Positions 1 through 64,000 of a stretch of 64,000 nucleotides of DNA are shown here, piece by piece. Origin of the DNA: Curvibacter sp. CHRR-16 (lineage in GTDB: Bacteria; Pseudomonadota; Gammaproteobacteria; Burkholderiales; Burkholderiaceae_C). The first letter of the stretch is position 1. Every line of letters starts with the position of its first letter. Location: positions 186,001 to 250,000 of the forward strand of contig NZ_JAHCSH010000006.1 in assembly GCF_018474005.1 (NCBI RefSeq), in the 5' to 3' direction. The notes beneath the pieces were generated by a model. It was not told where the DNA came from. It made no database searches and saw only the letters and a program-made list of their open reading frames with translations. Both the position numbers and the translations under genes were made by a program.

Positions 1-1
1 C

Positions 2-355
2 GTGCGCTTTGAGCAAGCCCCCGACGGCAGCCGCCGCGCCCGCCTGCACGGCCATACCTACACCGTGCGCCTGCACCTGCAAGCCGCACTGGATCAAGTG
101 CTGGGTTGGGCCGTGGACTTTGGCGACGTGAAGCACCAGTTCCAGCCCCTGTTCAAAGCCATGGACCACCACCATCTGGGCCAACTGCCGGGCTTGGCCA
201 ACTGCGACAGCGGCACCCTGGCACGCTGGGTGTACCAGCAGTTCCAACCCAGCCAAAACGCGCTGTGCCAAGTGGACGTGATGGAGACTCAGGGCAGCGG
301 CGCACGCTACCACCCCCATGCACCGGCCTTGGCAGACTTGCTGCTGCCACTCTAG
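2..355 (+). CDS. queD: 6-carboxytetrahydropterin synthase QueD (3' part)
   Basis: The 5' end lies outside the window, so only about 117 C-terminal residues are visible. They carry the family signatures: HGHTY (zinc-binding histidines), VDFGDVK, and MDHHHLGQL, which matches the usual LDHxxLN segment. The family converts dihydroneopterin triphosphate to 6-carboxy-5,6,7,8-tetrahydropterin in the cytosol, the second step of queuosine precursor synthesis. The stop is TAG at 353-355. A GTG at position 2 is probably an internal valine and not the true start, because the residues before HGHTY in this family belong to an N-terminal beta strand that is missing here. Sure of the family; QueD versus a close PTPS paralogue is inference. 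Confidence 0.85.
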   Translation: MRFEQAPDGSRRARLHGHTYTVRLHLQAALDQVLGWAVDFGDVKHQFQPLFKAMDHHHLGQLPGLANCDSGTLARWVYQQFQPSQNALCQVDVMETQGSGARYHPHAPALADLLLPL

Positions 356-453
356 AACCCTTGTATGACCACGGCGCAGCCCCCCGCCAAGTGGCTTGAA
401 CTTTTGCGCTGCACCCCCATCTAACGGCTACTAGTGTTTTGGAGTACACCGCT

Positions 454-1341
454 ATGCGTATTGCTTCCCCCGTGCGCCGTGCCATCACCGTCTCGGCTTT
501 GGTGGCCGGTATGGCCTTGGGTCAAGCCGTTTGGGCTGCAGAACCCACCATGAACGACATCTACGCCAAAGCCCAAGCAGGGCAATTGGCAGAAGCCCAA
601 ACCATGGTGCAGCAAGTACTGGTAGCCCACCCCAAGAGCGCCAAAGCCTACTACGTGCAAGCCGAGTTGTTTGCCCGCCAAGGTTTGTTGGACAAGGCTC
701 GCCAAGCGCTCGCCACTGCCGAACAACTGGCCCCCGGCTTGCCGTTTGCCAGCGCCCATTCCGTTCAAGAACTGCGCTCCCAATTGCAAGGCACCACCCG
801 CGTGCAAAACACCCCTGCTACAACGCCGAGCCCTGTCAACACCGCGCCTACCTCCACCAACAAAAGCAATAGCTGGCTGCTGCCCGTTGGGTTGACGGCA
901 CTGTTTTTCATAGGTGTCATTCTGTGGATGCGCAGCCGTCGCCCACAAGTGCAAACAGTAGCCAGCTACAGCGGCACGGGCTACGACAGTGGCGCAGGCA
1001 TGAACACGCCAGCCCCTTACCCTGCAGCCCCCCAGCCCGGCTATGGCTACAACCCCCACTACAACAATGGCTATGGAGCCCCAGCCCAACCCAGCATGGG
1101 TAGCCGCATCGCTGGAGGTTTGGCCACCGGCTTGGCGGTAGGCGCTGGCGTGGTGGCCGCAGAAGCCATTGGCCGCAGCATCATGGGCGGCAACGAGGCC
1201 CATGCAGCGCCCGCCCCCCACCTAGACCCCGTACCCACCTATGCACCGGACGTGAACGCCGACATGGGCGGCAACAACTTCGGCATCAACGACGCCAGCT
1301 GGGACAGCGGCGGCAGTGGCGGTGGCAGCGACTGGGAATGA
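454..1341 (+). CDS. Membrane-anchored TPR protein with Gly/Tyr-rich tail
   Basis: Starts at ATG 454, preceded by GGAG at 441-444; a TTG further upstream is unlikely. A signal peptide ending near VWA/AEP (about residue 28) is followed by a TPR-like helical pair (residues 30-100), a Pro/Thr/Ser linker, one transmembrane segment (around residues 145-165, with positively charged RSRR after it), and a long Gly/Tyr/Pro/Asn-rich region ending in a glycine-serine stretch and SDWE. The tail resembles those of other small bacterial membrane proteins with Gly-rich SDW ends. Likely envelope-located; partner and role are unknown. It stands alone and ends in a strong intrinsic terminator, so it is probably its own transcription unit. 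Confidence 0.7.
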   Translation: MRIASPVRRAITVSALVAGMALGQAVWAAEPTMNDIYAKAQAGQLAEAQTMVQQVLVAHPKSAKAYYVQAELFARQGLLDKARQALATAEQLAPGLPFASAHSVQELRSQLQGTTRVQNTPATTPSPVNTAPTSTNKSNSWLLPVGLTALFFIGVILWMRSRRPQVQTVASYSGTGYDSGAGMNTPAPYPAAPQPGYGYNPHYNNGYGAPAQPSMGSRIAGGLATGLAVGAGVVAAEAIGRSIMGGNEAHAAPAPHLDPVPTYAPDVNADMGGNNFGINDASWDSGGSGGGSDWE

Positions 1342-1367
1342 AAAAGGGACCTCGCGGTCCCTTTTTT
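1341..1367 (+). terminator. Intrinsic terminator after the TPR gene
   Basis: A perfect stem pairs AAAAAGGGACC (1341-1351) with GGTCCCTTTTT (1356-1366) around a TCGC loop and ends in a T run. It overlaps the stop codon of the TPR gene. The A-rich left arm means it could also act on minus-strand transcripts from pmbA, which ends at 1403. Confidence 0.9.
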
Positions 1368-1402
1368 GCAGCCTGCTGCATGCACTCGGCCTGAAGAGTA
1401 GA

Positions 1403-2809
1403 TCAGCTACCCGCCACCTTCATGCGGTTGATGAGGATAGAACCCACCGTCTTGGCACCGTAGTTGTAGGTGTCCGCCCCCACGGCTTCTATGCCTTTGA
1501 ACATGGCTTGCATGGTGCTGGCAATGGTGATCTCATGCACGGGATAGGCGATGCGGCCCTTTTCCACCCAGAAGCCACTGGCACCGCGGGAATAGTCGCC
1601 CGTAACGTAGTTGACGCCTTGGCCCATGAGTTCGGTCACAAACAGCCCCGTTCCCAGCTTTTCCAGCATGGCATCGAGGTTGTCAGACGCCTTGGTCAAA
1701 CGCGAAACAAACTGCAGGTTGTGTGAACCACCGGCATTGCCAGTGGTACGCATGCCGAGCTTGCGGGCTGAATAGCTGCTCAGGAAATAGCCTTGCACCT
1801 TGCCCGCATCCACCACCTTACGCTGGCGTACTTGCACACCTTCTTCGTCAAACGGTGAACTGCCTTTGCCACGCAGCACAAAGGGGTCTTCGTCGATGCT
1901 GATGTGTTTGGGAAATACCTGCTTGCCCAAGGAGTCGAGCAAAAACGTGCTCTTGCGGTACAGCGCCCCCCCACTGACGGCCTGCACAAAAGCCCCGAGC
2001 AAGCCAGCAGCCAGTGTGGACTCAAACAGCACCGGACACTCGGTGGTGGCGATCTTGCGCCCGCCCAAACGGCTTAGCGCACGCTCGGCGGCATAGCGCC
2101 CCACCGCTTGGGGCGAGGCCAATTCGTCGGCACTGCGCATGGAGCTGTACCAAGCATCGCGCTGCATGTCTTTGCCTTTGCCCGCAATGGGCGATACGGA
2201 CAGCGAATGGCGTGAGGTGGCATAGCCGCCGCGAAAGCCATTGGTATGGGCGCTGAAAAAATGCGACTGCTGGGCCGACACAGCGGCTCCTTCGCTGTTG
2301 GTGATGCGCTTGCTCACCCCCAAAGCAGCAGCCTCGCATTCCAAAGCCAATGCGGCAGCCTGTTCGCTGCTAATGGCCCAAGGGTGGAACAAATCCAAAT
2401 CGCGCTCGCGCTCTGCTACCGGAGCCAAATCGGCCGTATCGGGCAAACCAGCAAACGGGTCTTCTGCGGTGAAGCGGGCAATATCGTAGGCCGCGCGCAC
2501 GGTTTGCTCAATGGCCGCATCGGAAAAGTCGGAGGTACTGGCATTGCCCCGGCGCTGGCCCAGATAGACCGTAACGCCCAGACCTTTGTCCCGGTTGCGC
2601 TCCACGTTCTCCAATTCGCCGTTGCGCACCGAGACACTCAGGCCACAACCTTCTGATACCTCTGCCCCCGCATCGCTGGCACCGAGCTTTTTGGCAAAGG
2701 CCAAAGCGGCATCGACACGGGACTCAAAAAAAGCGCGGCTGTAGGCAAAGCCGCTGGCGGGGGCATCAGCAGCTAAAGCTGCAGCAGAGGAAACAGTGGT
2801 TTTTTTCAT
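1403..2809 (-). CDS. pmbA: Metalloprotease PmbA/TldE
   Basis: A 468-residue member of the TldD/PmbA family (E. coli PmbA has 450). TldD-TldE is a cytosolic heterodimeric zinc protease that processes peptides such as microcin B17 and degrades some antitoxins; TldE/PmbA lacks the zinc-binding motif of TldD. Seen here: the N-terminal segment with GASDAGAEVSEG, the VRNGELENVERNRD stretch, and the C-terminal NYVTGDYSRGASGFWVEKG and YPVHEITIA blocks that are hallmarks of the family. ATG at 2809 gives MKKTTVSS; the reading frame extends further upstream, but that would overlap darP. Divergent from darP with a 22-bp gap, an arrangement common in beta- and gammaproteobacteria. Confidence 0.95.
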   Translation of the reverse strand: MKKTTVSSAAALAADAPASGFAYSRAFFESRVDAALAFAKKLGASDAGAEVSEGCGLSVSVRNGELENVERNRDKGLGVTVYLGQRRGNASTSDFSDAAIEQTVRAAYDIARFTAEDPFAGLPDTADLAPVAERERDLDLFHPWAISSEQAAALALECEAAALGVSKRITNSEGAAVSAQQSHFFSAHTNGFRGGYATSRHSLSVSPIAGKGKDMQRDAWYSSMRSADELASPQAVGRYAAERALSRLGGRKIATTECPVLFESTLAAGLLGAFVQAVSGGALYRKSTFLLDSLGKQVFPKHISIDEDPFVLRGKGSSPFDEEGVQVRQRKVVDAGKVQGYFLSSYSARKLGMRTTGNAGGSHNLQFVSRLTKASDNLDAMLEKLGTGLFVTELMGQGVNYVTGDYSRGASGFWVEKGRIAYPVHEITIASTMQAMFKGIEAVGADTYNYGAKTVGSILINRMKVAGS

Positions 2810-2831
2810 GGCCCGGCTATGATAGCTGGCT

Positions 2832-3458
2832 ATGTCTCGCAAACCGAAAAAAGGCTATTACGTGCGCGGTCAGTTCGTTGCCGAGGGCAGTGAACTCGAC
2901 TTGGAATACAAGCGCGAACTCAAAGGCACGGATGAACCCACCCGTACCGACCTCAAAAAAGAAAGCGAAGCCCTGCAGCAGCTCGGCACCGAGCTGTTGA
3001 CGCTGCGCGCCGATTTGCTGGACAAATTGGACCTGCCCAGCAAGCTCCAAGATGCACTGGCTGAAGCCAAGCGCATCACCAACTTCGAAGGCAAACGGCG
3101 CCAAATGCAGTTCATTGGCAAGCTGATGCGCCAGCTCGACCCTGACACACTGGAGGCGGCACGCGCAGCATTGGTCGAGCAACACCTGCCCAGCGCCCAA
3201 GAAACAGCGCTGCTGCACCAGAGCGAGCAATGGCGCAACCGCCTGATCGCCGAGGACGATGCCTTGGCCATCTGGCTGGAACACCACCCCAGCACCGATA
3301 GCCAACAACTGCGCTCTCTGATTCGCCAAGCGCGCAAAGACGCCAAACCCGAAAAACCCGGTGCGCTGCCACGCCATGGCAAAGCCTACCGCGATATTTT
3401 TCAATTGGTGCGCCAAGCATTGGGGGCCGGTGATGCCGAACAGGGCGAGGACGCATGA
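2832..3458 (+). CDS. darP: Ribosome biogenesis factor DarP (YjgA)
   Basis: A 208-residue highly charged protein of the DUF615/YjgA family, which associates with late 50S ribosomal precursors and assists 23S rRNA peptidyl-transferase-centre maturation. Recognisable features are the acidic/basic N-terminus with VRGQFVAEGSELDLEYKREL, the repeated helical segments around LPSKLQDALAEAKRITNFEGKRRQ, the MQFIGKLMRQLDPD segment, and the C-terminal KAYRDIFQLVRQAL. ATG at 2832 lies only 22 bp from the pmbA start on the other strand, so the two probably share a divergent promoter. The stop overlaps mog by four bases, suggesting translational coupling. Confidence 0.93.
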   Translation: MSRKPKKGYYVRGQFVAEGSELDLEYKRELKGTDEPTRTDLKKESEALQQLGTELLTLRADLLDKLDLPSKLQDALAEAKRITNFEGKRRQMQFIGKLMRQLDPDTLEAARAALVEQHLPSAQETALLHQSEQWRNRLIAEDDALAIWLEHHPSTDSQQLRSLIRQARKDAKPEKPGALPRHGKAYRDIFQLVRQALGAGDAEQGEDA

Positions 3459-4081
3459 GTACCACTGCAGCCGTGGCAGCTTTAGCCAGCACCTACGACA
3501 CGGTGCGCATAGGCATAGTCTCCATCAGCGATCGCGCCAGCACTGGCGTCTATGAAGACAAAGGGCTGCCTGCCTTGCAAGAGTGGCTGGGCAAAGCGCT
3601 GTGCAATCCCATTGTGTGGGAAGCACGCTTGATTGCCGATGAGCAAGCGCTGATAGAACGCACCCTCATCGAGCTGACTGATGCTGGATGTGCGCTGGTG
3701 CTGACCACTGGCGGCACCGGCCCTGCGCTGCGCGATGTGACCCCCGAAGCCACGCTGGCCGTGGCCCACAAGGTCATGCCCGGCTTTGGTGAGCAAATGC
3801 GCCGTATCAGCTTGGAGTTTGTGCCCACGGCCATTTTGTCGCGCCAAGTGGCGGTGATTCGTGAGCGCACCCTCATCATCAACCTACCCGGACAGCCACG
3901 CGCCATTGCTGAAACGCTGGAGGGCCTCAAAGACAGCGACGGAGTCCCGATAGTCGATGGTATTTTTGCTGCCGTTCCCTACTGCGTGGATTTGATAGGC
4001 GGGCCCTACATCGAGACACACGCCAACGTTTGCAAGGCATTTCGCCCCAAGAATGCCGTGCGCCCTCCTACCAACGCTTGA
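3455..4081 (+). CDS. mog: Molybdopterin adenylyltransferase Mog
   Basis: A 208-residue MoaB/Mog-family protein. Mog adenylylates molybdopterin before molybdate insertion. The signature TTGGTGPALRDVTPEAT (around residues 90-105), the N-terminal IGIVSISDRASTGVYEDKG, and the C-terminal NLPGQPRAIAETL segment are all present and in the expected order. It starts inside the end of darP (ATGA overlap). The other molybdenum-cofactor gene in the window, moaC, is 55 kb away, so the pathway is not clustered. Mog is preferred over MoaB because of length and the long C-terminal helix; this distinction is inference. Confidence 0.92.
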   Translation: MSTTAAVAALASTYDTVRIGIVSISDRASTGVYEDKGLPALQEWLGKALCNPIVWEARLIADEQALIERTLIELTDAGCALVLTTGGTGPALRDVTPEATLAVAHKVMPGFGEQMRRISLEFVPTAILSRQVAVIRERTLIINLPGQPRAIAETLEGLKDSDGVPIVDGIFAAVPYCVDLIGGPYIETHANVCKAFRPKNAVRPPTNA

Positions 4082-4086
4082 AAAGC

Positions 4087-5133
4087 ATGCACACTGCCGA
4101 CAACCCTGCCGCGCAGTGGGGCCAGCAATTTCCCCAGTTGCGGGCACAGGCCATCGTGGATTCCAACGGGATGGTTTGGCTACCATTTGACGCCGCCAAT
4201 ACCCAGCAATCGCCCCATCAGTTTTCGCCTTTGTCTGCCTGTTATGACCAGGTCTGCTGTGCCAACCGCACAAGCATTGATTTGGACTTTGGCAACATAG
4301 GCCGTCTGTTGATCATCAACGGCTTTGGTTTGGCATTTGGCGATTCCGTTATTGGGATCACCGCCTTACACGCATTGCTTCAGCGCCACCCACACTTGCA
4401 GGTCAGTCTATGGCGAAGTTCCACCTGCCCTGCTTATGTAGAGGCTCTGTACAACTACCTACCCAAGTCGGTTTCTGTCACCGCCCTGCCACAGCCTGCA
4501 GAACGACTGGCGGCGTTTGATGCAGTCATCGATTTATCAGACTTTTTGTTTTGGCAGTCGTTCAACGACTTGCCCATGATTGACTTTTTCTTGCATGCAA
4601 TAGGCTTGCCCTATGCAGACATTCCTGCCGCAGAGAAAGCCAATAGCTGGCTCGCCAGCATTGCACCTGTTCATGACTGGCGGCGCGAGTTTGGCGACTA
4701 TGTGCTGTTTTGTCCGCATGCCAGTGTTGCCCTGCGCTCCATTCCAGAGCGTTGGCATGCTCCCATGGTTGAACGCTTGCATGCACAGTTCGACCTCCCC
4801 GTACTGGGATTTGCCAACTTGGATCTGCCTGGATACCGCAATGTATCCGCCCTCTCCACCACGATTGCGCAATGGCTGGATTGGGTTCGGCATGCGCAGC
4901 ACGTCGTCAGTGTAGACAGCGCCAGTATCCACTTGGCAGCGGGGTTTGGCATACCCAGCACTGGCTACTTTGTCAGCATCCCTCCGCAACTGCGCACGCG
5001 TGACTATCCCTTGTGCCAAAGCATCTGGCTTGATGCTCAACAGCGTTTGACAGGCTTGCACGAATCCAACGTTCACGACGTGATCATTTATGCAGAAAGT
5101 TTGTGGCCTGAAGCATTGAAGTTAACAATTTAA
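4087..5133 (+). CDS. GT9/heptosyltransferase-like protein
   Basis: About 348 residues from ATG 4087, five bases after the mog stop; an upstream in-frame start would overlap mog. The protein contains FGDSVIGITALHALLQRHP near residue 80 and, near the C-terminus, VSVDSASIHLAAGFGIPSTGYF, which corresponds to the GT9/ADP-heptose transferase pattern DtGxxHLAaaxgxPtxxlf. No signal peptide or membrane span is evident, so it is likely a cytosolic or membrane-peripheral glycosyltransferase acting on an envelope glycan. Donor and acceptor cannot be read. Transcription with mog is likely from the spacing. No clear terminator follows. Confidence 0.65.
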   Translation: MHTADNPAAQWGQQFPQLRAQAIVDSNGMVWLPFDAANTQQSPHQFSPLSACYDQVCCANRTSIDLDFGNIGRLLIINGFGLAFGDSVIGITALHALLQRHPHLQVSLWRSSTCPAYVEALYNYLPKSVSVTALPQPAERLAAFDAVIDLSDFLFWQSFNDLPMIDFFLHAIGLPYADIPAAEKANSWLASIAPVHDWRREFGDYVLFCPHASVALRSIPERWHAPMVERLHAQFDLPVLGFANLDLPGYRNVSALSTTIAQWLDWVRHAQHVVSVDSASIHLAAGFGIPSTGYFVSIPPQLRTRDYPLCQSIWLDAQQRLTGLHESNVHDVIIYAESLWPEALKLTI

Positions 5134-5251
5134 ACAAACACAAAAGCCACATATCACGTTTGCACTAACGTCAGACGAGTGATTTCACCTATTTGTACTT
5201 CTTGGTAAAAAAACACAATGGAACTCCCACAGTTACTACGAGGAGTTCTTC

Positions 5252-6430
5252 ATGTTTTATCGCCAAAAACTGGCGCAGCGCATGCTCGCAGCAAGCCTGA
5301 TTACAGCCAGTATGACTGCAGCCTTTGCTGCCGACGCCACCCGTGAAACCGCCCCCGCTGGCGGATGGGCTAGCCAAAACGGTGGCACTACCGGTGGCTC
5401 CACCGCCGCTACCGCAGACGTCTACCTCGTCTCCACCCCCACCGCCCTGCTGGCCGCTTTGAGCAACGCTGGCTCTCGCGCCAAGATCGTGCGCATCTCT
5501 GGCACGATTGACATGACGTCATCAGACAACGGCGGTGCTTTTACCAGCCATTCCGATCAAAACGTGCGCAGCAAAATCGCCGTTCCCAGCAACACTACCA
5601 TCATCGGCGTTGGCTCTAACGCCACCATTAAGAACGCCACAATCAACATCGATAGCGTCAGCAACGTGATTGTGCGTAACCTCACCATCATCAACCCTTG
5701 CGATGTGGCCCCCGTCTGGGATCCGGACGATGGTGACACTGGCAACTGGAACTCCGAATTCGATGGATTGGTTGTCTCCAATTCCAAGAATGTCTGGATT
5801 GACCACAACGTGTTCACCGACAAGCCTTTGACCGATGACAAGCTGGAAAAGGGCAATGGCAAGATCAAGCAGTGCCACGATGGCGCTCTGGATGTGAAAA
5901 AAGGCTCTGACTACGTGACCATCTCCTACAACGTGTTCGACTCCCATGAGAAGAACAACCTGATTGGCCACTCTGACAGCAACACCTCTGACGATGGCCA
6001 CTTGACCGTCACTTTCAACCACAACTACTTCACCAATGTGGCTGAGCGTGCTCCCCGTGTTCGCTTTGGCAAGGTGCACGTCTACAGCAACTACTTTGTT
6101 GGTGACCGCAGCGCCAGTGTGTACGCCTACCAGTACAGCATCGGTCCAGCCTACAAGGCCAAGATCATTTCTGAACAAAACGTGTTCAATGTCACTGGCG
6201 CAACAACTTGCGCGCACGTGATCAAAAATCCAGGCTCTTCGAGCAAAACTGGTGCGATCACTGACACAGGCTCCTTGCTCAACGGTTCTGCACTGAACTT
6301 GGCAAGCAATTGCACCAACTTCTCCCAAGCCAGCTGGACAATCCCTTATAAATACACCCCCACATCCGCATCAAACGTTGCAACAACGGTTCCTGCGAAC
6401 GCTGGTGTTGGAAAAATCACAGTGAATTAA
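5252..6430 (+). CDS. Secreted pectate lyase, family 1 (copy 1)
   Basis: 392 residues with a Sec signal peptide (cleavage about AFA/AD, residue 26). The right-handed beta-helix lyase family cleaves polygalacturonate by calcium-dependent beta-elimination. Diagnostic strings are VWIDHNVFTD, DGALDVKKGSDYVTISYNVF, NLIGHSDSN and AERAPRVRFGKVHVYSNYF; the arginines in RAPRVRFG correspond to the catalytic region, and the Asp-rich DGALD block to calcium binding. A GAGG motif precedes ATG 5252. The DNA from 5321 to 6166 is almost identical to the core of the next gene, whereas the signal peptide and the last 90 codons differ. Its own terminator follows. Confidence 0.95.
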   Translation: MFYRQKLAQRMLAASLITASMTAAFAADATRETAPAGGWASQNGGTTGGSTAATADVYLVSTPTALLAALSNAGSRAKIVRISGTIDMTSSDNGGAFTSHSDQNVRSKIAVPSNTTIIGVGSNATIKNATINIDSVSNVIVRNLTIINPCDVAPVWDPDDGDTGNWNSEFDGLVVSNSKNVWIDHNVFTDKPLTDDKLEKGNGKIKQCHDGALDVKKGSDYVTISYNVFDSHEKNNLIGHSDSNTSDDGHLTVTFNHNYFTNVAERAPRVRFGKVHVYSNYFVGDRSASVYAYQYSIGPAYKAKIISEQNVFNVTGATTCAHVIKNPGSSSKTGAITDTGSLLNGSALNLASNCTNFSQASWTIPYKYTPTSASNVATTVPANAGVGKITVN

Positions 6431-6463
6431 CCTTAAAAACAAGCTAACAACTGCGAAAAGCAT

Positions 6464-6491
6464 GGCCAATCAGCAATGATTGGCCTTTTTT
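6464..6491 (+). terminator. Intrinsic terminator after pectate lyase 1
   Basis: GGCCAATCA (6464-6472) pairs with TGATTGGCC (6477-6485) around a GCAA loop, followed by six T residues. It separates the first two pectate lyase genes, so the second needs its own promoter or readthrough. Confidence 0.92.
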
Positions 6492-6586
6492 CTTCGATAA
6501 ATTCGATTTGTCAATTGGTATTTACTCCCGTTTGTAATCTTTTGTTTCAAATGAAAATAAAAGCTCTTTTACAGGAGTTGTTAATC

Positions 6587-7759
6587 ATGCTCAAACTTAA
6601 AAAGTTATCGGTAAGCTTCATCGCTGCCGGTATTGTTTCAACAGCCATGGTGAGCGCCTTTGCTGCCGACGCCACCCGTGAAACAGCCCCCGCTGGCGGA
6701 TGGGCTAGCCAAAACGGTGGCACTACCGGTGGCTCCACCGCCGCTACCGCAGACGTCTACCTCGTCTCCACCCCCACCGCCCTGCTGGCCGCTTTGAGCA
6801 ACGCTGGCTCTCGCGCCAAGATCGTGCGCATCTCTGGCACGATTGACATGACGTCATCAGACAACGGCGGTGCTTTTACCAGCCATTCCGATCAAAACGT
6901 GCGCAGCAAAATCGCCGTTCCCAGCAACACTACCATCATCGGCGTTGGCTCTAACGCCACCATTAAGAACGCCACAATCAACATCGATAGCGTCAGCAAC
7001 GTGATTGTGCGTAACCTCACCATCATCAACCCTTGCGATGTGGCCCCCGTCTGGGATCCGGACGATGGTGACACTGGCAACTGGAACTCCGAATTCGATG
7101 GATTGGTTGTCTCCAATTCCAAGAATGTCTGGATTGACCACAACGTGTTCACCGACAAGCCTTTGACCGATGACAAGCTGGAAAAGGGCAATGGCAAGAT
7201 CAAGCAGTGCCACGATGGCGCTCTGGATGTGAAAAAAGGCTCTGACTACGTGACCATCTCCTACAACGTGTTCGACTCGCATGAGAAGAACAACCTGATT
7301 GGCCACTCTGACAGCAACACCTCTGACGATGGTCATTTGACCGTCACTTTCAACCACAACTACTTCACCAATGTGGCTGAGCGCGCTCCCCGTGTTCGCT
7401 TTGGCAAGGTGCACGTCTACAGCAACTACTTTGTTGGTGACCGCAGCGCCAGTGTGTACGCCTACCAGTACAGCATCGGTCCAGCCTACAAGGCCAAGAT
7501 CTATGCCGAACAAAACGCGTTCCAAATTACTGGCGGCTCCACTTGTGCCCATGTCATTAAGAGTCCCGGTGGCTCCAGCAATGCAGGGGCATTCAGTGAC
7601 ACAGGCTCTTTGCTCAATGGCTCGGCACTGGATATGTCCGCCTGCAGCTTCAGCAAGCCATCGTGGACTATTCCCTACAAGTACACCCCCACAGCTGCAG
7701 CAAATGTAGCCACCACAGTACCAGCCAATGCAGGTGTAGGCAAAATCACCGTGAACTAA
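6587..7759 (+). CDS. Secreted pectate lyase, family 1 (copy 2)
   Basis: 390 residues from ATG 6587, chosen because CAGGAGT (6572-6578) is well placed; longer in-frame extensions have no ribosome-binding site. Signal peptide MLKLKKLSVSF... ends near AFA/AD (residue 26). The mature protein is identical in amino acids to copy 1 from ADATRE to AYKAKI, then diverges (YAEQNAFQITGGSTCAH instead of ISEQNVFNVTGATTCAH). Catalytic and calcium-binding blocks (WIDHN, DGALD, RAPRVRFG) are intact, so both enzymes should be active on the same substrate. A terminator follows immediately. Confidence 0.95.
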   Translation: MLKLKKLSVSFIAAGIVSTAMVSAFAADATRETAPAGGWASQNGGTTGGSTAATADVYLVSTPTALLAALSNAGSRAKIVRISGTIDMTSSDNGGAFTSHSDQNVRSKIAVPSNTTIIGVGSNATIKNATINIDSVSNVIVRNLTIINPCDVAPVWDPDDGDTGNWNSEFDGLVVSNSKNVWIDHNVFTDKPLTDDKLEKGNGKIKQCHDGALDVKKGSDYVTISYNVFDSHEKNNLIGHSDSNTSDDGHLTVTFNHNYFTNVAERAPRVRFGKVHVYSNYFVGDRSASVYAYQYSIGPAYKAKIYAEQNAFQITGGSTCAHVIKSPGGSSNAGAFSDTGSLLNGSALDMSACSFSKPSWTIPYKYTPTAAANVATTVPANAGVGKITVN

Positions 7760-7788
7760 TCTGAATTAGCCAGCAAGTTCACACTACC

Positions 7789-7817
7789 AAGGCCAGTCCT
7801 CAAGGACTGGCCTTTTT
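7789..7817 (+). terminator. Intrinsic terminator after pectate lyase 2
   Basis: GGCCAGTCCT (7791-7800) pairs with AGGACTGGCC (7803-7812), followed by TTTTTG. It lies only about 43 bp before the likely start of the third pectate lyase gene. Confidence 0.9.
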
Positions 7818-7859
7818 GTTTTGTACTATCGGCGAACAAGCAACCAAGCTCTATTGCAT

Positions 7860-9044
7860 ATGCCACTGCCCATTTCACTGCAACACCCATTCCATGCCAT
7901 GCTCTTGGGCTACGCACTACTTAGTCTCACCCCCACAGCCTTGGCCGACGATGAAGCGCGCCAAGTGGCACCAACCGGGGGATGGGCCAGTGTTAACGGC
8001 GGCACCAACGGTGGCGCAGCCGCCAAATCGACCGATGTATACACCGTCACCAGTCCCAGCGCCTTGCTCCAAGCTCTGCGCCAAGCTGGGGAGCGCCCCA
8101 AAATCATCTGGGTAGCTGCCCCCATCGACATGACAGCCGCTGACAATGGAGGGGCCTTTCAATCCCACGCAGACCAAGACGCACGCGGCAAAATCAGTAT
8201 CCCGAGCAACACGACCCTGATTGGCGCTGGTGACCAAGGGCACATCCGCAATGCGTTCATCCTGATTGAAAACGCCAGCAATGTCATCGTGCGCAATCTC
8301 TCCATCACCAACCCTTGCGATGTGGCACCCGTATGGGATCCCAACGATGGCAAAGACGGCAACTGGAACTCCGAGTTCGATGGCATCACCATCGACAAGT
8401 CGCACCACATCTGGATTGACCACAACACCTTCACGGATCTGCCCATTAGCGACGCCAATTTGCCCGTAGAAAACGGCAAAACCAAGCAATGCCACGATGG
8501 CGCTTTGGACGTGAAAAAGGGCTCGGATTTCGTGACTATCTCCTACAACGTGTTCGACTCACATGAAAAAAACAACCTGATTGGCCACTCCGACAGCAGC
8601 ACCGTGGATGAGGGCCACCTCACCATTACCTTGCACCACAACCACTTCACCAACGTGGCTGAGCGCGCCCCCCGCGTGCGCTTTGGCCAAGTGCACGTGT
8701 ACAGCAACTATTACGAAGGCGATCGCAAAGCCACGGCCTACCACCACCAGTACAGCATAGGGGTGGGCTATAAGGCGCAAATTCTGTCCGAGCACAACGC
8801 CTTTCGCATTACCGGGGCCAGCCAGTGCAGCCACGTGGTGAAAAACCCCGGGTCAGCCAGTAAAACTGGCGCCATCAGCGACACAGGCTCACAACTCAAT
8901 GGGGCCGACCTCAACTTGGCCAGCAACTGCAACTTCGCCCCTGCCAACTGGACTATTCCCTACGCCTACACCCCCACGCCCGCGGCCCAGGTGCCCAGCA
9001 CCGTGCCAGCACAAGCCGGGGCGGGCAAGCTGCTGATACGTTGA
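7860..9044 (+). CDS. Secreted pectate lyase, family 1 (copy 3, diverged)
   Basis: 394 residues if ATG 7860 is used; neither this start nor ATG 7899 or TTG 7821 has a convincing ribosome-binding site. The signal peptide ends near ALA/DDEA. The protein keeps the family blocks HHIWIDHNTFTD, DGALDVKKGSDFVTISYNVF and AERAPRVRFGQVHVYSNYY but differs from copies 1 and 2 throughout and uses more GC-rich codons, so it is an older paralogue. It begins right after a strong terminator, so expression must come from a promoter within about 40 bp or from readthrough. The stop (TGA 9042-9044) directly abuts the convergent transporter gene. Confidence 0.92.
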   Translation: MPLPISLQHPFHAMLLGYALLSLTPTALADDEARQVAPTGGWASVNGGTNGGAAAKSTDVYTVTSPSALLQALRQAGERPKIIWVAAPIDMTAADNGGAFQSHADQDARGKISIPSNTTLIGAGDQGHIRNAFILIENASNVIVRNLSITNPCDVAPVWDPNDGKDGNWNSEFDGITIDKSHHIWIDHNTFTDLPISDANLPVENGKTKQCHDGALDVKKGSDFVTISYNVFDSHEKNNLIGHSDSSTVDEGHLTITLHHNHFTNVAERAPRVRFGQVHVYSNYYEGDRKATAYHHQYSIGVGYKAQILSEHNAFRITGASQCSHVVKNPGSASKTGAISDTGSQLNGADLNLASNCNFAPANWTIPYAYTPTPAAQVPSTVPAQAGAGKLLIR

Positions 9045-9899
9045 TCAAGGGCGCTCGAACACTTGTACCAAGAGCGCCGCCCCCACAATCAACGCTGCGG
9101 CCAAGACGGTGTGCCAGCCCCACGGCTGGCCGCTGTGCCAGAGCATAAGCAGCGTCGAGAGCAAAGGCGTGATGAAAGCCAACACGCCGATGCGGCGCGG
9201 ATCGCCGCGTTTGAGCGCAGCATCCCACAAAAAGAAAGCGCCACCCAGTGGCCCTAGACCGAGCAGGACAATACCCCAAGCATCGGCCACCGTCAGCGCC
9301 ACGGGGGCCTCCCACCACACATGGCATAGCAAAGACAGCAGGCCAGAGACCACCGCAAACGAACCGACTGCCGCCGTCTCAAACCGTGCGACACGGCGTG
9401 TCCACAAGGAATAGCTGGCCCATACAAACGCCGAGGCCGCAGCGTACCAATACCCCACATGGAAACCGCTCGCTGGCCCATCCGATCGCCCCACTATTGC
9501 CAGCGCAGCACCTGCAAACCCCATCAGCGCAGCCAGCACGTGCACAAGGCCAAGGCGAGTACCGGGTAGGAACACCGGCGACAGCACCACAATGCCCAAC
9601 GGCCACAAGTAGTTGATCAAATTGGCCTCCACAGCAGGGGCTGTGCGCAATGCCATGAACAGCAGCCAGTGAAAACCAAACAGGCCATAAACACCCAGCG
9701 CCAGCGTGGGCCAGGGCACCGAGCACCTGCGCCACTGAAAACGCGACAAGGGCAAAGCCAACAAACCACCCAGCAGCAAGGCCAACCCGGTCAAAAGAAA
9801 AGGGGGAATATGGGCCAAAGACACACCCAAGAGGGCCAGCGAGCCCCACAAAGCGATCGCTGACAAGGCCAACAAGTCCGATTGGATAGCGGTTTTCAT
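9045..9899 (-). CDS. EamA-type drug/metabolite transporter
   Basis: 284 residues, about ten hydrophobic segments, two EamA repeats of roughly 135 residues each. The start ATG 9899 gives MKTAIQSDLLALSAIALWG, a typical first helix, and is preceded by AAGGTGGGGG. Key segments: LRTAPAVEANLINYLWPL in repeat 1 and RIGVLAFITPLLSTLL in repeat 2, both characteristic of DMT-superfamily permeases. Likely exports or imports a small metabolite at the inner membrane; substrate unknown. The araC-type gene lies 73 bp upstream on the same strand and may regulate it. Confidence 0.88.
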   Translation of the reverse strand: MKTAIQSDLLALSAIALWGSLALLGVSLAHIPPFLLTGLALLLGGLLALPLSRFQWRRCSVPWPTLALGVYGLFGFHWLLFMALRTAPAVEANLINYLWPLGIVVLSPVFLPGTRLGLVHVLAALMGFAGAALAIVGRSDGPASGFHVGYWYAAASAFVWASYSLWTRRVARFETAAVGSFAVVSGLLSLLCHVWWEAPVALTVADAWGIVLLGLGPLGGAFFLWDAALKRGDPRRIGVLAFITPLLSTLLMLWHSGQPWGWHTVLAAALIVGAALLVQVFERP

Positions 9900-9972
9900 A
9901 GGCCCCCACCTTAGCGAAGCAATCGCTAGCGCAACGCTGGTCAGGGTATACAAAACGCTGATTAAGGCGGGT

Positions 9973-10689
9973 TTAGTGTCGACGGCGCGCTGCAGCCAAA
10001 ACGGCTGCGGACTGATAACCCACCCTGAGCGCCGCCTCGTGCGCAGACAAGCCTTGCTGGCGCAGCACTTGGCCCTGCTGCAAGCGCAACTGCCGAACCC
10101 ATTGCATGGGCGAGCAGCCCAACTCCTGCTGGCAACGGGCGCGCAATTGGCTCTCACTCAGATTCACCCGCTGGGCCAAGTCAGCACACGTCAGGGGCAA
10201 CGACAAACGCATACCCACCCACGCCTGCAAAGCCACCCAATCAATCGATCTGGCTTGGCGAGACACCGGCTCCGGTTGGCCTAGGCGTGCACCAGCACCA
10301 CCAGCCCCCCGGCTACTGGGCATCCACAGTTGCGACAACAAATACGCACCATGCGTGGTAGAGACAGGCAAGCCTGCCTCCATCGCTCCCACCAGGGCCT
10401 TGACCAGTTGGTAGGCAGGTTGGCGCACGGTTGGACTGCGCAAACAGGCGGCCCAATGCGCCTCGTGGGTGTCCAAGACCCAACAGCGGCTGCCTCGGCG
10501 AGATTCAAAATCGTGCCGCTCCCCAGGATGAATCACGTAGCCAGCACCGGCTGACAAGCAAAGACCACGCCCCTCTACCTCCAGTTCCAGCACGCCATCA
10601 AGGGCCCAGAGGATTTGGAAATGGCCATGGCTGTGGCTCCCGCGCGCGGCACTGTAGTGCCGCACACTCATGGAGTCCAGTTCAGTCAT
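9973..10689 (-). CDS. AraC-family transcriptional regulator
   Basis: About 238 residues. The N-terminal cupin-like ligand domain (GHFQILWALDGVLELEVEGRG, then VIHPGERHDFESR) is followed by two helix-turn-helix motifs: LTCADLAQRVNLSESQLRARCQQELG and LSAHEAALRVGYQSAAVLAAARRRH. The second motif is unusual: the family normally reads GYxSxSxFxxAFRRxxGxSPxxYR, but here it becomes AAVLAAARRRH and stops, with the tail missing. Located 13 bp after cysE and 73 bp before eamA; it probably controls the transporter. ATG 10689 was chosen over TTG 10695; ATG 10671 is possible. Confidence 0.85.
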   Translation of the reverse strand: MTELDSMSVRHYSAARGSHSHGHFQILWALDGVLELEVEGRGLCLSAGAGYVIHPGERHDFESRRGSRCWVLDTHEAHWAACLRSPTVRQPAYQLVKALVGAMEAGLPVSTTHGAYLLSQLWMPSSRGAGGAGARLGQPEPVSRQARSIDWVALQAWVGMRLSLPLTCADLAQRVNLSESQLRARCQQELGCSPMQWVRQLRLQQGQVLRQQGLSAHEAALRVGYQSAAVLAAARRRH

Positions 10690-10702
10690 GGGCAAGGGCT
10701 AT

Positions 10703-11476
10703 CTATTTGCCAATCAGCTCGTTGAGCTTGTCGGCTTCAAAACACTCTTGGCGGGCAGCATCTTGCGGCACGCAGTCGGACTCGGCCAAACGGGCCGAGA
10801 GCTGCTCGATGGCTTTCCACAGCATGGCAATTTGGTGCTCTTGGCTGCTGGCGTTGTCCACCAAACCGCGCAGGGCTTGGCTCACCGGGTCATCCTCCTG
10901 CGTGATGCCGTAGGCAGTGAACTTGCGCTCAGTCTGCGTCACATCAGCGCTCACGCCCTCTTTGCTGGGAATGATGCGCGCTGGAATACCCACCGCCGTG
11001 GCCCCTGCAGGCACGGGCTTGATGACCACGGCATTGCTGCCGATCTTGGCACCATCACCCACCTCAAAGCCGCCCAGCACCTTGGCCCCAGCACTGACCA
11101 CCACATCGCGCCCCAGCGTGGGGTGGCGCTTGGCACCTTTGTACAGACTGGTGCCGCCCAAGGTCACACCTTGGTAGATGGTGCAGCCATCGCCAATCAC
11201 AGCCGTCTCGCCCACCACGGTGCCCATGGCATGGTCAAAAAACACGCGCTGGCCTATCACCGCACCAGGGTGGATCTCGATCCCGGTGAAAAAGCGCCCC
11301 ATGTGCGAGATAAAGCGCCCCAGCCATTTGAAGCCGTGCGTCCAGCACCAGTGCGCAGACCGATGCAACACCACGGCATGCAAACCTGGATAACAGGTCA
11401 GCACCTCCCAAGCGCTGCGGGCAGCGGGGTCACGCTCTAGGATGCATTGGATGTCGGATCGGATACGGGCAAACAT
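10703..11476 (-). CDS. cysE: Serine O-acetyltransferase CysE
   Basis: 257 residues. Transfers acetyl from acetyl-CoA to L-serine, the first committed step of cysteine synthesis. Left-handed beta-helix hexapeptide repeats are visible in the middle, with the family signature [19 protein letters not shown], the catalytic-region IEIHPGA, and the acetyl-CoA-binding loop [20 protein letters not shown]. Start ATG 11476 gives [21 protein letters not shown], the standard N-terminus; an in-frame extension upstream has no support. Ten bases separate it from trmJ upstream, so the two are co-transcribed, an arrangement frequently seen in proteobacteria. Confidence 0.96.
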
Positions 11477-11486
11477 AGTAGTAAGT

Positions 11487-12272
11487 CTACCCCTTGGCAG
11501 GTAAGCTCTTTTGCAGCATGGCCTTGGCAATGCCGCGCAGGATATGGATTTCCTCTTGCGTCAGCTGCGCACGGTTGAACATGGAATTAAGCCGGGGCAT
11601 GAGCTTCTTGGGTGCCGCCGGATCCAGAAAGTCGATGGCCAACAGCGCCTCCTCCCAGTGCTGCAGCATGCCCGCCACCTGCTGGGCATCGGCCTGCACC
11701 GGCGGCTTGGTAGCCTGCTCCACGCCATAGCCGCCCAGCGCCAAGCGCCACTCGTAGGCAATCACCTGAATGGCCGAGGCGATGTTGAGCGAGCCAAACT
11801 GCGGATTGGTCGGAATCGACAAGCAGGCATGGCAGCGGTACACATCCTCGTTGCGCATGCCGTGGCGCTCCGAACCAAACAAAAACGCCATGCCCTCTGG
11901 CGCACTGGATTCAGATACCCCATCGGCCACTAGAGCAGATGGGTATTGCTGGAGGCGCTCACTTTTTAATAGCAACTCAAAATGCTCACGCGGGCTGCGC
12001 GTGGGCGGGCCAAAGTCACGCGGCGTCATGGCTGTGGCGCACAAGTGGGTCATGCCCTCCAGCGCCTCATCCAGCGTATCGACCACGCGGCAGTTGCGCA
12101 GCACGTCCAACGCACCGCTGGCGCGCTGGATGGTTTCTTCGCGCCGCAGCACATTGGGCCAGCGCGGGGCTACCAGCACCATGTCGTCAAAGCCCATGGT
12201 CTTGAGGGCACGGGCTGCCGCGCCCACGTTGCCAGCGTGGCTGGTCTGGATAAGGATGAATCGGGTTCGCAT
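11487..12272 (-). CDS. trmJ: tRNA (Cm32/Um32) methyltransferase TrmJ
   Basis: 261 residues from ATG 12272 ([11 protein letters not shown]). SPOUT-class enzyme that 2'-O-methylates position 32 of several tRNAs. The SPOUT signatures are clear: [18 protein letters not shown] near the N-terminus, [17 protein letters not shown] in motif 2 and [18 protein letters not shown] in motif 3 (the knotted SAM-binding region). The C-terminal extension ending in [14 protein letters not shown] is typical of TrmJ. First gene of the minus-strand cluster trmJ-cysE-araC-eamA; divergent from suhB with a gap of about 125 bp that should contain both promoters. Confidence 0.95.
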
Positions 12273-12397
12273 GGTGTTGGTGTTTTGGTGCAAGGCCGCT
12301 AGAATGGTGGGCTATTTTCCGCGCTTTCTTGGAATATTTCTTCGATTGCCGCCGCTGTATCGCCAGCGATTTACAACCGTTCCTCCCCACACAATCT

Positions 12398-13288
12398 ATG
12401 TCGCTCAATCTGCATCCCATGGTCAACGTGGCCGTGAAGGCCGCCCGTTCCGCTGGCTCCATCATCAACCGCGCATCGCTCGACCGAGACGCCGTGCGCA
12501 TCTCGCAAAAAGGCGCCAACGACTTCGTCACCGAAATTGACCAAGCTGCAGAGCAAGTGATCATCGACACCCTCTTGGGTGCCTACCCCGGCCACGCCAT
12601 CTTGGCAGAGGAAAGCGGCCGTACCCAAGGCTCCTACGACTCCGAATACGTCTGGATCATCGATCCGCTGGACGGCACCACCAACTTCATCCACGGCCTG
12701 CCCGTGTACTGCGTCAGCATCGCCTTGGCCGTGCGCGGCAAGGTCGAGCACGCTGTTGTGTACGACCCCACCCGCAACGACCTGTTCACCGCCACCAAGG
12801 GCCGTGGCGCTTACCTGAACGAGCGCCGCATCCGCGTATCCAAGCGCACCATGCTCAAAGACTCGCTCATCTCCACCGGCTTTCCCTTCCGCCCCGGTGA
12901 CGACTTTGAAACCTACCTGCGCATGATGGGCGAAGTGATGCAACGCACCCACGGTCTGCGCCGCCCGGGTTCTGCCGCGCTGGACTTGGCCTACGTAGCC
13001 GCTGGCTACACCGAAGGCTTCTTCGAAACCGGCCTGCAACCTTGGGACGTGGCAGCAGGCTCCTTGTTGGTGACCGAAGCCGGCGGCTTGGTGGGCAACT
13101 TCACCGGTGAGCCTGACTTCTTGGAACAGCGCGAACTGGTAGCAGGCACGCCCCGCGTGTACGGCCAACTGGTCGGCATCCTGAGCAAGTACAGCAAGTT
13201 CGCCAGCACCGAACAAAAAATGGACGTGGCCGCAGGGCGCGGAACGCTGAGCGTCAATGGTGGAGAGGCTGCGGACGACGCGGCATAA
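12398..13288 (+). CDS. suhB: Inositol-1-monophosphatase SuhB
   Basis: 296 residues from ATG 12398 ([16 protein letters not shown], comparable to E. coli SuhB MHPMLNIAVRAA); ATG 12419 is an alternative. Lithium-sensitive Mg2+-dependent phosphatase superfamily: [10 protein letters not shown] (39-48), EE (71-72), [10 protein letters not shown] (88-97) and [17 protein letters not shown] are the metal- and substrate-binding motifs. SuhB also takes part in rRNA transcription antitermination in E. coli. The last 25 residues, rich in Gly/Ala/Asp, form a nonconserved tail. Monocistronic: divergent from trmJ and closed by a terminator. Confidence 0.95.
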
Positions 13289-13334
13289 CCCCGTACACGG
13301 AGCGGGTTGCGACACGCTCCACCCCAACCCCATT

Positions 13335-13357
13335 TGGCGCTTCTAGCGCCATTTTTT
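13335..13357 (+). terminator. Intrinsic terminator after suhB
   Basis: TGGCGCT (13335-13341) pairs with AGCGCCA (13345-13351) around a TCT loop, followed by six T residues. Confidence 0.85.
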
Positions 13358-13419
13358 ATGCCCAAGACATGTACGGAGTGAATAGAGTTGGCTGGGGGTG
13401 GGAAATGCTTGGCAGCACA

Positions 13420-14604
13420 TCAGGCCTTGGCAGAACCACCAGCATAGTGGCGCACCAAATAGTCATGGAACATGGGCACGGTAAAGGCCACATCTCCGTG
13501 TGATGGGCTGTAAATCATTCCCTTGCTGATCATCTGCGCACGCCGTGGCCCCAGGCTTTGCTGCGTTTCTTTCAATGCATCCGCTACGTCTGACGATCGG
13601 TAGGGACCGGGCCCCAGCTTGGCCATGGCAATGGCGTATTCGCGCTCCCTGGGGGTCAGCCTATCAAAGCGCACTTTAAAGAACCCTTCATCCAATCGCC
13701 TTGTCGCCTCCAGTGCGGCAGCGGTAGCGTCTTTCAAGGTGATGGGCGCTCCTTGGGCGATATTCCAGCATTGGTAGCCCCACTCCTGCAAAAAGTAGGG
13801 ATAGCCTTTCGTTCTTGCCACAATCTCCGCTATGGCATCGCTATCAATGCGCTCCCCTTCACCCTCTATAGGCTGCCGAATCGCAGTTTCTGCATCCACG
13901 GGATTGAGCGGCCCGACTTCCGGGTAGTGGAAAAGGCGTTCCGCATAGGATTTGGCGTCGCCCGAAAGTGCCGCCACTTGGGGAAGGCCGGCACCAAAGA
14001 ACAATACCGGCAGCACGCGTTGGTTGACTTTGTGGATGGCAACAATCAACGCGGCCAAGTCTTCGGTGCGCAAGTACTGCACCTCGTCAATCAAAAGCGT
14101 CCATGCCTTACCTGCTGCTTTGGCGGCTTCGCCCACGCGCAAGAACAACTCCGGCAAATCTGCCTGCATATCACCTGTATCCGCAACCCCCTCCTCCGGA
14201 TCAACCGAAATGGAGGCATCCCCATACGTCAGCTTGAAGGCAGAGGCAAAGGAGCGAAGCGCCCTCAGTGCTTGGTGGGCTTTGGCCTTCGCGGCTTGCG
14301 AAGCGGAGAGCTTGCGCAAGGCTTGATTGATCTTGGGCACCAGCAGCTCACTGAGCGCTTTGCCCTCGGGCGCCTCTATGGACGATGTGATGTGCCCGGC
14401 GTCTTCTGCGAGTTCTTCAATTTTGTTCAGCAACACTGTTTTGCCGACACCCCGCAGGCCGATCAGCATTTGCGACCGGCAGGGCTTGGCCAGCAAAGCG
14501 CGTTGAATGGCTGTCTGCGCATCTTCAATGATGGCTTCTCGCCCAGCAAGCTCTGGCGGCCGACTGCCCGCTCCGGGGGCAAACGGGTTTCTCACTGCAT
14601 CCAT
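13420..14604 (-). CDS. AAA-type ATPase with C-terminal winged helix (ORC/Cdc6-like)
   Basis: 394 residues from ATG 14604, with AGGAG eight bases before it. Walker A GLRGVGKT (49-56), Walker B WTLLIDEVQ (168-176), and FFGAGLP (203-208) as a sensor-1-like element place it in the AAA_16/ORC-type P-loop ATPases. After the ATPase core comes a segment with LTPREREYAIAMAKLG and AQMISKGMIYSP that fits a winged-helix DNA-binding fold. No partner gene is adjacent. The upstream region is distinctly AT-rich and holds inverted repeats. Substrate or process is unknown; such proteins are reported in both core and accessory DNA. Confidence 0.75.
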   Translation of the reverse strand: MDAVRNPFAPGAGSRPPELAGREAIIEDAQTAIQRALLAKPCRSQMLIGLRGVGKTVLLNKIEELAEDAGHITSSIEAPEGKALSELLVPKINQALRKLSASQAAKAKAHQALRALRSFASAFKLTYGDASISVDPEEGVADTGDMQADLPELFLRVGEAAKAAGKAWTLLIDEVQYLRTEDLAALIVAIHKVNQRVLPVLFFGAGLPQVAALSGDAKSYAERLFHYPEVGPLNPVDAETAIRQPIEGEGERIDSDAIAEIVARTKGYPYFLQEWGYQCWNIAQGAPITLKDATAAALEATRRLDEGFFKVRFDRLTPREREYAIAMAKLGPGPYRSSDVADALKETQQSLGPRRAQMISKGMIYSPSHGDVAFTVPMFHDYLVRHYAGGSAKA

Positions 14605-14646
14605 GGTCACTCCTGTGAGCACACAGCTCTACCAATAACTAGCAAA

Positions 14647-14677
14647 GTATAAGCATGTATAAGTCAATTTCTTATAC
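14647..14677 (-). promoter_or_regulatory. Inverted/direct repeats upstream of the AAA ATPase gene
   Basis: GTATAAG occurs at 14647-14653 and 14657-14663, and its perfect inverse CTTATAC at 14671-14677, giving a 7-7-7 palindrome plus a direct repeat. On the minus strand the same DNA carries TTGACT and TATAC elements, so a promoter and an operator could overlap here, about 45-75 bases before the ATPase start. Binding protein unknown; autoregulation by the winged helix is one possibility. Confidence 0.4.
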
Positions 14678-14707
14678 AAAAATATACGATGCTATAGATT
14701 GATAGTT

Positions 14708-15994
14708 TCACTCCCCCTCTAACGGCAGCATGCCACTGGCCTGCTCGTCGGGCAGCGCTTCCACTTGGCGCAGGGCGCGATTCATCACGTTGGTGCGGGT
14801 TTGCGCTTTGTCCAGGGTGTTGAGCACGGTTTGGGTTTGGTCGCGCACCTTGGCCAGCACGTCGCCAAACTTGCCAAACTCGGTTTTGACCGCGCCCAGC
14901 ACCTGCCACACGTCGCTGGCGCGCTTTTCCAGCGCCAGGGTGCGAAAGCCCATTTGCAGTGAGTTAAGCATGGCCAGCAAGGTGGTGGGCCCAGCCAGTG
15001 TGACGCGGTGCTCACGCTGCAGCGCTTCCATCAGGCCAGGGCGGCGCAGCACTTCGGCATACAGCCCTTCTGTGGGCAAAAAGAGCATGGCAAAGTCCGT
15101 GGTGTGCGGTGGCTCCAGATACTTCTCGGCAATGGACTTGGCCTCTAGCCGGATGCGTGCTTCCAGCGCCTTAGCGGCCAGCTCGGCAGCGGCGGCGTCG
15201 GCGCGGCTTTGCGCATCCAGCAGGCGTTCGTAGTCTTCGTTGGGAAACTTGGCGTCTATGGGCAGCCACACTGGCTCACCGTTGTCTGCGCGGCCGGGTA
15301 GGCGGATGGCAAAGTCCACCGGATTGCGGGTGCCGGGGCGGGTCACTACCTGGGCGGCGTATTGCTCGGGTGCCAGCACTTGCTCCAAGAGGCTGGCCAG
15401 TTGCGCTTCGCCAAACATGCCGCGGGTTTTCACATTGGTGAGCAGGTGCTTGAGGTCGCCCACGCCTTGGGCAAGGTGGTGCATTTCGCCCAAGCCTTTG
15501 TGCACTTGCTCCAGCCGATCGGCCACTTGTTTGAAACTCTCGCCCAAACGCTGCTGCAGCGTGGCTTGCAGCTTCTCGTCCACGGTGGCGCGCATTTCAT
15601 CCAGCTTGGCGGTGTTGCTGGCTTGCAGTTGCAGCAGTTGCTGCTCCAGCGTTTGGCGCACTTCACTCAGGCGGCGGGCGTTGGCCTCGCTCAGGCCCAT
15701 GAGCTGCTGGGCCAGCGTGTCGGCCACCGTCTTTTGCAGCAGAGTGATTTGTTGGCCGATGGCGTCCATTTGCGCGTTTTGCGTGCGCACGGCTTCGGCG
15801 CTTTGCTGGATCACCAACTGTTGAAACGTGGCGATGCTTTGCGCCTGCTCTTGGCGGGCTTGGCGGGCGCTGTCGTGCAGCTCTTGGCGCAGGCTGCGCA
15901 CGGCCTGCATGGACGTGAGGGTGAGCACCAAACTGACCACCACAACCAGCAGTAACAATGCCAGCAGGCTCAGGGCTATGGGATCGAGTGCCAT
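14708..15994 (-). CDS. rmuC: DNA recombination protein RmuC
   Basis: 428 residues. An N-terminal transmembrane helix (residues 5-27) is followed by a long coiled coil (about 30-165, rich in Gln/Glu/Arg/Ala) and the RmuC nuclease-like domain. Family strings: TRGMFGEAQLASLLEQVLAPEQY, VWLPIDAKFPNEDYERLLDAQ, AMLFLPTEGLYAEVLRRPGL and GPTTLLAMLNSLQMGF. RmuC limits inversion at short inverted repeats in E. coli; the mechanism is unresolved. It starts six bases after the upstream dehydrogenase stop and forms the end of the pncB-dehydrogenase-rmuC unit. Confidence 0.94.
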   Translation of the reverse strand: MALDPIALSLLALLLLVVVVSLVLTLTSMQAVRSLRQELHDSARQARQEQAQSIATFQQLVIQQSAEAVRTQNAQMDAIGQQITLLQKTVADTLAQQLMGLSEANARRLSEVRQTLEQQLLQLQASNTAKLDEMRATVDEKLQATLQQRLGESFKQVADRLEQVHKGLGEMHHLAQGVGDLKHLLTNVKTRGMFGEAQLASLLEQVLAPEQYAAQVVTRPGTRNPVDFAIRLPGRADNGEPVWLPIDAKFPNEDYERLLDAQSRADAAAAELAAKALEARIRLEAKSIAEKYLEPPHTTDFAMLFLPTEGLYAEVLRRPGLMEALQREHRVTLAGPTTLLAMLNSLQMGFRTLALEKRASDVWQVLGAVKTEFGKFGDVLAKVRDQTQTVLNTLDKAQTRTNVMNRALRQVEALPDEQASGMLPLEGE

Positions 15995-16000
15995 GGCGGT

Positions 16001-17056
16001 TTACGCCTTCGCTGCCCGGTGACTGGCCAGCGCATTGGCCAGCTTATTGACCGGGGTGATGGCTTTGCCTTCCAGCAAGTAGGACTGCAGGTTGCGCGCC
16101 GCCAAGCGGGCCATGGCCAAGCGGGTGGCGGTGCTAGCGCTGGCAATGTGCGGGGTCAGCACGGCATTGGGCACGGTGAGCAAATCGGGGTGAACGGAGG
16201 GTTCTCCCTCGAACACATCCAGCCCCGCTGCGGCAATGCGCCGCTCGCGCAGGGCGGCGGCCAGTGCGGCGTCGTCCACAATGCCGCCGCGTGCCAAGTT
16301 AACCAGCGTGGCGGTGGATTTCATGAGCACCAACTCTGCCGCGCCTATGGTGTGGTGGGCAGCAGGCGAATACGGCAGCACCAGCATGACGTGGTCGGCC
16401 TCACGCAGCAGCGTGTTTTTGTCCACCCAGCGGGCCTTGAGGCGCTGCTCGGTGGCGGCATCGAGCTGGCTGCGGTTGTGGTAAATGACCCGCATACCAA
16501 AGCCGTGCGCAGCCCGCTGGGCAATGGCCTGCCCAATGCGCCCCATGCCGATGATGCCCAGCGTAGCGCCGTGCACATCGGGGCCGCAAAACATGTCGTG
16601 CCGCCAGCCTTTCCAGCGCCCTTCGCGCAAGTAGCGTTCGCTCTCGGTCACGCGGCGGGCGGTGGCCAGCAACAAAGCAAAGCCAAAGTCAGCCGTGGTT
16701 TCAGTCAGCACGTCGGGCGTGTTGGTGCCTTGCACGCCGTGGGCGGTCATGGCCTCCACATCAAAGTTGTTGTAGCCCACAGCCATGTTGGCGCAAATGC
16801 GCAGGTCTGGGCAGGCCTCCAGCAGGGCGGCATCGATGCGCAGGCTGCCGTTGGTCATCACACCGTCTTTGCCCTGCAAGCGGGCGATCAGCTCGTGCAC
16901 CGGCCAGAGCACGTCATCTTGGTTGGATTCGACGTCGAAAGTCGCCTCCAACTCGCGCAGCGCGGCGTCGGGAATGGCACGGGTGACCAGTACGCGGTGG
17001 CGTCGCTGGGCATTGCTGGTGTGGGTGGTGGGCACGGGACTGGTAATGGTGGTCAT
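16001..17056 (-). CDS. D-2-hydroxyacid dehydrogenase (glyoxylate/hydroxypyruvate reductase type)
   Basis: 351 residues. The NAD(P)-binding motif GMGRIG (170-175) sits between the two lobes; catalytic residues are Arg256 in [10 protein letters not shown], Glu285 in DVFEGEP and His303 in [23 protein letters not shown] is the typical substrate loop of GhrB/gluconate-reductase members. It likely reduces glyoxylate, hydroxypyruvate or a 2-ketogluconate, but the substrate cannot be settled. The N-terminal ~20 residues (Thr/Ser/Pro rich) are extra. Its start overlaps the pncB stop by four bases, implying translational coupling with pncB. Confidence 0.88.
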
Positions 17057-18270
17057 GCGCTGGTATCGGTTACGGCTGGCGGGGCGATGTCGAACACTTG
17101 GCGCAGGTAGGCCAGGTAGTTCTCGTCGTCACACATGCTTTTGGAGGGAGTGTCGGAGAGTTTGGCCACAGGTTGGCCGTTGCAGCGCGTCATCTTGATG
17201 ACGATTTGCAGCGGTTCATAGCCCAAGTCGTTGGTGAGGTTGGTGCCAATGCCAAAGGCCAGCTGGCAGCGTCCGTGGAACTGCTCGTACAGAGCAATGG
17301 TGCGGGGGATGGTGAGACCGTCGCTGAAGATCAGCACCTTGGTGCGCGGATCTACGCGGTTGCGCTGGTAGTGCTCCAACATGCGCTCGCCCCACTGAAA
17401 CGGGTCGCCGCTGTCGTGGCGCGCACCGTCAAACAGCTTGCAAAAGTACATGTCAAAGTCGCGCAGGAAGGCGCTCATGCCATACACGTCTGAGAGGGCA
17501 ATGCCCAAGTCTCCCCGGTACTCACGCGCCCACGACTCAAACGCGAAGGTCTGGCTGTCGCGCAGACGCGGGCCCAGGGCTTGGGCTGCTTGCAAATATT
17601 CATGCGCCATGGTGCCCAGTGGGGTGTAACCCAGTGTGCGGGCAAAGTGCACATTGCTGGTACCGGCAAACTGGCCTTTGCCAGTGCCTACGGGTTTGAC
17701 TACGCCCAGATGTGACGCCAAGGTTTGCAACACCTCGTGATGCCACTGGCGTGAAAAGCGCCGGCGGGTGCCGTAATCGGCAATTTTCAGGGCGCTCAGG
17801 CCCACGCCTTTGAGTTGGCTGACTTTCTCCTGCAGGCGTACACGACCTTGGGCATAGTCAGGCTGCAACTGGGTATTGCGAAAGTACACCTCGTTGATGA
17901 TGGCCAGCAAGGGAATTTCAAACAAAATGGTGTGCAGCCAAGGGCCTTCTATCTCTAGTGACAGCTCGCCATTGGGCATCGGCTGCAGGCGCACGTATTT
18001 GGGGTTGAGGTGGAACAGCCCCAAAAAGTCCACAAAGTCGCTCTTGATAAAGCGCAAGCTGCGCAGGTAAGCCAACTCATCGTCCGTAAAGCGCAGCGTG
18101 CACAGCAGCTCGATCTCACGCTGAATTTCATCGGCAAACTGGGCCAAGTTGACGCCGGGGTTGCGGCACTTGAAACGGTATTGCACCTGCGCCCCCGGGA
18201 ACTGGTGCAGCACCGCCTGCATCATGGTGAACTTGTACAGGTCGGTGTCGAGAAGACTTTCAATAATCAT
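17053..18270 (-). CDS. pncB: Nicotinate phosphoribosyltransferase
   Basis: 405 residues, full length. Makes nicotinate mononucleotide from nicotinate and PRPP, using ATP, in the NAD salvage pathway. N-terminal [20 protein letters not shown] is the family hallmark; [10 protein letters not shown] contains the histidine that is phosphorylated in the E. coli enzyme; [14 protein letters not shown] is the PRPP-side loop; [11 protein letters not shown] and [15 protein letters not shown] close the active site. First gene of a three-gene minus-strand unit; the nitroreductase gene upstream ends 30 bases before it, so they may be co-transcribed. Confidence 0.95.
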
Positions 18271-18300
18271 GGGCGCTGTGCTGGCATCAAACGGCAGGAC

Positions 18301-18990
18301 TTAGTCCAACCACTGGGTGAATTGGGCCACGGGTTCGCGTGGGGTATGGAAGGTGTTGACCAATGCGTCGGGGTCGGCATAACCCAGTGCCATGCCGCAC
18401 ACCAGCATCTCCTTATCGCTGGCGCCAATATGGGGCAACACGATGCTGGAAAAGCCATTCCATGCCGCCTGTGCACAGGTATGCAGCCCCTTGCCACGGG
18501 CTGCCAGCATGATGTTTTGCATGAACATGCCATAGTCCACCAGCGAGCCCCTGCCCATGATGCGATCCACCGTGAACATGAGGCCCACGGGGGCATCGAA
18601 AAAACGGAAATTGCGCTGGTGCTGGGCGTGCATCTTGTCTTTGTCGCCCTTGCCAATGCCCAAGAGTCCGTACAGGCTCCAGCCGTTTTCACGGCGGCGG
18701 TCTATGTAAGGACTCACCCACTCTTTGGGGTAGTAGTCGTATTCCTCTTTGTACTGCTCAGCCAAGTCGGGGTTGGCCCGCACGGCATCGTGCGCTGCGC
18801 ACACTTTGTCCACCAACTGATCACGACTGCCCCCCTGCAATACATACACCTTCCACGGCTGGCAATTGGTGCCAGAAGGTGCTCTGCTGGCCAAGGCCAA
18901 GATATCTGCAATGTCTTGCCGCGCTACTGGCTGCGGCAAAAAGGCACGGATGGACTGTCTGCTCTCAATGGCTTGCTCTACGGTGCTCAT
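18301..18990 (-). CDS. Nitroreductase family protein
   Basis: 229 residues from ATG 18990 (MSTVEQAIESRQSIRAF). FMN-binding segments: SRQSIRAF (phosphate), APSGTNCQPWK, and DYGMFMQNIMLAARGKGL. The family reduces nitro groups, quinones or flavins with NAD(P)H. The central insert with RRRENGWSLYGLLGIGKGDK matches the larger NfnB-like members. A longer reading frame upstream exists but runs into the phasin promoter and lacks a start signal. Divergent from the phasin gene (197-bp gap). Function beyond redox chemistry is not deducible; some nitroreductase-like enzymes salvage nicotinate, but that is speculation from pncB adjacency. Confidence 0.88.
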   Translation of the reverse strand: MSTVEQAIESRQSIRAFLPQPVARQDIADILALASRAPSGTNCQPWKVYVLQGGSRDQLVDKVCAAHDAVRANPDLAEQYKEEYDYYPKEWVSPYIDRRRENGWSLYGLLGIGKGDKDKMHAQHQRNFRFFDAPVGLMFTVDRIMGRGSLVDYGMFMQNIMLAARGKGLHTCAQAAWNGFSSIVLPHIGASDKEMLVCGMALGYADPDALVNTFHTPREPVAQFTQWLD

Positions 18991-19087
18991 GGATATCCCA
19001 CTGGTTGTATTCACTGTGATGCTCACTGGTTTGGCATTGTGCCAGCGCCAGCAAAATAGGCTTTTTAGGGTAAACGGACTAAATTTG

Positions 19088-19098
19088 CTGCACTGCAC
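19088..19098. promoter_or_regulatory. TGC palindrome upstream of phaP promoter (PhaR-like site)
   Basis: CTGCACTGCAC is a near match to the CTGC-N3-GCAG pattern reported for the PHA regulator PhaR in Paracoccus (from memory). It lies about 10 bp upstream of the -35 element of the phasin promoter. Confidence 0.45.
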
Positions 19099-19107
19099 AA
19101 AAATCAC

Positions 19108-19136
19108 TTGCAGCAGAAAAAATACGGGAACATAAT
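19108..19136 (+). promoter_or_regulatory. Sigma-70-type promoter of the phasin gene
   Basis: TTGCAG (19108-19113), a 17-bp spacer, and CATAAT (19131-19136) form a good -35/-10 pair. Transcription would begin near 19143, giving a leader of about 45 bases before ATG 19188. Confidence 0.65.
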
Positions 19137-19146
19137 TCGCTCCATG

Positions 19147-19157
19147 CTGCAGTGCAG
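19147..19157. promoter_or_regulatory. Perfect CTGC-N3-GCAG palindrome in the phasin leader (PhaR-like operator)
   Basis: CTGCAGTGCAG lies just after the predicted transcription start, a position where bound repressor would block transcription. Flanking bases extend the symmetry to TGCTGC-AGT-GCAGCA. Confidence 0.55.
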
Positions 19158-19187
19158 CACAAACCACCCAACCCTGGAGGATTCATC

Positions 19188-19733
19188 ATGTTGACAGTAG
19201 AGCAAATCATGGCAGCCCACAAAGCTAATCTGGAAACCCTGTTTGGCCTGACCAACAAAGCGTTTGAAAGCGTTGAGAAGGTAGTTGAGTTGAATCTGGC
19301 TACCTCCAAAACCGCACTGAACGAAGTCGCGGGACACACCCAAACCCTGCTGAGCGTGAAAGACGCGCAAGAACTGTTGGCCTTGCAATCGAGCTTGTTG
19401 CAGCCCTTGGCAGAAAAAGCCGCTGCTTACAGCCGCCACCTGTACGACATTGCCAGCACCACCCAAGCTGAGTTTTCCAAAGTGGCCGAAAGCCAAACAG
19501 CTGAAGCCCAGCAAAAGTTTGCCAACTTCGTAGACAGCACATCCAAGAACGCGCCCGCTGGCACAGAAACTGCTGTAGCTATTTTGAAGAGTTCCGTTGC
19601 AGCCACCAACAATGCATTGGAGTCTGTGCAAAAAGTGATCAAGCAAGCCACTGAAATGGCCGAAGCCAATTTCAATGCGGTGAGCAGCACTGCCACACAA
19701 ACAACCAAAGCAGCGACAACTCGTAAGCGTTAA
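19188..19733 (+). CDS. phaP: Phasin (PHA granule protein)
   Basis: 181 residues from ATG 19188, with TGGAGGA about ten bases before it. Almost entirely helical, poor in Cys/Trp, rich in Ala/Thr/Lys/Glu, beginning [26 protein letters not shown] as in the phasin_2 family. Phasins coat polyhydroxyalkanoate granules and control their size. The ending [10 protein letters not shown] is a typical Ala/Lys tail. The strong upstream promoter flanked by TGC palindromes fits PHA-responsive control by PhaR, which is not itself in this window. This indicates that the organism stores PHA. Confidence 0.93.
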
Positions 19734-19913
19734 TCAGACAGGTTAGTGAGAGTTAAGGTTTTTTTCCAAACTTTCACTAGTCGACGAGGGAAAACCCTGA
19801 GATAATAAGACCCAGTAAGTACCGATTTTTCAGTTGTCTCCTCGGGTCCTTTCGACACCATCAGTGGTTCAGGGATCCTTTCAAAGCCTCGTTGCAAAAC
19901 GAGGCTTTTTTTT
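19734..19913 (+). terminator. Phasin 3' region with intrinsic terminator
   Basis: About 150 bases without a gene follow phaP, including a small AGGG-AAAA-CCCT hairpin. The region ends with a strong terminator: GCCTCGTT (19886-19893) pairs with AACGAGGC (19898-19905) around a GCAA loop, followed by eight T residues. The long 3' untranslated region could stabilise the phasin mRNA or release a small RNA; I see no promoter proving a separate RNA. Confidence 0.75.
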
Positions 19914-19930
19914 ATCCGTCACTATGCCGC

Positions 19931-20860
19931 TCACTTGGTTTTGGCATCGATGGCCGCTCGCAATTCGGGTAAGGCCTTGAGCATGGCTTGACGCCCTGCT
20001 TCGATAGAGCGCTTGCGCGCAGTGAAATCAGAGCTTCCAATGCCTGTGAGTACGGGGCGCACGACCACATCGGCTTTTTGCAATTCAAACTGGTTGATGC
20101 TTTTGCCCATGATGGTGAAGGTCTGCAACAGCACTTCCAGTGTTCCATTGGTGGGGGCACCTTCCGGTGGGCTCGAAATATCGACCGCAATGACCAAATC
20201 CGCTCCCATTTTGCGTGCGGCACTCACCGGCACAGGGGCCACTAAGCCACCATCCACGTAGTCGTGCCCGGCAATTTTCACTGGCTGAAAAACACCTGGC
20301 ACCGAGCTAGAAGCACGCACCGCTGTGCCAGTATCCCCGCGGCGAAAGAGCACTTCATTGCCTGTCGACAAATCTGTAGCCAAGATGCCCAATGGAACAG
20401 GCATTTCCTCCATGAGTTTGTTGCCTACTTGGTTGTTTACAAACTTGGCCAACGCCTCCCCGCGGAGCAAACCACGGTTAAACAGGGGCAAAGTCCAGTC
20501 GGCAATCGTGGACTCATCCATGCCTTCTGCAACCTGTTGCAACTGCCGACCAGTTTTGCCGCTGGCATACAAAGCGGCTACCAAACTGCCCGCCGAAGTG
20601 CCCGCAACCAAATTGGGGGTAATCCCGTTTTCTTCCAACACTTGAATTACCCCGACGTGGGCAAAACCACGGGCCGCACCGCCCCCCAAAGCTAAACCCA
20701 CTTTGGGTGGTGTGCGCACAATGGGTTGTGCAGGAATAGCAGAAACCGTGGAAGAGTTGGCAATTTTGTCAGCCGATGGTGCTGTGGAACACCCGGCTAA
20801 AACCACGACACAAAAAAAGAGCGCCGCCCCAAAGCGGCGCTTAAATACCGATACCGACAT
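19931..20860 (-). CDS. Patatin-like phospholipase, predicted lipoprotein
   Basis: 309 residues. The signal peptide ends in a lipobox LAGC (Cys24), so the protein is predicted to be lipid-anchored in the envelope. The patatin catalytic dyad is present: oxyanion loop GGGAARG (59-65), nucleophile Ser89 in GTSAG, and the Asp in YVDGGLVAPVP. RssA/YlbK-like patatins hydrolyse acyl esters; the substrate is not known. It starts five bases after the clpA stop, so it is probably translated from the clpSA transcript even though the functions appear unrelated. Confidence 0.9.
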   Translation of the reverse strand: MSVSVFKRRFGAALFFCVVVLAGCSTAPSADKIANSSTVSAIPAQPIVRTPPKVGLALGGGAARGFAHVGVIQVLEENGITPNLVAGTSAGSLVAALYASGKTGRQLQQVAEGMDESTIADWTLPLFNRGLLRGEALAKFVNNQVGNKLMEEMPVPLGILATDLSTGNEVLFRRGDTGTAVRASSSVPGVFQPVKIAGHDYVDGGLVAPVPVSAARKMGADLVIAVDISSPPEGAPTNGTLEVLLQTFTIMGKSINQFELQKADVVVRPVLTGIGSSDFTARKRSIEAGRQAMLKALPELRAAIDAKTK

Positions 20861-20865
20861 ACTGT

Positions 20866-23187
20866 TTAACTGGCTGCAGCCTCTTCAGTTTTCGATTTAC
20901 CCTCTTTCTTGGGCAACGGTTGGATATCCAGCTGCACTTTGGCTTCCGCACCTTCGGGCTCTTCCAAGTCCACAGTAAGACGACCACCATCGACCAAACG
21001 ACCAAACAGCAACTCGTCAGCCAAAGAGCGACGGATAGTGTCTTGGATCAGGCGCTGCATGGGACGCGCACCCATGAGGGGATCAAAGCCCTTTTTGGCC
21101 AAATGCTTGCGCAGTTTGTCCGTGAAGGTGACTTCCACTTTCTTCTCACCCAACTGGTTTTCCAGTTGCAGCAAGAACTTGTCCACCACACGCAAGATGA
21201 CAACTTCGTCCAATGGCTTGAAGTTCACAATGGCATCCAAGCGGTTGCGGAACTCCGGCGTGAAGGTGCGCTTGATATCGCCCATTTCGTCGCCTGCCTG
21301 GCGTGGATTGGTAAAACCGATGGTCGCCTTGGTCATGGTCTCAGCACCCGCATTGGTCGTCATGATGATGATGACGTTGCGGAAGTCAGCCTTGCGCCCG
21401 TTGTTGTCGGTCAGCGTGCCATGGTCCATGACCTGCAGTAGGACGTTGAAGACATCAGGGTGTGCCTTCTCCATCTCGTCCAACAGCAGCACGCAATGCG
21501 GCTTCTTGGTGACGGCTTCGGTGAGCAAACCACCTTGATCAAAGCCCACGTAGCCGGGAGGCGCGCCTATCAGGCGACTCACGGCATGGCGCTCCATGTA
21601 CTCGCTCATGTCAAAGCGCACGAGGTCAATACCCATGATGTAGGCCAACTGCTTGGCCGCCTCTGTCTTGCCCACACCAGTGGGACCACTGAACAAGAAA
21701 GCGCCAATGGGTTTGTCGGTCTTGCCCAAACCAGAACGTGCCATCTTGACGGCAGCGGCCAGCATGTCCAATGCCGCGTCTTGACCGAACACCACACTCT
21801 TAAGGTCGCGCTCCAAGGTTTTGAGCTTGCCGCGGTCGTCGCTGGACACATTGGCAGGGGGAATGCGAGCAATCTTGGCCACGATCTCTTCCACCTCAGC
21901 CTTGCTGATGGTCTTTTTGCGCTTGCTGGCTGGCAAGATGCGCTGAGCAGCTCCGGCTTCATCGATCACATCAATCGCCTTGTCAGGCAAATGGCGATCG
22001 TTGATGAATTTGGCACTGAGTTCGGCCGCCGCCTGCAAAGCGCCCAAGGCGTATTTGACGTTGTGGTGCTCTTCGAAGCGGGACTTCAGGCCCTTCAAGA
22101 TTTCCACGGTTTGGTCCACCGTGGGCTCGACCACATCGACCTTTTGGAAGCGGCGGGACAGCGCAGCATCTTTTTCAAAAATGCCACGGTATTCGGTGAA
22201 AGTGGTAGCGCCGATGCAGCGCAGTTGACCACTGGAGAGCGCAGGCTTGAGCAAATTCGACGCATCCAAGGTGCCGCCCGATGCAGCGCCCGCACCGATC
22301 AGGGTGTGGATTTCATCGATAAACAGAACCGCATGGGGCTTTTCCTTCAAGGCTTTGAGCACTGCTTTGAGGCGTTGCTCAAAATCACCACGGTATTTGG
22401 TTCCGGCCAGCAAAGCGCCCATATCCAAGGCGTAAACCGTGGCTTCTTGCAGCACTTCAGGCACGCTGCCTTGGGTGATGCGCCATGCCAAACCCTCAGC
22501 AATCGCAGTTTTTCCTACGCCGGCTTCGCCCACCAACAACGGGTTGTTCTTGCGGCGGCGGCACAGGATTTGCACCACACGATCCACCTCGAACTCACGG
22601 CCAATGAGGGGATCTATGCGGCCTTCTTTGGCCGACTGATTGAGGTTTTGGGTGTACAGATCCAGCGGCGAGGCTTTTTCGTTGCGTTCAGCACCAGCCT
22701 CTTCGCTCTCTTGGTTGCTCTCTGGCGCTTTGGGGGGCTCTTGCTGGTCGGTCTTCTTGATGCCGTGGGCAATAAAGTTCACCACATCCAAGCGGGTAAC
22801 CCCCTGTTGGTGCAAGTAATAAACGGCGTGGGAGTCTTTCTCGCCAAAGATTGCCACCAGCACGTTGGCACCGGTCACCTCTTTTTTGCCACTGCCAGTG
22901 CTCTGCACGTGCATGATGGCGCGCTGTATCACGCGCTGAAAACCCAAAGTCGGTTGGGTATCCACTTCTTCAGTGCCGCCAACCTGCGGGGTGTTGTCTT
23001 TAATGAAAGTGGATAGCGATTTGCGCAAATCATCGATATTGGCAGCACAAGCAACCAATACGGCTTGGGCGCTGGGATTATCCAGCAGCGCAAGGAGCAA
23101 GTGCTCTACCGTGATGAATTCATGTCGCTGCTGCCGGGCTTCCACAAACGCCATGTGGAGGCTGACTTCAAGCTCTTGGGCAATCAT
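20866..23187 (-). CDS. clpA: ATP-dependent Clp protease ATP-binding subunit ClpA
   Basis: 773 residues. N domain (1-145), first AAA module with Walker A GEAGVGKT (220-227) and Walker B LFIDEIH, second module with GPTGVGKT (501-508) and [11 protein letters not shown], and an IGF tripeptide (in KATIGFTN), which corresponds to the ClpP-docking IGL loop. It unfolds substrates and feeds them to ClpP in the cytosol; ClpS delivers N-degron substrates. AAGGAG precedes ATG 23187. Downstream of clpS (82 bp) as expected; clpP is not here. Confidence 0.97.
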
Positions 23188-23269
23188 ATGAACTCCTTTT
23201 CGCCTTGCTCTGAAACTCTAATGTAGCGGCATTTGGGGGCGTCGTTGCCTGATTTCAACAACACCTTGT

Positions 23270-23620
23270 TCAGCCCGGGGCTGGTTCACAAATGCACTGC
23301 AGCGGATGCCCGTCACGGTGTGCTGCTCGCAGCACCAGTTCTGTTTTGGTTTGGGCAATATCTTTTGGATAAATACCGCAAACCCCGCGACCCTCGGTAT
23401 GAATTTTGAGCATGATTTGTGTCGCTGCTTCCAAATCCTTGCCAAAAAGTTCTTGCAGCACAGCAACGACGAACTCCATGGGGGTGTAGTCGTCGTTGAG
23501 CATGACGACTTGGTGCATCGGCGGAGGTTGGGTACGCAGCGTAAGGCGATCAAGCACCAAGGCTTCATCGTCCGACGGCCCCGGTGTGTGACTGGGAGGA
23601 ATAGGTTTTCGACTGGCCAT
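23270..23620 (-). CDS. clpS: ClpS adaptor protein
   Basis: 116 residues. Adaptor that recognises N-terminal destabilising residues and hands substrates to ClpA. Family core: [20 protein letters not shown] stretch seen as [20 protein letters not shown], then [28 protein letters not shown]. The Asn-Asp pair in LNDDYT and the downstream Met/His residues form the N-degron pocket. N-terminal 30 residues are flexible as usual. Gap of 45 bp to the upstream acyl-CoA ligase stop. Confidence 0.96.
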
Positions 23621-23665
23621 GCAAGCATTGTATGCAGCCTCGGCTGCTGCTTGCAGGAGTTGGTT

Positions 23666-25303
23666 TCAAACCGTTTGCGCAGAGGGTAATTGGTAATCCT
23701 TGAGCACGTCTCGCAGTTTGTTTTTCTGCATTTTTCCTGTGCCGCCCAGTGGAATGCTGTCCACAAACACCACATCGTCTGGGATCTGCCACTTACTCAT
23801 CTTGCCTTGGTAAAAGGCCAACAAGTCGGCGGTCTCCAAGGCCATGCCGGGCTTTTTGACCACCACAACAATGGGACGCTCGTCCCACTTGGGGTGGGGC
23901 ACCCCAATGCAGGCAGCCATGGCCACTGCAGGGTGGGCCATGGCAATGTTCTCCACATCGATGGAACTAATCCATTCCCCACCCGATTTGATGACGTCTT
24001 TGCTGCGGTCGGTAATTTGCAAATAGCCATCGGCATCGATGGTGGCCACGTCGCCACTGGGGAACCAACCATCTTGCAAAGGCGAAGGGTTGTCGCTGCG
24101 GTAATAGTCCTTCATAACCCACGCCCCTCGAACTAACAAGTCACCTGGCGTCTTGCCGTCATGCGGCAGTGGCTGGCCATGTCCATCAACTATTTCGATG
24201 TCCACACCAAACACGCCACGCCCTTGTTTGATGCGCAAGGCATGTTGTGCTTGCACATCCAACCCCATGTGTTTGCGCTTCAAGGTATTGACGGTACCCA
24301 CAGGGGATGTCTCAGTCATTCCCCAAGCGTGGCGTACATCCACACCGTAGTCTTGGGCAAAGGTGCGCAGCATGGCTGGTGGGCATGCAGAGCCGCCCAC
24401 GACGGTGGAGCGCAGAGTATTGAAGCGCAACCCTTGACTTTGCACGTATCCCAGCAGCATTTGCCACACTGTGGGCACACCAGCCGCCATGGTGACTTGC
24501 TCCGCCTCCATCAGTTCGTAGACAGATTTGCCATCCAAGGCAGCGCCCGGGAAAACCAACGTAAAACCTGTGAGCGCTGCGGCATACGGCAAGCCCCATG
24601 CATTGACGTGGAACATAGGTACAACGGCCAGCACCACCTGTTGGGCACCCAGCCCCATGGCATCGGGCATCGCAATGGCCATGGCATGCAATACGGACGA
24701 ACGGTGGCTGTACAGAACGCCTTTGGGGTTGCCCGTAGTGCCGCTGGTGTAGCAAAGGCTGGAGGCAGTGTTCTCATCCAATTGCGGCCATGCATAAACA
24801 GTAGGATGTCCGGCAATCCACTGCTCATAGCTCACCAGATTGGGGATACCGCTGTCTACAGGCAGTTTGTCTGCATCACACAAAGCCACATAGTGCCGAA
24901 TGCTGGGCACTTTGCTCTGCAGGGCTTGCACCAAGGGCAGGAAACTCAGATCAAAGCACAGCACCTCATCCTCGGCGTGGTTGCAAATCCATGCCATTTG
25001 CTCTGGGTGCAGGCGGGGGTTGATGGTATGGAGCACACGGCCAGAGCCGCTGACACCGTAATACAGCTCGAAGTGGCGGTAGCCATTCCACGCCAAGGTG
25101 GCGACACGGCTTCCAGCAGGAATATTCCACGCATCCAAGGCATGGGCCGCTTGGCACGCCCTGTTGGCCACTTGGCTGTAGTCGCTGCGGTGGATATCCC
25201 CTTCGACACGCCGCGAAATGATGGGGGTGTCTCTATGCTGGGTTCTGGCAAATTCCAACAACGACGAAACCAAAAGAGGATAGTGTTGCATCAAACCCAG
25301 CAT
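23666..25303 (-). CDS. Medium/long-chain acyl-CoA ligase
   Basis: 545 residues, full length for the ANL superfamily. ATP-binding P-loop YTSGTTGNPKG (185-195), A5 motif HAWGMTETSP, A7 SGDVATID and A8 region DRSKDVIKSGGEWIS, and the C-terminal catalytic lysine in GGTGKMQKNKL are all present. It adenylates a carboxylic acid and forms the CoA thioester; sequence style resembles AlkK/DmdB-like ligases (medium-chain or methylthiopropionate), but specificity is not determinable. AAGGAG sits seven bases before ATG 25303. It follows epsI by 26 bases on the same strand. Confidence 0.9.
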   Translation of the reverse strand: MLGLMQHYPLLVSSLLEFARTQHRDTPIISRRVEGDIHRSDYSQVANRACQAAHALDAWNIPAGSRVATLAWNGYRHFELYYGVSGSGRVLHTINPRLHPEQMAWICNHAEDEVLCFDLSFLPLVQALQSKVPSIRHYVALCDADKLPVDSGIPNLVSYEQWIAGHPTVYAWPQLDENTASSLCYTSGTTGNPKGVLYSHRSSVLHAMAIAMPDAMGLGAQQVVLAVVPMFHVNAWGLPYAAALTGFTLVFPGAALDGKSVYELMEAEQVTMAAGVPTVWQMLLGYVQSQGLRFNTLRSTVVGGSACPPAMLRTFAQDYGVDVRHAWGMTETSPVGTVNTLKRKHMGLDVQAQHALRIKQGRGVFGVDIEIVDGHGQPLPHDGKTPGDLLVRGAWVMKDYYRSDNPSPLQDGWFPSGDVATIDADGYLQITDRSKDVIKSGGEWISSIDVENIAMAHPAVAMAACIGVPHPKWDERPIVVVVKKPGMALETADLLAFYQGKMSKWQIPDDVVFVDSIPLGGTGKMQKNKLRDVLKDYQLPSAQTV

Positions 25304-25329
25304 GTAGTGTCTCCTTGATGTATCTGGTT

Positions 25330-26013
25330 TTATATCCCCCGCCCAAGCACCCGATTGCGAAACTCCGTTGGTAGGGCATCGGCAAGGTCTTTTAAAAACG
25401 CTGCCTGCAAATCATGCCCACGCTTCATATCAGCATCTATGCTGGAAACCCGCACCAACATGCCATCAGGAATCAAACCTTGGAGGCCCAATTCGAATTG
25501 GGCAATCTTTTGATCTAAGCGTGAGACAGTTGCTCGATCACCAACCACCATCCAATAAGTAATGGGTTCATTGCGGTTGCCTTGTTTGGCCATCAGATAC
25601 CGCGTAGGCACAGCTCGATCACTCAATACCAACTGACCGGTGAAATTACTCAATATTTGGAACCCCTGCGCTGGGTAACACACCTCTGGCATGTGAGCCC
25701 GAGTTGCATCAGACTGATCCCCCCCATAGGCGACAGACAACATGATGCGCCGACCATTGCTATTGATATAAGTGCGCGTCAGCGTTTGGTTATAAATGCT
25801 GTTGAGCAATGCCTGCGTTTCAGGCGAAGGCTGCACAATGCGAGCAAACGGATCCACAGTCCAATCGGCAAATGCAGCAGGAAAAATCTTTTCCAAATCT
25901 GGTTTACCCAACACATCGGCCATGTGTTTACTTGGTGTCATGTAGTGAGCCACTGCTGATGCAGTCACCGCTGACAACAACACAGCAACAGCGCGTCTAC
26001 GAGTGGGGCTCAT
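25330..26013 (-). CDS. epsI: Exosortase B-associated protein EpsI
   Basis: 227 residues, one N-terminal membrane segment and a periplasmic domain. The EpsI family accompanies exosortases in EPS/PEP-CTERM loci. Typical parts: the ADWTVD region near residue 50, LSVAYGGDQSDATRAHMPEVCYPAQGF with a conserved Cys, and ITYWMVVGD. Its start overlaps the xrtB stop by four bases (ATGA), so the two are translationally coupled. The exact biochemical role is not established; the Cys and His residues in HMPEVCYPAQG are candidates for an active site. Confidence 0.92.
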   Translation of the reverse strand: MSPTRRRAVAVLLSAVTASAVAHYMTPSKHMADVLGKPDLEKIFPAAFADWTVDPFARIVQPSPETQALLNSIYNQTLTRTYINSNGRRIMLSVAYGGDQSDATRAHMPEVCYPAQGFQILSNFTGQLVLSDRAVPTRYLMAKQGNRNEPITYWMVVGDRATVSRLDQKIAQFELGLQGLIPDGMLVRVSSIDADMKRGHDLQAAFLKDLADALPTEFRNRVLGRGI

Positions 26014-26900
26014 ACTGCTTTCTCCCGAAAAAACAAACCCAAAACGTAGTCAGTACCCAAGACGAGCACCAAGCCCACTGCAAATAGCAACATGCCAGCG
26101 AAGCCATGAATGAAGCCCTGCCCAGCTTCATTGCCCATGTGGTATGTAACGAGCACCAAAATCATGACACGCACCACATTGGCAGCAAATGCTATTGGTA
26201 TCACGGAAATAGCCAGCAGCACATTGCGTTTGACCGATTTGTATTGCATGAGATTCATGTACAGCAAGCCCAGCGCCTCTAAAGTAAACATAGAGTTCAA
26301 GCCCGCACACGCATCTGCCACGAGCAATTGGTACGGCCCCACATTCAAAATGACACCAACACGACTCACCGGATAGCCGATTTGGTACAGCAAATCCGAC
26401 GCCACAATAGAAACGGCCATTTTCAACGGCGCAGTAACAATAGCCACCAATGCTTCAGGGTAAGGTGTCATGAACACCAAGAAGAACAGTGGGAACCACA
26501 CCAAGCGCAGAACCCGCGCCCCCCAGAAAAGCAAAATAAAAGCCAGCACCACACCCACTTGTGAGCCGACCTCGAGCATCAAGAACGACTGTGATTTGCC
26601 TATGATGTAAGCCAACAGACTCAGAGCAAGCACTGCACTACCCCAACCGATTTGGGGTGCTTTGGGCAGAGCAGCTACAGCATGCCGAGCACGAAAAAAC
26701 AGCCACACACTGACTACAAAAATGATGGGGCCATGCCCCTGCTCATCAGTAACCCAAATGGTGTGGGCCAAATTCCAGTAGCTTTGGGCATACATCAATA
26801 CCAGCGCTAGAGCCAAGAAACCCAAAGTCCATGGATCGCTTCCGCTTGGCAACCAACCGCCCCCCCCAGAGGGTGTTATGTCTTTTGCATCTGTAGTCAT
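26010..26900 (-). CDS. xrtB: Exosortase B (XrtB)
   Basis: 296 residues with about eight membrane spans. The transpeptidase-like triad is visible: Cys198 in ADACAGLNS, Arg244 in NVVRVMILVL and His265 in FIHGFAGM. Exosortases cut PEP-CTERM proteins near the Pro-Glu-Pro-like motif at the inner membrane and are thought to transfer them to the envelope or matrix. The expected substrate in this window is the protein at 51906-52601. Coupled to epsI; divergent from the WecG-type gene across about 100 bp with no strong ribosome-binding site visible. Confidence 0.94.
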   Translation of the reverse strand: MTTDAKDITPSGGGGWLPSGSDPWTLGFLALALVLMYAQSYWNLAHTIWVTDEQGHGPIIFVVSVWLFFRARHAVAALPKAPQIGWGSAVLALSLLAYIIGKSQSFLMLEVGSQVGVVLAFILLFWGARVLRLVWFPLFFLVFMTPYPEALVAIVTAPLKMAVSIVASDLLYQIGYPVSRVGVILNVGPYQLLVADACAGLNSMFTLEALGLLYMNLMQYKSVKRNVLLAISVIPIAFAANVVRVMILVLVTYHMGNEAGQGFIHGFAGMLLFAVGLVLVLGTDYVLGLFFREKAV

Positions 26901-27003
26901 ATATTTTCATCCCGTGCATCCATTATTGGCATGCCAGCGATCTTCCCTTAAAACGATAATGTTACTGTTTTCCACACAGACCCCAGCAGGGAGCAATTTG
27001 GCA

Positions 27004-27768
27004 ATGACCCCCCAGCAGCGTAAGCTCCATTACATCTATGGGCTGCCTTTCGATGCCATCACCTTGGATCAAGCTGTCAGCACGGTATGGAAAGCCATAT
27101 CAAATCGGCAACCACTTTTCATATCCACGCCAAACCTCAACTTTCTGATTGCCAGCCAACAAGACGAAGCATTCAGGGCCTCCGTACTTGCCAGCGATTT
27201 AAGCTTGGCAGATGGCATGCCCATCGTTTGGCTAGCGCGCAAACTCAAACTCCCCATTACCGAACGCGTTGCAGGCTCCGACCTATTTGCAGCACTGCGC
27301 ACTGGGCCTGTCCCCACAGGCTGCACTGCGCTGCGGGTTTACTTTTTTGGAGGCCCCGATGGGGTTGCTGAGCGCGCGGCACAAGTTATTAACAGCACCA
27401 GCAGCTCCATGCAGTGCGTTGGTTGGGCCTCACCCGGGTTTGGTTCCGTAGAAGACATGAGCAAACCTGAAACGATTGCAGCCATCAACGCTTGTAATCC
27501 AGACTTTGTCGTGGTGTCTCTCGGCGCAGCCAAAGGCCAAGCATGGATCATGCGCAACAAAAATCAACTCTCGGCCCCCGTCATCAGCCACTTAGGCGCC
27601 GTGGTGAATTTTGTCGCGGGCAATGTATCCCGAGCGCCGCGCTGGATGCAGCGCACCGGATTGGAGTGGTTGTGGCGAATTAAAGAAGAGCCACAGCTTT
27701 GGAAGAGGTATTGGCGTGATGGGCTTGGTTTGGCAAAACTTATATTAAGCAAACCAAACAAACGCTAA
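27004..27768 (+). CDS. WecG/TagA/CpsF-family glycosyltransferase
   Basis: 254 residues from ATG 27004, preferred because GGGAG lies ten bases upstream; ATG 26959 is also in frame. GT26 family: NLNFLIASQQDEAFRASVLASDLSLADGMPIVWLARKL and RVAGSDLF match the conserved core, and GAKGQAWIM-like (GAAKGQAWIM) plus GAVVNFVAGNVSRAPRWMQ match the second. These enzymes add the second sugar (often N-acetylmannosaminuronic acid or N-acetylmannosamine) to undecaprenyl-linked GlcNAc. Probably EPS repeat assembly. The 3' end overlaps the convergent beta-helix gene by four bases. Confidence 0.88.
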   Translation: MTPQQRKLHYIYGLPFDAITLDQAVSTVWKAISNRQPLFISTPNLNFLIASQQDEAFRASVLASDLSLADGMPIVWLARKLKLPITERVAGSDLFAALRTGPVPTGCTALRVYFFGGPDGVAERAAQVINSTSSSMQCVGWASPGFGSVEDMSKPETIAAINACNPDFVVVSLGAAKGQAWIMRNKNQLSAPVISHLGAVVNFVAGNVSRAPRWMQRTGLEWLWRIKEEPQLWKRYWRDGLGLAKLILSKPNKR

Positions 27769-29663
27769 TTAAGAATTGCCCCCATACTCCGAGTAGAGCT
27801 TGGAGTTAAGGGCTTCAACAAGAAATCATTCCAGACAGGAACAGAGACACCCGAGCTCAACGCATACGTGCTCACTGCAGGCGTAAAGTCAACTGCGGCA
27901 GATGGAGATGAGGAACTCCATGGCTTGCTAGAGTTGACTTGCAAGTCGGTTGAATTATTAATTAAAACATAATCCGCAGAGCTTACAGTTGACGGCCCCA
28001 TAAACGTGGCCCGTGGATCTTGGGTATAACCATTTTTAGTATTCCCAGGAGCATAGGCAATATTATTTTTCATAACAGTGCCTGTTGCCTGCCCATAAAT
28101 AGAACTCTTTGATATCCCAATAGCCGTATATCCATTTACATAACTTGATCCATCCGATTTATAAAATGTATTATTATACAAAAAAGAGGAACTAGGGGCC
28201 GGCGTGTAATTTGAATTCTTACTCTCCACAATCATTCCAAACATTCCACCAACCGAAACCACAATATTATTTCTAAAAGTGAAATTATTAGCAACCGCAG
28301 AATAAGTAGCAGAATAATTATAGGATTTTATTAAATTTCGCTCAGCAACAATATTGCGCAACCGTTCGCCCGAATTGGTATTGGTCACCACCAACGACAA
28401 CCCTGGGCTCTGAGATGTTGATGAGTTGGGATAACCATTCAAAATATTATCTGAAACAACCACATTTTCTGTCCATACGCCATTCCATGTGCCATTGTTA
28501 AGCTCGGTACTTGTCAACCCTGAATGAGATCCTCTAATTGTTAGCGCATGTCCTCTCGCCTGCGCACTCACTATGGTGTTATTGGATATTACAGAATTAA
28601 TAACACCCTGGAGTCGCACAGCATGATCTTGCGTTCCACCGTATACACTATTTCCCACGAATGCCAAATACCGAGGATCCTCCATATAAACAGGTATTGG
28701 CCCACCCAAACTATTATCCCACGGATCGCGGATTATAGAATCAAAAATATAAACACCAGAAGAAGATCCATTAACCCAAATATTATTTCGCAACTTCGAT
28801 ATATCTGATCGCAAAATCAACGTATTAGAACCACCAGAAATAAAAACACTAGCAGCCTCAGCAGCGGCTGTGTCAGGACTTGCCTTAGATGCAGTTGCAG
28901 AAAAATCCACATCAACAATTCGCCAATCTGCAATTGACGATGGAATATAAACTGCTCCGCCACTGTCATTCATATTAACAACAGGATTAGCACCAGTCCC
29001 GTAAGCAGTTAACAAACCAGGCCCTGCTTTGGGAACAAAAGAAGAAGTCGTAGTCCAACTATCACCTCTTTTGAGCAAAATTCTTTTATATGTATTTGAC
29101 AGATTGGTCAAATCACTCCAACTGGTCACCAGCTGTACTGCAGCTCCACTTGGACAACCACCAGTATTAGCGGTGGGTGTGCTAGTGCTGGATACACATA
29201 AAGTTTTTCCAGAAAAAACCGTGTCAGGATCCGTTACAACCACACTGACCGTCTTGGTCATGGTTGTAAAGCCATCATATGAAATGACCTTCACCGTGTA
29301 GGTGCCTGCAGTTTCAAATACATGCGCAGTCACCGGCCCGTAGGCTACGTTTTTACTCGAACCCGCTTTGGCACCATATGTCCATGTCCCTGCCCCGGTA
29401 TCCCCAAAATCCCATGTGTATTGCACTTCATGAAACGGGCGACTAGTGGCTGTGGATGTAGTTCCAATGGTGTCAAAACTAATCGCCAAAGGTGCTACGC
29501 CCGTTAGACGGGTCGCATTCAATACCAAATTATTGGTAACGGAGGTACTGCCTCCCCCCCCATCCCCGCCCGCAGCTCCACCACAGGACATCAAGAGCAC
29601 GACATGGGCTATCAGAATGACACGCAAAAAATGCGCTGTGGTCGAAAACATGGTGCTTCTCAT
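27765..29663 (-). CDS. Lipoprotein with PKD domain and right-handed beta-helix
   Basis: 632 residues from ATG 29663 (ATG 29651 is possible). The signal peptide ends in a lipobox, LMSC, followed by a Gly-rich linker. A PKD/Ig-like domain (about residues 45-135; YTWDFGDTG, GTYTVKVISYDG) precedes a long Asn/Ser-rich region with repeated VVSDNIL, RNNIWVNGSS, YNNTFYKS patterns typical of parallel beta-helix carbohydrate-active proteins. Much of the coding DNA between about 28.0 and 29.0 kb is visibly more AT-rich than the neighbours. It may bind or cleave the exopolysaccharide during export. No catalytic residue is identifiable by eye. Confidence 0.75.
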   Translation of the reverse strand: MRSTMFSTTAHFLRVILIAHVVLLMSCGGAAGGDGGGGSTSVTNNLVLNATRLTGVAPLAISFDTIGTTSTATSRPFHEVQYTWDFGDTGAGTWTYGAKAGSSKNVAYGPVTAHVFETAGTYTVKVISYDGFTTMTKTVSVVVTDPDTVFSGKTLCVSSTSTPTANTGGCPSGAAVQLVTSWSDLTNLSNTYKRILLKRGDSWTTTSSFVPKAGPGLLTAYGTGANPVVNMNDSGGAVYIPSSIADWRIVDVDFSATASKASPDTAAAEAASVFISGGSNTLILRSDISKLRNNIWVNGSSSGVYIFDSIIRDPWDNSLGGPIPVYMEDPRYLAFVGNSVYGGTQDHAVRLQGVINSVISNNTIVSAQARGHALTIRGSHSGLTSTELNNGTWNGVWTENVVVSDNILNGYPNSSTSQSPGLSLVVTNTNSGERLRNIVAERNLIKSYNYSATYSAVANNFTFRNNIVVSVGGMFGMIVESKNSNYTPAPSSSFLYNNTFYKSDGSSYVNGYTAIGISKSSIYGQATGTVMKNNIAYAPGNTKNGYTQDPRATFMGPSTVSSADYVLINNSTDLQVNSSKPWSSSSPSAAVDFTPAVSTYALSSGVSVPVWNDFLLKPLTPSSTRSMGAILN

Positions 29664-29731
29664 AATAGACAGCGGGAACAAATGCTACGCCGCCTTGTCA
29701 CCTCTATCGACTGTTTTGCCCAAGACTTTTG

Positions 29732-31006
29732 CTATTTGTTGTAATTCTTTCCCGCTAGCACGGTTCGATATATATCAACAACCTTGCCAGCCTTGACTGA
29801 CCACAGGTAGTTTGCACGGACTTTGGCAATAGCCGCCAAACTCATGGCTGCGCACATAGCATGGTTTTGCACCATGGCCTCCATGGCTTTGCGCACATTG
29901 GCAATCAGCACTTCCCGTGGAGCCATATTGACCAATATGCCGCACTGTTCATCTACCAGTTCTGCAGGCCCACCGTAGTCCACTATGACGCAGGGCAAAC
30001 CCGATGCCATGGCTTCCAGCACCACACCGCCACCAAATTCACGCAAGCTTGGAAAGGCCAATGCATGGGCCTGCTGCATTTCTGCTGCCAAATCTGTCTG
30101 CTGCACCCAGCCTGCAAAGCGTACTGCATCCCCTAGCCCGCGCTGTTGGGCGAGCTTTTCCAGCGCCTGACGCTGGGGGCCATCCCCCACTACCAGCAGC
30201 TCGGCTTGTCTGAGCAAGTCTGAGCCTGCCATGGCTTCCAGCACCAAATCCACCCCTTTGTAAGGAACCAAACGCCCCACCGTAATAAAGCGAAAACGCC
30301 CACTCGGCGCCTGCCACACCCGGCCCAACGTGAACTTGGCCGGATCAATTCCGTTTTCTGGCATATGCCAAGTTTGACCACGAAATACAGCTGGGATTTC
30401 TGTGGCAGTGTGTTTACTACCCGCAATGACTGCCTTCAGGTGTTTGTACGTGGAGCGGAAATACGGCAACAGTCGGTATGCCTTGCGCAGAGGTACCAGC
30501 CACTCTTTTTCCTGTGCACGCAGTTCAGGGTAATCTTTAGGCCAAGGTAAGCCCCCATTGATGGGCCCCAGCACCATGGGTGTTTTGATCCACTTGGCCA
30601 AGGGGCTGCCCATGGTTGGACTCAGGGGGGTGACACGGTGCACCACGTCAAACTCGTCCGCCGTCAACGCCTGCTTGAACTGCTGGTACACCTTGTACTC
30701 AAACAACATATAACTTGGCCAACCCAAGGCCGTACCGATTGTCCAGGACAAGCCGTCACTGCGCAGCAATTTGCTCAGCTTGTGCAAAGGCCTGGCCAAC
30801 GCCTCGTTGTCGATGCAACAAAGCGTCACCATGCCCGCAATAGGATCCGCACGCAAAGCAGCCTCATTGCGCACGTGACTTACCAAAGTAATGTCCAAAT
30901 CCTCCCTCTCAGCCAGTGCCCTGACTAGGTTGTAGCCAACCAATGGGACACTGGTAAACGTTGGATTACACGCCTCTGCAATCAACAGAACTTTGAGTTT
31001 TTTCAT
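29732..31006 (-). CDS. Glycosyltransferase family 4
   Basis: 424 residues from ATG 31006 (MKKLKVLLIAEACNP). GT-B fold: N-terminal acceptor half with FTSVPLVGYNLVRAL, C-terminal donor half with FRFITVGRLVPYKGVDLVLEAM, LLVVGDGPQRQALEKLA and FPSLREFGGGVVLEAMASGLPCVIVDYGGPAELV, which contains the E-x7-E donor-binding motif. Retaining glycosyltransferase, sugar unknown. Seven bases separate it from the upstream GT2 stop, so it belongs to the minus-strand glycosyltransferase block. Confidence 0.9.
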   Translation of the reverse strand: MKKLKVLLIAEACNPTFTSVPLVGYNLVRALAEREDLDITLVSHVRNEAALRADPIAGMVTLCCIDNEALARPLHKLSKLLRSDGLSWTIGTALGWPSYMLFEYKVYQQFKQALTADEFDVVHRVTPLSPTMGSPLAKWIKTPMVLGPINGGLPWPKDYPELRAQEKEWLVPLRKAYRLLPYFRSTYKHLKAVIAGSKHTATEIPAVFRGQTWHMPENGIDPAKFTLGRVWQAPSGRFRFITVGRLVPYKGVDLVLEAMAGSDLLRQAELLVVGDGPQRQALEKLAQQRGLGDAVRFAGWVQQTDLAAEMQQAHALAFPSLREFGGGVVLEAMASGLPCVIVDYGGPAELVDEQCGILVNMAPREVLIANVRKAMEAMVQNHAMCAAMSLAAIAKVRANYLWSVKAGKVVDIYRTVLAGKNYNK

Positions 31007-31013
31007 TGCGTGG

Positions 31014-31931
31014 TCAACGTTGGATGAGGGCATTGCGCGCATCAATCTCAGCCACTGCCTTGGCCTTGCCAACCAGCAGCGCACGTGCTTGGTAGGTGCG
31101 CAAAAAGCGACGGAACTCCAAGTCGTTGTAACGCGGCTTGCCTTGCAGAGCACTCTTTACCCAACCCCACAACATGGCCGCAGAGCCCAATACATAAGGC
31201 TTTTCAGCTATCTTTTTAATAGCACTTGCCAATATGTACAAAAAGCCCGTACCCATAAAGTACTGGCCATAACCATGGCGCATACGCCCTGTGTAGATGC
31301 TTTGCTGGCTACTACCCATGGGGCGCAGGTGCACAAAGCGTAACTCCGGTTCGTCCCAACTGCAGGCGATCAAGCCCATCATGCGGCAGCGGTGGCAGTC
31401 AATGCCATCCCACATCACTTCCCGAACAAAGCCACCCATGGCCTCGAAGGCGCTTACACGGTAAAACTTGGTCATGCCCAAGCTGGTTTCGTCGCCATGG
31501 CCTTCGTTCACCAGTTGGTCACCCTGCTCCACATAGGCTTTGCCGCTGCAAGTGGCTATACGGGGGTTGGCGTGCATGCGTTGCATGAGAATTTCAAAAT
31601 AGCGCGGAGGCAAGCGCAAATCCAAATCCAGCTTGCACACAAACTCAAAGTCCGTTGGCGTAACCGCTGCATAGCCTGCATAAAACGCATCTACCACCCC
31701 CGGCCCCACAGCGCGGTGGCCGCGGTTAGTGCGCGTTACCACCTTGATCCACGGGTGCTTGGCGGCGTACTCAGCCAGTATGCGCGGGGTGTCATCAGTT
31801 GATCCATCGTCCACTATGACCCACAAAGCAGGTAATACCGTTTGGGCCACCACCGTGTCCAAGGTTTGGCGCATGTATTGCGCCTCGTCACGGCAAGGGG
31901 AAATAAGCAAATAGCCTTTTGCGTTTGTCAT
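31014..31931 (-). CDS. Glycosyltransferase family 2
   Basis: 305 residues. GT-A fold: N-terminal LLISPCRDEAQYMRQTLDTVVAQ, VIVDDGSTDDTPRILAEYA (nucleotide binding) and FVCKLDLDLRLPPRYFE with the DxD metal motif (DLD). The C-terminal half contains a likely membrane-associated helix around GTGFLYILASAIKK. Inverting transfer of a single sugar in the EPS pathway is likely. The start overlaps the upstream GT4 stop by four bases. Confidence 0.88.
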   Translation of the reverse strand: MTNAKGYLLISPCRDEAQYMRQTLDTVVAQTVLPALWVIVDDGSTDDTPRILAEYAAKHPWIKVVTRTNRGHRAVGPGVVDAFYAGYAAVTPTDFEFVCKLDLDLRLPPRYFEILMQRMHANPRIATCSGKAYVEQGDQLVNEGHGDETSLGMTKFYRVSAFEAMGGFVREVMWDGIDCHRCRMMGLIACSWDEPELRFVHLRPMGSSQQSIYTGRMRHGYGQYFMGTGFLYILASAIKKIAEKPYVLGSAAMLWGWVKSALQGKPRYNDLEFRRFLRTYQARALLVGKAKAVAEIDARNALIQR

Positions 31932-33133
31932 GCGGAAATTTGTTGAATCAATCGGTTGATATTGCTGGCTTGCCCAAACTCTTGCTTCACATGCTCTTGG
32001 GCATGCGCCACAAGGCCGTGCCCCATAGCAGCACCAGAAATCAAGCGCGCAATTTGCGTTGCCAAGCTGGCTGCATCATTGGGTTCAGCCAAGAGGCCCG
32101 TCTGTTCATGCACCACCAACTCTGGAATGCCGGACAAGCGGGTAGACACCACCGGCACCCCTTGGGACATGGCCTCCATCAGCACCACGGGGATGCCATC
32201 CATGTCGCCATGGCTGTCTTGTTTGCAGGCCAGCACAAAGGCGTGGTGCTCACGCATCCAGTCGGCCACGGCGTGGTGGGGCAAACTGCCCACAAACTGC
32301 ACATGCTCTTGCAGTTGCAGGCGCTGCACCAGCGCTTGCATGTCGGCCAGCAGGGGACCATCGCCGGCCAAGCTCAGGCTCACATCCATGCCTTGCTGGC
32401 GCAGCAGGGCCACGGCGTTGATCAGCACGTCAAAGCCTTTTTTTTCCACCATGCGCCCCAGCGACGCCAGTTTGTAAGGGCCATCTGCATCATGCTCCAC
32501 TGGCGGGCGGGCGGCAAAGCTCACACCACAACGCACCACGGCCAACTGCTGCTCTGGTATCCCTAGGCTGAGCAAGTAGCGGCGGTTGTAGTCAGAAATG
32601 GTGAGCATGCGCTTGGCACGTGCCGCCTTTTGCGGCAGCAGCAAGCCTTCTTCAAATATGTCGTTGGCATGGGCCATGACCGTAAAGGGCACCCCTGCCA
32701 TGGCACTGGCGTACATGGCTATTTGGGTAGGTACGTGGGCGAAATGCACGTGCAAATGGGTGCAGCCACGCTGGCGCAGGTGTTTGGCCAGCGTGGCTGC
32801 GGCCACAAATTGGTAAGCCAGCTTCCATGTTTTCAAGCGCCAAGGGCGACACTGCAGCATATCTGCCAATAGCCACGCAGCAGCTTTGCGCCAGCCAGCC
32901 AGCAGCCAAGGCATGTCGGTCAAACCGCTCAGCACCACCTGCAGCGGGCCACCCGCGTACAAATGGGTCACGCGCTGGGCCAACGCTTGCTGAGCTGGCA
33001 CAGGCTTGGCAGGTTGGCGCACCGAAAAAGGCTCCACGGCCACGCCAGTACGCTCCAGCGCCAGCAGCTCCTCGTACACAAAGGTTTCAGACAAGGCTGG
33101 CATGGCAGGGGACAGGTAGGCAATGCGGGTCAT
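31928..33133 (-). CDS. Glycosyltransferase family 4
   Basis: 401 residues from ATG 33131-33133 (MTRIAYLSPAMPALSETFVYEEL), the start consistent with the four-base overlap with the acetyltransferase; a longer upstream frame has no support. Donor half: YKLASLGRMVEKKGFDVLINAV, SLSLAGDGPLLADMQALV, and GIPVVLMEAMSQGVPVVSTRLSGIPELV with the conserved glutamates. Colanic-acid-type WcaL/GT4 relatives share the LSETF motif at the N-terminus. Sugar unknown. Confidence 0.9.
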   Translation of the reverse strand: MTRIAYLSPAMPALSETFVYEELLALERTGVAVEPFSVRQPAKPVPAQQALAQRVTHLYAGGPLQVVLSGLTDMPWLLAGWRKAAAWLLADMLQCRPWRLKTWKLAYQFVAAATLAKHLRQRGCTHLHVHFAHVPTQIAMYASAMAGVPFTVMAHANDIFEEGLLLPQKAARAKRMLTISDYNRRYLLSLGIPEQQLAVVRCGVSFAARPPVEHDADGPYKLASLGRMVEKKGFDVLINAVALLRQQGMDVSLSLAGDGPLLADMQALVQRLQLQEHVQFVGSLPHHAVADWMREHHAFVLACKQDSHGDMDGIPVVLMEAMSQGVPVVSTRLSGIPELVVHEQTGLLAEPNDAASLATQIARLISGAAMGHGLVAHAQEHVKQEFGQASNINRLIQQISA

Positions 33134-33666
33134 GCGGCTGTGTCCTTGGCCTCTATGTCTTTTACCCATTTGGCAGGTGAACCGGCCACCACGGTGGCGG
33201 CAGGCACGTCTCGGGTCACCACGCTGTTGGCCCCCACTACCGCACCATCGCCAATGGTCACACCTTTCAATATGACTGCACCACGCCCAATCCACACATT
33301 GCGCCCTATGCGTATGGGTGCAGATACGTGGGGCTGCAAGCGCCGTGGCGTATCTAGCCGGGTGCCATGGTTGGCATCGCGTATAGAAACGTATTCGCCT
33401 ATCAGGCAATCATCACCTATGTCTATGTGGGCATAGGAAACCAAGACGCAGCCTTGGTTGATGCGCACATGGTTACCCAAGCTAATGCCCCCTGCTTCGT
33501 TGGTATCCAAAAACACATCGCGCCCCAAGCGGCAGTGACGCCCTGTTTGCAGGGCTATGCGCTTGGGCGTGTGCAGCGGGCCATCAAACTGGGTGGTGTA
33601 GGACACAGGCAAGCGCGAGTGGGCCCGCAACCACACATAGCGCCATAGACGCAGCAGCAATGTCAT
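33130..33666 (-). CDS. Hexapeptide-repeat acetyltransferase
   Basis: 178 residues. Left-handed beta-helix visible as repeated hexapeptides: ISLGNHVRINQGCVLVSY, IDIGDDCLIGEYVSIRD, IRIGRNVWIGRGAVILKGVTIGDGAVVGANSVVTRDVPA. Acyl donor is usually acetyl-CoA; the target here is probably a sugar of the EPS repeat unit. No catalytic His outside NHGTRLD can be singled out. Starts and stops overlap both neighbours by four bases. Confidence 0.9.
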   Translation of the reverse strand: MTLLLRLWRYVWLRAHSRLPVSYTTQFDGPLHTPKRIALQTGRHCRLGRDVFLDTNEAGGISLGNHVRINQGCVLVSYAHIDIGDDCLIGEYVSIRDANHGTRLDTPRRLQPHVSAPIRIGRNVWIGRGAVILKGVTIGDGAVVGANSVVTRDVPAATVVAGSPAKWVKDIEAKDTAA

Positions 33667-35465
33667 GGGCGTACCCCATCCAGTGCCTGCTGGGCAAACA
33701 ATTCCACAGCCACCATGGCACCTAACTGGCGGGTGTGGTTGGCACCATGCAAATGCTGCTGCCACAGGGCTTGTGCGGCGTTGTGGCTCCACAGCCCACG
33801 CTGCTGGGCAGATGCGCCCAACACAATGTCTTGCACGGCGCTGCGCCAAGGGCCGCGCATCCATGCCCCCGGGTCTGCCACCTTCAGCGCTGGGAAGGGA
33901 TCCACACCCAGCACCTTGCCCACTTTGTTGACGACGCGGTGCAAGGCCATGGATGCCAAATTGGCGTGGTAACCCCAGCCGGGTGGAATCTGGGTACGCT
34001 GCCACGTGGTTGCCGCTGACCGCGGCGCTATGCGGCGCATCACATCCAAGTACAGGCGGTGTTTGAACTTGTATTCCTGCTTGACGGTGGTGACCGCATC
34101 CACAAAATCGCGGTCAAAAAACGGGGCGTGTGACTCCACGCCAGAGCGCAGCAGCATGGTGCCGGAATTGGTGTTGCGGAACACCCGGTTCTCGTACAGC
34201 CAGTCGTTAACCCGTTCTATGGGGCGAGCACCGCTGTGGGCCGCAATCGAGTGGGCCCACAGCTCTCCAGCAGCCGCTGTGCCAGGCCGCCTGACAGAGG
34301 CCATCAAGCCGTCAACCAGAACATCCTCTTGCGGTGACACGCGCCAGCGCCAGATAGACCGGCCCAATTGTTGTAGGTCTTGCATGCCCAACCATTCACG
34401 CTTGATGAAGTTGCCACCCAAAATCGCATCGCCCGCCAAGCCATTGAGCACTACATCGCAATGGCTGGACAGCAAGGGGATAAAGGGCAGCATGTACATG
34501 CTTTCCACCCCAAAAGAACCCGCCGTCAAGGCCACACCTTGCCCCCACAATGGAGGAAAAGCCTCGGGCTGCCAGTGGCGTACGGTGTGCGGAGAACCCA
34601 CGCGCTGTGCGAATTCGGTGGCACAAGCGATGTCGCGGCAACCATCCAAGCCCCACGTGAAGCTGGGCACCTGTTCGGGATGCCGACACAAATCCAAAAT
34701 AATGCGCGAATCCAAGCCCCCACTGAGCGTAATGCCCAGTTTGCCTGCTGCGGACTCTTGGCGTTTGACTGCGGCAGACAAGGTATCGGCCAGCAAAACG
34801 GCCGTGTCGTCGAATGACCGCGTTGCGTGGCCTTGGTGCTGCATCTGCCAATAGCGGCGTTCAGTCAGAGTGCCTGCGGCCGCACCCAAAGGCTGGGTCA
34901 ACACCGTAGCGGGAGGCAGCAAGTCCACGCCCTCCAGCAGAGTCATGCGGTCAATCAACTCACCAGAGCGCAGCAACATGTCTATTGCGCTATGGCTCAT
35001 GCGTTTGTCCGGCATAAAGGGCCAGATGCAGCGCATCTCGCTAGAGGCAACCCAATACGCGCCCGCTTGGTAGAGGTAAATGGGGTAGTGGCGGTAACGG
35101 TCGGTGAGCAAACGCAGTTCGCCTTGCGGACTGACACTGACAGCCGCAAAAGAACCGTTGAGGTGCGCCAGCACAGCGTCTTGCCACGCAGGCTGCGCCA
35201 ATTGCTCCAGAGCCTGCTGTGTGGCGTCACCAGAATCTTCTACACATTGCCCCAGCCATGCCAAGGCATGCCCATGAACATGCTGCAGCGTTCCACTCAG
35301 GGGAAATTCGCCGCTGCTGCGGCGCCAAACCAGCATTTGCCCACCTGGGAAAGCCTGCACCTGCACTTGGTGGCCAGCCTGCACCACTTCGGCCTGCACA
35401 CCGCTGCAGCCTGACTGCAGCAGCGGCATGCTGTGGGCGGCCCATACAACTAAAAATCCTGCCAT
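33663..35465 (-). CDS. Asparagine synthetase-like protein lacking the glutaminase cysteine
   Basis: 600 residues. The synthetase half has the PP-loop SGGLDSR (248-254) and the WGLDGCRDIACATEFAQRVG and NGLAGDAILGG segments of the AsnB family. The N-terminal half keeps the Ntn-like layout (HLNGSFAAVSVSPQGELRLLTDRYRHYPIYLY) but begins MAGFLVV, so the Cys2 nucleophile of class II glutamine amidotransferases is absent; no alternative start restores it. It may use free ammonia, or have changed function. Such homologues occur in polysaccharide and exosortase loci. Overlaps the acetyltransferase by four bases. Confidence 0.85.
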   Translation of the reverse strand: MAGFLVVWAAHSMPLLQSGCSGVQAEVVQAGHQVQVQAFPGGQMLVWRRSSGEFPLSGTLQHVHGHALAWLGQCVEDSGDATQQALEQLAQPAWQDAVLAHLNGSFAAVSVSPQGELRLLTDRYRHYPIYLYQAGAYWVASSEMRCIWPFMPDKRMSHSAIDMLLRSGELIDRMTLLEGVDLLPPATVLTQPLGAAAGTLTERRYWQMQHQGHATRSFDDTAVLLADTLSAAVKRQESAAGKLGITLSGGLDSRIILDLCRHPEQVPSFTWGLDGCRDIACATEFAQRVGSPHTVRHWQPEAFPPLWGQGVALTAGSFGVESMYMLPFIPLLSSHCDVVLNGLAGDAILGGNFIKREWLGMQDLQQLGRSIWRWRVSPQEDVLVDGLMASVRRPGTAAAGELWAHSIAAHSGARPIERVNDWLYENRVFRNTNSGTMLLRSGVESHAPFFDRDFVDAVTTVKQEYKFKHRLYLDVMRRIAPRSAATTWQRTQIPPGWGYHANLASMALHRVVNKVGKVLGVDPFPALKVADPGAWMRGPWRSAVQDIVLGASAQQRGLWSHNAAQALWQQHLHGANHTRQLGAMVAVELFAQQALDGVRP

Positions 35466-35480
35466 GTTGTTATCCGTTTT

Positions 35481-36464
35481 TTAGAGGGCGTGCTCTGCTC
35501 GCAGTTGCTGAAACTGTCCCACTGCAGCCGGCAAGCGCATGAACTGGCAATGCAAACCATACAGAAAAGCGCTGCCCAAACTGGTGGCACGTGTCCGTAC
35601 AGACCAAGCTATGCGGGCGGCCCTTACCGACCACCAGCCCAGCAACGCCACGATGGCACCTGCGCCCGCTGCTACCCCTAGGCCCAAAGCCCCAACTGCC
35701 AGCCATACCAGTGGCTCGGCAAAATTGCGCACCGTTTCTTTGAGCCACATTTTTTCAGGCTGCTGGCGGTATCGCTTGGCAATGCTGGCGTAAGCCCGGC
35801 CATTGACCACCCCGCGCCGCCAGTACTGGCCAAACGTGGTCATGGCCAAGTCGTGCAGCACCATGGGCACATCCAAGCAGACAATGCGCCAGCCACTTTG
35901 GCGCACGCGATAGCACAGATCAGGCTCCTCTCCGCAGCGCAAGGCTTCATCAAAAAAGCCATGCTGCTGCAACACCGCCAAACGCCAAAACGAATTACCA
36001 CCGCACAAACGGCTGTAGCCTGGTGGTATGTGCCAGTCAAAACTGCAAGCGCGCATGTAGATGCTTTGTTCGGGGAACATTTCTATGCATTGACCAAACA
36101 CACACGCCACTTGGGTTTTCTCTATGGCTTGCAGGGCATGCTCCATCCAGCCAGTTTGCATCACGCTGTCCCCGTCAATTAACTGCACAAACTGGCCTGT
36201 GGCGTGGCGAAGCCCCAAGTTGCGCGCTTTGGCGGCTGATGGCTTATCGGTTTGCAACTGCAGCACTTGCACGCCAGCTATGCTTTGGGCAATGGCAACG
36301 CTGCGGTCTTTGGAGCCGCTGTCGACATAAAAAACTTCCAATTCATACCCTACAGGGCAATTGGCAAATACGGCCGTCAAGGACTGCGCCAAACGGGCTT
36401 CTTCGTTCAACCCAATCACCACCACCGATATGCGCTGCGGGTTATTCATAACTTGGATATGCAT
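35481..36464 (-). CDS. Glycosyltransferase family 2, membrane-associated
   Basis: 327 residues. GT-A domain with VVVIGLNEEARLAQSLTAVF, FYVDSGSKDRSVAIAQSI, and QLIDGDSVMQTGWMEHAL (DGD metal motif), plus GEEPDLCYRVRQSGWRI. C-terminal hydrophobic stretch (LVWLAVGALGLGVAAGAGAIVALLGWW) suggests one or two membrane spans that hold it at the inner membrane. ATG 36464 is taken because it lies three bases after the upstream stop; ATG 36449 is possible. Acceptor unknown. Confidence 0.87.
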   Translation of the reverse strand: MHIQVMNNPQRISVVVIGLNEEARLAQSLTAVFANCPVGYELEVFYVDSGSKDRSVAIAQSIAGVQVLQLQTDKPSAAKARNLGLRHATGQFVQLIDGDSVMQTGWMEHALQAIEKTQVACVFGQCIEMFPEQSIYMRACSFDWHIPPGYSRLCGGNSFWRLAVLQQHGFFDEALRCGEEPDLCYRVRQSGWRIVCLDVPMVLHDLAMTTFGQYWRRGVVNGRAYASIAKRYRQQPEKMWLKETVRNFAEPLVWLAVGALGLGVAAGAGAIVALLGWWSVRAARIAWSVRTRATSLGSAFLYGLHCQFMRLPAAVGQFQQLRAEHAL

Positions 36465-36467
36465 ACA

Positions 36468-37451
36468 TCAGCGGGTGGGCTTGGTACCCAAGCGGGTTTT
36501 AATGCAAAGCTGCAAGAACAACTGCGCATGCTTGGTGCCGCTGCTCAGCTGATGCCAGCGACTAGGACGCAGTAAGTGCTTGGCTGTTTGCACAGCATCG
36601 GCTAGCAAGCTCAAACCAATATCCAGCAGTAGGCCATGCAAGCCATGGTTTTTGCGCATGTACAAGATTTCACTCTCCACTTGCAGGGCAGAAAGCTGCT
36701 TGCCACTTTTGGTAATGGCTCCGCTGCTTTTGGCACTCTCGCCGCCTAGGTGCACCACGGTGGTGTGGGGGTAGAAAACCACCTTCCAACCGGCCTTTTT
36801 GGCTGCAAAGCAATGGTCTACCTCCTCAAAATAGAGGAAGTAGCGCGGATCAAAAAGGCCTACTTGGTCAATCACCTCTTTGCGCACCAAGTAATAGCAG
36901 CCGACAACCCAATCGCACTCGCGCACGCTGGCATGATCCCAATCCATGTCATCAACTAGCTGGGTGCTGGGAAACAGCTTATTCAACCCAGTGCGCTGTA
37001 CAAACAAGTTCCACGGCGTAGGAAAGAAACGTGCACAGGGCTGCAAGCCACCATCCGCCCCCTCCAGCCGAACCCCCAAAATGCCGCAGCGGGGATTCTG
37101 ATCCATGTAGGCAACGGTTTTTTGCAATGTGTCTGGGGACACAAAAGCATCGGTATTCAAAAGCAACACATAACGGCCGTGCGCATGTGCCAAGGCTTGG
37201 TTGTTGGCACGGCCAAACCCTACGTTATGGGTGTTCTCTATGAGTACATCGTGAGGAAAATGCTGCTGAATGTAGGCCGCAGACTGATCGGATGAAGCGT
37301 TGTCTACAAAAATGCATTCAACCGATAAACCTTGGCTTGCTGTTTGGAGTTTTCCAACAGCTTCGCCCAGCAAATGGGCGGTGTTATAGCTGACGATGAT
37401 GGTGGATACGTCTACCACTGAGAACCTGACTTGATATGTGACGCCTACCAT
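36468..37451 (-). CDS. Glycosyltransferase family 2 (rhamnosyltransferase-like)
   Basis: 327 residues from ATG 37451; GTG starts slightly downstream (before VSTIIVSYN) are conceivable. GT-A motifs: STIIVSYNTAHLLGEAV, FVDNASSDQSAAYIQQ, VGFGRANNQALAHAHGRYVLLLNTDAF, and CDWVVGCYYLVRKEVIDQVGLFDPRYFLYFEEVDHCFAAKKAGWKV, the dTDP-rhamnosyltransferase (RfbF/RfbN) pattern. First gene of the six-gene overlapping minus-strand block. Divergent from the flippase; only 36 bp separate the two starts, so promoters may overlap the coding regions. Confidence 0.9.
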   Translation of the reverse strand: MVGVTYQVRFSVVDVSTIIVSYNTAHLLGEAVGKLQTASQGLSVECIFVDNASSDQSAAYIQQHFPHDVLIENTHNVGFGRANNQALAHAHGRYVLLLNTDAFVSPDTLQKTVAYMDQNPRCGILGVRLEGADGGLQPCARFFPTPWNLFVQRTGLNKLFPSTQLVDDMDWDHASVRECDWVVGCYYLVRKEVIDQVGLFDPRYFLYFEEVDHCFAAKKAGWKVVFYPHTTVVHLGGESAKSSGAITKSGKQLSALQVESEILYMRKNHGLHGLLLDIGLSLLADAVQTAKHLLRPSRWHQLSSGTKHAQLFLQLCIKTRLGTKPTR

Positions 37452-37487
37452 TATGATCGAAGCATTCAAGACACTAGAACAACAACC

Positions 37488-38852
37488 ATGACAGGGAATA
37501 GAACGCTCAAGCAGCGCATCATCCAAGCGGGCATTTGGACCATAGGGGGGCATGCATCAAGCCAAGCACTGCGTCTGCTTAGCAACCTGCTGATGACACG
37601 CCTGCTGATGCCAGAAGTTTTTGGTGTCATGGCTATTGCACAAGCATTCCTCATCGGCCTGTCACTATTTACCGATGTGGGACTTAGCCAAAACATAGTC
37701 CGCAGCCATCGCAGCACAGAAACCCGCTTTGTTAACACCGTCTGGACACTGCAAGTATTGCGCGGTGCCTTTCTATGTTTGCTTTGCATAGGGCTCGCCT
37801 TGGGACTGTATGTGCTGGCTCATTTAGGGCTATTCCCGGCTGGCAGCGTATACACACACCCTCAACTACCAGGTGTTTTGGCCATACTGTCACTCAATAC
37901 ACTGGTGACTGGCTTTGAGTCGACTAATTTGGCAATGGCCAGCAGGAGTTTGAATGTACGCTTAGTTACCTCGTTAGAGCTTTGCAGCCAATTAACTGCC
38001 TTATTGTTTATGGTGACATGGGCATACTTCTCACCATCCATATGGGCGCTTGCCGCTGGCTCGGTCGTTGGGGCCAGCACCAGAATATCGCTAAGCCACC
38101 TAGTTGCGCCAGGGATAAGAAACCAATTCGCCTGGGACAAAGCCGCTGTACATGAGGTACTGGACTTTGGAAAATGGATATTTATTGGCTCTATTATTGG
38201 CTTCATCGTGATGAATGGTGATAAGTTCATACTAGGAAGCCTTACCAGTGCTGCATCACTTGGCATCTTTTCATTAGCCGGCTTTCTTATCAGTGCAATA
38301 CAGCAAGTTTTTTCAAAACTTGCTGGCAGCGTTGCTTTCCCAACATTCTGTGAAGTGGCCCGAACCCACCCAGAAAAGTTGCAAGAAAAATATTACAAAA
38401 TACGCCTGCCAATTGATGTTTTAAGTTTATTTTTGGCCGGCCTTCTTTTTTCCGCCGGCCATATTGTGGCAAATATTTTGTACGACCATCGCTATGCAGA
38501 TGTGGGTCACATACTTGAAATCATGAGCATTTGTTTGCTTGAAATTCGCTATAGCATTACTGGACAAGCACTGTTAGCACTGGGACACTCCAGAATAATC
38601 ACACTTTTAACATCCATACGATTGCCTATAATTATTTTTTCCATCCCGGTTGCTTACTATTCCTATGGAATAGAAGGTGCCGCATGGGTTTCTGGCGGCA
38701 ACAGCTTGGCAACCATTCCACTCCTCTTGTACTTTGCTTATAAACACAAGCTCCTTGATGCAAAAAAAGAGTGCATGACATTACCAATCATAATAATTGG
38801 CTATTTATCTGGCTCACTGGCCAGCTCGACATATAACCTTATGGTTAAATAA
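37488..38852 (+). CDS. Polysaccharide flippase (MOP superfamily, Wzx-like)
   Basis: 454 residues from ATG 37488, about twelve predicted membrane spans. N-terminal LKQRIIQAGIWTIGGHASSQALRLLSNLLMTRLLMPEVFG is characteristic of Wzx/RfbX-type translocases, which move undecaprenyl-linked repeat units from the cytosolic to the periplasmic face. The coding sequence becomes clearly more AT-rich than the flanking metabolic genes toward its 3' end, as is frequent for Wzx genes. Followed after five bases by a GT2 gene in the same unit. Confidence 0.9.
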   Translation: MTGNRTLKQRIIQAGIWTIGGHASSQALRLLSNLLMTRLLMPEVFGVMAIAQAFLIGLSLFTDVGLSQNIVRSHRSTETRFVNTVWTLQVLRGAFLCLLCIGLALGLYVLAHLGLFPAGSVYTHPQLPGVLAILSLNTLVTGFESTNLAMASRSLNVRLVTSLELCSQLTALLFMVTWAYFSPSIWALAAGSVVGASTRISLSHLVAPGIRNQFAWDKAAVHEVLDFGKWIFIGSIIGFIVMNGDKFILGSLTSAASLGIFSLAGFLISAIQQVFSKLAGSVAFPTFCEVARTHPEKLQEKYYKIRLPIDVLSLFLAGLLFSAGHIVANILYDHRYADVGHILEIMSICLLEIRYSITGQALLALGHSRIITLLTSIRLPIIIFSIPVAYYSYGIEGAAWVSGGNSLATIPLLLYFAYKHKLLDAKKECMTLPIIIIGYLSGSLASSTYNLMVK

Positions 38853-38857
38853 ATCAT

Positions 38858-39763
38858 ATGCCACTCGTTTCAGTAGTTCTATCCATCTACAACGGCGAGA
38901 AATATCTTGCACAGGCAATTGACTCTGTTTTGCAGCAAGATTTAAAGGGCTTTGAATTATTGTTAGTCGACGATGGCAGTTCAGATGGAAGTCTAGGCAT
39001 CATTCGCCAATATGAAAAGCAGGATACCCGGTGTCGTGTTTTGACAGGGCCCAACCAAGGTTTGATTGGCAGCCGTAACCTTGGTATAAGCCAAGCGCGT
39101 GCTGAACTCGTGGCATTAATGGATCAAGACGATATTTGCATGCCAAACCGGCTGTCCAAACAGTTGCGCTATATGAACGACCACCTTGAATGTGTGGTTG
39201 TAGGCTCCAAAGTGCTGCTTATTGACCCCGATGGTGAGCCTATTGCACCCATGCTTTTGGGTGAAACGCACGAAGCTATTGATGCAGCCAATATGTCGGG
39301 GCGTGGTGGTGCCATCGTTAATCCCAGCTCGATGCTGCGCAAGTCAGCTTTTCTTGCTGTGGGCATGTATCCCAAGGACTTTGTGCATGCCGAGGACATT
39401 GACATGTTTCTGCGTTTGGCTGAAGTGGGACGTGTTGCCAATATTCCAGATATCTTGCTGCACTATCGCCAGCACCTTGCAGGCACGGGTTACCAGCACA
39501 GGCAAAAGCAACAAGCATCTGCCATAGCCGCAGTGCAAGCCGCCTGCCAACGGCGAGGACTTGTGTTCAACGCTCACGAACTGGCAATTACAGCGACAAA
39601 CGAGGTAGTAGTCATTGGAGACGTGTACGCCAAATGGGCTTGGTGGGCACTCGATGCGGGTTATGTTAGGACTATGCGCAAATATGCATTCAGAGCGTGG
39701 CTGACTGCGCCCTATAAAACGACCTATATCAAGCTTATGCTTTGCGCCTTGCGTGGACACTAA
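38858..39763 (+). CDS. Glycosyltransferase family 2
   Basis: 301 residues. Typical GT-A start PLVSVVLSIYNGEKYLAQAIDSVLQQ, then LLLVDDGSSDGSLGIIRQYE and VALMDQDDICMPNRLSKQL (DQDD metal motif), plus GGAIVNPSSMLRKSAF and HAEDIDMFLRLAEVG. No strong membrane segment. Acts on the EPS repeat; sugar not readable. Five bases after the flippase stop and overlapping region to the epimerase start (five-base gap), so co-transcribed. Confidence 0.9.
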   Translation: MPLVSVVLSIYNGEKYLAQAIDSVLQQDLKGFELLLVDDGSSDGSLGIIRQYEKQDTRCRVLTGPNQGLIGSRNLGISQARAELVALMDQDDICMPNRLSKQLRYMNDHLECVVVGSKVLLIDPDGEPIAPMLLGETHEAIDAANMSGRGGAIVNPSSMLRKSAFLAVGMYPKDFVHAEDIDMFLRLAEVGRVANIPDILLHYRQHLAGTGYQHRQKQQASAIAAVQAACQRRGLVFNAHELAITATNEVVVIGDVYAKWAWWALDAGYVRTMRKYAFRAWLTAPYKTTYIKLMLCALRGH

Positions 39764-39767
39764 CCCG

Positions 39768-40751
39768 ATGCAAAACAGCATTACAAATACTGCAGCGCCT
39801 ACCTGCTTGGTACTCGGTGCCAGAGGTTTTATTGGCTCTCATCTCACTGATGCCTTATTGGCTCATGGTGCCCATGTGCGTGCATTCGATCGCCCCGGAA
39901 TTCAAACCGTAAAAGGGGCCGTGGAAGACAAGCGCCCGGGCCTGACAGTGCTGGAGGGTGACTTGGTGAGCACCAAAGACATTGAAGCTGCACTGGAGGG
40001 AGTGGACGTGTGCTACCACCTTGTCTCCACCACACTGCCACGCTCATCCAACCTAGACCCCGCTTACGACATTGAAACCAATTTACTTGGCACATTGCGC
40101 TTACTCGATGCAGCCGTACGCCAAAAAATAAAGCATGTGGTGTTTACGTCGTCAGGCGGCACGGTGTATGGCAACCCTATCGCAACGCCAATCGCCGAAA
40201 CCCACCCGACAGAGCCAACCTGCTCATACGGGATCATGAAGCTGGCTATAGAAAAGTATCTGGCGCTCTACCAGCAGCTGCATGGCTTAGGCAGTACAGT
40301 GTTTCGACTGGCAAACCCCTATGGGGAGCGACAACGCATTGAGGCCAGCCAAGGTGCTGTAGGTGTTTTCTTGGGCAAAGTGCTGCGCCAAGAAACCATA
40401 GACATATGGGGGGACGGATCTATCGTCCGCGATTATTTGCACATCTCGGATGTGATTAGCGCCCTGCTCCTTCCCACCATAAAGCCCCCAACCTCGCATG
40501 GTATGCATGTGTTCAATATTGGTTCAGGCCAAGGACAATCGATCAACGAATTGATTGACACCATTCGTGCTGTGACAGGCCAAACAACTGACGTTCGCTA
40601 CCTGCCTGGTCGTGGGTTTGATGTACCTGTGAATGTCCTGGACATTTCAAGAGCCAAGACGGTGTGGGATTGGCAACCACACATTACGCTGAAGGCAGGC
40701 ATTGCTCGCACATGGCAATGGATGCAGACCGAATACATGGATAAACGATGA
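39768..40751 (+). CDS. NAD-dependent sugar epimerase/dehydratase
   Basis: 327 residues from ATG 39768; a GTG at 39753 would overlap the previous gene. Extended SDR: Rossmann motif LGARGFIGSHL, Ser/Thr motif FTSSGGTVYG, catalytic pair in SYGIMKLAIEKYL, then RLANPYGERQR and VFNIGSGQGQSINEL. Likely a UDP-sugar 4-epimerase or similar nucleotide-sugar modifying enzyme feeding the glycosyltransferases. The stop overlaps the following GT4 by four bases. Specific substrate not inferable. Confidence 0.88.
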   Translation: MQNSITNTAAPTCLVLGARGFIGSHLTDALLAHGAHVRAFDRPGIQTVKGAVEDKRPGLTVLEGDLVSTKDIEAALEGVDVCYHLVSTTLPRSSNLDPAYDIETNLLGTLRLLDAAVRQKIKHVVFTSSGGTVYGNPIATPIAETHPTEPTCSYGIMKLAIEKYLALYQQLHGLGSTVFRLANPYGERQRIEASQGAVGVFLGKVLRQETIDIWGDGSIVRDYLHISDVISALLLPTIKPPTSHGMHVFNIGSGQGQSINELIDTIRAVTGQTTDVRYLPGRGFDVPVNVLDISRAKTVWDWQPHITLKAGIARTWQWMQTEYMDKR

Positions 40752-41950
40752 ATTCCGCTCTCATAAAACTTGGCAATGCTTTGGCTTATTTGCGTGAACA
40801 CGGCCCACGGGAATTTGCAGATCGACTGCGATATGGCCCCAAGGCTGATCTCGTATCACGCTATGGCTACGCGCTGTTGGGTAATTTTGAGCAGCACCCA
40901 GATACCGCGGCTGCGCCAGCCAATACCGTGAATTGGTTTCTTTCTGGGTTCTCTGCCACGTCTGGCGGTCACATCAACATCATGCGCTTTGTGCACGCGC
41001 TGGAGGCCCGCGGCTATGAATGCCGCATTGTGATTGCGGAGGGGGAGTGGATGCGCGATGCGAACGCAGTGCGCCAGCAAATGATTCAAGCCTTCGGCCC
41101 TATGCAAGCACAGGTCTACCTGAGTGCGCAAACCGCCCCTCCCGCGTACGCCAGCATTGCGACGGGCTATGACACGGCTTATTACGTGCGTGCATTCACG
41201 TCTACCCACAAGAAATTTTATTTTGTACAAGACTTTGAGCCATGGTTCTCAGCGCCCGGCAGCAACCATACCTTGGCTGAAGCCACATATCGATTTGGTT
41301 TTATTGGGATAACTGCTGGCAACTGGTTGGCGGAGAAACTAGCAGCAGAGTACGGTATGGAAACCCACCCGTTTGGCTTTTCATACGACGAAACTCTGTA
41401 CACAAACCAAGCGCGCACAGAGCATGAAGAGAAACGCGTATTTTTTTATGCACGCCCTGAAACTGAACGCCGGGCATTTGAGCTAGGTGTGCTGGCACTG
41501 CATCTTGTTTACCAACAATGCCCCCAGCTAAAAGTGGTATTTGCTGGGGGTAACTTAGAGCGACAAAAGTTTTCTTTCCCATGTGAGGTGCATGGCAAAT
41601 TAAATGTGCGTGACCTCGGTGCCCTGTACAACAGCTGTGATGCAGCATTGGTGTTGTCGATGACCAATGCCTCACTTTTACCAGTGGAGTTAATGGCCTG
41701 TGGAACACCCGTGGTGAGCAACACGGGGGCGTGGGTTGAATGGCTACTCAATGGTGACAATGCACAACTCGCGTCTGCAGAGCCGCACGCATTGGCCTCT
41801 GCACTGCAGACCGTGCTGAAAGACAGCAACACGTGGCAGCGTCTTCATCGCGCAGGCTTAGCAACAGCGCAGCAAAACTCTTGGGGACAAGAGGCAGACA
41901 AAGTGGCAAATGCATTCAGCAGCCATGGGTGCAAGCCAGCAACTAGCTAG
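40748..41950 (+). CDS. Glycosyltransferase family 4 (WsaF/RgpF-like)
   Basis: 400 residues. The N-terminal half has NWFLSGFSATSGGHINIMRFVHALE and KKFYFVQDFEPWFSAPGSNHTLAEATYRF, resembling WsaF-type rhamnosyltransferases; the donor half has KRVFFYARPETERRAFELGVLAL, LKVVFAGGN and SLLPVELMACGTPVVSNTGAWVEWLL with the E-containing donor motif. Last gene of the plus-strand block, ending eight bases inside the convergent O-antigen-ligase-like gene. Sugar specificity (rhamnose) is only a family-level guess. Confidence 0.82.
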   Translation: MNSALIKLGNALAYLREHGPREFADRLRYGPKADLVSRYGYALLGNFEQHPDTAAAPANTVNWFLSGFSATSGGHINIMRFVHALEARGYECRIVIAEGEWMRDANAVRQQMIQAFGPMQAQVYLSAQTAPPAYASIATGYDTAYYVRAFTSTHKKFYFVQDFEPWFSAPGSNHTLAEATYRFGFIGITAGNWLAEKLAAEYGMETHPFGFSYDETLYTNQARTEHEEKRVFFYARPETERRAFELGVLALHLVYQQCPQLKVVFAGGNLERQKFSFPCEVHGKLNVRDLGALYNSCDAALVLSMTNASLLPVELMACGTPVVSNTGAWVEWLLNGDNAQLASAEPHALASALQTVLKDSNTWQRLHRAGLATAQQNSWGQEADKVANAFSSHGCKPATS

Positions 41951-43433
41951 TAAGTATCCGTGCTTTGGTGGCTTGAGCAATGGTTGCAGCCGCCAGACCA
42001 CCGAGTACCCAATACATAACCGGTATGAAGGTTATGCTGCTCACGGTGTAAATGGTAACCATAATGCAGAAAAATATGGCCATTAAATTTGCAGCCAAAG
42101 AAGAATACGCATTATTTCGAGAAAAAACAACTTTAGCCAAATCAACTAAAACCACAACAAAATAGCCAACAAACAAACAAAGCCCTATCAAACCACCAGA
42201 CAGCGTAACTGCAACATACGAATTAACAATATCAATAATGCCATTGGCTCTTAGCACCTGCAAGTCATCTGCCTCCATATAATCATTAGAGCCAAACCAC
42301 AGGCTTCTTTGGATCACAGGGAGTGCATTTTTCAGCAAATCCTCCCGATAGGTTACGGACATTGGATCAACACTGCCAATTAAAGGCAACTTATCCAACA
42401 ACTTCTGTCCTATTGGCGTCAACAAAAGAACAAAAATAGCCAACACTACAAATGGCAGTTTTTTTAATGCGTATTTTCTGAAATTCTCAGAAAGAAAAAA
42501 GAAAGCCAGCAAACCAGCAAAACATCCGACCCATGGACCACGAGAAACCGGGGCGTACAAACCCAGCAAAAACAAACCCAGCACAACCATTTGAATTTTT
42601 GTATTTTTAATGGATTCCGCAATATAAAACTGCAAAATGAAAGCCACAGCCATCAAAAAACCCAACACTATCGGCTGACCAGTACTAGCCAAAGCACGCA
42701 GGGAATCTTCCCGTCGCAAATAACCACCATAGCCCCACGCATCAACACCCAAGGCATAAGAAACACGCGAATACAAAAGCCAATGCTTGGCATACTCAAA
42801 AAAACCTATCAAACCCAGAACAACCAAACCAAGCAGGATCATTTTCAAGACATCCTCGATTTGACTCCTGTCACGCAAACACCTGCTAAAGACATAGTAG
42901 GGAATGACAATATCGACACACACCATAAAAAGCATGCGTATTGCTCCGGTAAAAGTCGTTTCACCGAACAATGGAACGGTCGCATACAAAACATAAAGCA
43001 GTAAGAATCTATCAATCCAAACAACTGCAGTGCTCTTTAATGGAGTTGACTCCTTGTATGCAGCATAAGCCATTGGCACAAAAACAACCAACACCATTAG
43101 CCGAAAATAATTTAAATCGAAAAAATAATTAACCAAGCCAAAACCAGGAATTTGCTCAGAAAACAGTGGTACGGCAAAGAGCACACATGCAGCCAGTGCG
43201 AGCGGGTTTTCGTCTTTCTTTCGAGCCCGCCAAAGAACATACGCCGTCAAAAGAACAAAAAGCCAAAAATTATGTGCAAGAAAGGCTGCACTGGTAATCA
43301 TGTACCAAGCGCGCACGCGCACAGGAAGCACCTGCCTGTTCAGCCCAAGCTCTGGTGCATACTTGTTGGCAAAGTAAAAAACAAAAGTGGCGATAAGCAT
43401 CACCACTATGTAAGCACGAAGTATTTCTGGCAT
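41943..43433 (-). CDS. O-antigen ligase/polymerase-like membrane protein
   Basis: 496 residues with at least ten hydrophobic spans and a large hydrophilic loop near residues 350-400 (LLDKLPLIGSVDPMSVTYREDLLKNALPVIQRS). The Wzy_C/WaaL family pattern VSRGPWVGCFAGLLAFF lies just before it, and FGSNDYMEA-like residues follow. It likely polymerises repeat units or transfers the glycan in the periplasm. Base composition is low in GC, as for many Wzy genes. It ends the minus-strand eps export operon: eleven bases after epsG. Confidence 0.82.
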   Translation of the reverse strand: MPEILRAYIVVMLIATFVFYFANKYAPELGLNRQVLPVRVRAWYMITSAAFLAHNFWLFVLLTAYVLWRARKKDENPLALAACVLFAVPLFSEQIPGFGLVNYFFDLNYFRLMVLVVFVPMAYAAYKESTPLKSTAVVWIDRFLLLYVLYATVPLFGETTFTGAIRMLFMVCVDIVIPYYVFSRCLRDRSQIEDVLKMILLGLVVLGLIGFFEYAKHWLLYSRVSYALGVDAWGYGGYLRREDSLRALASTGQPIVLGFLMAVAFILQFYIAESIKNTKIQMVVLGLFLLGLYAPVSRGPWVGCFAGLLAFFFLSENFRKYALKKLPFVVLAIFVLLLTPIGQKLLDKLPLIGSVDPMSVTYREDLLKNALPVIQRSLWFGSNDYMEADDLQVLRANGIIDIVNSYVAVTLSGGLIGLCLFVGYFVVVLVDLAKVVFSRNNAYSSLAANLMAIFFCIMVTIYTVSSITFIPVMYWVLGGLAAATIAQATKARILTS

Positions 43434-43444
43434 TGCTTGTTTAG

Positions 43445-44344
43445 TTATCCGCCAACATCAATTAATGGTGGATCATTGAGTACGGAGCCCACAATATTGA
43501 TTTGGCTTTGCTTTAGCTCCGCAACCAAACTATTGAAATCAGCAAGCTTGGTCTCGTTGGCGCGAGCAACCAGCATAGCGGCCCCTGCTTTGGCAGCCAC
43601 AATCATGGCGTCAGACCCTGTTGACGCAGATGGCGTGTCAATCAAGACAATGTCGTAACTTTTCCCTGCCCATTCCAATAACTGCTGCATGCTATCGCGA
43701 TTGAGCAATTCAAGCGGATTGGGTGGTACGGGCCCCGCTGGGATAACGTCTAAACCCGGCATAAAACTAATCGCTTTAAGCACCTGACTCACCTCAGCTC
43801 TTTCTGCCAATAGACTAGAAAAGCCCAAAGTGTTGTCCAGTTTAAAAAGGCTGTGCTGACGCGGATGGCGCATGTCGGCATCGATCAGCAGAGTTCTTTC
43901 CCCCATCTGTGCAAAGACGATTGCCAAATTGGCGGCTAGATAACTCCCCCCCTCTGCGCGTCCAGCACCGACTACTGCGAGTTGGGTGTTGGTGGCTTGA
44001 TCGAACCAGCGCAGTTTGAGTTGACTGCGAATCGCCCGCAGCTGATCCACCTCGGCACTGAAAGGCGCATATGCAGCCACTAGATCGGAGTGGGTTATGC
44101 GGCCGCTGCTGCGTGGCAAGTAGGCGTAGTCGTACTGGTATGACAGTGCATAACGGATATCGGCTTCACTGATGAGTCCAAGCTGTATTGCAGCCTCGCC
44201 GAAGCGAATTTTTTTAGCCCGTTGCAGCTCGGCTACCCGCTGCGCATCTGCTTTAGAAATGATGCCTGCGTCGACCAGAATGTCGCCCAATGGACGCTTG
44301 GTACGGTTTTCAACAGCAACCATGTCTTTTTCTGTTGTAGTCAC
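43445..44344 (-). CDS. epsG: Chain-length determinant ATPase/kinase EpsG
   Basis: 299 residues. N-terminal MshEN-like region (about 15-75: LGDILVDAGIISKADAQRV) precedes a bacterial tyrosine-kinase-type P-loop domain. The Walker A region reads GAGRAEGGSYLAANLA (126-141), so the usual GKT/S lysine is replaced, while Walker A' TLLIDADMRHP (151-161) and Walker B DIVLIDTP are intact. There is no C-terminal tyrosine cluster. It should partner EpsF in controlling polymer length at the inner membrane. The family from XrtB loci commonly shows Gly-Glu-Gly-Arg-type loops, so activity may still be possible. Overlaps epsF by four bases. Confidence 0.9.
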   Translation of the reverse strand: MTTTEKDMVAVENRTKRPLGDILVDAGIISKADAQRVAELQRAKKIRFGEAAIQLGLISEADIRYALSYQYDYAYLPRSSGRITHSDLVAAYAPFSAEVDQLRAIRSQLKLRWFDQATNTQLAVVGAGRAEGGSYLAANLAIVFAQMGERTLLIDADMRHPRQHSLFKLDNTLGFSSLLAERAEVSQVLKAISFMPGLDVIPAGPVPPNPLELLNRDSMQQLLEWAGKSYDIVLIDTPSASTGSDAMIVAAKAGAAMLVARANETKLADFNSLVAELKQSQINIVGSVLNDPPLIDVGG

Positions 44345-45774
44345 ATCAAATCTCCCATACGACTGGTTACTTCAAAGTCTTTGCGCTGTTTGCGTTGGGT
44401 AAAAAACTTCCGCAATAGCTGCAACTGCTTGCGCAAACCATAACCGGCACCTTGGCGGTCAATTACGCCCAGTACCGGCACTCCCTCAATTGCAATATCG
44501 CCGACAACACGTACTTTGCGGTTCAGCATTTCAAGACCTAAAGCGACAGCAAATGCTGCCCCCAAAGCTGCTGCCAAACTCGTTGCTAAATACTTGGGAC
44601 GATTGGGACGAGATGGCTCGGTCGGTTCTACTGCCGGACTCAAAATGGAAACGTTGGCTTGGTCCGCTTGCTTCTCCAAATTGAGTTGATTACTGCGCGA
44701 AAGAACAGAGTCATACATGCGCTTGGCAGCCTCTACGTCTTGCGTGAGCAGGGCAACTTGGTCGCGCTCCTCTTTCATAGAAAGTACACGCTCTTTTTGC
44801 GCTGCGATGGCCGCTTTCAATTCTGCTTCACGTAACGAGGCTGTGGTTTTGGCAACGCGTGTTACCCCAGATGCGCGAGCTATTTCACTGGCCAGTTGGT
44901 TTTTAAGTTCTGTCAACTGACTCTCAAGCTGCTGGCGCTGTGGGTGATTGGGGCCCAAGTTGACGCTCAAGGCGGCAAGAGAATTCTCTGTTTTATTGAT
45001 ATCGGCCTTCAACCCCTGAACCAAAGCACTGGTTTGCACATCAGGCGACAGGTCTGTACCCGATGTTTTTTGGCGGCTGGAAATGTCCATTTTCTCGCCC
45101 TGCAATGCAGCCAACTGGGCATTCAATGCATCCAGTCGCTGGCTTTCTGCGTCCACACGTTGATCCGATCCCGAGACGATATTCTTATCGCGCTGATATT
45201 CGGTCAAGCGCGTCTGTGCTTTATCAACCGCATCGCGCAAATTTTTGAGGCGATCCTCGAACCAATCAGCGTACTGGCGTACGGGCTCCACACGCAGGTC
45301 AATGACCAAATCCACGTAGGACTGGGCATACGTATTCACCACAGCAGTAGCAAACTTAGGATCTGCAGCCTCAAAGGTAAGGCGTATGACGTTACTGTTT
45401 CGCAGGGGCTCTACCGTCAGGCCACGACGCAGCAAGTTGGCGTAGTAATTCTCCAAGGGCGTGAGGCCTTTGGTCGCCTCTTTCCACTGGTCAACCAATG
45501 CAGGAGTCTCGGCAACTCGTAAACGCTTCACCACACCAATGGCGACACGCTCGCTCTGCAAAATAGAAACTTGGGTGGAAATATAGTTGCTAGCGATAGT
45601 GACTGAGCCAGCGATAGGATCGATGCGCGTATCGAGCAGAAGGTCTGTACTGGCTTGATAAGTTTTGGGGACAGTGAATGTGTAGGCGACACCACCGAGC
45701 AAAGCCACGACAAATGCCAACGCAGATAAATAGCGATGGGCAAAGAGTATCAGCAGAATTTGTTTGGGATTCAT
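44341..45774 (-). CDS. epsF: Polysaccharide co-polymerase EpsF (Wzz-like)
   Basis: 477 residues. Wzz-type organisation: N-terminal membrane span (LFAHRYLSALAFVVALLGGVAYTF), a periplasmic domain with DLLLDTRIDP and TFEAADPKFATAVVNTYAQSYVDL, a long coiled coil (about 160-370), and a second membrane span near residue 420 (YLATSLAAALGAAFAVALGLEML). Sets chain length with EpsG. Overlaps epsG by four bases and starts 12 bases after epsE. Confidence 0.93.
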   Translation of the reverse strand: MNPKQILLILFAHRYLSALAFVVALLGGVAYTFTVPKTYQASTDLLLDTRIDPIAGSVTIASNYISTQVSILQSERVAIGVVKRLRVAETPALVDQWKEATKGLTPLENYYANLLRRGLTVEPLRNSNVIRLTFEAADPKFATAVVNTYAQSYVDLVIDLRVEPVRQYADWFEDRLKNLRDAVDKAQTRLTEYQRDKNIVSGSDQRVDAESQRLDALNAQLAALQGEKMDISSRQKTSGTDLSPDVQTSALVQGLKADINKTENSLAALSVNLGPNHPQRQQLESQLTELKNQLASEIARASGVTRVAKTTASLREAELKAAIAAQKERVLSMKEERDQVALLTQDVEAAKRMYDSVLSRSNQLNLEKQADQANVSILSPAVEPTEPSRPNRPKYLATSLAAALGAAFAVALGLEMLNRKVRVVGDIAIEGVPVLGVIDRQGAGYGLRKQLQLLRKFFTQRKQRKDFEVTSRMGDLM

Positions 45775-45786
45775 GGCTGCCTTAAC

Positions 45787-46608
45787 TTAGAAAAGACTTT
45801 CACGCACGTAAATAACGTCGTCTGGACGCACCATGTCACTGAGCTCTGGAGACATTTCGCGGACTTTGCCATCTGCATCTTGACGGAATAGCTTGAGGCG
45901 CTTTTCGGTGCCACGCTGTGTAGGCCCCCCAGCTGTAACCAAGGCCTGAACAAAGGTCATATTGCGCTCAATGCGGTATGAACCAGGGCGTTGTGCTTCA
46001 CCGTAAACATAAAACACCGGTGCACGATGCACATAAACGACCTCACCGCCTTGTATTGGAATGTCGCTGGCAGCCTTACCATCCAAATAAAGTGACGCGA
46101 CATCTATCTCTTGGCGCCATGGCTTGCCGCCACGCTGGCCTGTGATGATGACCGTGTCCGAACCTGTGGGCAAGATCCCCCCCGCCAATGCCAACACGTC
46201 AGACAGACGTGCATTGTTGTACTCCAACGGGAACTGTCCAGGTCGCCCCACCGCACCAAGAATAGACACCACTTTGCGACGCGCTTGGGTAACAGTGATA
46301 TTGACTTGTGGACTGCGCAGAAAGCCCCCTGATTTCAGGGATTTGACCAACACCGCCTCTGCCTCAGGAATGCTCAGTCCAGCCAAACGCAGCGTGCCAA
46401 CCAAGGGGTAGCTCACATCGCCAGACTCCAAGATACGCGTTTCAATGCTGAGATCCGGACTCTGGTACACCTGCACCTTGATTACATCACCAGGGCCCAG
46501 CTTGTCTTCAAAGGTTTTGTCTTGCGCGAAAGCCAAACCAGCAGATGCCACTATGCAGCAAGCACCCAGCCAACGCGCGCATTTAGTCATGAGTTGTGTA
46601 TGCATCAT
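45787..46608 (-). CDS. epsE: Polysaccharide export protein EpsE (Wza-like)
   Basis: 273 residues with a Sec signal peptide ending near AFA/QDK. Poly_export and SLBB domains: KLGPGDVIKVQVYQSPDLSIETRILESGDVSYPLVGTL, then VSILGAVGRPGQFPL and FYVYGEAQRPGSYRIERNMT. No lipobox Cys is apparent after the signal peptide, unlike Wza, so anchoring differs or relies on EpsL. Forms part of the outer-membrane export route. Overlaps epsD by four bases. Confidence 0.94.
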   Translation of the reverse strand: MMHTQLMTKCARWLGACCIVASAGLAFAQDKTFEDKLGPGDVIKVQVYQSPDLSIETRILESGDVSYPLVGTLRLAGLSIPEAEAVLVKSLKSGGFLRSPQVNITVTQARRKVVSILGAVGRPGQFPLEYNNARLSDVLALAGGILPTGSDTVIITGQRGGKPWRQEIDVASLYLDGKAASDIPIQGGEVVYVHRAPVFYVYGEAQRPGSYRIERNMTFVQALVTAGGPTQRGTEKRLKLFRQDADGKVREMSPELSDMVRPDDVIYVRESLF

Positions 46609-47708
46609 TTCAATCCCTTAAGACCTTTTTCAAGATTCAGTGGCTGCGCTGTTGCGCCTGCATCTTCTTTTCCAGACTTGGAGCGCGCTTCTGCTCTGGC
46701 TTTTGCACGTTCCTCTTCTGCAGCCTGAGCAGCCGCTTGCTCTTGGGCTTTTTGCTTGGCAAATGCTTCCGCATCTTCTTTGGCTTTTTGCTCTTGCTGC
46801 GCCTTGGCTTGTTGAGCAGCCTTAAGCTCTTCTTCCGCTTTGGCCTTTAATGCGGCTTCACCACCTTTGAATTCACCAAAATACTCAATTTTGGCTTTCG
46901 CCTTTACATCGGCCTTAAATTGCTTGATAGCAGCAACACCACGCTGATTAAAGAGATACGTTTTAATAAGTGGCAGTGCCTGTGCTTCACTAACAGGCTC
47001 AGATTTAGACGCGTTCACACGCATGATGACGTAGCTACTGCCTTCGCTATGAAGTGCCATTTGTCCATCTTTGAGCATGGCCAGTTTGGGCAAAATCTCC
47101 AGTGGCAGCTGCTCTGCACCACGCACTCCAGAGTTGGCGGCAAACTTGATGTCGTGCTGCTTGAGCCAAGTCGATATATCTTCGGCAGACTTTGCGTTAT
47201 TGACAGCTACCCTCAATGCACTCTCATCTATATCGGCCTTAGGAAAAGTAATTTCTTGCAAGTTATAAATGCGGCGTTCTGCAAAAAGAGCCGGATTATC
47301 TGCGTAATATTTTTTGGCTTCGTCATCAGTGGGCTGGGCTTGCGCCGATGCAATTTGCTCCATAGCGGCCCTAGCCAAAATTTCGCGTTTTGCGGCCTCA
47401 ATTGCTGCAACAACCTCCGGAGAACGATCCAATTTTTTATCGACAGCTGCATTAATAGCGATTTGCTGATCAACAAGCGCAGATAATATTTCTGCCTTTA
47501 CTGCCGTCAATCGTTCCGGAGCAACACCAGAAGCCTTGCTCAAAATAGCATTCATTTGGTGCACGGTAATTTCTTGGCCATCTACCGAAGCAATTACTTG
47601 CGTAGCGCCGCTGTCGACTTTTTTTCCACATGCAACCAGTGCACTTGCCAACACACTGGTGACTGCTATCGCAACGAGCGTGCGATGCATAGTTTTTAGT
47701 TTGTTCAT
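46605..47708 (-). CDS. epsD: EpsD, lipoprotein with SurA/parvulin-like region
   Basis: 367 residues. Lipobox LVACGKK shows a lipid-anchored envelope protein. Residues about 35-235 follow the SurA_N/rotamase layout (VASVDGQEITVHQMNAIL, AEILSALVDQQIAINAAVDKK, and YNLQEITFPKADIDE), but the isomerase core is weak. From about residue 260 there is a long Lys/Glu/Ala/Gln helical tail ending in GKEDAGATAQPLNLEKGLKGLK. It may assist outer-membrane insertion of EpsL or EpsE. AGGGA lies upstream of ATG 47708. Confidence 0.9.
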   Translation of the reverse strand: MNKLKTMHRTLVAIAVTSVLASALVACGKKVDSGATQVIASVDGQEITVHQMNAILSKASGVAPERLTAVKAEILSALVDQQIAINAAVDKKLDRSPEVVAAIEAAKREILARAAMEQIASAQAQPTDDEAKKYYADNPALFAERRIYNLQEITFPKADIDESALRVAVNNAKSAEDISTWLKQHDIKFAANSGVRGAEQLPLEILPKLAMLKDGQMALHSEGSSYVIMRVNASKSEPVSEAQALPLIKTYLFNQRGVAAIKQFKADVKAKAKIEYFGEFKGGEAALKAKAEEELKAAQQAKAQQEQKAKEDAEAFAKQKAQEQAAAQAAEEERAKARAEARSKSGKEDAGATAQPLNLEKGLKGLK

Positions 47709-47736
47709 ATCAATCCCTGCAATTTAAAAGAGTAAT

Positions 47737-48894
47737 TCAATAGAAATAAATATTGGCTGTCAGATCAATTTGCTCTGCATGGTAGTCAACCCCTGCAACG
47801 TTGCTTGATCTACTAGAGTCGGTGTAGGACAAAACAAAATTCGCCATCTTTCTTGGCTGCCAGTTATATGACAGCGTAATGTCCTGGGTAGTATCTTGTC
47901 TGGTGGATGAAATACCATTTGGACTGCCCTTGTCGGCGCGCACTGTATTTTTGTATGTCAGGCCTAAGCCGCTTTTGCTTGAGATATGCCACATGGGAGC
48001 CAATACAAACACATCGTTTTGTGTATAGGTCGTCCCAGTTGTTTGATAACCAACCGCATCACGCTGCCACGAGCTTGCCATCGACAGCTTGCCAGAGATG
48101 CCCCAGGTCAGGCCAATACTGGCACTGGGGCCGTCAAAATTGAATTGAGGCGTCGAATCAAAACGTTGCCTTGTTTGCCCCAATTTCCCCGTTAGCCAAC
48201 TTCTCCCCCCGACTGCGATGCGCGTAGACACTGTTGCGGCATCGTAAGAAAAGTCGCTATTGGAAACCCCTTTGCCCGATTGAAGACCCACATCAATCGA
48301 ATTACTTGACCCTGAAACAAACCGCGCACCCAACTGCGCACCAGTTGAACGGCTGTCCGTTTGACCCACGACATTTTGTTCGTTCGTTGTACGGCTATTC
48401 ACAAGCCCAGAATAGAACTGCCAATAAGAGCCCAAATCGTATGCCAACTGAAACGACGAGGACTGCTTCGTATTTTTGTTGCGCTGAGACTGGTTGCTGC
48501 TATCGGAAGGTGTATTGAGCGTCTCGCTCTGCTGCGAACCCAATGAGCCATGCCAACGCGGTGTCAGAGTCCACAACCATGACAATTGGTAATTCTGCGC
48601 TGTGTAATCAAAGTTGCGATTGTTTTGATGCTGGCTAGCAGCAAGGCTTGCATCAAGGTCAAACGTTTGCTGGCTTACTGGCAGCGAGACTTTCACCCCC
48701 ACTGTCTCAGTGGTAGTTTGCTCGGATTTGGCGTTGGCACCGCTGGTGCGCAAGAAGTTGTTGGTGCTGGAGGAGCTCAGCCCGGCACGATAAGTGATGA
48801 CATCACTGCTTTGTGCGTGTGCGCAGGCAACCAAGGCAACCCAAGATAGGCATGCCAAGCGCGCAGGAGAAACACATAGGAACATGCCAATCAA
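47737..48894 (-). CDS. epsL: Outer-membrane beta-barrel protein EpsL
   Basis: 385 residues. Signal peptide ending near AHA/QSS, then many alternating-hydrophobicity strands, and a C-terminal aromatic (ends NIYFY), all typical of a beta-barrel porin-like protein. The DSSNQSQRNKNTKQSS-type Ser/Asn-rich loops are surface-like. In XrtB loci this protein is thought to form the outer-membrane channel for the polysaccharide, together with EpsE. Overlaps the cNMP-binding-domain gene upstream by four bases. Confidence 0.9.
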   Translation of the reverse strand: MIGMFLCVSPARLACLSWVALVACAHAQSSDVITYRAGLSSSSTNNFLRTSGANAKSEQTTTETVGVKVSLPVSQQTFDLDASLAASQHQNNRNFDYTAQNYQLSWLWTLTPRWHGSLGSQQSETLNTPSDSSNQSQRNKNTKQSSSFQLAYDLGSYWQFYSGLVNSRTTNEQNVVGQTDSRSTGAQLGARFVSGSSNSIDVGLQSGKGVSNSDFSYDAATVSTRIAVGGRSWLTGKLGQTRQRFDSTPQFNFDGPSASIGLTWGISGKLSMASSWQRDAVGYQTTGTTYTQNDVFVLAPMWHISSKSGLGLTYKNTVRADKGSPNGISSTRQDTTQDITLSYNWQPRKMANFVLSYTDSSRSSNVAGVDYHAEQIDLTANIYFY

Positions 48895-49412
48895 ACCAAG
48901 GATGTGAGCGCCGCCATGTTGGGCGAGGTAGCCACCTGACGCAATTTGGCGGTGGCTGAACTCAGCAACATAAGCATTAATTTGTTGCCAAGGCGAGGAT
49001 GATCCACGAGCAGTGCATTGAAACTATCCATGGACAACACCGCAAAATCACTGGGCTCCAGAGTCGTGCAAGTTGCAATGCGCGCTTTGCCGTCAATGAA
49101 TGACAGTTCACCCAAAATATCACCCGGATGGATTGTGCTGTGCAATGTTTTGCCATCCATTTGGCGCTCAATAACGGCACTACCAGTTACCAAGAACGCC
49201 ATGAATTGACCTTCATCGCCTGCTCGCAAAACGGCTGCTTGGCGCGGCAAACCATAGACCTCTAAGTAATTGCTCAGCAGAGCGGCTTCCGGCTCACTGA
49301 AATTATCGAATAGATGCTTGGGTTTGACAGCATCCATGAACTCATTCACAAAGTCGCTAGCCGTCCCCAGTGGCTCGGAGGCTGGTTGCAAATCCGCAAA
49401 ATTGGTTGTCAT
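48891..49412 (-). CDS. Cyclic-nucleotide-binding-domain protein without DNA-binding domain
   Basis: 173 residues. One Crp-type cNMP fold (about 35-150): AVLRAGDEGQFMAFLVTGSAVIERQ, HPGDILGELSFIDGKARIATCTTLEPSDFAVLSMDSF. The GELSF segment is the phosphate-binding cassette region, but there is no helix-turn-helix. It could sense cAMP, c-di-GMP or nothing and regulate export post-translationally, perhaps through EpsL, with which its end is coupled. It is the first gene of the export operon and has its own promoter-like element. Function unproven. Confidence 0.82.
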   Translation of the reverse strand: MTTNFADLQPASEPLGTASDFVNEFMDAVKPKHLFDNFSEPEAALLSNYLEVYGLPRQAAVLRAGDEGQFMAFLVTGSAVIERQMDGKTLHSTIHPGDILGELSFIDGKARIATCTTLEPSDFAVLSMDSFNALLVDHPRLGNKLMLMLLSSATAKLRQVATSPNMAALTSLV

Positions 49413-49455
49413 AGAGTCCTGTTAGATGCCTGCTTGCGCAGAATGAGGCCGTTCA

Positions 49456-49484
49456 ATTATCTGGATGTGCTGTGACATCAGCAA
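49456..49484 (-). promoter_or_regulatory. Promoter before the cNMP-domain/eps export operon
   Basis: On the minus strand, TTGCTG (-35, 49479-49484), a 17-bp spacer and GATAAT (-10, 49456-49461) form a good sigma-70 pair. The start would fall near 49449, about 37 bases before ATG 49412. The eps palindrome abuts its upstream side. Confidence 0.65.
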
Positions 49485-49500
49485 GAGTCCGATTGGACTA
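49479..49500 (-). promoter_or_regulatory. Predicted activator site (eps palindrome B)
   Basis: AGTCCGATTGGACT, one base off a perfect palindrome, begins one base before the -35 hexamer TTGCTG on the minus strand. Its centre falls about 43 bases upstream of the predicted start, the standard distance for a class II activator. A 22-bp segment matches 20 of 22 bases at 52689-52710. Confidence 0.6.
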
Positions 49501-49521
49501 TTCATAGAGTCCACATGAAAA

Positions 49522-50937
49522 TCAGTACGCCTGCCTATCGTTCACAACCAATTTGATGGTTCTAAAAATAATATATAAATCCAAGCGCAAAGACCAATTT
49601 CGCAAGTAATCCAAATCAAAATCAATGCGTCCCTGCATTTTATCCAAGGTCTCAGTTTCCCCTCTGTACCCATTCACTTGAGCCCACCCAGTGATACCGG
49701 GCTTCACTTTATGACGCACCATGTAGCCCTTAATCAATTTGCGGTACAACTCATTATGAGCAACTGCATGGGGGCGAGGCCCCACAATACTCATACGGCC
49801 TTGCAAAACATTGATGAATTGGGGTAACTCATCAATGGATGTTTTCCGCAAAATACGCCCAAGAGGCGTTATTCGAGAGTCATTTTTGGTCGCTTGTTGA
49901 ATCTTTGCACCATCCTCAACAACCTTCATGGAACGGAATTTATATACCAATATTTCCTTGCCATCCAAACCATAACGACGCTGCTTAAAAAGTATAGGAC
50001 CAGGAGAAGTCCATTTTACTGCTACAGCAACCACCAACAAAATAGGAGATATCAAAAACAAAATAATTAACGACAAGACAATATCGCTAATCCTCTTTAT
50101 TACTCCACTAGCACCTGTAAAAGGGGTTTCACACACCGATATAACAGGCATCCCGCATACGGTGCCGGAACGCCCCTGAATAAGATCCGTCACAAACATG
50201 TCGGGAACAAAGAAAATAGATGCTGTTGTGTCCTTGAGTTCATCCAGCACTTGCAATATGCGAGGTTGTGAGGCCATGGGCAGCGACAAATAAATGATCT
50301 GGACATCATTGGCACGCACATACGGAGACAAGTCAGCCATTTTTCCCAGCAACTGATAGTGCTGATTTTTGGGCAAACGGGTCGGTGTCCGATCATCAAA
50401 AAAACCCGCGAATTCCATTCGAAGGTAAGGACTGCTAGACAAGCGCTCAGCCAATGCCAAGCCTTGCTCGTTCATACCCACCACGATGGCTTTCTTGACC
50501 GGCCCCTCCAGTGCCAACAAGAAAGGAGCGACAAAGCGCAGCGTCAAATGCCCCAGTAACAGGAGCGCAGGCGTAGACAGCAACCACACCAGCATGGCAT
50601 TGCGAGAAAACTCTTTGTGGTAGCCAGTTCCAAGCCCCGCCAACAGCAAAAGACCGGCTGCCCAAACCCAAGAGAGCCAGACATCCACCAACAACTGCCT
50701 CCATGACGAGTTGAGCCGCGGCTCACCTGGAAAAGTGATCGAAAACACAATGACCGACAAAATCAGGTAAGCGCCATTGACACCCTTGTCAAAAAACCAT
50801 GCGCAAACCCACAACAAAACCACCCACGTCAGGGGTTCCAAACTGGCCTCAATGGCACTTAAAAACGTATCGCGTCCAACGGAGTCCGACTCATTGCGAG
50901 CCGACAGCATTGCTGCTGATTTGTTTCGTTCAACCAT
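49522..50937 (-). CDS. Undecaprenyl-phosphate sugar phosphotransferase (EPS initiation)
   Basis: 471 residues from ATG 50937. Four or five N-terminal membrane helices, a Rossmann-like segment AIVVGMNEQGLALAERLSS, a final membrane helix (IVLSLIILFLISPILLVV), and the bacterial sugar transferase domain: WTSPGPILFKQRRYGLDGKEILVYKFRSMKV, LRKTSIDELPQFINVLQGRMSIVGPRPHA, and KPGITGWAQVNGYRGET, the full PHPT signature. It transfers a glucose-1-phosphate-type sugar onto undecaprenyl phosphate. The start lies eight bases inside the epsA coding region, so they are coupled. No terminator separates it from the next operon. Confidence 0.93.
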   Translation of the reverse strand: MVERNKSAAMLSARNESDSVGRDTFLSAIEASLEPLTWVVLLWVCAWFFDKGVNGAYLILSVIVFSITFPGEPRLNSSWRQLLVDVWLSWVWAAGLLLLAGLGTGYHKEFSRNAMLVWLLSTPALLLLGHLTLRFVAPFLLALEGPVKKAIVVGMNEQGLALAERLSSSPYLRMEFAGFFDDRTPTRLPKNQHYQLLGKMADLSPYVRANDVQIIYLSLPMASQPRILQVLDELKDTTASIFFVPDMFVTDLIQGRSGTVCGMPVISVCETPFTGASGVIKRISDIVLSLIILFLISPILLVVAVAVKWTSPGPILFKQRRYGLDGKEILVYKFRSMKVVEDGAKIQQATKNDSRITPLGRILRKTSIDELPQFINVLQGRMSIVGPRPHAVAHNELYRKLIKGYMVRHKVKPGITGWAQVNGYRGETETLDKMQGRIDFDLDYLRNWSLRLDLYIIFRTIKLVVNDRQAY

Positions 50938-51754
50938 GTCGTGATGCTGTCTCGCTGCTGGGTGTGTACTTTTCGCGGTATGCAGCCACGGCCTGGGCTC
51001 TATTGAGCACATCGAGTTTTTTAAAAATACGCTGCATGTGATTTTTAACCGTGAACGCGCTAACGTTGAGGATACTGCCAATTTCAGAATTGGTCTTACC
51101 GAGCCCCACCCAGTGCATGATTTCTGCTTCGCGATCACTCAAAACACCACCGTCAGCATCGTGCGCCACCTCAACTGGCGCAGGTTTGCTCGGATGCTGA
51201 TGGGAAAGCAGCTCTACCTGCCGCATGGCAGCATCAATGTAGGGCAACAGCATGCGAATAGTTTGCTTATCGCTGTGCCGACGCTTGGGGTAGCGGCTGA
51301 AAAACATGTACAAACAGTCGTGACGACCGCGTTGATCGTTGATGCCGTGGACCAGCGCTGAATTCATCGTTGTCATGGCATCGGCAATGGAGCCTGGCTC
51401 CATTAGCCCCTCCCATGTCACCCCCTCGTGACCGACATTGAGAAAAAATGGCTCTCGATCCTGCATTGCCCATTGCTCGAACATGCCCTTGAGCAAGGGT
51501 GCAAGTGACTTTGCCGTAGCGTTTTCCGTTCGAACGCCTGGCATGGCAGAAATGATGTCGTAATAAATGAGGCCTAGATGAAAGTCCCCCCAAGCAGCAA
51601 TCAAAATTTCGTGCGTGAGGTAATGCTGCAAGCTGCCTTGCAACCAAGTCATCAAATCCAAATGGTTCCGCACCGCGAGAACTTCATTCAGCAGGGCATT
51701 AAAGCGCTGAAAATCCTCTTGGCTTGGCTGCGATTCATCCCGCTTGAATAGCAT
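50930..51754 (-). CDS. epsA: LuxR-type regulator EpsA of the XrtB/EPS locus
   Basis: 274 residues. The N-terminal ~190 residues form an EpsA-type sensory domain with no membrane segment (MTWLQGSLQHYLTHEILIAAWGDFHLGLIYYDIIS). The C-terminal GerE helix-turn-helix (205-260) reads LSDREAEIMHWVGLGKTNSEIGSILNVSAFTVKNHMQRIFKKL. Such regulators sit at XrtB loci and are the best candidate for the two matched palindromes at 49479-49500 and 52689-52710. No phosphoreceiver domain, so the input signal is unknown. Weak ribosome-binding site. Confidence 0.9.
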   Translation of the reverse strand: MLFKRDESQPSQEDFQRFNALLNEVLAVRNHLDLMTWLQGSLQHYLTHEILIAAWGDFHLGLIYYDIISAMPGVRTENATAKSLAPLLKGMFEQWAMQDREPFFLNVGHEGVTWEGLMEPGSIADAMTTMNSALVHGINDQRGRHDCLYMFFSRYPKRRHSDKQTIRMLLPYIDAAMRQVELLSHQHPSKPAPVEVAHDADGGVLSDREAEIMHWVGLGKTNSEIGSILNVSAFTVKNHMQRIFKKLDVLNRAQAVAAYREKYTPSSETASRHG

Positions 51755-51792
51755 GGTTTTTAATAATAATAGTTGGTGTGTGACAGGGCTCT

Positions 51793-51822
51793 ATATTAAG
51801 GGGAAGAGCTTCTCCTTACCAA
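51793..51822 (-). promoter_or_regulatory. Predicted epsA promoter
   Basis: Minus-strand TTGGTA (51817-51822), 18-bp spacer, TAATAT (51793-51798). The start would be near 51786, leaving a short leader before ATG 51754. No eps palindrome is found here. Confidence 0.45.
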
Positions 51823-51855
51823 GCGCAACGCATGGTTAAACGATGTCACCAAAGC

Positions 51856-51882
51856 AAAAAAAGGCGTACCAAGGTACGCCTT
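51856..51882 (-). terminator. Intrinsic terminator after the PEP-CTERM gene
   Basis: On the minus strand, AAGGCGTACC (complement of 51873-51882) pairs with GGTACGCCTT around a two-base apex and is followed by seven T residues (complement of 51856-51862). Confidence 0.88.
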
Positions 51883-51905
51883 CCAATCTTCGCGAAAAGA
51901 TTCAA

Positions 51906-52601
51906 TTAAGCAGATTTTTTGCGGCGACGCACGATCGCACCAACCATCCCCAAACCGGCCAACATCATGGCGTAAGTTTCAGCTTCTGGAACTGCTGTAA
52001 CACTCATCAAAGTGTAGTCAGACTGGCTGGAGCAAGTATTGCCAGTTTTGCAAGTACCGTTAACCGCGGAGAACACCAAGTTTGTGATGGCCTTGCTGCC
52101 AAAAGGGTTAGAAATTTTCCAAACACCCGCTGTATTGCCTGTTGCAGGAGAGAGGTTGGTCACAGAGCCAGAACCAGTCCACGAAGCGTTGATGATGTCA
52201 GCTGCAGTCAGGTAGTAAGTCGCAGAAGTACCGTCCAAGAAAGTGGCTGTGATCTTTGCCTTTTCCATCACATCGGAGAATTCTGGGCCATCAAACAACA
52301 AGCCGATCACAAAAGATTCAATGTACTGAGCGCCGCCTTTGAATGCAGCTACGATGCTTTGGCCCACATCAATTTCAGCACCCGAATTGCCACCAGTAAC
52401 CCCAACGCCCGTTTCACTAGCCCAAGTCTTCTTGGCAAAAGTACCAGCGTCTTCGCCATTCCAAGCGGTGTATGTAGCCAAGCTGGTGTCATACGTATGC
52501 ACGCCAGTAGCGAAAGATGAACCATAGTCAGTAGCCGCATAAGCACTACCAATGGACAAAGCAGCCAGTGCCGCCGCAACAAAAGTTTTAGATATCTTCA
52601 T
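51906..52601 (-). CDS. PEP-CTERM domain protein
   Basis: 231 residues. Sec signal peptide (cleavage about AYA/ATD), a secreted beta-rich Gly/Thr/Ser/Ala domain, and a C-terminal sorting tail (about 204-231) starting VPEAETYA, then a hydrophobic helix and RRRKKSA. The tail is the exosortase substrate signature, with PEA instead of the classical PEP. XrtB is the only exosortase in the window. The protein is probably released at or linked to the EPS matrix. Transcribed alone with its own terminator and an upstream palindrome that matches the export operon. Confidence 0.88.
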   Translation of the reverse strand: MKISKTFVAAALAALSIGSAYAATDYGSSFATGVHTYDTSLATYTAWNGEDAGTFAKKTWASETGVGVTGGNSGAEIDVGQSIVAAFKGGAQYIESFVIGLLFDGPEFSDVMEKAKITATFLDGTSATYYLTAADIINASWTGSGSVTNLSPATGNTAGVWKISNPFGSKAITNLVFSAVNGTCKTGNTCSSQSDYTLMSVTAVPEAETYAMMLAGLGMVGAIVRRRKKSA

Positions 52602-52665
52602 ATATTCCCTGATCGGTTGATGGTTTCTAAAAACAGTCGCAGAGCTTCTGCTGACCTTGGACGCA

Positions 52666-52694
52666 AGTCTCTTCGTGATGCCCTATGGCAGCAA
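52666..52694 (-). promoter_or_regulatory. Promoter-like element of the PEP-CTERM gene
   Basis: Minus-strand TTGCTG (-35, 52689-52694) with a weak -10 GAGACT (52666-52671) at a 17-bp spacing. The poor -10 fits an activator-dependent promoter. The leader would be about 58 bases. Confidence 0.45.
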
Positions 52695-52710
52695 TAGTCC
52701 GATCGGACTA
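52689..52710 (-). promoter_or_regulatory. Predicted activator site (eps palindrome A)
   Basis: TAGTCCGATCGGACTA (52695-52710) is a perfect 16-bp palindrome placed directly before the -35 hexamer, the same arrangement as at 49479-49500. Confidence 0.6.
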
Positions 52711-52793
52711 ATTGCCAGCGCGGCCATAAAATTCCTACTTTGGCAATGGGGCAATCTCGGACTCAAGTTCTCAATAATCCGCACAATCGACCC

Positions 52794-54341
52794 ATGTTTG
52801 CCCCCCATCCGCGCCATGCGCCCCACCCTCCCCTGCCCACAGCATCCAGCCCTTGGGCTTGGGATGCACCTGCACACTGCTACCCCAGCCTGGGCGATGC
52901 GTTTGTTGCACCAACCGAACCCAGCCCACTGCCCAGCCCCTGCTGGGTTGCTCACAGCGAGACAGCCGCCCAACTACTGGGGCTACCGACCGCTTGGCAT
53001 AGCGATGGTCTGCTGCAAGGACTGTCCGGCAACGCCGTGCTAGAAGGCAGCCAGCCATACGCCACGGTGTACAGCGGACACCAATTTGGTATGTGGGCAG
53101 GCCAACTGGGCGATGGCCGCGCATTGCTGCTGGGCCAAACACAAGGCTGGGAGGTGCAGCTCAAAGGGGCTGGTATGACACCGTTTTCGCGCATGGGCGA
53201 TGGGCGCGCCGTTTTGCGCAGCAGCATCCGCGAATTTCTGGCCAGTGAGGCCATGCATGCACTCGGTGTGCCCACCACACGGGCGTTGTGCATCACAGCA
53301 TCCCCCCAGTTGGTGCGCCGCGAAGAGGCGGAACCCGCCGCCGTGGTCACCCGCTTGGCACCCAGCTTTGTGCGCTTTGGTCATTTCGAGCATTTCAGCG
53401 CCAGCGGTCAAATCGATGCGCTGCGCGCTCTGGCTGATTGGGTCATAGAGCACCACTACCCAGCATGCGCCAGCCAACCCAGCCGCTACGCAGCCTTGCT
53501 GGCTAACGTTGTAGAACGCAGCGCCCAGCTGGTGGCGCACTGGCAAGCGCTGGGCTTTTGCCATGGCGTGCTCAACACCGACAACATGAGCATCTTGGGG
53601 CTGACCTTGGACTATGGCCCCTTCCAGTTCATGGATGGGTTTGACCCGCAGCACATCTGCAACCACAGCGACGAGCGAGGCCGCTACGCTTTTGGCAACC
53701 AACCCAACATCGTCTACTGGAACCTGCTCTGCCTAGGACAAGCCCTGCTTGCCTTGCTGGCGCAAGAATGCAGCGAACAAGGCCATAGCGACGCCAACAA
53801 AGCCGCCACCGATGCTGCCTTGGCCGCCATAGACAAGTTCAAACCGGCTTGGGCACAAGCGTGGCAAATCCAGCTCTGCGCCAAACTGGGCCGCGCCCCC
53901 AGCCCCGCAGCCCAAGCGGTGGCGGAAAAAGCACTGCCCCTGCTGGCTGCAGAACGGGTGGACTACACCCTTTTTTGGCGCCGCTTGGCACGCTGGGCCG
54001 CTGGCCTGGCCCCGCGTGACAGTGTGCAAGACCTGTTTCTGGACAGAACTGGCATAGACGCATGGTTGCTATCATTTTCAGAGCTAGACCAGCTTACTGG
54101 GTGTGCCCTACAGCCCGATTTGATACTGAACAGCAACCCCTGCTTGGTGCTGCGCAACTACATGGCCCAAGAAGCCATCAGTGCTGCCGAGCAAGGCGAC
54201 TACAGCGTTGTGCAGCAATTGCACCAAGCCCTGAACACGCCTTATGCTGACATTGGCCCCGACGCCCCGGCGCACCTGCAGCGCTGGGCCGGATTTCCGC
54301 CCGACTGGGCGCAACACCTGCACCTGAGTTGTAGTTCATGA
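52794..54341 (+). CDS. selO: Protein adenylyltransferase SelO (YdiU)
   Basis: 515 residues from ATG 52794; ATG 52746 is in frame but neither start has a clear ribosome-binding site. SelO pseudokinase-fold enzyme that AMPylates proteins on Ser/Thr/Tyr. Conserved: [22 protein letters not shown] (around 90-110), [26 protein letters not shown] and [25 protein letters not shown], which contains catalytic Asn/Asp residues. The classical C-terminal selenocysteine/Cys is replaced by a tail ending LHLSCSS with a Cys close to the terminus. Overlaps msrB by four bases. Confidence 0.92.
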
Positions 54342-54760
54342 GCGACCACCCCATCCAACGCAGCGCCCAAGAGTGGCGCGACCTGCTGGCCGACAAAATC
54401 GCCCGCAACGAGGCCGAGCCATTGGCCTACGCCGTTACGCAGCAAGCCGCCACCGAGCGCCCATTTACCGGCCGCTACGAGCAACACTGGGCCCACGGCA
54501 GCTACCACTGCGTGTGCTGTGGCGCGCAACTGTTTGACTCACAGACCAAATTCGACGCCGGTTGCGGCTGGCCCAGCTTTGACCAAGCCCTGCCCGGCGC
54601 CATCAGCGAGCGGCGCGACATGAGCCACGGCATGATCCGGGTCGAAACCGTGTGCAGCCAATGCGGCGCGCACTTGGGCCACGTGTTTGAAGATGGCCCC
54701 ACCGATACAGGGTTGCGCTACTGCATGAACTCAGCCTCGCTACACTTCCAACCCTCATGA
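54338..54760 (+). CDS. msrB: Peptide methionine-(R)-S-oxide reductase MsrB
   Basis: 140 residues. Zinc-binding cysteines are present in CVCCGAQLF and CSQCGAHLG, and the catalytic Cys in [18 protein letters not shown] and [13 protein letters not shown] complete the signature. Repairs methionine R-sulfoxides in the cytosol. Coupled by ATGA overlap to selO and to the next gene. Confidence 0.96.
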
Positions 54761-55332
54761 AACAGTTTCTCGACTTCATTCCTCTCGTCCTCTTTTTTGG
54801 CGCGTACAAGTTTTACGACATCTACGTCGCTACTGGCGTGCTGATGGCCGCTACCGTGCTGCAAATGGCAGCCATCTACGCCATCGACAAAGAACTCAAG
54901 ACCATGCACAAAGTCACCTTGGCCTTGATCTTGGTCTTTGGCACCCTGACCTTGGTGCTGCATGACGAGCGCTTTATCAAATGGAAGCCCACCGTGCTCT
55001 ACACCGCCACGGCCTTGGGTTTAGGTATCGCCATGTGGGGCTTCAAGAAGAACATGCTCAAAGTCATGATCGGTGCCCACTTGGAACTGCCCGAAGCCGT
55101 GTGGCACAAGCTGTGCGCGCTGTGGATTGGCTACGCCCTCTTCATGGCCGTGCTCAACGGCACGGTGGCCTACTGGTTTACCACCGATGCATGGGTCAAC
55201 TTCAAAATTTGGGGCTACGTCTTTCCCATCGCCTTCTTGGTCGGTCAAGGCATTTACCTCACCCCTTATTTGAAAGAGCAAGCCGCCACGCAAGACAAAC
55301 AGGGCGCGGACAAGGACACTTCGCATGACTGA
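54757..55332 (+). CDS. yciB: Septation protein A/YciB (inner-membrane protein)
   Basis: 191 residues with five hydrophobic segments. [37 protein letters not shown] is the classic IspZ/YciB N-terminus; [16 protein letters not shown] follows. The family affects cell division and envelope integrity. The C-terminal hydrophilic tail contains [12 protein letters not shown]. Overlaps msrB by four and bolA by eight bases. Confidence 0.94.
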
Positions 55333-55603
55333 GGCCATGCAGCCGCCACGGGCTGTGGATTTGCAGCAACGGCTACAAGAACGCTTGCAAACCACCGTGC
55401 TCGAAGTGCTGGACGAAAGCGCCCAACACCACGGTCACAGCGGTGCCAACGGCTTGGGCTACGGCACCCACTTTCGGGTGCGCATCGCCAGTCCGCACTT
55501 CACTGGCAAAAGCCGGGTTGCGCAACACCGCCTTGTGTATGATGCGCTGCAAGACTTTATGGCCCTTGGGCTGCACGCACTGGCCATTGAAGTTGTGGCG
55601 TAG
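55325..55603 (+). CDS. bolA: BolA-family protein
   Basis: 92 residues. Small alpha/beta protein that binds a [2Fe-2S] cluster with monothiol glutaredoxins and influences morphology. [27 protein letters not shown] contains the conserved BolA loop with the cluster-facing His, followed by [10 protein letters not shown]. It lies in the order yciB-bolA-PPIase, seen in many Burkholderiales. Confidence 0.93.
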
Positions 55604-55666
55604 GAACTTCCTGCGCGCCAGCTACTCCACCATCTTTTGTTTCGCTTGAAAGAGGACTTTTCCCCC

Positions 55667-56452
55667 ATGAAACGCAATCTGCTCTCCAGCTTGGCCATTG
55701 CCAGCCTGACCCTGTGCCTGGGCGCATCAGCAATGGCGCAAAACATCGCCATCGTCAACGGCAAAGCCGTGCCCAAGAGCCGCGTAGATGTGCTGGCCCA
55801 GCAGGTTGCCCGCTCTGGCCGCGCCATCACCCCCGAAGTAGAAACCCAACTCAAAGAAGAAGCCATCATCCGCGAAATCTTCATGCAAGAAGCGCAAACC
55901 CGCGGTGTGGACACCTCTGACAGCGTGAAGAGCCAACTCGAACTGGCCCGTCAAACCATCATCATTCGTGAGTTGTTTGCCGACTACCAAAAGAAAAACC
56001 CCGTGACCGATGAACAAGCCAAGGCAGAGTACGACAAGTACGCCTCCGCCAGCGGCGGCAAGGAATACCATGCCCACCACATCTTGGTCGAGAAAGAAGA
56101 CCAAGCCAAATCCATCATCGCCCAGCTGAAAAAAGGTGCCAAGTTTGAAGATTTGGCCAAGAAACTGTCCAAAGACCCAGGCTCTGGCAAGAACGGTGGC
56201 GATCTGGACTGGGCCAACCCCGCCAGCTACGTGAAAGAGTTCTCCGATGCCTTGATGGCGCTGAAAAAAGGTGAAGTCACCACAACGCCCGTCAAGAGCC
56301 AGTTCGGCTACCACGTGATCCGCTTGGACGACACCCGCGAACCCAAGTTGCCCGACTTCAACCAAGTCAAGCCACAGATCGTCCAGCAACTGGAACAACA
56401 AAAACTGCAACAGTTCCAAGAGGAACTGCGTGCCAAAGCCAAGGTGGAATAA
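55667..56452 (+). CDS. Secreted peptidyl-prolyl isomerase (parvulin/PrsA-like)
   Basis: 261 residues from ATG 55667, with AGAGGA about ten bases upstream. Signal peptide ending AMA/QN. SurA_N-like helices, then the parvulin domain EYHAHHILVEKEDQAKSIIAQLKKGAKFEDLAKKLSKDPGSGKNGGDLDW and FGYHVIRLDDTRE, which carries the His, Gly-Gly and His-x-Ile-Arg features. Acts in the periplasm on folding outer-membrane proteins. Closed by a terminator. Confidence 0.94.
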   Translation: MKRNLLSSLAIASLTLCLGASAMAQNIAIVNGKAVPKSRVDVLAQQVARSGRAITPEVETQLKEEAIIREIFMQEAQTRGVDTSDSVKSQLELARQTIIIRELFADYQKKNPVTDEQAKAEYDKYASASGGKEYHAHHILVEKEDQAKSIIAQLKKGAKFEDLAKKLSKDPGSGKNGGDLDWANPASYVKEFSDALMALKKGEVTTTPVKSQFGYHVIRLDDTREPKLPDFNQVKPQIVQQLEQQKLQQFQEELRAKAKVE

Positions 56453-56473
56453 GCCCGCGCTACGGCATCCCCC

Positions 56474-56508
56474 AAAGCCCAGCAGCTCCCCAGAGCGCTG
56501 GGCTTTTT
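56474..56508 (+). terminator. Intrinsic terminator after the PPIase gene
   Basis: AGCCCAGC (56476-56483) pairs with GCTGGGCT (56497-56504) across a 13-base loop, followed by TTTTT. Confidence 0.8.
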
Positions 56509-56595
56509 GTTTTGGTGTTGACACATTTTTTTCTTGAAACCAACGTAGATTAGGCGCCTCTGATTGTTTGTTTTTGATTTGAATTGGAGCTCCTC

Positions 56596-58262
56596 ATGAG
56601 TGACCAGCGACAAGCCCCCAACATCAATCGCCGCGGCTTTATGGGAGGCGTTGCTGGCGTAGGCATAGGCATAGGCAGCACACTGATCGCGACAGAAGCA
56701 AAAGCGGCATCCCAGCCTCCATACAAAAAGCTGCTGGGCAAACAACTGGATGCGGCCCTGCACAAACACATCCAAACCGTGGTGGTGATTTATGCCGAAA
56801 ACCGCAGCTTCAACAACCTGTTTGCCAACTTCCCCGGCCTGGAAAAGCCACTCTCAACACTCCAAGCGGGCGAATTCCAACAACGTGACCGGGATGGCCA
56901 GTTACTGAATCAACTCCCCCCGTATGGGGCGGCGTGGTGCAAGCAGGCCCCCAAAGCATCGAGGGCGTGCTCTACGAAACCGCTCAGCAATACCAAAAGA
57001 ACCTGCCCAATGCGCCCTTTGCACTCAAAGGGCCCCAAGGCGAAGCGTTGCCGCTAGGGCTTGTCACCCGTGACCTGGTGCATGCGTTCTACCAAAACCA
57101 GATGCAAATCAATGGCGGCAAGAACGATGACTATGTAGCGTGGGGAGACTCGGGCGGCTTGGTCATGGGGCACTATGGCCAAACCCGCTACCACCTGCGC
57201 CTGTGGGACATTGCCAGCGAGTTTGTCCTGTGCGACAACTTCTTCCAAGGGGCTTTCGGCGGTTCTTTCTTGAACCACCAGTACCTCATTGCCGCCAAAG
57301 TGCCGTTCTATCCCAATGCCAGCAACTCGCCAGCACGCACCCAAATTGCCAAACTGGTGAGCGATGACCCGCGCGACACCCGCTTGGCCTTGGCCAGCGA
57401 TTCAGCGGCCAGCGCCATGGATGGCCCCGCCAAGTTTGGCCCCAGCGCCCTCACCCCCGATGGCTACGCCGTCAACACCATGGCACCACCGTACTGGCCC
57501 ACTTGGTCGCGCGACCCCAACCGCCCCGACTATGCCCTGCCCGCCCAACCCAATGTGCTGGTGCCACAGGTGCACGAGCACATTGGCGACAAGCTGACCA
57601 AAAAAGGCGTGGACTGGGCTTGGTACGCTGGCGCTTGGCAAGCCACCATAGATACCTACAAAGACTCCAACGGCATCCCCAAAATTCCGAACTTCCAGTA
57701 CCACCACCAACCCTTCAACTACTTCAAGAACTTAGGGCCCGAGTTTCCTGAAGAACGCAAAAAACGCCTGCGCGATGGAGGCTTGGGAGATGAGGACACG
57801 ACCAACCGCTTTCTGGCCGATGCGCAAGCCGGACGCTTGCCTGAGGTGACTTTTTACAAACCGCAAGGCAACCTCAATCTGCATGCGGGCTATGCCGATG
57901 TGGCCTCAGGAGATCGCCACATAGCACACGCCATCAAAGTACTGCGCAACAGCCCGCAGTGGAAGAACATGGTTGTCATCGTCACCGTTGATGAAAACGG
58001 GGGCTGGTGGGACCATGTAGCACCACCCCAAGGAGACCGCTGGGGACCGGGTACGCGTATTCCGGCACTGGTCATTTCGCCCTTTGCACGCAAAGGGACG
58101 GTCGATCACACCATCTACGACACGGCATCCATCCTGCGTTTGATCACCCGCATCCATGGTTTGGAGAAGCTAGAGGGATTGCAAGAGCGTGACGATGCCA
58201 TGGTGGCGCGCGGTCAAAAGCCCATGGGCGATTTGACCAACGCCTTGCACTTTCCCGCTTAA
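56596..58262 (+). pseudogene. Tat-exported acid phosphatase/phospholipase C-like gene with a -1 frameshift
   Basis: Two frames cover one gene: the first from ATG 56596 (GGAG at 56586-56589), the second from about 56919 to TAA 58262. They join at a run of six C (56916-56921) if one C is re-read, giving QLPPVWGG and about 555 residues. N-terminus: twin-arginine NRRGFM (11-16), so Tat export. The C-terminal half has VTVDENGGWWDHVAPP and IPALVISPFARKGTVDH, the AcpA/PLC (PF04185) metal-site pattern, with VVVIYAENRSFNNLF near the start. The same region is intact on both sides of the C run, so the defect is a single base. It is a real loss, a sequencing error, or slippage. Confidence 0.8.
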
Positions 58263-59050
58263 ACGGTCTTGCGCCTGAACACCAAACTCGTCGCCGAAGA
58301 AGCTGCCTTGTCCAAAGCGTAGCCGTCTTCGGCGAAGTCTTTCAGGCCCTCTACCGTCATCACCTGCTGCTGCGCCACGAAACGCGCCATCAGCCCCCGC
58401 GCCCGCTTGGCGTGGAAGCTGATGATTTTGTAGACGCCGTTTTTGTAGTCTTGGAAGACGCACTCCACCACATCGGCTTGCAGCGCCTTGCGATCCACCG
58501 CCTTGAAATACTCTTGCGAAGCCAAATTGAGCAACAAGCGGCTGCCCTGCTCTTGCAAGCGCTGGTTCAGATACGCAGCAATGCGCGTGCCCCAAAACTG
58601 GTACAGGTCTTTGCCATGCGCCCCCGCCAGCGCTGTCCCCATTTCTAGCCGATAGGGTTGCAGCCAGTCCAGCGGACGCAGCACGCCGTACAAACCGCTC
58701 AGAATGCACAAATGCTGCTGCAGCCACTGCAGTTGCGCAGCCGTCAGGGTTTTGGCGGCTAGCCCATCGTAGACATCGCCATCAAAAGCCAGCACCGCTT
58801 GGAGTGCGTTGTCCGGCCCTGACACAGGCGACCATGCGGCATAGCGCGCCACATTGAGCGCGGCCAGCTTGTCGCTCAGATCCATCAAACTGGCCACCTG
58901 CGGCACCGACAAGGGGCGCAGCAGGGCGATGAGCTGCTGCGACTGCGCGGTGAACAGCGGCTGCGTGTGCGGCAACTGGGCCAGTTCGAGCTTGTCAGCC
59001 AGTGGGGTTTCATAGTCCAGCGACTTGGCTGGGGACAACAGCATGAGCAT
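58259..59050 (-). CDS. yaaA: Peroxide stress protein YaaA
   Basis: 263 residues from ATG 59050 ([16 protein letters not shown], the canonical N-terminus; TTG 59056 is less likely). YaaA/DUF328 members bind DNA and lower intracellular iron after peroxide exposure in E. coli. Visible signatures: [30 protein letters not shown] and [15 protein letters not shown]. Its stop overlaps the convergent phosphatase gene by four bases. Likely cytosolic and monocistronic. Confidence 0.95.
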
Positions 59051-59113
59051 GGGCAAACCTATTCAAACCACGTGGTGTATCGCAAAGGCGGGCAGTGTAG
59101 CGACAATGCGGGC

Positions 59114-59650
59114 ATGACACAGACCCGCCCCACAAGCCCTGCCGCCGCTGCCCCATTGACCCACTTCAACGCCCAAGGCGATGCCCACATGGTGGACATA
59201 GGCCACAAACCCGCCACGGCCCGCAAAGCCGTTGCCAGCGGCAGCATCGCCCTACTCCCCGATACGCTGGAGCGCATCACCAACGCCGCCGTCGCCAAGG
59301 GCGATGTGCTGGGCGTAGCACGCCTGGCCGGCATCATGGCGGCCAAGAAAACCAGCGACCTCATTCCCCTGTGCCACCCCATCGCGCTGAGCCACGTGGC
59401 GGTGGACTTCCAGCCCCAAGCGGGTGCTTGGCCAGACGACATGCGTAGCGCCGCCATCCACTGCCGCGCCACTGCCGAAACTGTGGGCGGCACGGGCGTA
59501 GAGATGGAAGCGCTCATGGCCGTGCAAGTGGCGCTACTGACCATCTACGACATGTGCAAAGCCGTGGACAAAGGCATGGAAATCCGCGACGTGCTGCTGT
59601 GCGAAAAACACGGCGGCAAAAGCGGCAGTTGGGTGCGGGACAAAGCATGA
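59114..59650 (+). CDS. moaC: Cyclic pyranopterin monophosphate synthase MoaC
   Basis: 178 residues from ATG 59114; an in-frame extension upstream lies over the yaaA start and is not used. MoaC converts the MoaA product to cyclic pyranopterin monophosphate in molybdenum-cofactor synthesis. Strings: [40 protein letters not shown] with the conserved His, [29 protein letters not shown] ([16 protein letters not shown]) and [10 protein letters not shown]. The stop overlaps the next gene by four bases. Confidence 0.95.
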
Positions 59651-60732
59651 ACCGCATGCCTTGGCATCCAGCATTGGGGTGCGCTCTGCCCATCGTCCAA
59701 GCGCCCATGGCAGGCGTGCAGGACTACCGGCTCGCCGCCGCGGTATGCCAAGCCGGGGGCTTGGGCTCTTTGCCCGCTGCCACGCACACGGCTGAGAGCT
59801 TGCGCCAAGAATTGCTGCGGCTGCACCACGCCTTGGGTGCCGATGGCAACACGCCAACGCAGCAGCCCTACAACCTCAACTTCTTTGCCCACACCAGCCC
59901 CACACCCGATGCGATCCGCAACGCCCGCTGGCACGCACTGCTACAACCCTACTACGCCCAGTGGGGCCTGGTGCAAGACACAGGGCCAGCTAGCGCTGGC
60001 CGCCACCCTTTTGACGCCGCCATGGCCGACGTGGTGCAAGCCTTCCGCCCAGCGGTGGTGAGCTTTCACTTTGGCTTGCCAGCCCCTGACTTGCTAGAGC
60101 GGGTGCGGCGCAGTGGCGCACGCATTTGGTCTAGCGCCACCACCGTGGCTGAGGCGCGCTGGTTGGCCGACCACGGCGCAGATGCCATCATTGCCCAAGG
60201 CTTGGAAGCGGGTGGGCACCGGGGTATGTTTTTAAGCACCGACCTGCACACCCAGCTAGGCACCATGGCTTTGCTGCCGCAGGTTTTGGACGCTGTGCCC
60301 ATCCCCGTTATTGCCGCCGGAGGCATTGGCGATGCGCGTGCAGTGCAAGCTGTGCTGTCCATGGGTGCCTGTGCCGCCCAAGTGGGAACGGCCTATTTGC
60401 TGTGCCCCGAAGCCACCACCAGCCCCTTGCACCGCACTGCACTCCAGCAAGGCGATACGCCGACGGCACTGACCAATCTGTTCACTGGCCGACCCGCACG
60501 CGGTTTGGTCAATCGGCTGATGCGCGAACTGGGGCCGTTGCGCGAAGACATTCCACCCTTTCCCTTGTGCACAACCGCTCTTGCACCCTTGCGCCAAGCG
60601 GCTGAACCACAAGGCTGCAGCGACTTCACACCGCTGTGGGCAGGGCAAAACACGCATGCATGCCAAACCATGGCGGCAGGCCTGTTGACGCGCCAATTGG
60701 GCGAGGCCACAAAAACTGACGGAGCTCTCTAA
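59647..60732 (+). CDS. Nitronate monooxygenase-like flavoenzyme
   Basis: 361 residues, FMN-dependent TIM-barrel (NPD/2-nitropropane dioxygenase family). [32 protein letters not shown] holds the family N-terminus, [12 protein letters not shown] the catalytic His region, and [35 protein letters not shown] the phosphate-binding site. It oxidises propionate-3-nitronate-like toxins; a FabK-like role is less likely. The pairing with moaC by an ATGA overlap is probably a transcription convenience. Confidence 0.9.
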
Positions 60733-60813
60733 ATTGGCGTAAACCCTGCTGTGCCCTCAAATGCACTTTTCCATACTGCATTTCCACCTAATTACACCCA
60801 ATGGGAGGCATGC

Positions 60814-61716
60814 ATGCTGAAAAAGCGTTTCTTTCGCCACGGGCTCATGATGATGGCATTTGCATTCATCTGCACCACCGCCTTTAGTACCAATTACTCC
60901 CTGTGGATCCATGGCCGCAAAAGCAGCCAAGACACCACGGCCACAGGCACGTACAGCAACTTTGCCAGTTATTGGGGCCCTGCCAGCGCCAGCGCCGGGG
61001 TCAACAAAATTGCCGTGAATTGGGATGGTTACAGCCACATATCCACCCAAAACTCGGTCATTCGCAACGCGCTGGATTGCTATTGCACAGGCGACAACTG
61101 GTGCTATGTTGCCGCGCACAGTGCAGGTGACTTGCAAATTGGCTACGCCCTATCGCTCTACGGCAGCAGTACACGCAATGTGAAAACCCCATCGCCAGCA
61201 TCCAACGGCACTTGCAGCAATGTGAGCAGCGGCGCCACCCAAACAGGCTGGAATATCAAATTTGTGGACATTGCAGCGGGTGCTGGCGGCGGCTCCGAAC
61301 TGGCGGACGTGGGTAGCTGGACGACGTCATCGGGTTTGGTGCAAGACCTCAAAACAACTACCGCACGAGCGCTGTACGACCACAACATCACACAAGGCGT
61401 ATGGTTCAACATGTATGCAGGAGCCAAAGGCACGCTGTACTCGGCCATATTGCCCGGCCAAGACGACGAAGCGGTGGCCTATCACTCGGCGGGAGGGGTG
61501 GCTGGCAGCGCTGGGCGTAGCCTGTGCAACCCCGGGGATTGGTTCTGCAGCAACCTCACAACTGGCACATCCGCCAACCAAGATGGCTCGACCAAGTGGA
61601 GTTACCACAGCGTCGCGTTCCGCGATACCAGCGAGTCCTATAACCACTACACCAACCAAAACTGGGAGGGTGTGGTGAGCTTGGTGCGTGCACACATGGC
61701 CAGCAATGCCCTATGA
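60814..61716 (+). CDS. Secreted alpha/beta-hydrolase-like protein of unknown function
   Basis: 300 residues from ATG 60814, with GGGAGGC close upstream. Signal peptide (MLKKRFFRHGLMMMAFAFIC) ends about residue 25. WIHGR (31-35) resembles an oxyanion HG motif, and VAAHSAGD (99-106) resembles the nucleophile elbow with Ser103, so a lipase/esterase-like fold is possible, but the His/Asp partners are not obvious. Six or more cysteines suggest disulfides. No known family is recognised with confidence. Overlaps the next gene by four bases, so the two probably act together. Confidence 0.55.
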   Translation: MLKKRFFRHGLMMMAFAFICTTAFSTNYSLWIHGRKSSQDTTATGTYSNFASYWGPASASAGVNKIAVNWDGYSHISTQNSVIRNALDCYCTGDNWCYVAAHSAGDLQIGYALSLYGSSTRNVKTPSPASNGTCSNVSSGATQTGWNIKFVDIAAGAGGGSELADVGSWTTSSGLVQDLKTTTARALYDHNITQGVWFNMYAGAKGTLYSAILPGQDDEAVAYHSAGGVAGSAGRSLCNPGDWFCSNLTTGTSANQDGSTKWSYHSVAFRDTSESYNHYTNQNWEGVVSLVRAHMASNAL

Positions 61717-62903
61717 AGCTGCGTCGTCGTCAAAACGGTATCAGCGCATGGTCACTCGCCAGTGGACTTGCTGTAGCAGCAGGTCTACTGTGGTGGCTAT
61801 GGGCCACCAGTGCGGCAAGCGAAGCCTCCTCAGCCAATAGCACCGCACAAGACGACCATGCCACATCGGCACCGATGCCAAACGCCTCTGCGTTGGAGCG
61901 CAGAGGCAATGCAGCATTGGCCCAACTGTCCCCGCAGCAAGAGCGGGTATTGCAAGCACGCCAAAGACTGCAGGCCTATCGGGAGTACTCACGCTACCCG
62001 GTGCAGTCGCGCCCGATTGACGAGCATCCTGAGCAAATCCTGCCCTTTGCGGACATACAAAGCAGCGTGCCACTGCAAAATAAGAAAGGACAAGCCAGCG
62101 GCATTCACCTGCTAGTGACACAAAACCGTGTTTTTTTGAGCGGGGCCGATACCGCTCGTTTCACCGTCGCACTGGTAGACAGCCAAAATCGCCCTTTGCC
62201 CGCCATCGTGCAAAGAGCCGTGGCCCGTGGCCTGCAAACCGATGGCAGCAGTACGGGCATGGTGAATTTGGCATTCAATGACAGCGGCACCCAAGGCGAC
62301 TCCGTTGCGGGAGATGGGGTATACAGCGTGCAATGGCAGCCCAGCAGCAGTGGCTTTGCCAATTTTGAAGGCACTATCCGCACCGAGGTCTACCTTTTGG
62401 GCACCGAAGACACAGGCCCTGGGCAAACCTATTTCGATCTGGTTTACACCCCGCTAGTACCAGCCACTTGGCTGGGCCAATCGTCCGAGCAAATGGAAAA
62501 CGGTTCGTTGGCTATCCAATTAGCCGCCCAAGTCAATGAAGCGGGAACCTACATCGTGACAGCCCGTGCCTATGACGCTCGCGGCAAAGCATTTGCACTG
62601 CTCACGGCCCGCAGTCCTGTTGCCACAGGGGTGCAAAACATTCGCTTTTTGCTGTTTGGAAAGTTGCTGCGTGACTACCAAATCCACTTCCCCATCACAC
62701 TGCGCGATGTGGATGGTTTCTTACTGCGTGAAGACCACTTCCCCGACCGCGCCTCCATGCCCCGCTGGGCGGGTGTTGCGCACACCAGTGCCAACTATGC
62801 ACTGGAAACTTTTTCGGACGCGACCTGGAGCAGTGAACAACGCACTCGCTACCTCAACGAATACGCCAAAGACCTGCAAGCGGCCGAGCAAGCATTGCAG
62901 TGA
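61713..62903 (+). CDS. Secreted/anchored protein with choice-of-anchor X-type domain
   Basis: 396 residues. A single N-terminal membrane segment (about 12-30) without a clear cleavage site. The middle contains [26 protein letters not shown] and [21 protein letters not shown], a calcium-binding-like beta-sandwich pattern seen in choice-of-anchor X proteins, and the rest is beta-rich. Probably a periplasmic partner of the upstream hydrolase-like protein: they share a four-base overlap, and both are exported. Function unknown. Confidence 0.6.
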
Positions 62904-62974
62904 TGTCCGCCATGGACGCCAGCCGAGGGCCTGGCCTCGGTAAAATCCCGCCCTTGCTCTGGAACAACCCTCCC

Positions 62975-64000
62975 ATGTCTGACACCACCAACACCACGCC
63001 TGCACAGCCAGGTTTGCAATCCCTGTCCAAATCGTTCGAGCCCGCTGCGCTGGAAGCGCACTGGGGCCCCGAGTGGGAAAAGCGCGGCTACGGCATCGCT
63101 GGTTTCCGTGGCACAGGCGCGCCCGATGCCGCCGCCGCCAACGCGGGCCACAACTTCGCCATCCAACTGCCACCGCCCAACGTGACCGGCACGCTGCACA
63201 TGGGCCACGCGTTCAACCAAACCATCATGGACAGCCTGACCCGCTACCACCGCATGGCAGGCTACAACACGGCGTGGATTCCCGGCACCGACCACGCGGG
63301 CATTGCCACCCAAATCGTGGTGGAGCGCCAGTTGCAAGAGCAAGGCGTGAGCCGCCACGATTTGGGCCGCGAAGCCTTCCTGAAAAAAGTCTGGGAGTGG
63401 AAGGAAAAGTCCGGCAACACCATCACCACCCAAATGCGCCGCATGGGCGACACCGTGGACTGGAGCCGCGAATACTTCACCATGGACGACAAGCTGTCGC
63501 AAACGGTCACCGAGACCTTTGTGCAGCTCTACGAGCAAGGCCTCATCTACCGTGGCAAGCGCTTGGTGAACTGGGACCCGGTGCTCATGAGCGCCGTGTC
63601 TGACCTCGAAGTCGAGAGCGAAGAAGAAGACGGTTCGCTCTGGCACATCGCCTACCCCTTGGCCAACGGTTCGGGCCAACTGGTGGTGGCCACCACCCGG
63701 CCTGAGACCATGCTGGGCGACGTGGCCGTGATGGTGCACCCCGAAGACGAACGCTACAAACACCTCATCGGCCAGCAAGTCACGCTGCCGCTGTGCGGTC
63801 GCACCATCCCCGTCATTGCCGACGAGTACGTGGACAAAGCATTCGGCACCGGCGTGGTCAAGGTCACCCCCGCGCACGACCACAACGACTACCAAGTGGG
63901 TCTGCGCCACAAGCTGCCGATGATTTGCGTATTAACGCTGGACGCCAAGATCAATACCGAAGCGCCTGCGGCTTACCAGGGGCTGGACCGCTTTGCCGCG
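62975..64000 (+). CDS. valS: Valyl-tRNA synthetase (5' part, runs off the window)
   Basis: 342 codons seen; the C-terminal two thirds, including KMSKS, lie beyond the window. ATG 62975 gives [16 protein letters not shown] 62903 is in frame 24 codons earlier but the extra sequence does not look conserved. [15 protein letters not shown] is the class I HIGH-type signature, [17 protein letters not shown] and [22 protein letters not shown] are family blocks, and [19 protein letters not shown] with [24 protein letters not shown] belongs to the editing domain. Charges tRNA-Val. Confidence 0.96.

Follow-up and report, generated by a model that had tools for sequence, protein, structure and literature searches.

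A palindromic promoter element before the eps export operon and PEP-CTERM genes of Curvibacter and its relatives, with EpsA as candidate regulator

The eps region and its two palindromes

The window, the whole stretch of 64,000 nucleotides from Curvibacter sp. CHRR-16 that was analysed, carries on its minus strand a row of eps genes for polysaccharide export, a PEP-CTERM protein gene and, as noted in the preliminary description, epsA between the two palindromes considered here (Table 1). The epsA gene shares both genome and locus with exosortase B, and, of the eps-region proteins scanned, EpsA alone has a DNA-binding domain; the cNMP-binding protein was considered as a binder of the site and rejected, no DNA-binding domain being found in it in Pfam. 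The PEP-CTERM gene is followed by a hairpin and T-run and is therefore probably transcribed alone.

Table 1. Features of the eps/PEP-CTERM region, by position in the window
Feature	Position	Strand	Basis
epsI, B-type exosortase-associated protein	25330..26013	-	NF045609
xrtB, exosortase B, same polysaccharide region	26010..26900	-	TIGR03113 335 bits, cut-off 275
Wzy_C/O-antigen-ligase-like gene, last in row	41943..43433	-	PF04932
epsG, tyrosine kinase with MshE-type c-di-GMP motif	43445..44344	-	TIGR03029, NF053729, both above cut-off
epsF-like chain-length determinant	44341..45774	-	TIGR03017 398 bits, under cut-off 423
epsE, polysaccharide export protein	45787..46608	-	TIGR03028
epsD, peptidyl-prolyl isomerase	46605..47708	-	TIGR02925
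epsL-like outer membrane protein gene	47737..48894	-	TIGR03014 218 bits, under cut-off 275
First eps-operon gene, cNMP-binding domain protein	48891..49412	-	profile searches including Pfam
-10-like GATAAT, 17 bp past TTGCTG	49456..49461	-	sequence; spacing preferred across regulon
-35-like TTGCTG, abuts eps palindrome	49479..49484	-	sequence; regulon column counts
eps-operon palindrome, TAGTCCAATCGGACTC on minus strand	49485..49500	-	sequence; similar sites 5' of homologous eps-operon first genes
Undecaprenyl-phosphate glucose phosphotransferase gene, downstream of epsA	49522..50937	-	TIGR03023
epsA, LuxR/GerE-type regulator, proposed site binder	50930..51754	-	TIGR03020 (EpsA, XrtB/PEP-CTERM-associated regulator) 239.3 bits, cut-off 170; LuxR-receptor-like model
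Hairpin then T-run, 3' of PEP-CTERM gene	51859..51884	-	sequence scan
PEP-CTERM protein gene, 231 aa	51906..52601	-	PF07589 30.5 bits (cut-off 20.7); NF038126 50.4 bits (cut-off 50)
-10-like GAGACT, 17 bp past TTGCTG, weak, matches regulon pattern xAxxxT	52666..52671	-	sequence; regulon columns
-35-like TTGCTG, abuts PEP-CTERM palindrome	52689..52694	-	sequence
Perfect 16-bp palindrome TAGTCCGATCGGACTA, 93 nt from PEP-CTERM start codon	52695..52710	-	sequence

The two 22-bp segments paired in the preliminary description, CAGCAAGAGTCCGATTGGACTA at 49479-49500 and CAGCAATAGTCCGATCGGACTA at 52689-52710, are indeed identical at 20 of 22 positions, and on the minus strand TTGCTG follows the palindrome immediately in both. 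The symmetry had been described as perfect in one copy, which is correct for the one before the PEP-CTERM gene, and as one base off in the eps copy, which in fact has two substitutions relative to the perfect 16-mer, with two of eight symmetric pairs broken. The -10-like element lies exactly 17 bp past TTGCTG at both promoters, the PEP-CTERM copy being the weaker as described, and the proposed dyad centre near -43 is retained, as placed from the position of the -10 element. Both promoters deviate from consensus, and a generic sigma-70 promoter scan accordingly reported neither. For the PEP-CTERM gene a sigma-54 promoter was rejected, as TGGCAC-N5-TTGCW (-24/-12), with up to two mismatches allowed, had no match between 52602 and 52800.

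With so few sites in one window, the two palindromes might be alike by chance or through recent promoter duplication and have no common function. Nevertheless, TAGTCCGATCGGACTA has two matches in the window with up to three mismatches where 0.03 are expected, none of 100 shuffles reached two, and the flanks are unlike outside the palindrome, -35 and -10. The same arrangement is repeated before PEP-CTERM genes in many genomes, and this account, to which practically no credence is given, is already contradicted by the co-distribution with EpsA and by the later PEP-CTERM sites described below.

Distribution and geometry of the promoter element

In the whole 3.45 Mb genome, TAGTCC-N4-GGACTA with up to one mismatch occurs at five sites (each palindromic site being shown on both strands in the scan output), one before the eps operon, three before PEP-CTERM genes and one elsewhere; four of the five thus precede an expected target, which speaks against the random genome-wide occurrence that the preliminary description had allowed for. 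The full 16-mer with up to three mismatches gave four sites, and TAGTCCNNNNGGACTA with up to one mismatch gave five, against four for a reversed control pattern. Four PEP-CTERM genes lie above the Pfam cut-off in the genome, and three have an exact site; the fourth, which has none, adjoins a second exosortase.

In orthologous loci, where the preliminary description expected it, the site is indeed present: it precedes close homologues of the first eps-operon gene in six other loci, and it lies 5' of PEP-CTERM genes both inside and outside the genus. Eight genomes of the genus contain 25 exact sites, 19 of them before PEP-CTERM genes and one before an eps operon. In a later set of 13 genus-mates, 32 of 42 sites stand directly before PEP-CTERM genes, which were called by reading protein ends because text patterns overcalled them, and the remaining 10 have no recognised PEP-CTERM gene downstream. 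Twelve of the 42 had already been present in loci of the earlier scan; for the other 30 the count is 23, and in one complete genome of this set it is 11 of 12. A loose text pattern gave 38 of 88 sites, a figure that includes some wrong calls. With a stricter pattern in the wider scan, a PEP-CTERM gene was called downstream at 40 of 76 proteobacterial sites and on the other side at nine more. This pattern also hit a frame from Frankia and, among 3450 positions drawn at random from the same PEP-rich loci, 271; several of the sites it missed sit at contig ends.

By its sequence, the dyad TAGTCC-R-NN-Y-GGACTA occupies a preferred position, abutting a TTG-like putative -35 element with a -10-like element 17 bp on, and the predicted promoters that carry it precede PEP-CTERM (exosortase substrate) genes and the eps export operon, here and in many relatives. 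Of 27 oriented sites, 23 have A at position 41 and 20 have T at position 45. Among the 32 later PEP-CTERM promoters, xAxxxT lies at exactly 17 bp in 21, and no other offset between 8 and 49 accounts for more than nine. The TTG counts from L188-L305 were left out of the evidence, since the fetch pattern itself contained TTG. The geometry of TTG, 17 bp and -10 first proposed for the window therefore recurs over the promoters of the regulon.

The position of the dyad bears on whether its binder would activate or repress. The dyad contacts the -35 hexamer, a position also workable for a repressor, and EpsA could cover the -35 element and silence the eps and PEP-CTERM genes until a signal frees them. 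This is considered unlikely. The -35 is poor past TTG (full ACA in 3 of the 32 later promoters) and the -10 is frequently weak, as fits a promoter that depends on an activator, and in one genome (G018) some promoters carry the site in tandem copies, which also counts against repression. In class II activation by LuxR the site centre lies near -43, and the dyad centre, at about -42 to -43 beside the -35 as reckoned from the -10 rather than from a mapped start, corresponds to this position.

EpsA as candidate binder

The C terminus of EpsA is a GerE helix-turn-helix (PF00196, 62.1 bits). The best fold matches of its model (pLDDT 86) are 2q0o, a quorum-sensing anti-activation complex, CviR, QscR and RhlR, with modest whole-chain TM-scores of 0.26-0.42 by query length, and EpsA is thus predicted to have a LuxR-type receptor fold with a receptor-like N-terminal domain. 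The residues presumed to contact acyl-homoserine lactone (AHL) in CviR are Y80, W84, Y88, D97, P98 and W111. None is kept in the EpsA profile consensus, as judged from a HMMER alignment that is weak there, and EpsA is therefore classed by its fold and not as an AHL receptor.

Among 103 genomes of the genus, the site is present in 31, EpsA in 34 and both in 30 (Fisher p 1.6e-20, such values being overstated for related genomes); an exact site is missing from four of the 34 with EpsA, and the control pattern itself shows a weak association with EpsA (p 0.05). In a family sample, EpsA was detected in 14 of 19 site-positive and 53 of 280 site-negative genomes (p 1.1e-6). The expectation that the site occurs only where epsA exists is accordingly nearly exact in the genus (30/31) and looser in the family sample (14/19). 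Among family genomes with XrtB, 13 of the 47 that also have EpsA carry the site, against 0 of the 48 that lack EpsA (p 4e-5; reversed control pattern 18/47 and 15/48), and the site therefore tracks EpsA, not the exosortase. Exact sites are absent from 53 of the 67 EpsA-positive family genomes, so that the site either drifts or EpsA acts elsewhere there.

It is also conceivable that the regulon is real and its binder another regulator, such as a response regulator paired with a histidine kinase, with EpsA a passenger of the cluster. A histidine kinase gene itself bears the site in some genomes, adjoining it in L075 and L111 (by Pfam) and in L077 (by near-identical protein ends), and a few genomes have sites without detected EpsA: five of 19 in the family sample (G150, G168, G180, G203 and G250), a single genus member (G399, completeness 82%) and five Betaproteobacteria-like genomes among 50 genomes checked. 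In G003 sites are present with an EpsA paralogue only below the cut-off. Two of the five family genomes have centre-odd single matches only, and G203 is 70% complete; odd matches and incompleteness do not explain all of these genomes. A binder other than EpsA is nonetheless thought quite improbable, since the site goes with EpsA where EpsA and XrtB part, no further DNA-binding protein was found among the scanned proteins of the region, and covariation of a helix residue with the half-site in EpsA-like loci implicates the EpsA family.

This covariation consists of TAGCCC-N4-GGGCTA within 4 kb of three of the four EpsA-like loci with Q/E in place of H in the recognition helix, against one of 71 with H (p 2e-4), with n=4 Q/E loci and one failing. 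In the failing locus, L184, whose helix residue is Q, no exact TAGCCC palindrome lies within 4 kb, a range cut short by the contig ends, nor does any other convincing palindrome lie within 1.5 kb; this locus speaks against covariation. De novo counts of inverted repeats at 74/85 EpsA-family loci (spacers 0-10) were discarded as mostly GC-rich repeats and replaced by a permuted-arm test. In the EpsA clade, TAGTCC dyads match at least 11 of 12 bases at 8 of 28 loci, a level reached by none of 179 permuted arms, and 10 of 12 bases at 15 of 28 loci, reached by five of 179. TAGTCC dyads are not enriched in the EpsA-like clade (2 of 46 loci; 25 of 179 permuted arms reach this).

Taken together, the two palindromes are very probably operators of one regulon, with EpsA the candidate binder and activator of the eps and PEP-CTERM promoters. 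The co-regulation first proposed is supported after the computable checks, and EpsA, inferred to bind the palindrome, probably switches a shared eps/PEP-CTERM regulon from the neighbouring gene in Curvibacter and many relatives. An EpsA dimer would occupy both half-sites, which lie roughly one turn of the DNA helix apart, with a GerE helix-turn-helix on each; once bound, it would contact RNA polymerase at the weak -35 and so activate a sigma-70 promoter, and exosortase substrates and polysaccharide exporter would thereby be produced together.

Relation to known regulators and significance

Haft et al. (2006, PMC1569441) describe control of PEP-CTERM genes by PrsK/PrsR/sigma-54, and a second study reports one PEP-CTERM gene to be RpoN-dependent (PMC9850573). 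The PrsK/PrsR system resembles the present one in a conserved site before many PEP-CTERM genes, a phylogenetic profile matching the regulator and a link to exopolysaccharide loci. PrsR is an NtrC-like response regulator with a 17-nt motif ending in TTTACA, about 63 nt, and a -24/-12 sigma-54 promoter (PMC1569441), whereas here a 16-bp palindrome touches -35/-10 and the LuxR-type regulator is associated with exosortase B. PEP-CTERM genes would then have two separate control systems, the published one and that of the EpsA site.

With the lux-box promoters of LuxR, TraR and CviR, the system shares the predicted fold of EpsA, a palindromic site and a centre near -43; it differs from LuxR-type activators in its targets, an export operon and exosortase substrates, and in that the CviR AHL contacts are not kept. 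VpsT and CsgD are likewise GerE helix-turn-helix regulators of matrix genes and are among the weaker matches of EpsA. They have a receiver-like N-terminal domain, whereas that of EpsA is predicted to be of LuxR-receptor type, and their matches to EpsA are limited to the helix-turn-helix. No published description of this site or regulon was found in a literature search from which subscription journals were mostly absent.

According to the 2006 paper that defined the exosortase system, PEP-CTERM genes without the sigma-54 site must have other regulators and motifs (PMC1569441). The palindrome is a candidate answer to this gap for the XrtB/EpsA branch; it names a probable regulator and lists targets, making the switch for exosortase substrates testable, and it offers a DNA handle for unrecognised exosortase substrates and surface genes. 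More tentatively, EpsA may be the missing master regulator of exosortase-B programmes in Betaproteobacteria, a LuxR-fold solo sensing a signal other than AHLs, whose paralogues would have acquired insulated regulons through a single recognition-helix change (H->Q/E) accompanied by the half-site change TAGTCC->TAGCCC; in that case EpsA would switch on polysaccharide export and an entire set of PEP-CTERM proteins jointly. The joint site supports the idea that PEP-CTERM proteins are produced to accompany polysaccharide.

Window sites and their targets

The two palindromes proposed to link the eps export operon with a PEP-CTERM (exosortase substrate) gene were found in place on reading out the sequence, identical at 20 of 22 positions and each followed by TTGCTG on the minus strand. 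GATAAT lies 17 bp past TTGCTG at the eps operon, as claimed, and the weaker -10 of the PEP-CTERM gene is GAGACT at the matching place (17 bp). The eps copy, however, departs from a perfect palindrome by two bases, not by the one described. Two such matches occurred in none of 100 shuffles of the window. On the minus strand, the PEP-CTERM gene is followed by a hairpin with a T-run, epsA, an undecaprenyl-phosphate glucose phosphotransferase gene and the second site, downstream of which are genes for a cNMP-binding protein, epsL, epsD, epsE, epsF, epsG and a Wzy_C gene.

Coordinates of sites and neighbouring features (L, fetched locus; G, genome; G000, own genome)
Feature	Position	Strand	Observation
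Site, eps operon	49485-49500	minus	imperfect TAGTCC-N4-GGACTA dyad
Site, PEP-CTERM gene	52695-52710	minus	TAGTCC-N4-GGACTA dyad
xrtB and B-type epsI	25-27 kb of window		same polysaccharide region
638-aa protein	27765-29681		PKD domain; inside polysaccharide region; possibly a surface protein
EpsG kinase	43445-44344		N-terminal MshE-type cyclic di-GMP motif (NF053729, above cut-off)
Second exosortase gene	G000 contig C3:474589-475511 (L103, L107)		outside window; directly 3' of palindrome-free PEP-CTERM gene
Sites adjoining histidine kinase gene	L075:2437, L077:2248, L111:2548		three genomes; in two, a divergent PEP-CTERM gene across the site
Imperfect dyads	L070:2263-3700 (G018)		several in tandem upstream of PEP-CTERM genes
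Sites between galE-like gene and epsA	L326:2528, L339:2545, L344:2566		epsA match starts about 270-335 nt away, opposite side to galE-like gene
Site between GGDEF diguanylate cyclase and response regulator genes	L115:2640		G203, 70% complete; EpsA not detected

The full 16-mer palindrome, at up to 3 mismatches, occurs four times in the 3.45 Mb genome, twice in the window, once 65 nt upstream of an adhesin-like PEP-CTERM protein gene and once 69 nt upstream of another PEP-CTERM gene. With up to 1 mismatch in the 12 fixed bases of the dyad, these four and one site lacking an evident target were recovered, and the reversed control pattern gave four matches; the whole-genome search that had been suggested thus places four of five sites before the eps operon or a PEP-CTERM gene. 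The Pfam PEP-CTERM model identifies four genes above cut-off and two weaker matches, and an exact site is present at three of the four. The fourth lies <200 bases from a second exosortase gene and is probably its dedicated substrate; that pair is likely to have its own control, separate from the palindrome.

An exact site was found in 11 of 41 genomes, which comprised the own genome, 24 genus-mates and 16 from the order. Within the genus, 19 of 25 exact sites in eight genomes precede PEP-CTERM genes; one lies ahead of an eps operon's first gene (L074) and one ahead of a histidine kinase gene (L075), and no target is clear for the other four (L063, L065, L068, L072). A later set, picked from the genus-wide site listing and fetched once motif and promoter pattern were fixed, came from 13 further genus genomes and contained 42 exact sites in 40 stretches. 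Here 32 sites lie directly upstream of PEP-CTERM genes; one complete genome contributes 11 of these from its 12 sites. None of the 42 falls in the earlier loci (L001-L187) and 12 recur in loci of a one-genome-per-species scan; 23 of the 30 outside that scan precede PEP-CTERM genes. At the ten remaining sites, genes were named from protein ends without family searches. Single sites precede the gene of a protein resembling the eps-operon first gene product (L335), a glycosyltransferase-like gene (L334) and a gene truncated where its contig stops (L338), and two precede one common unnamed gene (L324, L340). Three lie between the galE-like gene and epsA, possibly controlling galE or epsA itself, and one is flanked by export-protein-like and PEP-CTERM-like genes (L333); L315 has no clear target.

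Promoter geometry and conservation

When 27 oriented sites, some near copies of one another, were aligned on the dyad, its central four bases read R-NN-Y in all. TTG occupies positions 17-19 in 17, 17 and 18 sites and directly follows the dyad in 20 of the 32 later PEP-CTERM promoters; TTG counts from loci fetched by a TTG-containing pattern are not taken as evidence. The hexamer at 40-45 has A41 in 23 and T45 in 20 of the 27, and among 74 PEP-CTERM promoters with near copies removed the counts are 48 and 49, against a background of about a quarter. In the 32 later promoters, xAxxxT occurs at exactly 17 bp in 21 and in at most nine at other offsets from 8 to 49. If this -10 is right, transcription would start near position 52, with the dyad centre near -43.

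Conservation at orthologous loci, which the preliminary description had made a test, is seen as 10- to 12-of-12 matches about 69-91 nt before the start of cNMP-binding gene homologues at six loci (L275, L222, L074, L301, L287, L254). At L009 a 10-of-12 site lies about 156 nt from the homologue. Five distant homologues score just 7 to 9, and the perfect site at another, L049, is assigned to an opposite-strand PEP-CTERM gene.

Co-distribution with EpsA and XrtB

Across 103 genus genomes (EpsA matches at E up to 1e-25), the exact site is present in 31 and EpsA in 34 (28 above the curated cut-off). They occur together in 30 (p 1.6e-20 for the association), EpsA lacks the site in four, and the site lacks EpsA only in G399, an 82% complete genome; at the curated cut-off, 26/28 EpsA genomes have the site vs 5/75 others. 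The reversed pattern is weakly associated with EpsA (11/34 vs 11/69, p 0.05), so genome size or kinship has some part, and the p values are too small because genomes share descent. In a family sample of 299 genomes (EpsA in 67, exosortase XrtB in 95, site in 19), the site occurs in 13/47 with both proteins vs 0/48 with XrtB alone, so it tracks the regulator where regulator and exosortase separate; the counts are 1/20 for EpsA alone and 5/184 for neither. The expectation that sites occur only where epsA exists therefore held almost completely in the genus (30/31) but not throughout the family sample (14 of 19 site-positive genomes).

The one-genome-per-species scan for dyad plus TTG returned at least 118 stretches; among the 80 matches listed, most records are by name Betaproteobacteria (Rhodoferax, Rhodocyclaceae, Methylophilaceae, Nitrosomonadales). 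In 50 genomes checked (53 chosen, one locus each; E up to 1e-20), EpsA was matched in 38, 34 above cut-off, and not found in 12. These misses include Microbacterium, Frankia, Actinomadura, Methanobrevibacter, Prochlorococcus, Schlesneria and a Bacillota bacterium, whose sites are probably chance matches; the other five are Betaproteobacteria-like (G340, G351, G355, G361, G364).

EpsA as the candidate regulator

EpsA, which matches TIGR03020 at 239 bits, is the only one of the scanned proteins of the region with a DNA-binding domain. It is modelled (pLDDT 86) with two domains folded as in LuxR-type receptors; 2q0o, CviR, QscR and RhlR are the best matches, at modest whole-chain TM-scores (0.26-0.42), and the EpsA profile alignment covers most of CviR. 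None of the residues that contact acyl-homoserine lactone in CviR is kept in the EpsA profile consensus. By modelled fold and site position EpsA thus looks like a LuxR-type regulator, probably reading a different signal.

EpsA has H at a recognition-helix position where paralogues have Q or E. TAGCCC-N4-GGGCTA lies within 4 kb at three of four EpsA-like loci with Q or E vs 1 of 71 with H (one further locus left out), a pattern suggesting that the EpsA family itself reads these dyads, although four loci are few and one fails. At L060, L061 and L062, the palindrome lies 50-200 nt from a paralogue gene with E or Q, with a further copy at 1.5 kb in L061.

According to Haft and colleagues (PMC1569441), a 17-nt motif and sigma-54 promoter precede 99/167 proteobacterial PEP-CTERM genes, a system matched to PrsK, PrsR and PrsT, and more regulatory proteins and DNA motifs are said to await discovery. 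One PEP-CTERM gene has been reported as RpoN-dependent (PMC9850573), and the examined sections of PMC4195743, on an eps cluster, name no such regulator. Among the papers listed by full-text literature searches (titles and abstract starts, with subscription journals thinly covered), none describes the site or an EpsA regulon.

As far as sequence can tell, the site, its targets, promoter geometry and co-distribution mark a real regulon, which very probably belongs to EpsA. EpsA would bind the sites and activate the target promoters. The regulon would be a second control system for exosortase substrates, besides the sigma-54 one, and its purpose may be to match surface proteins to the polysaccharide.
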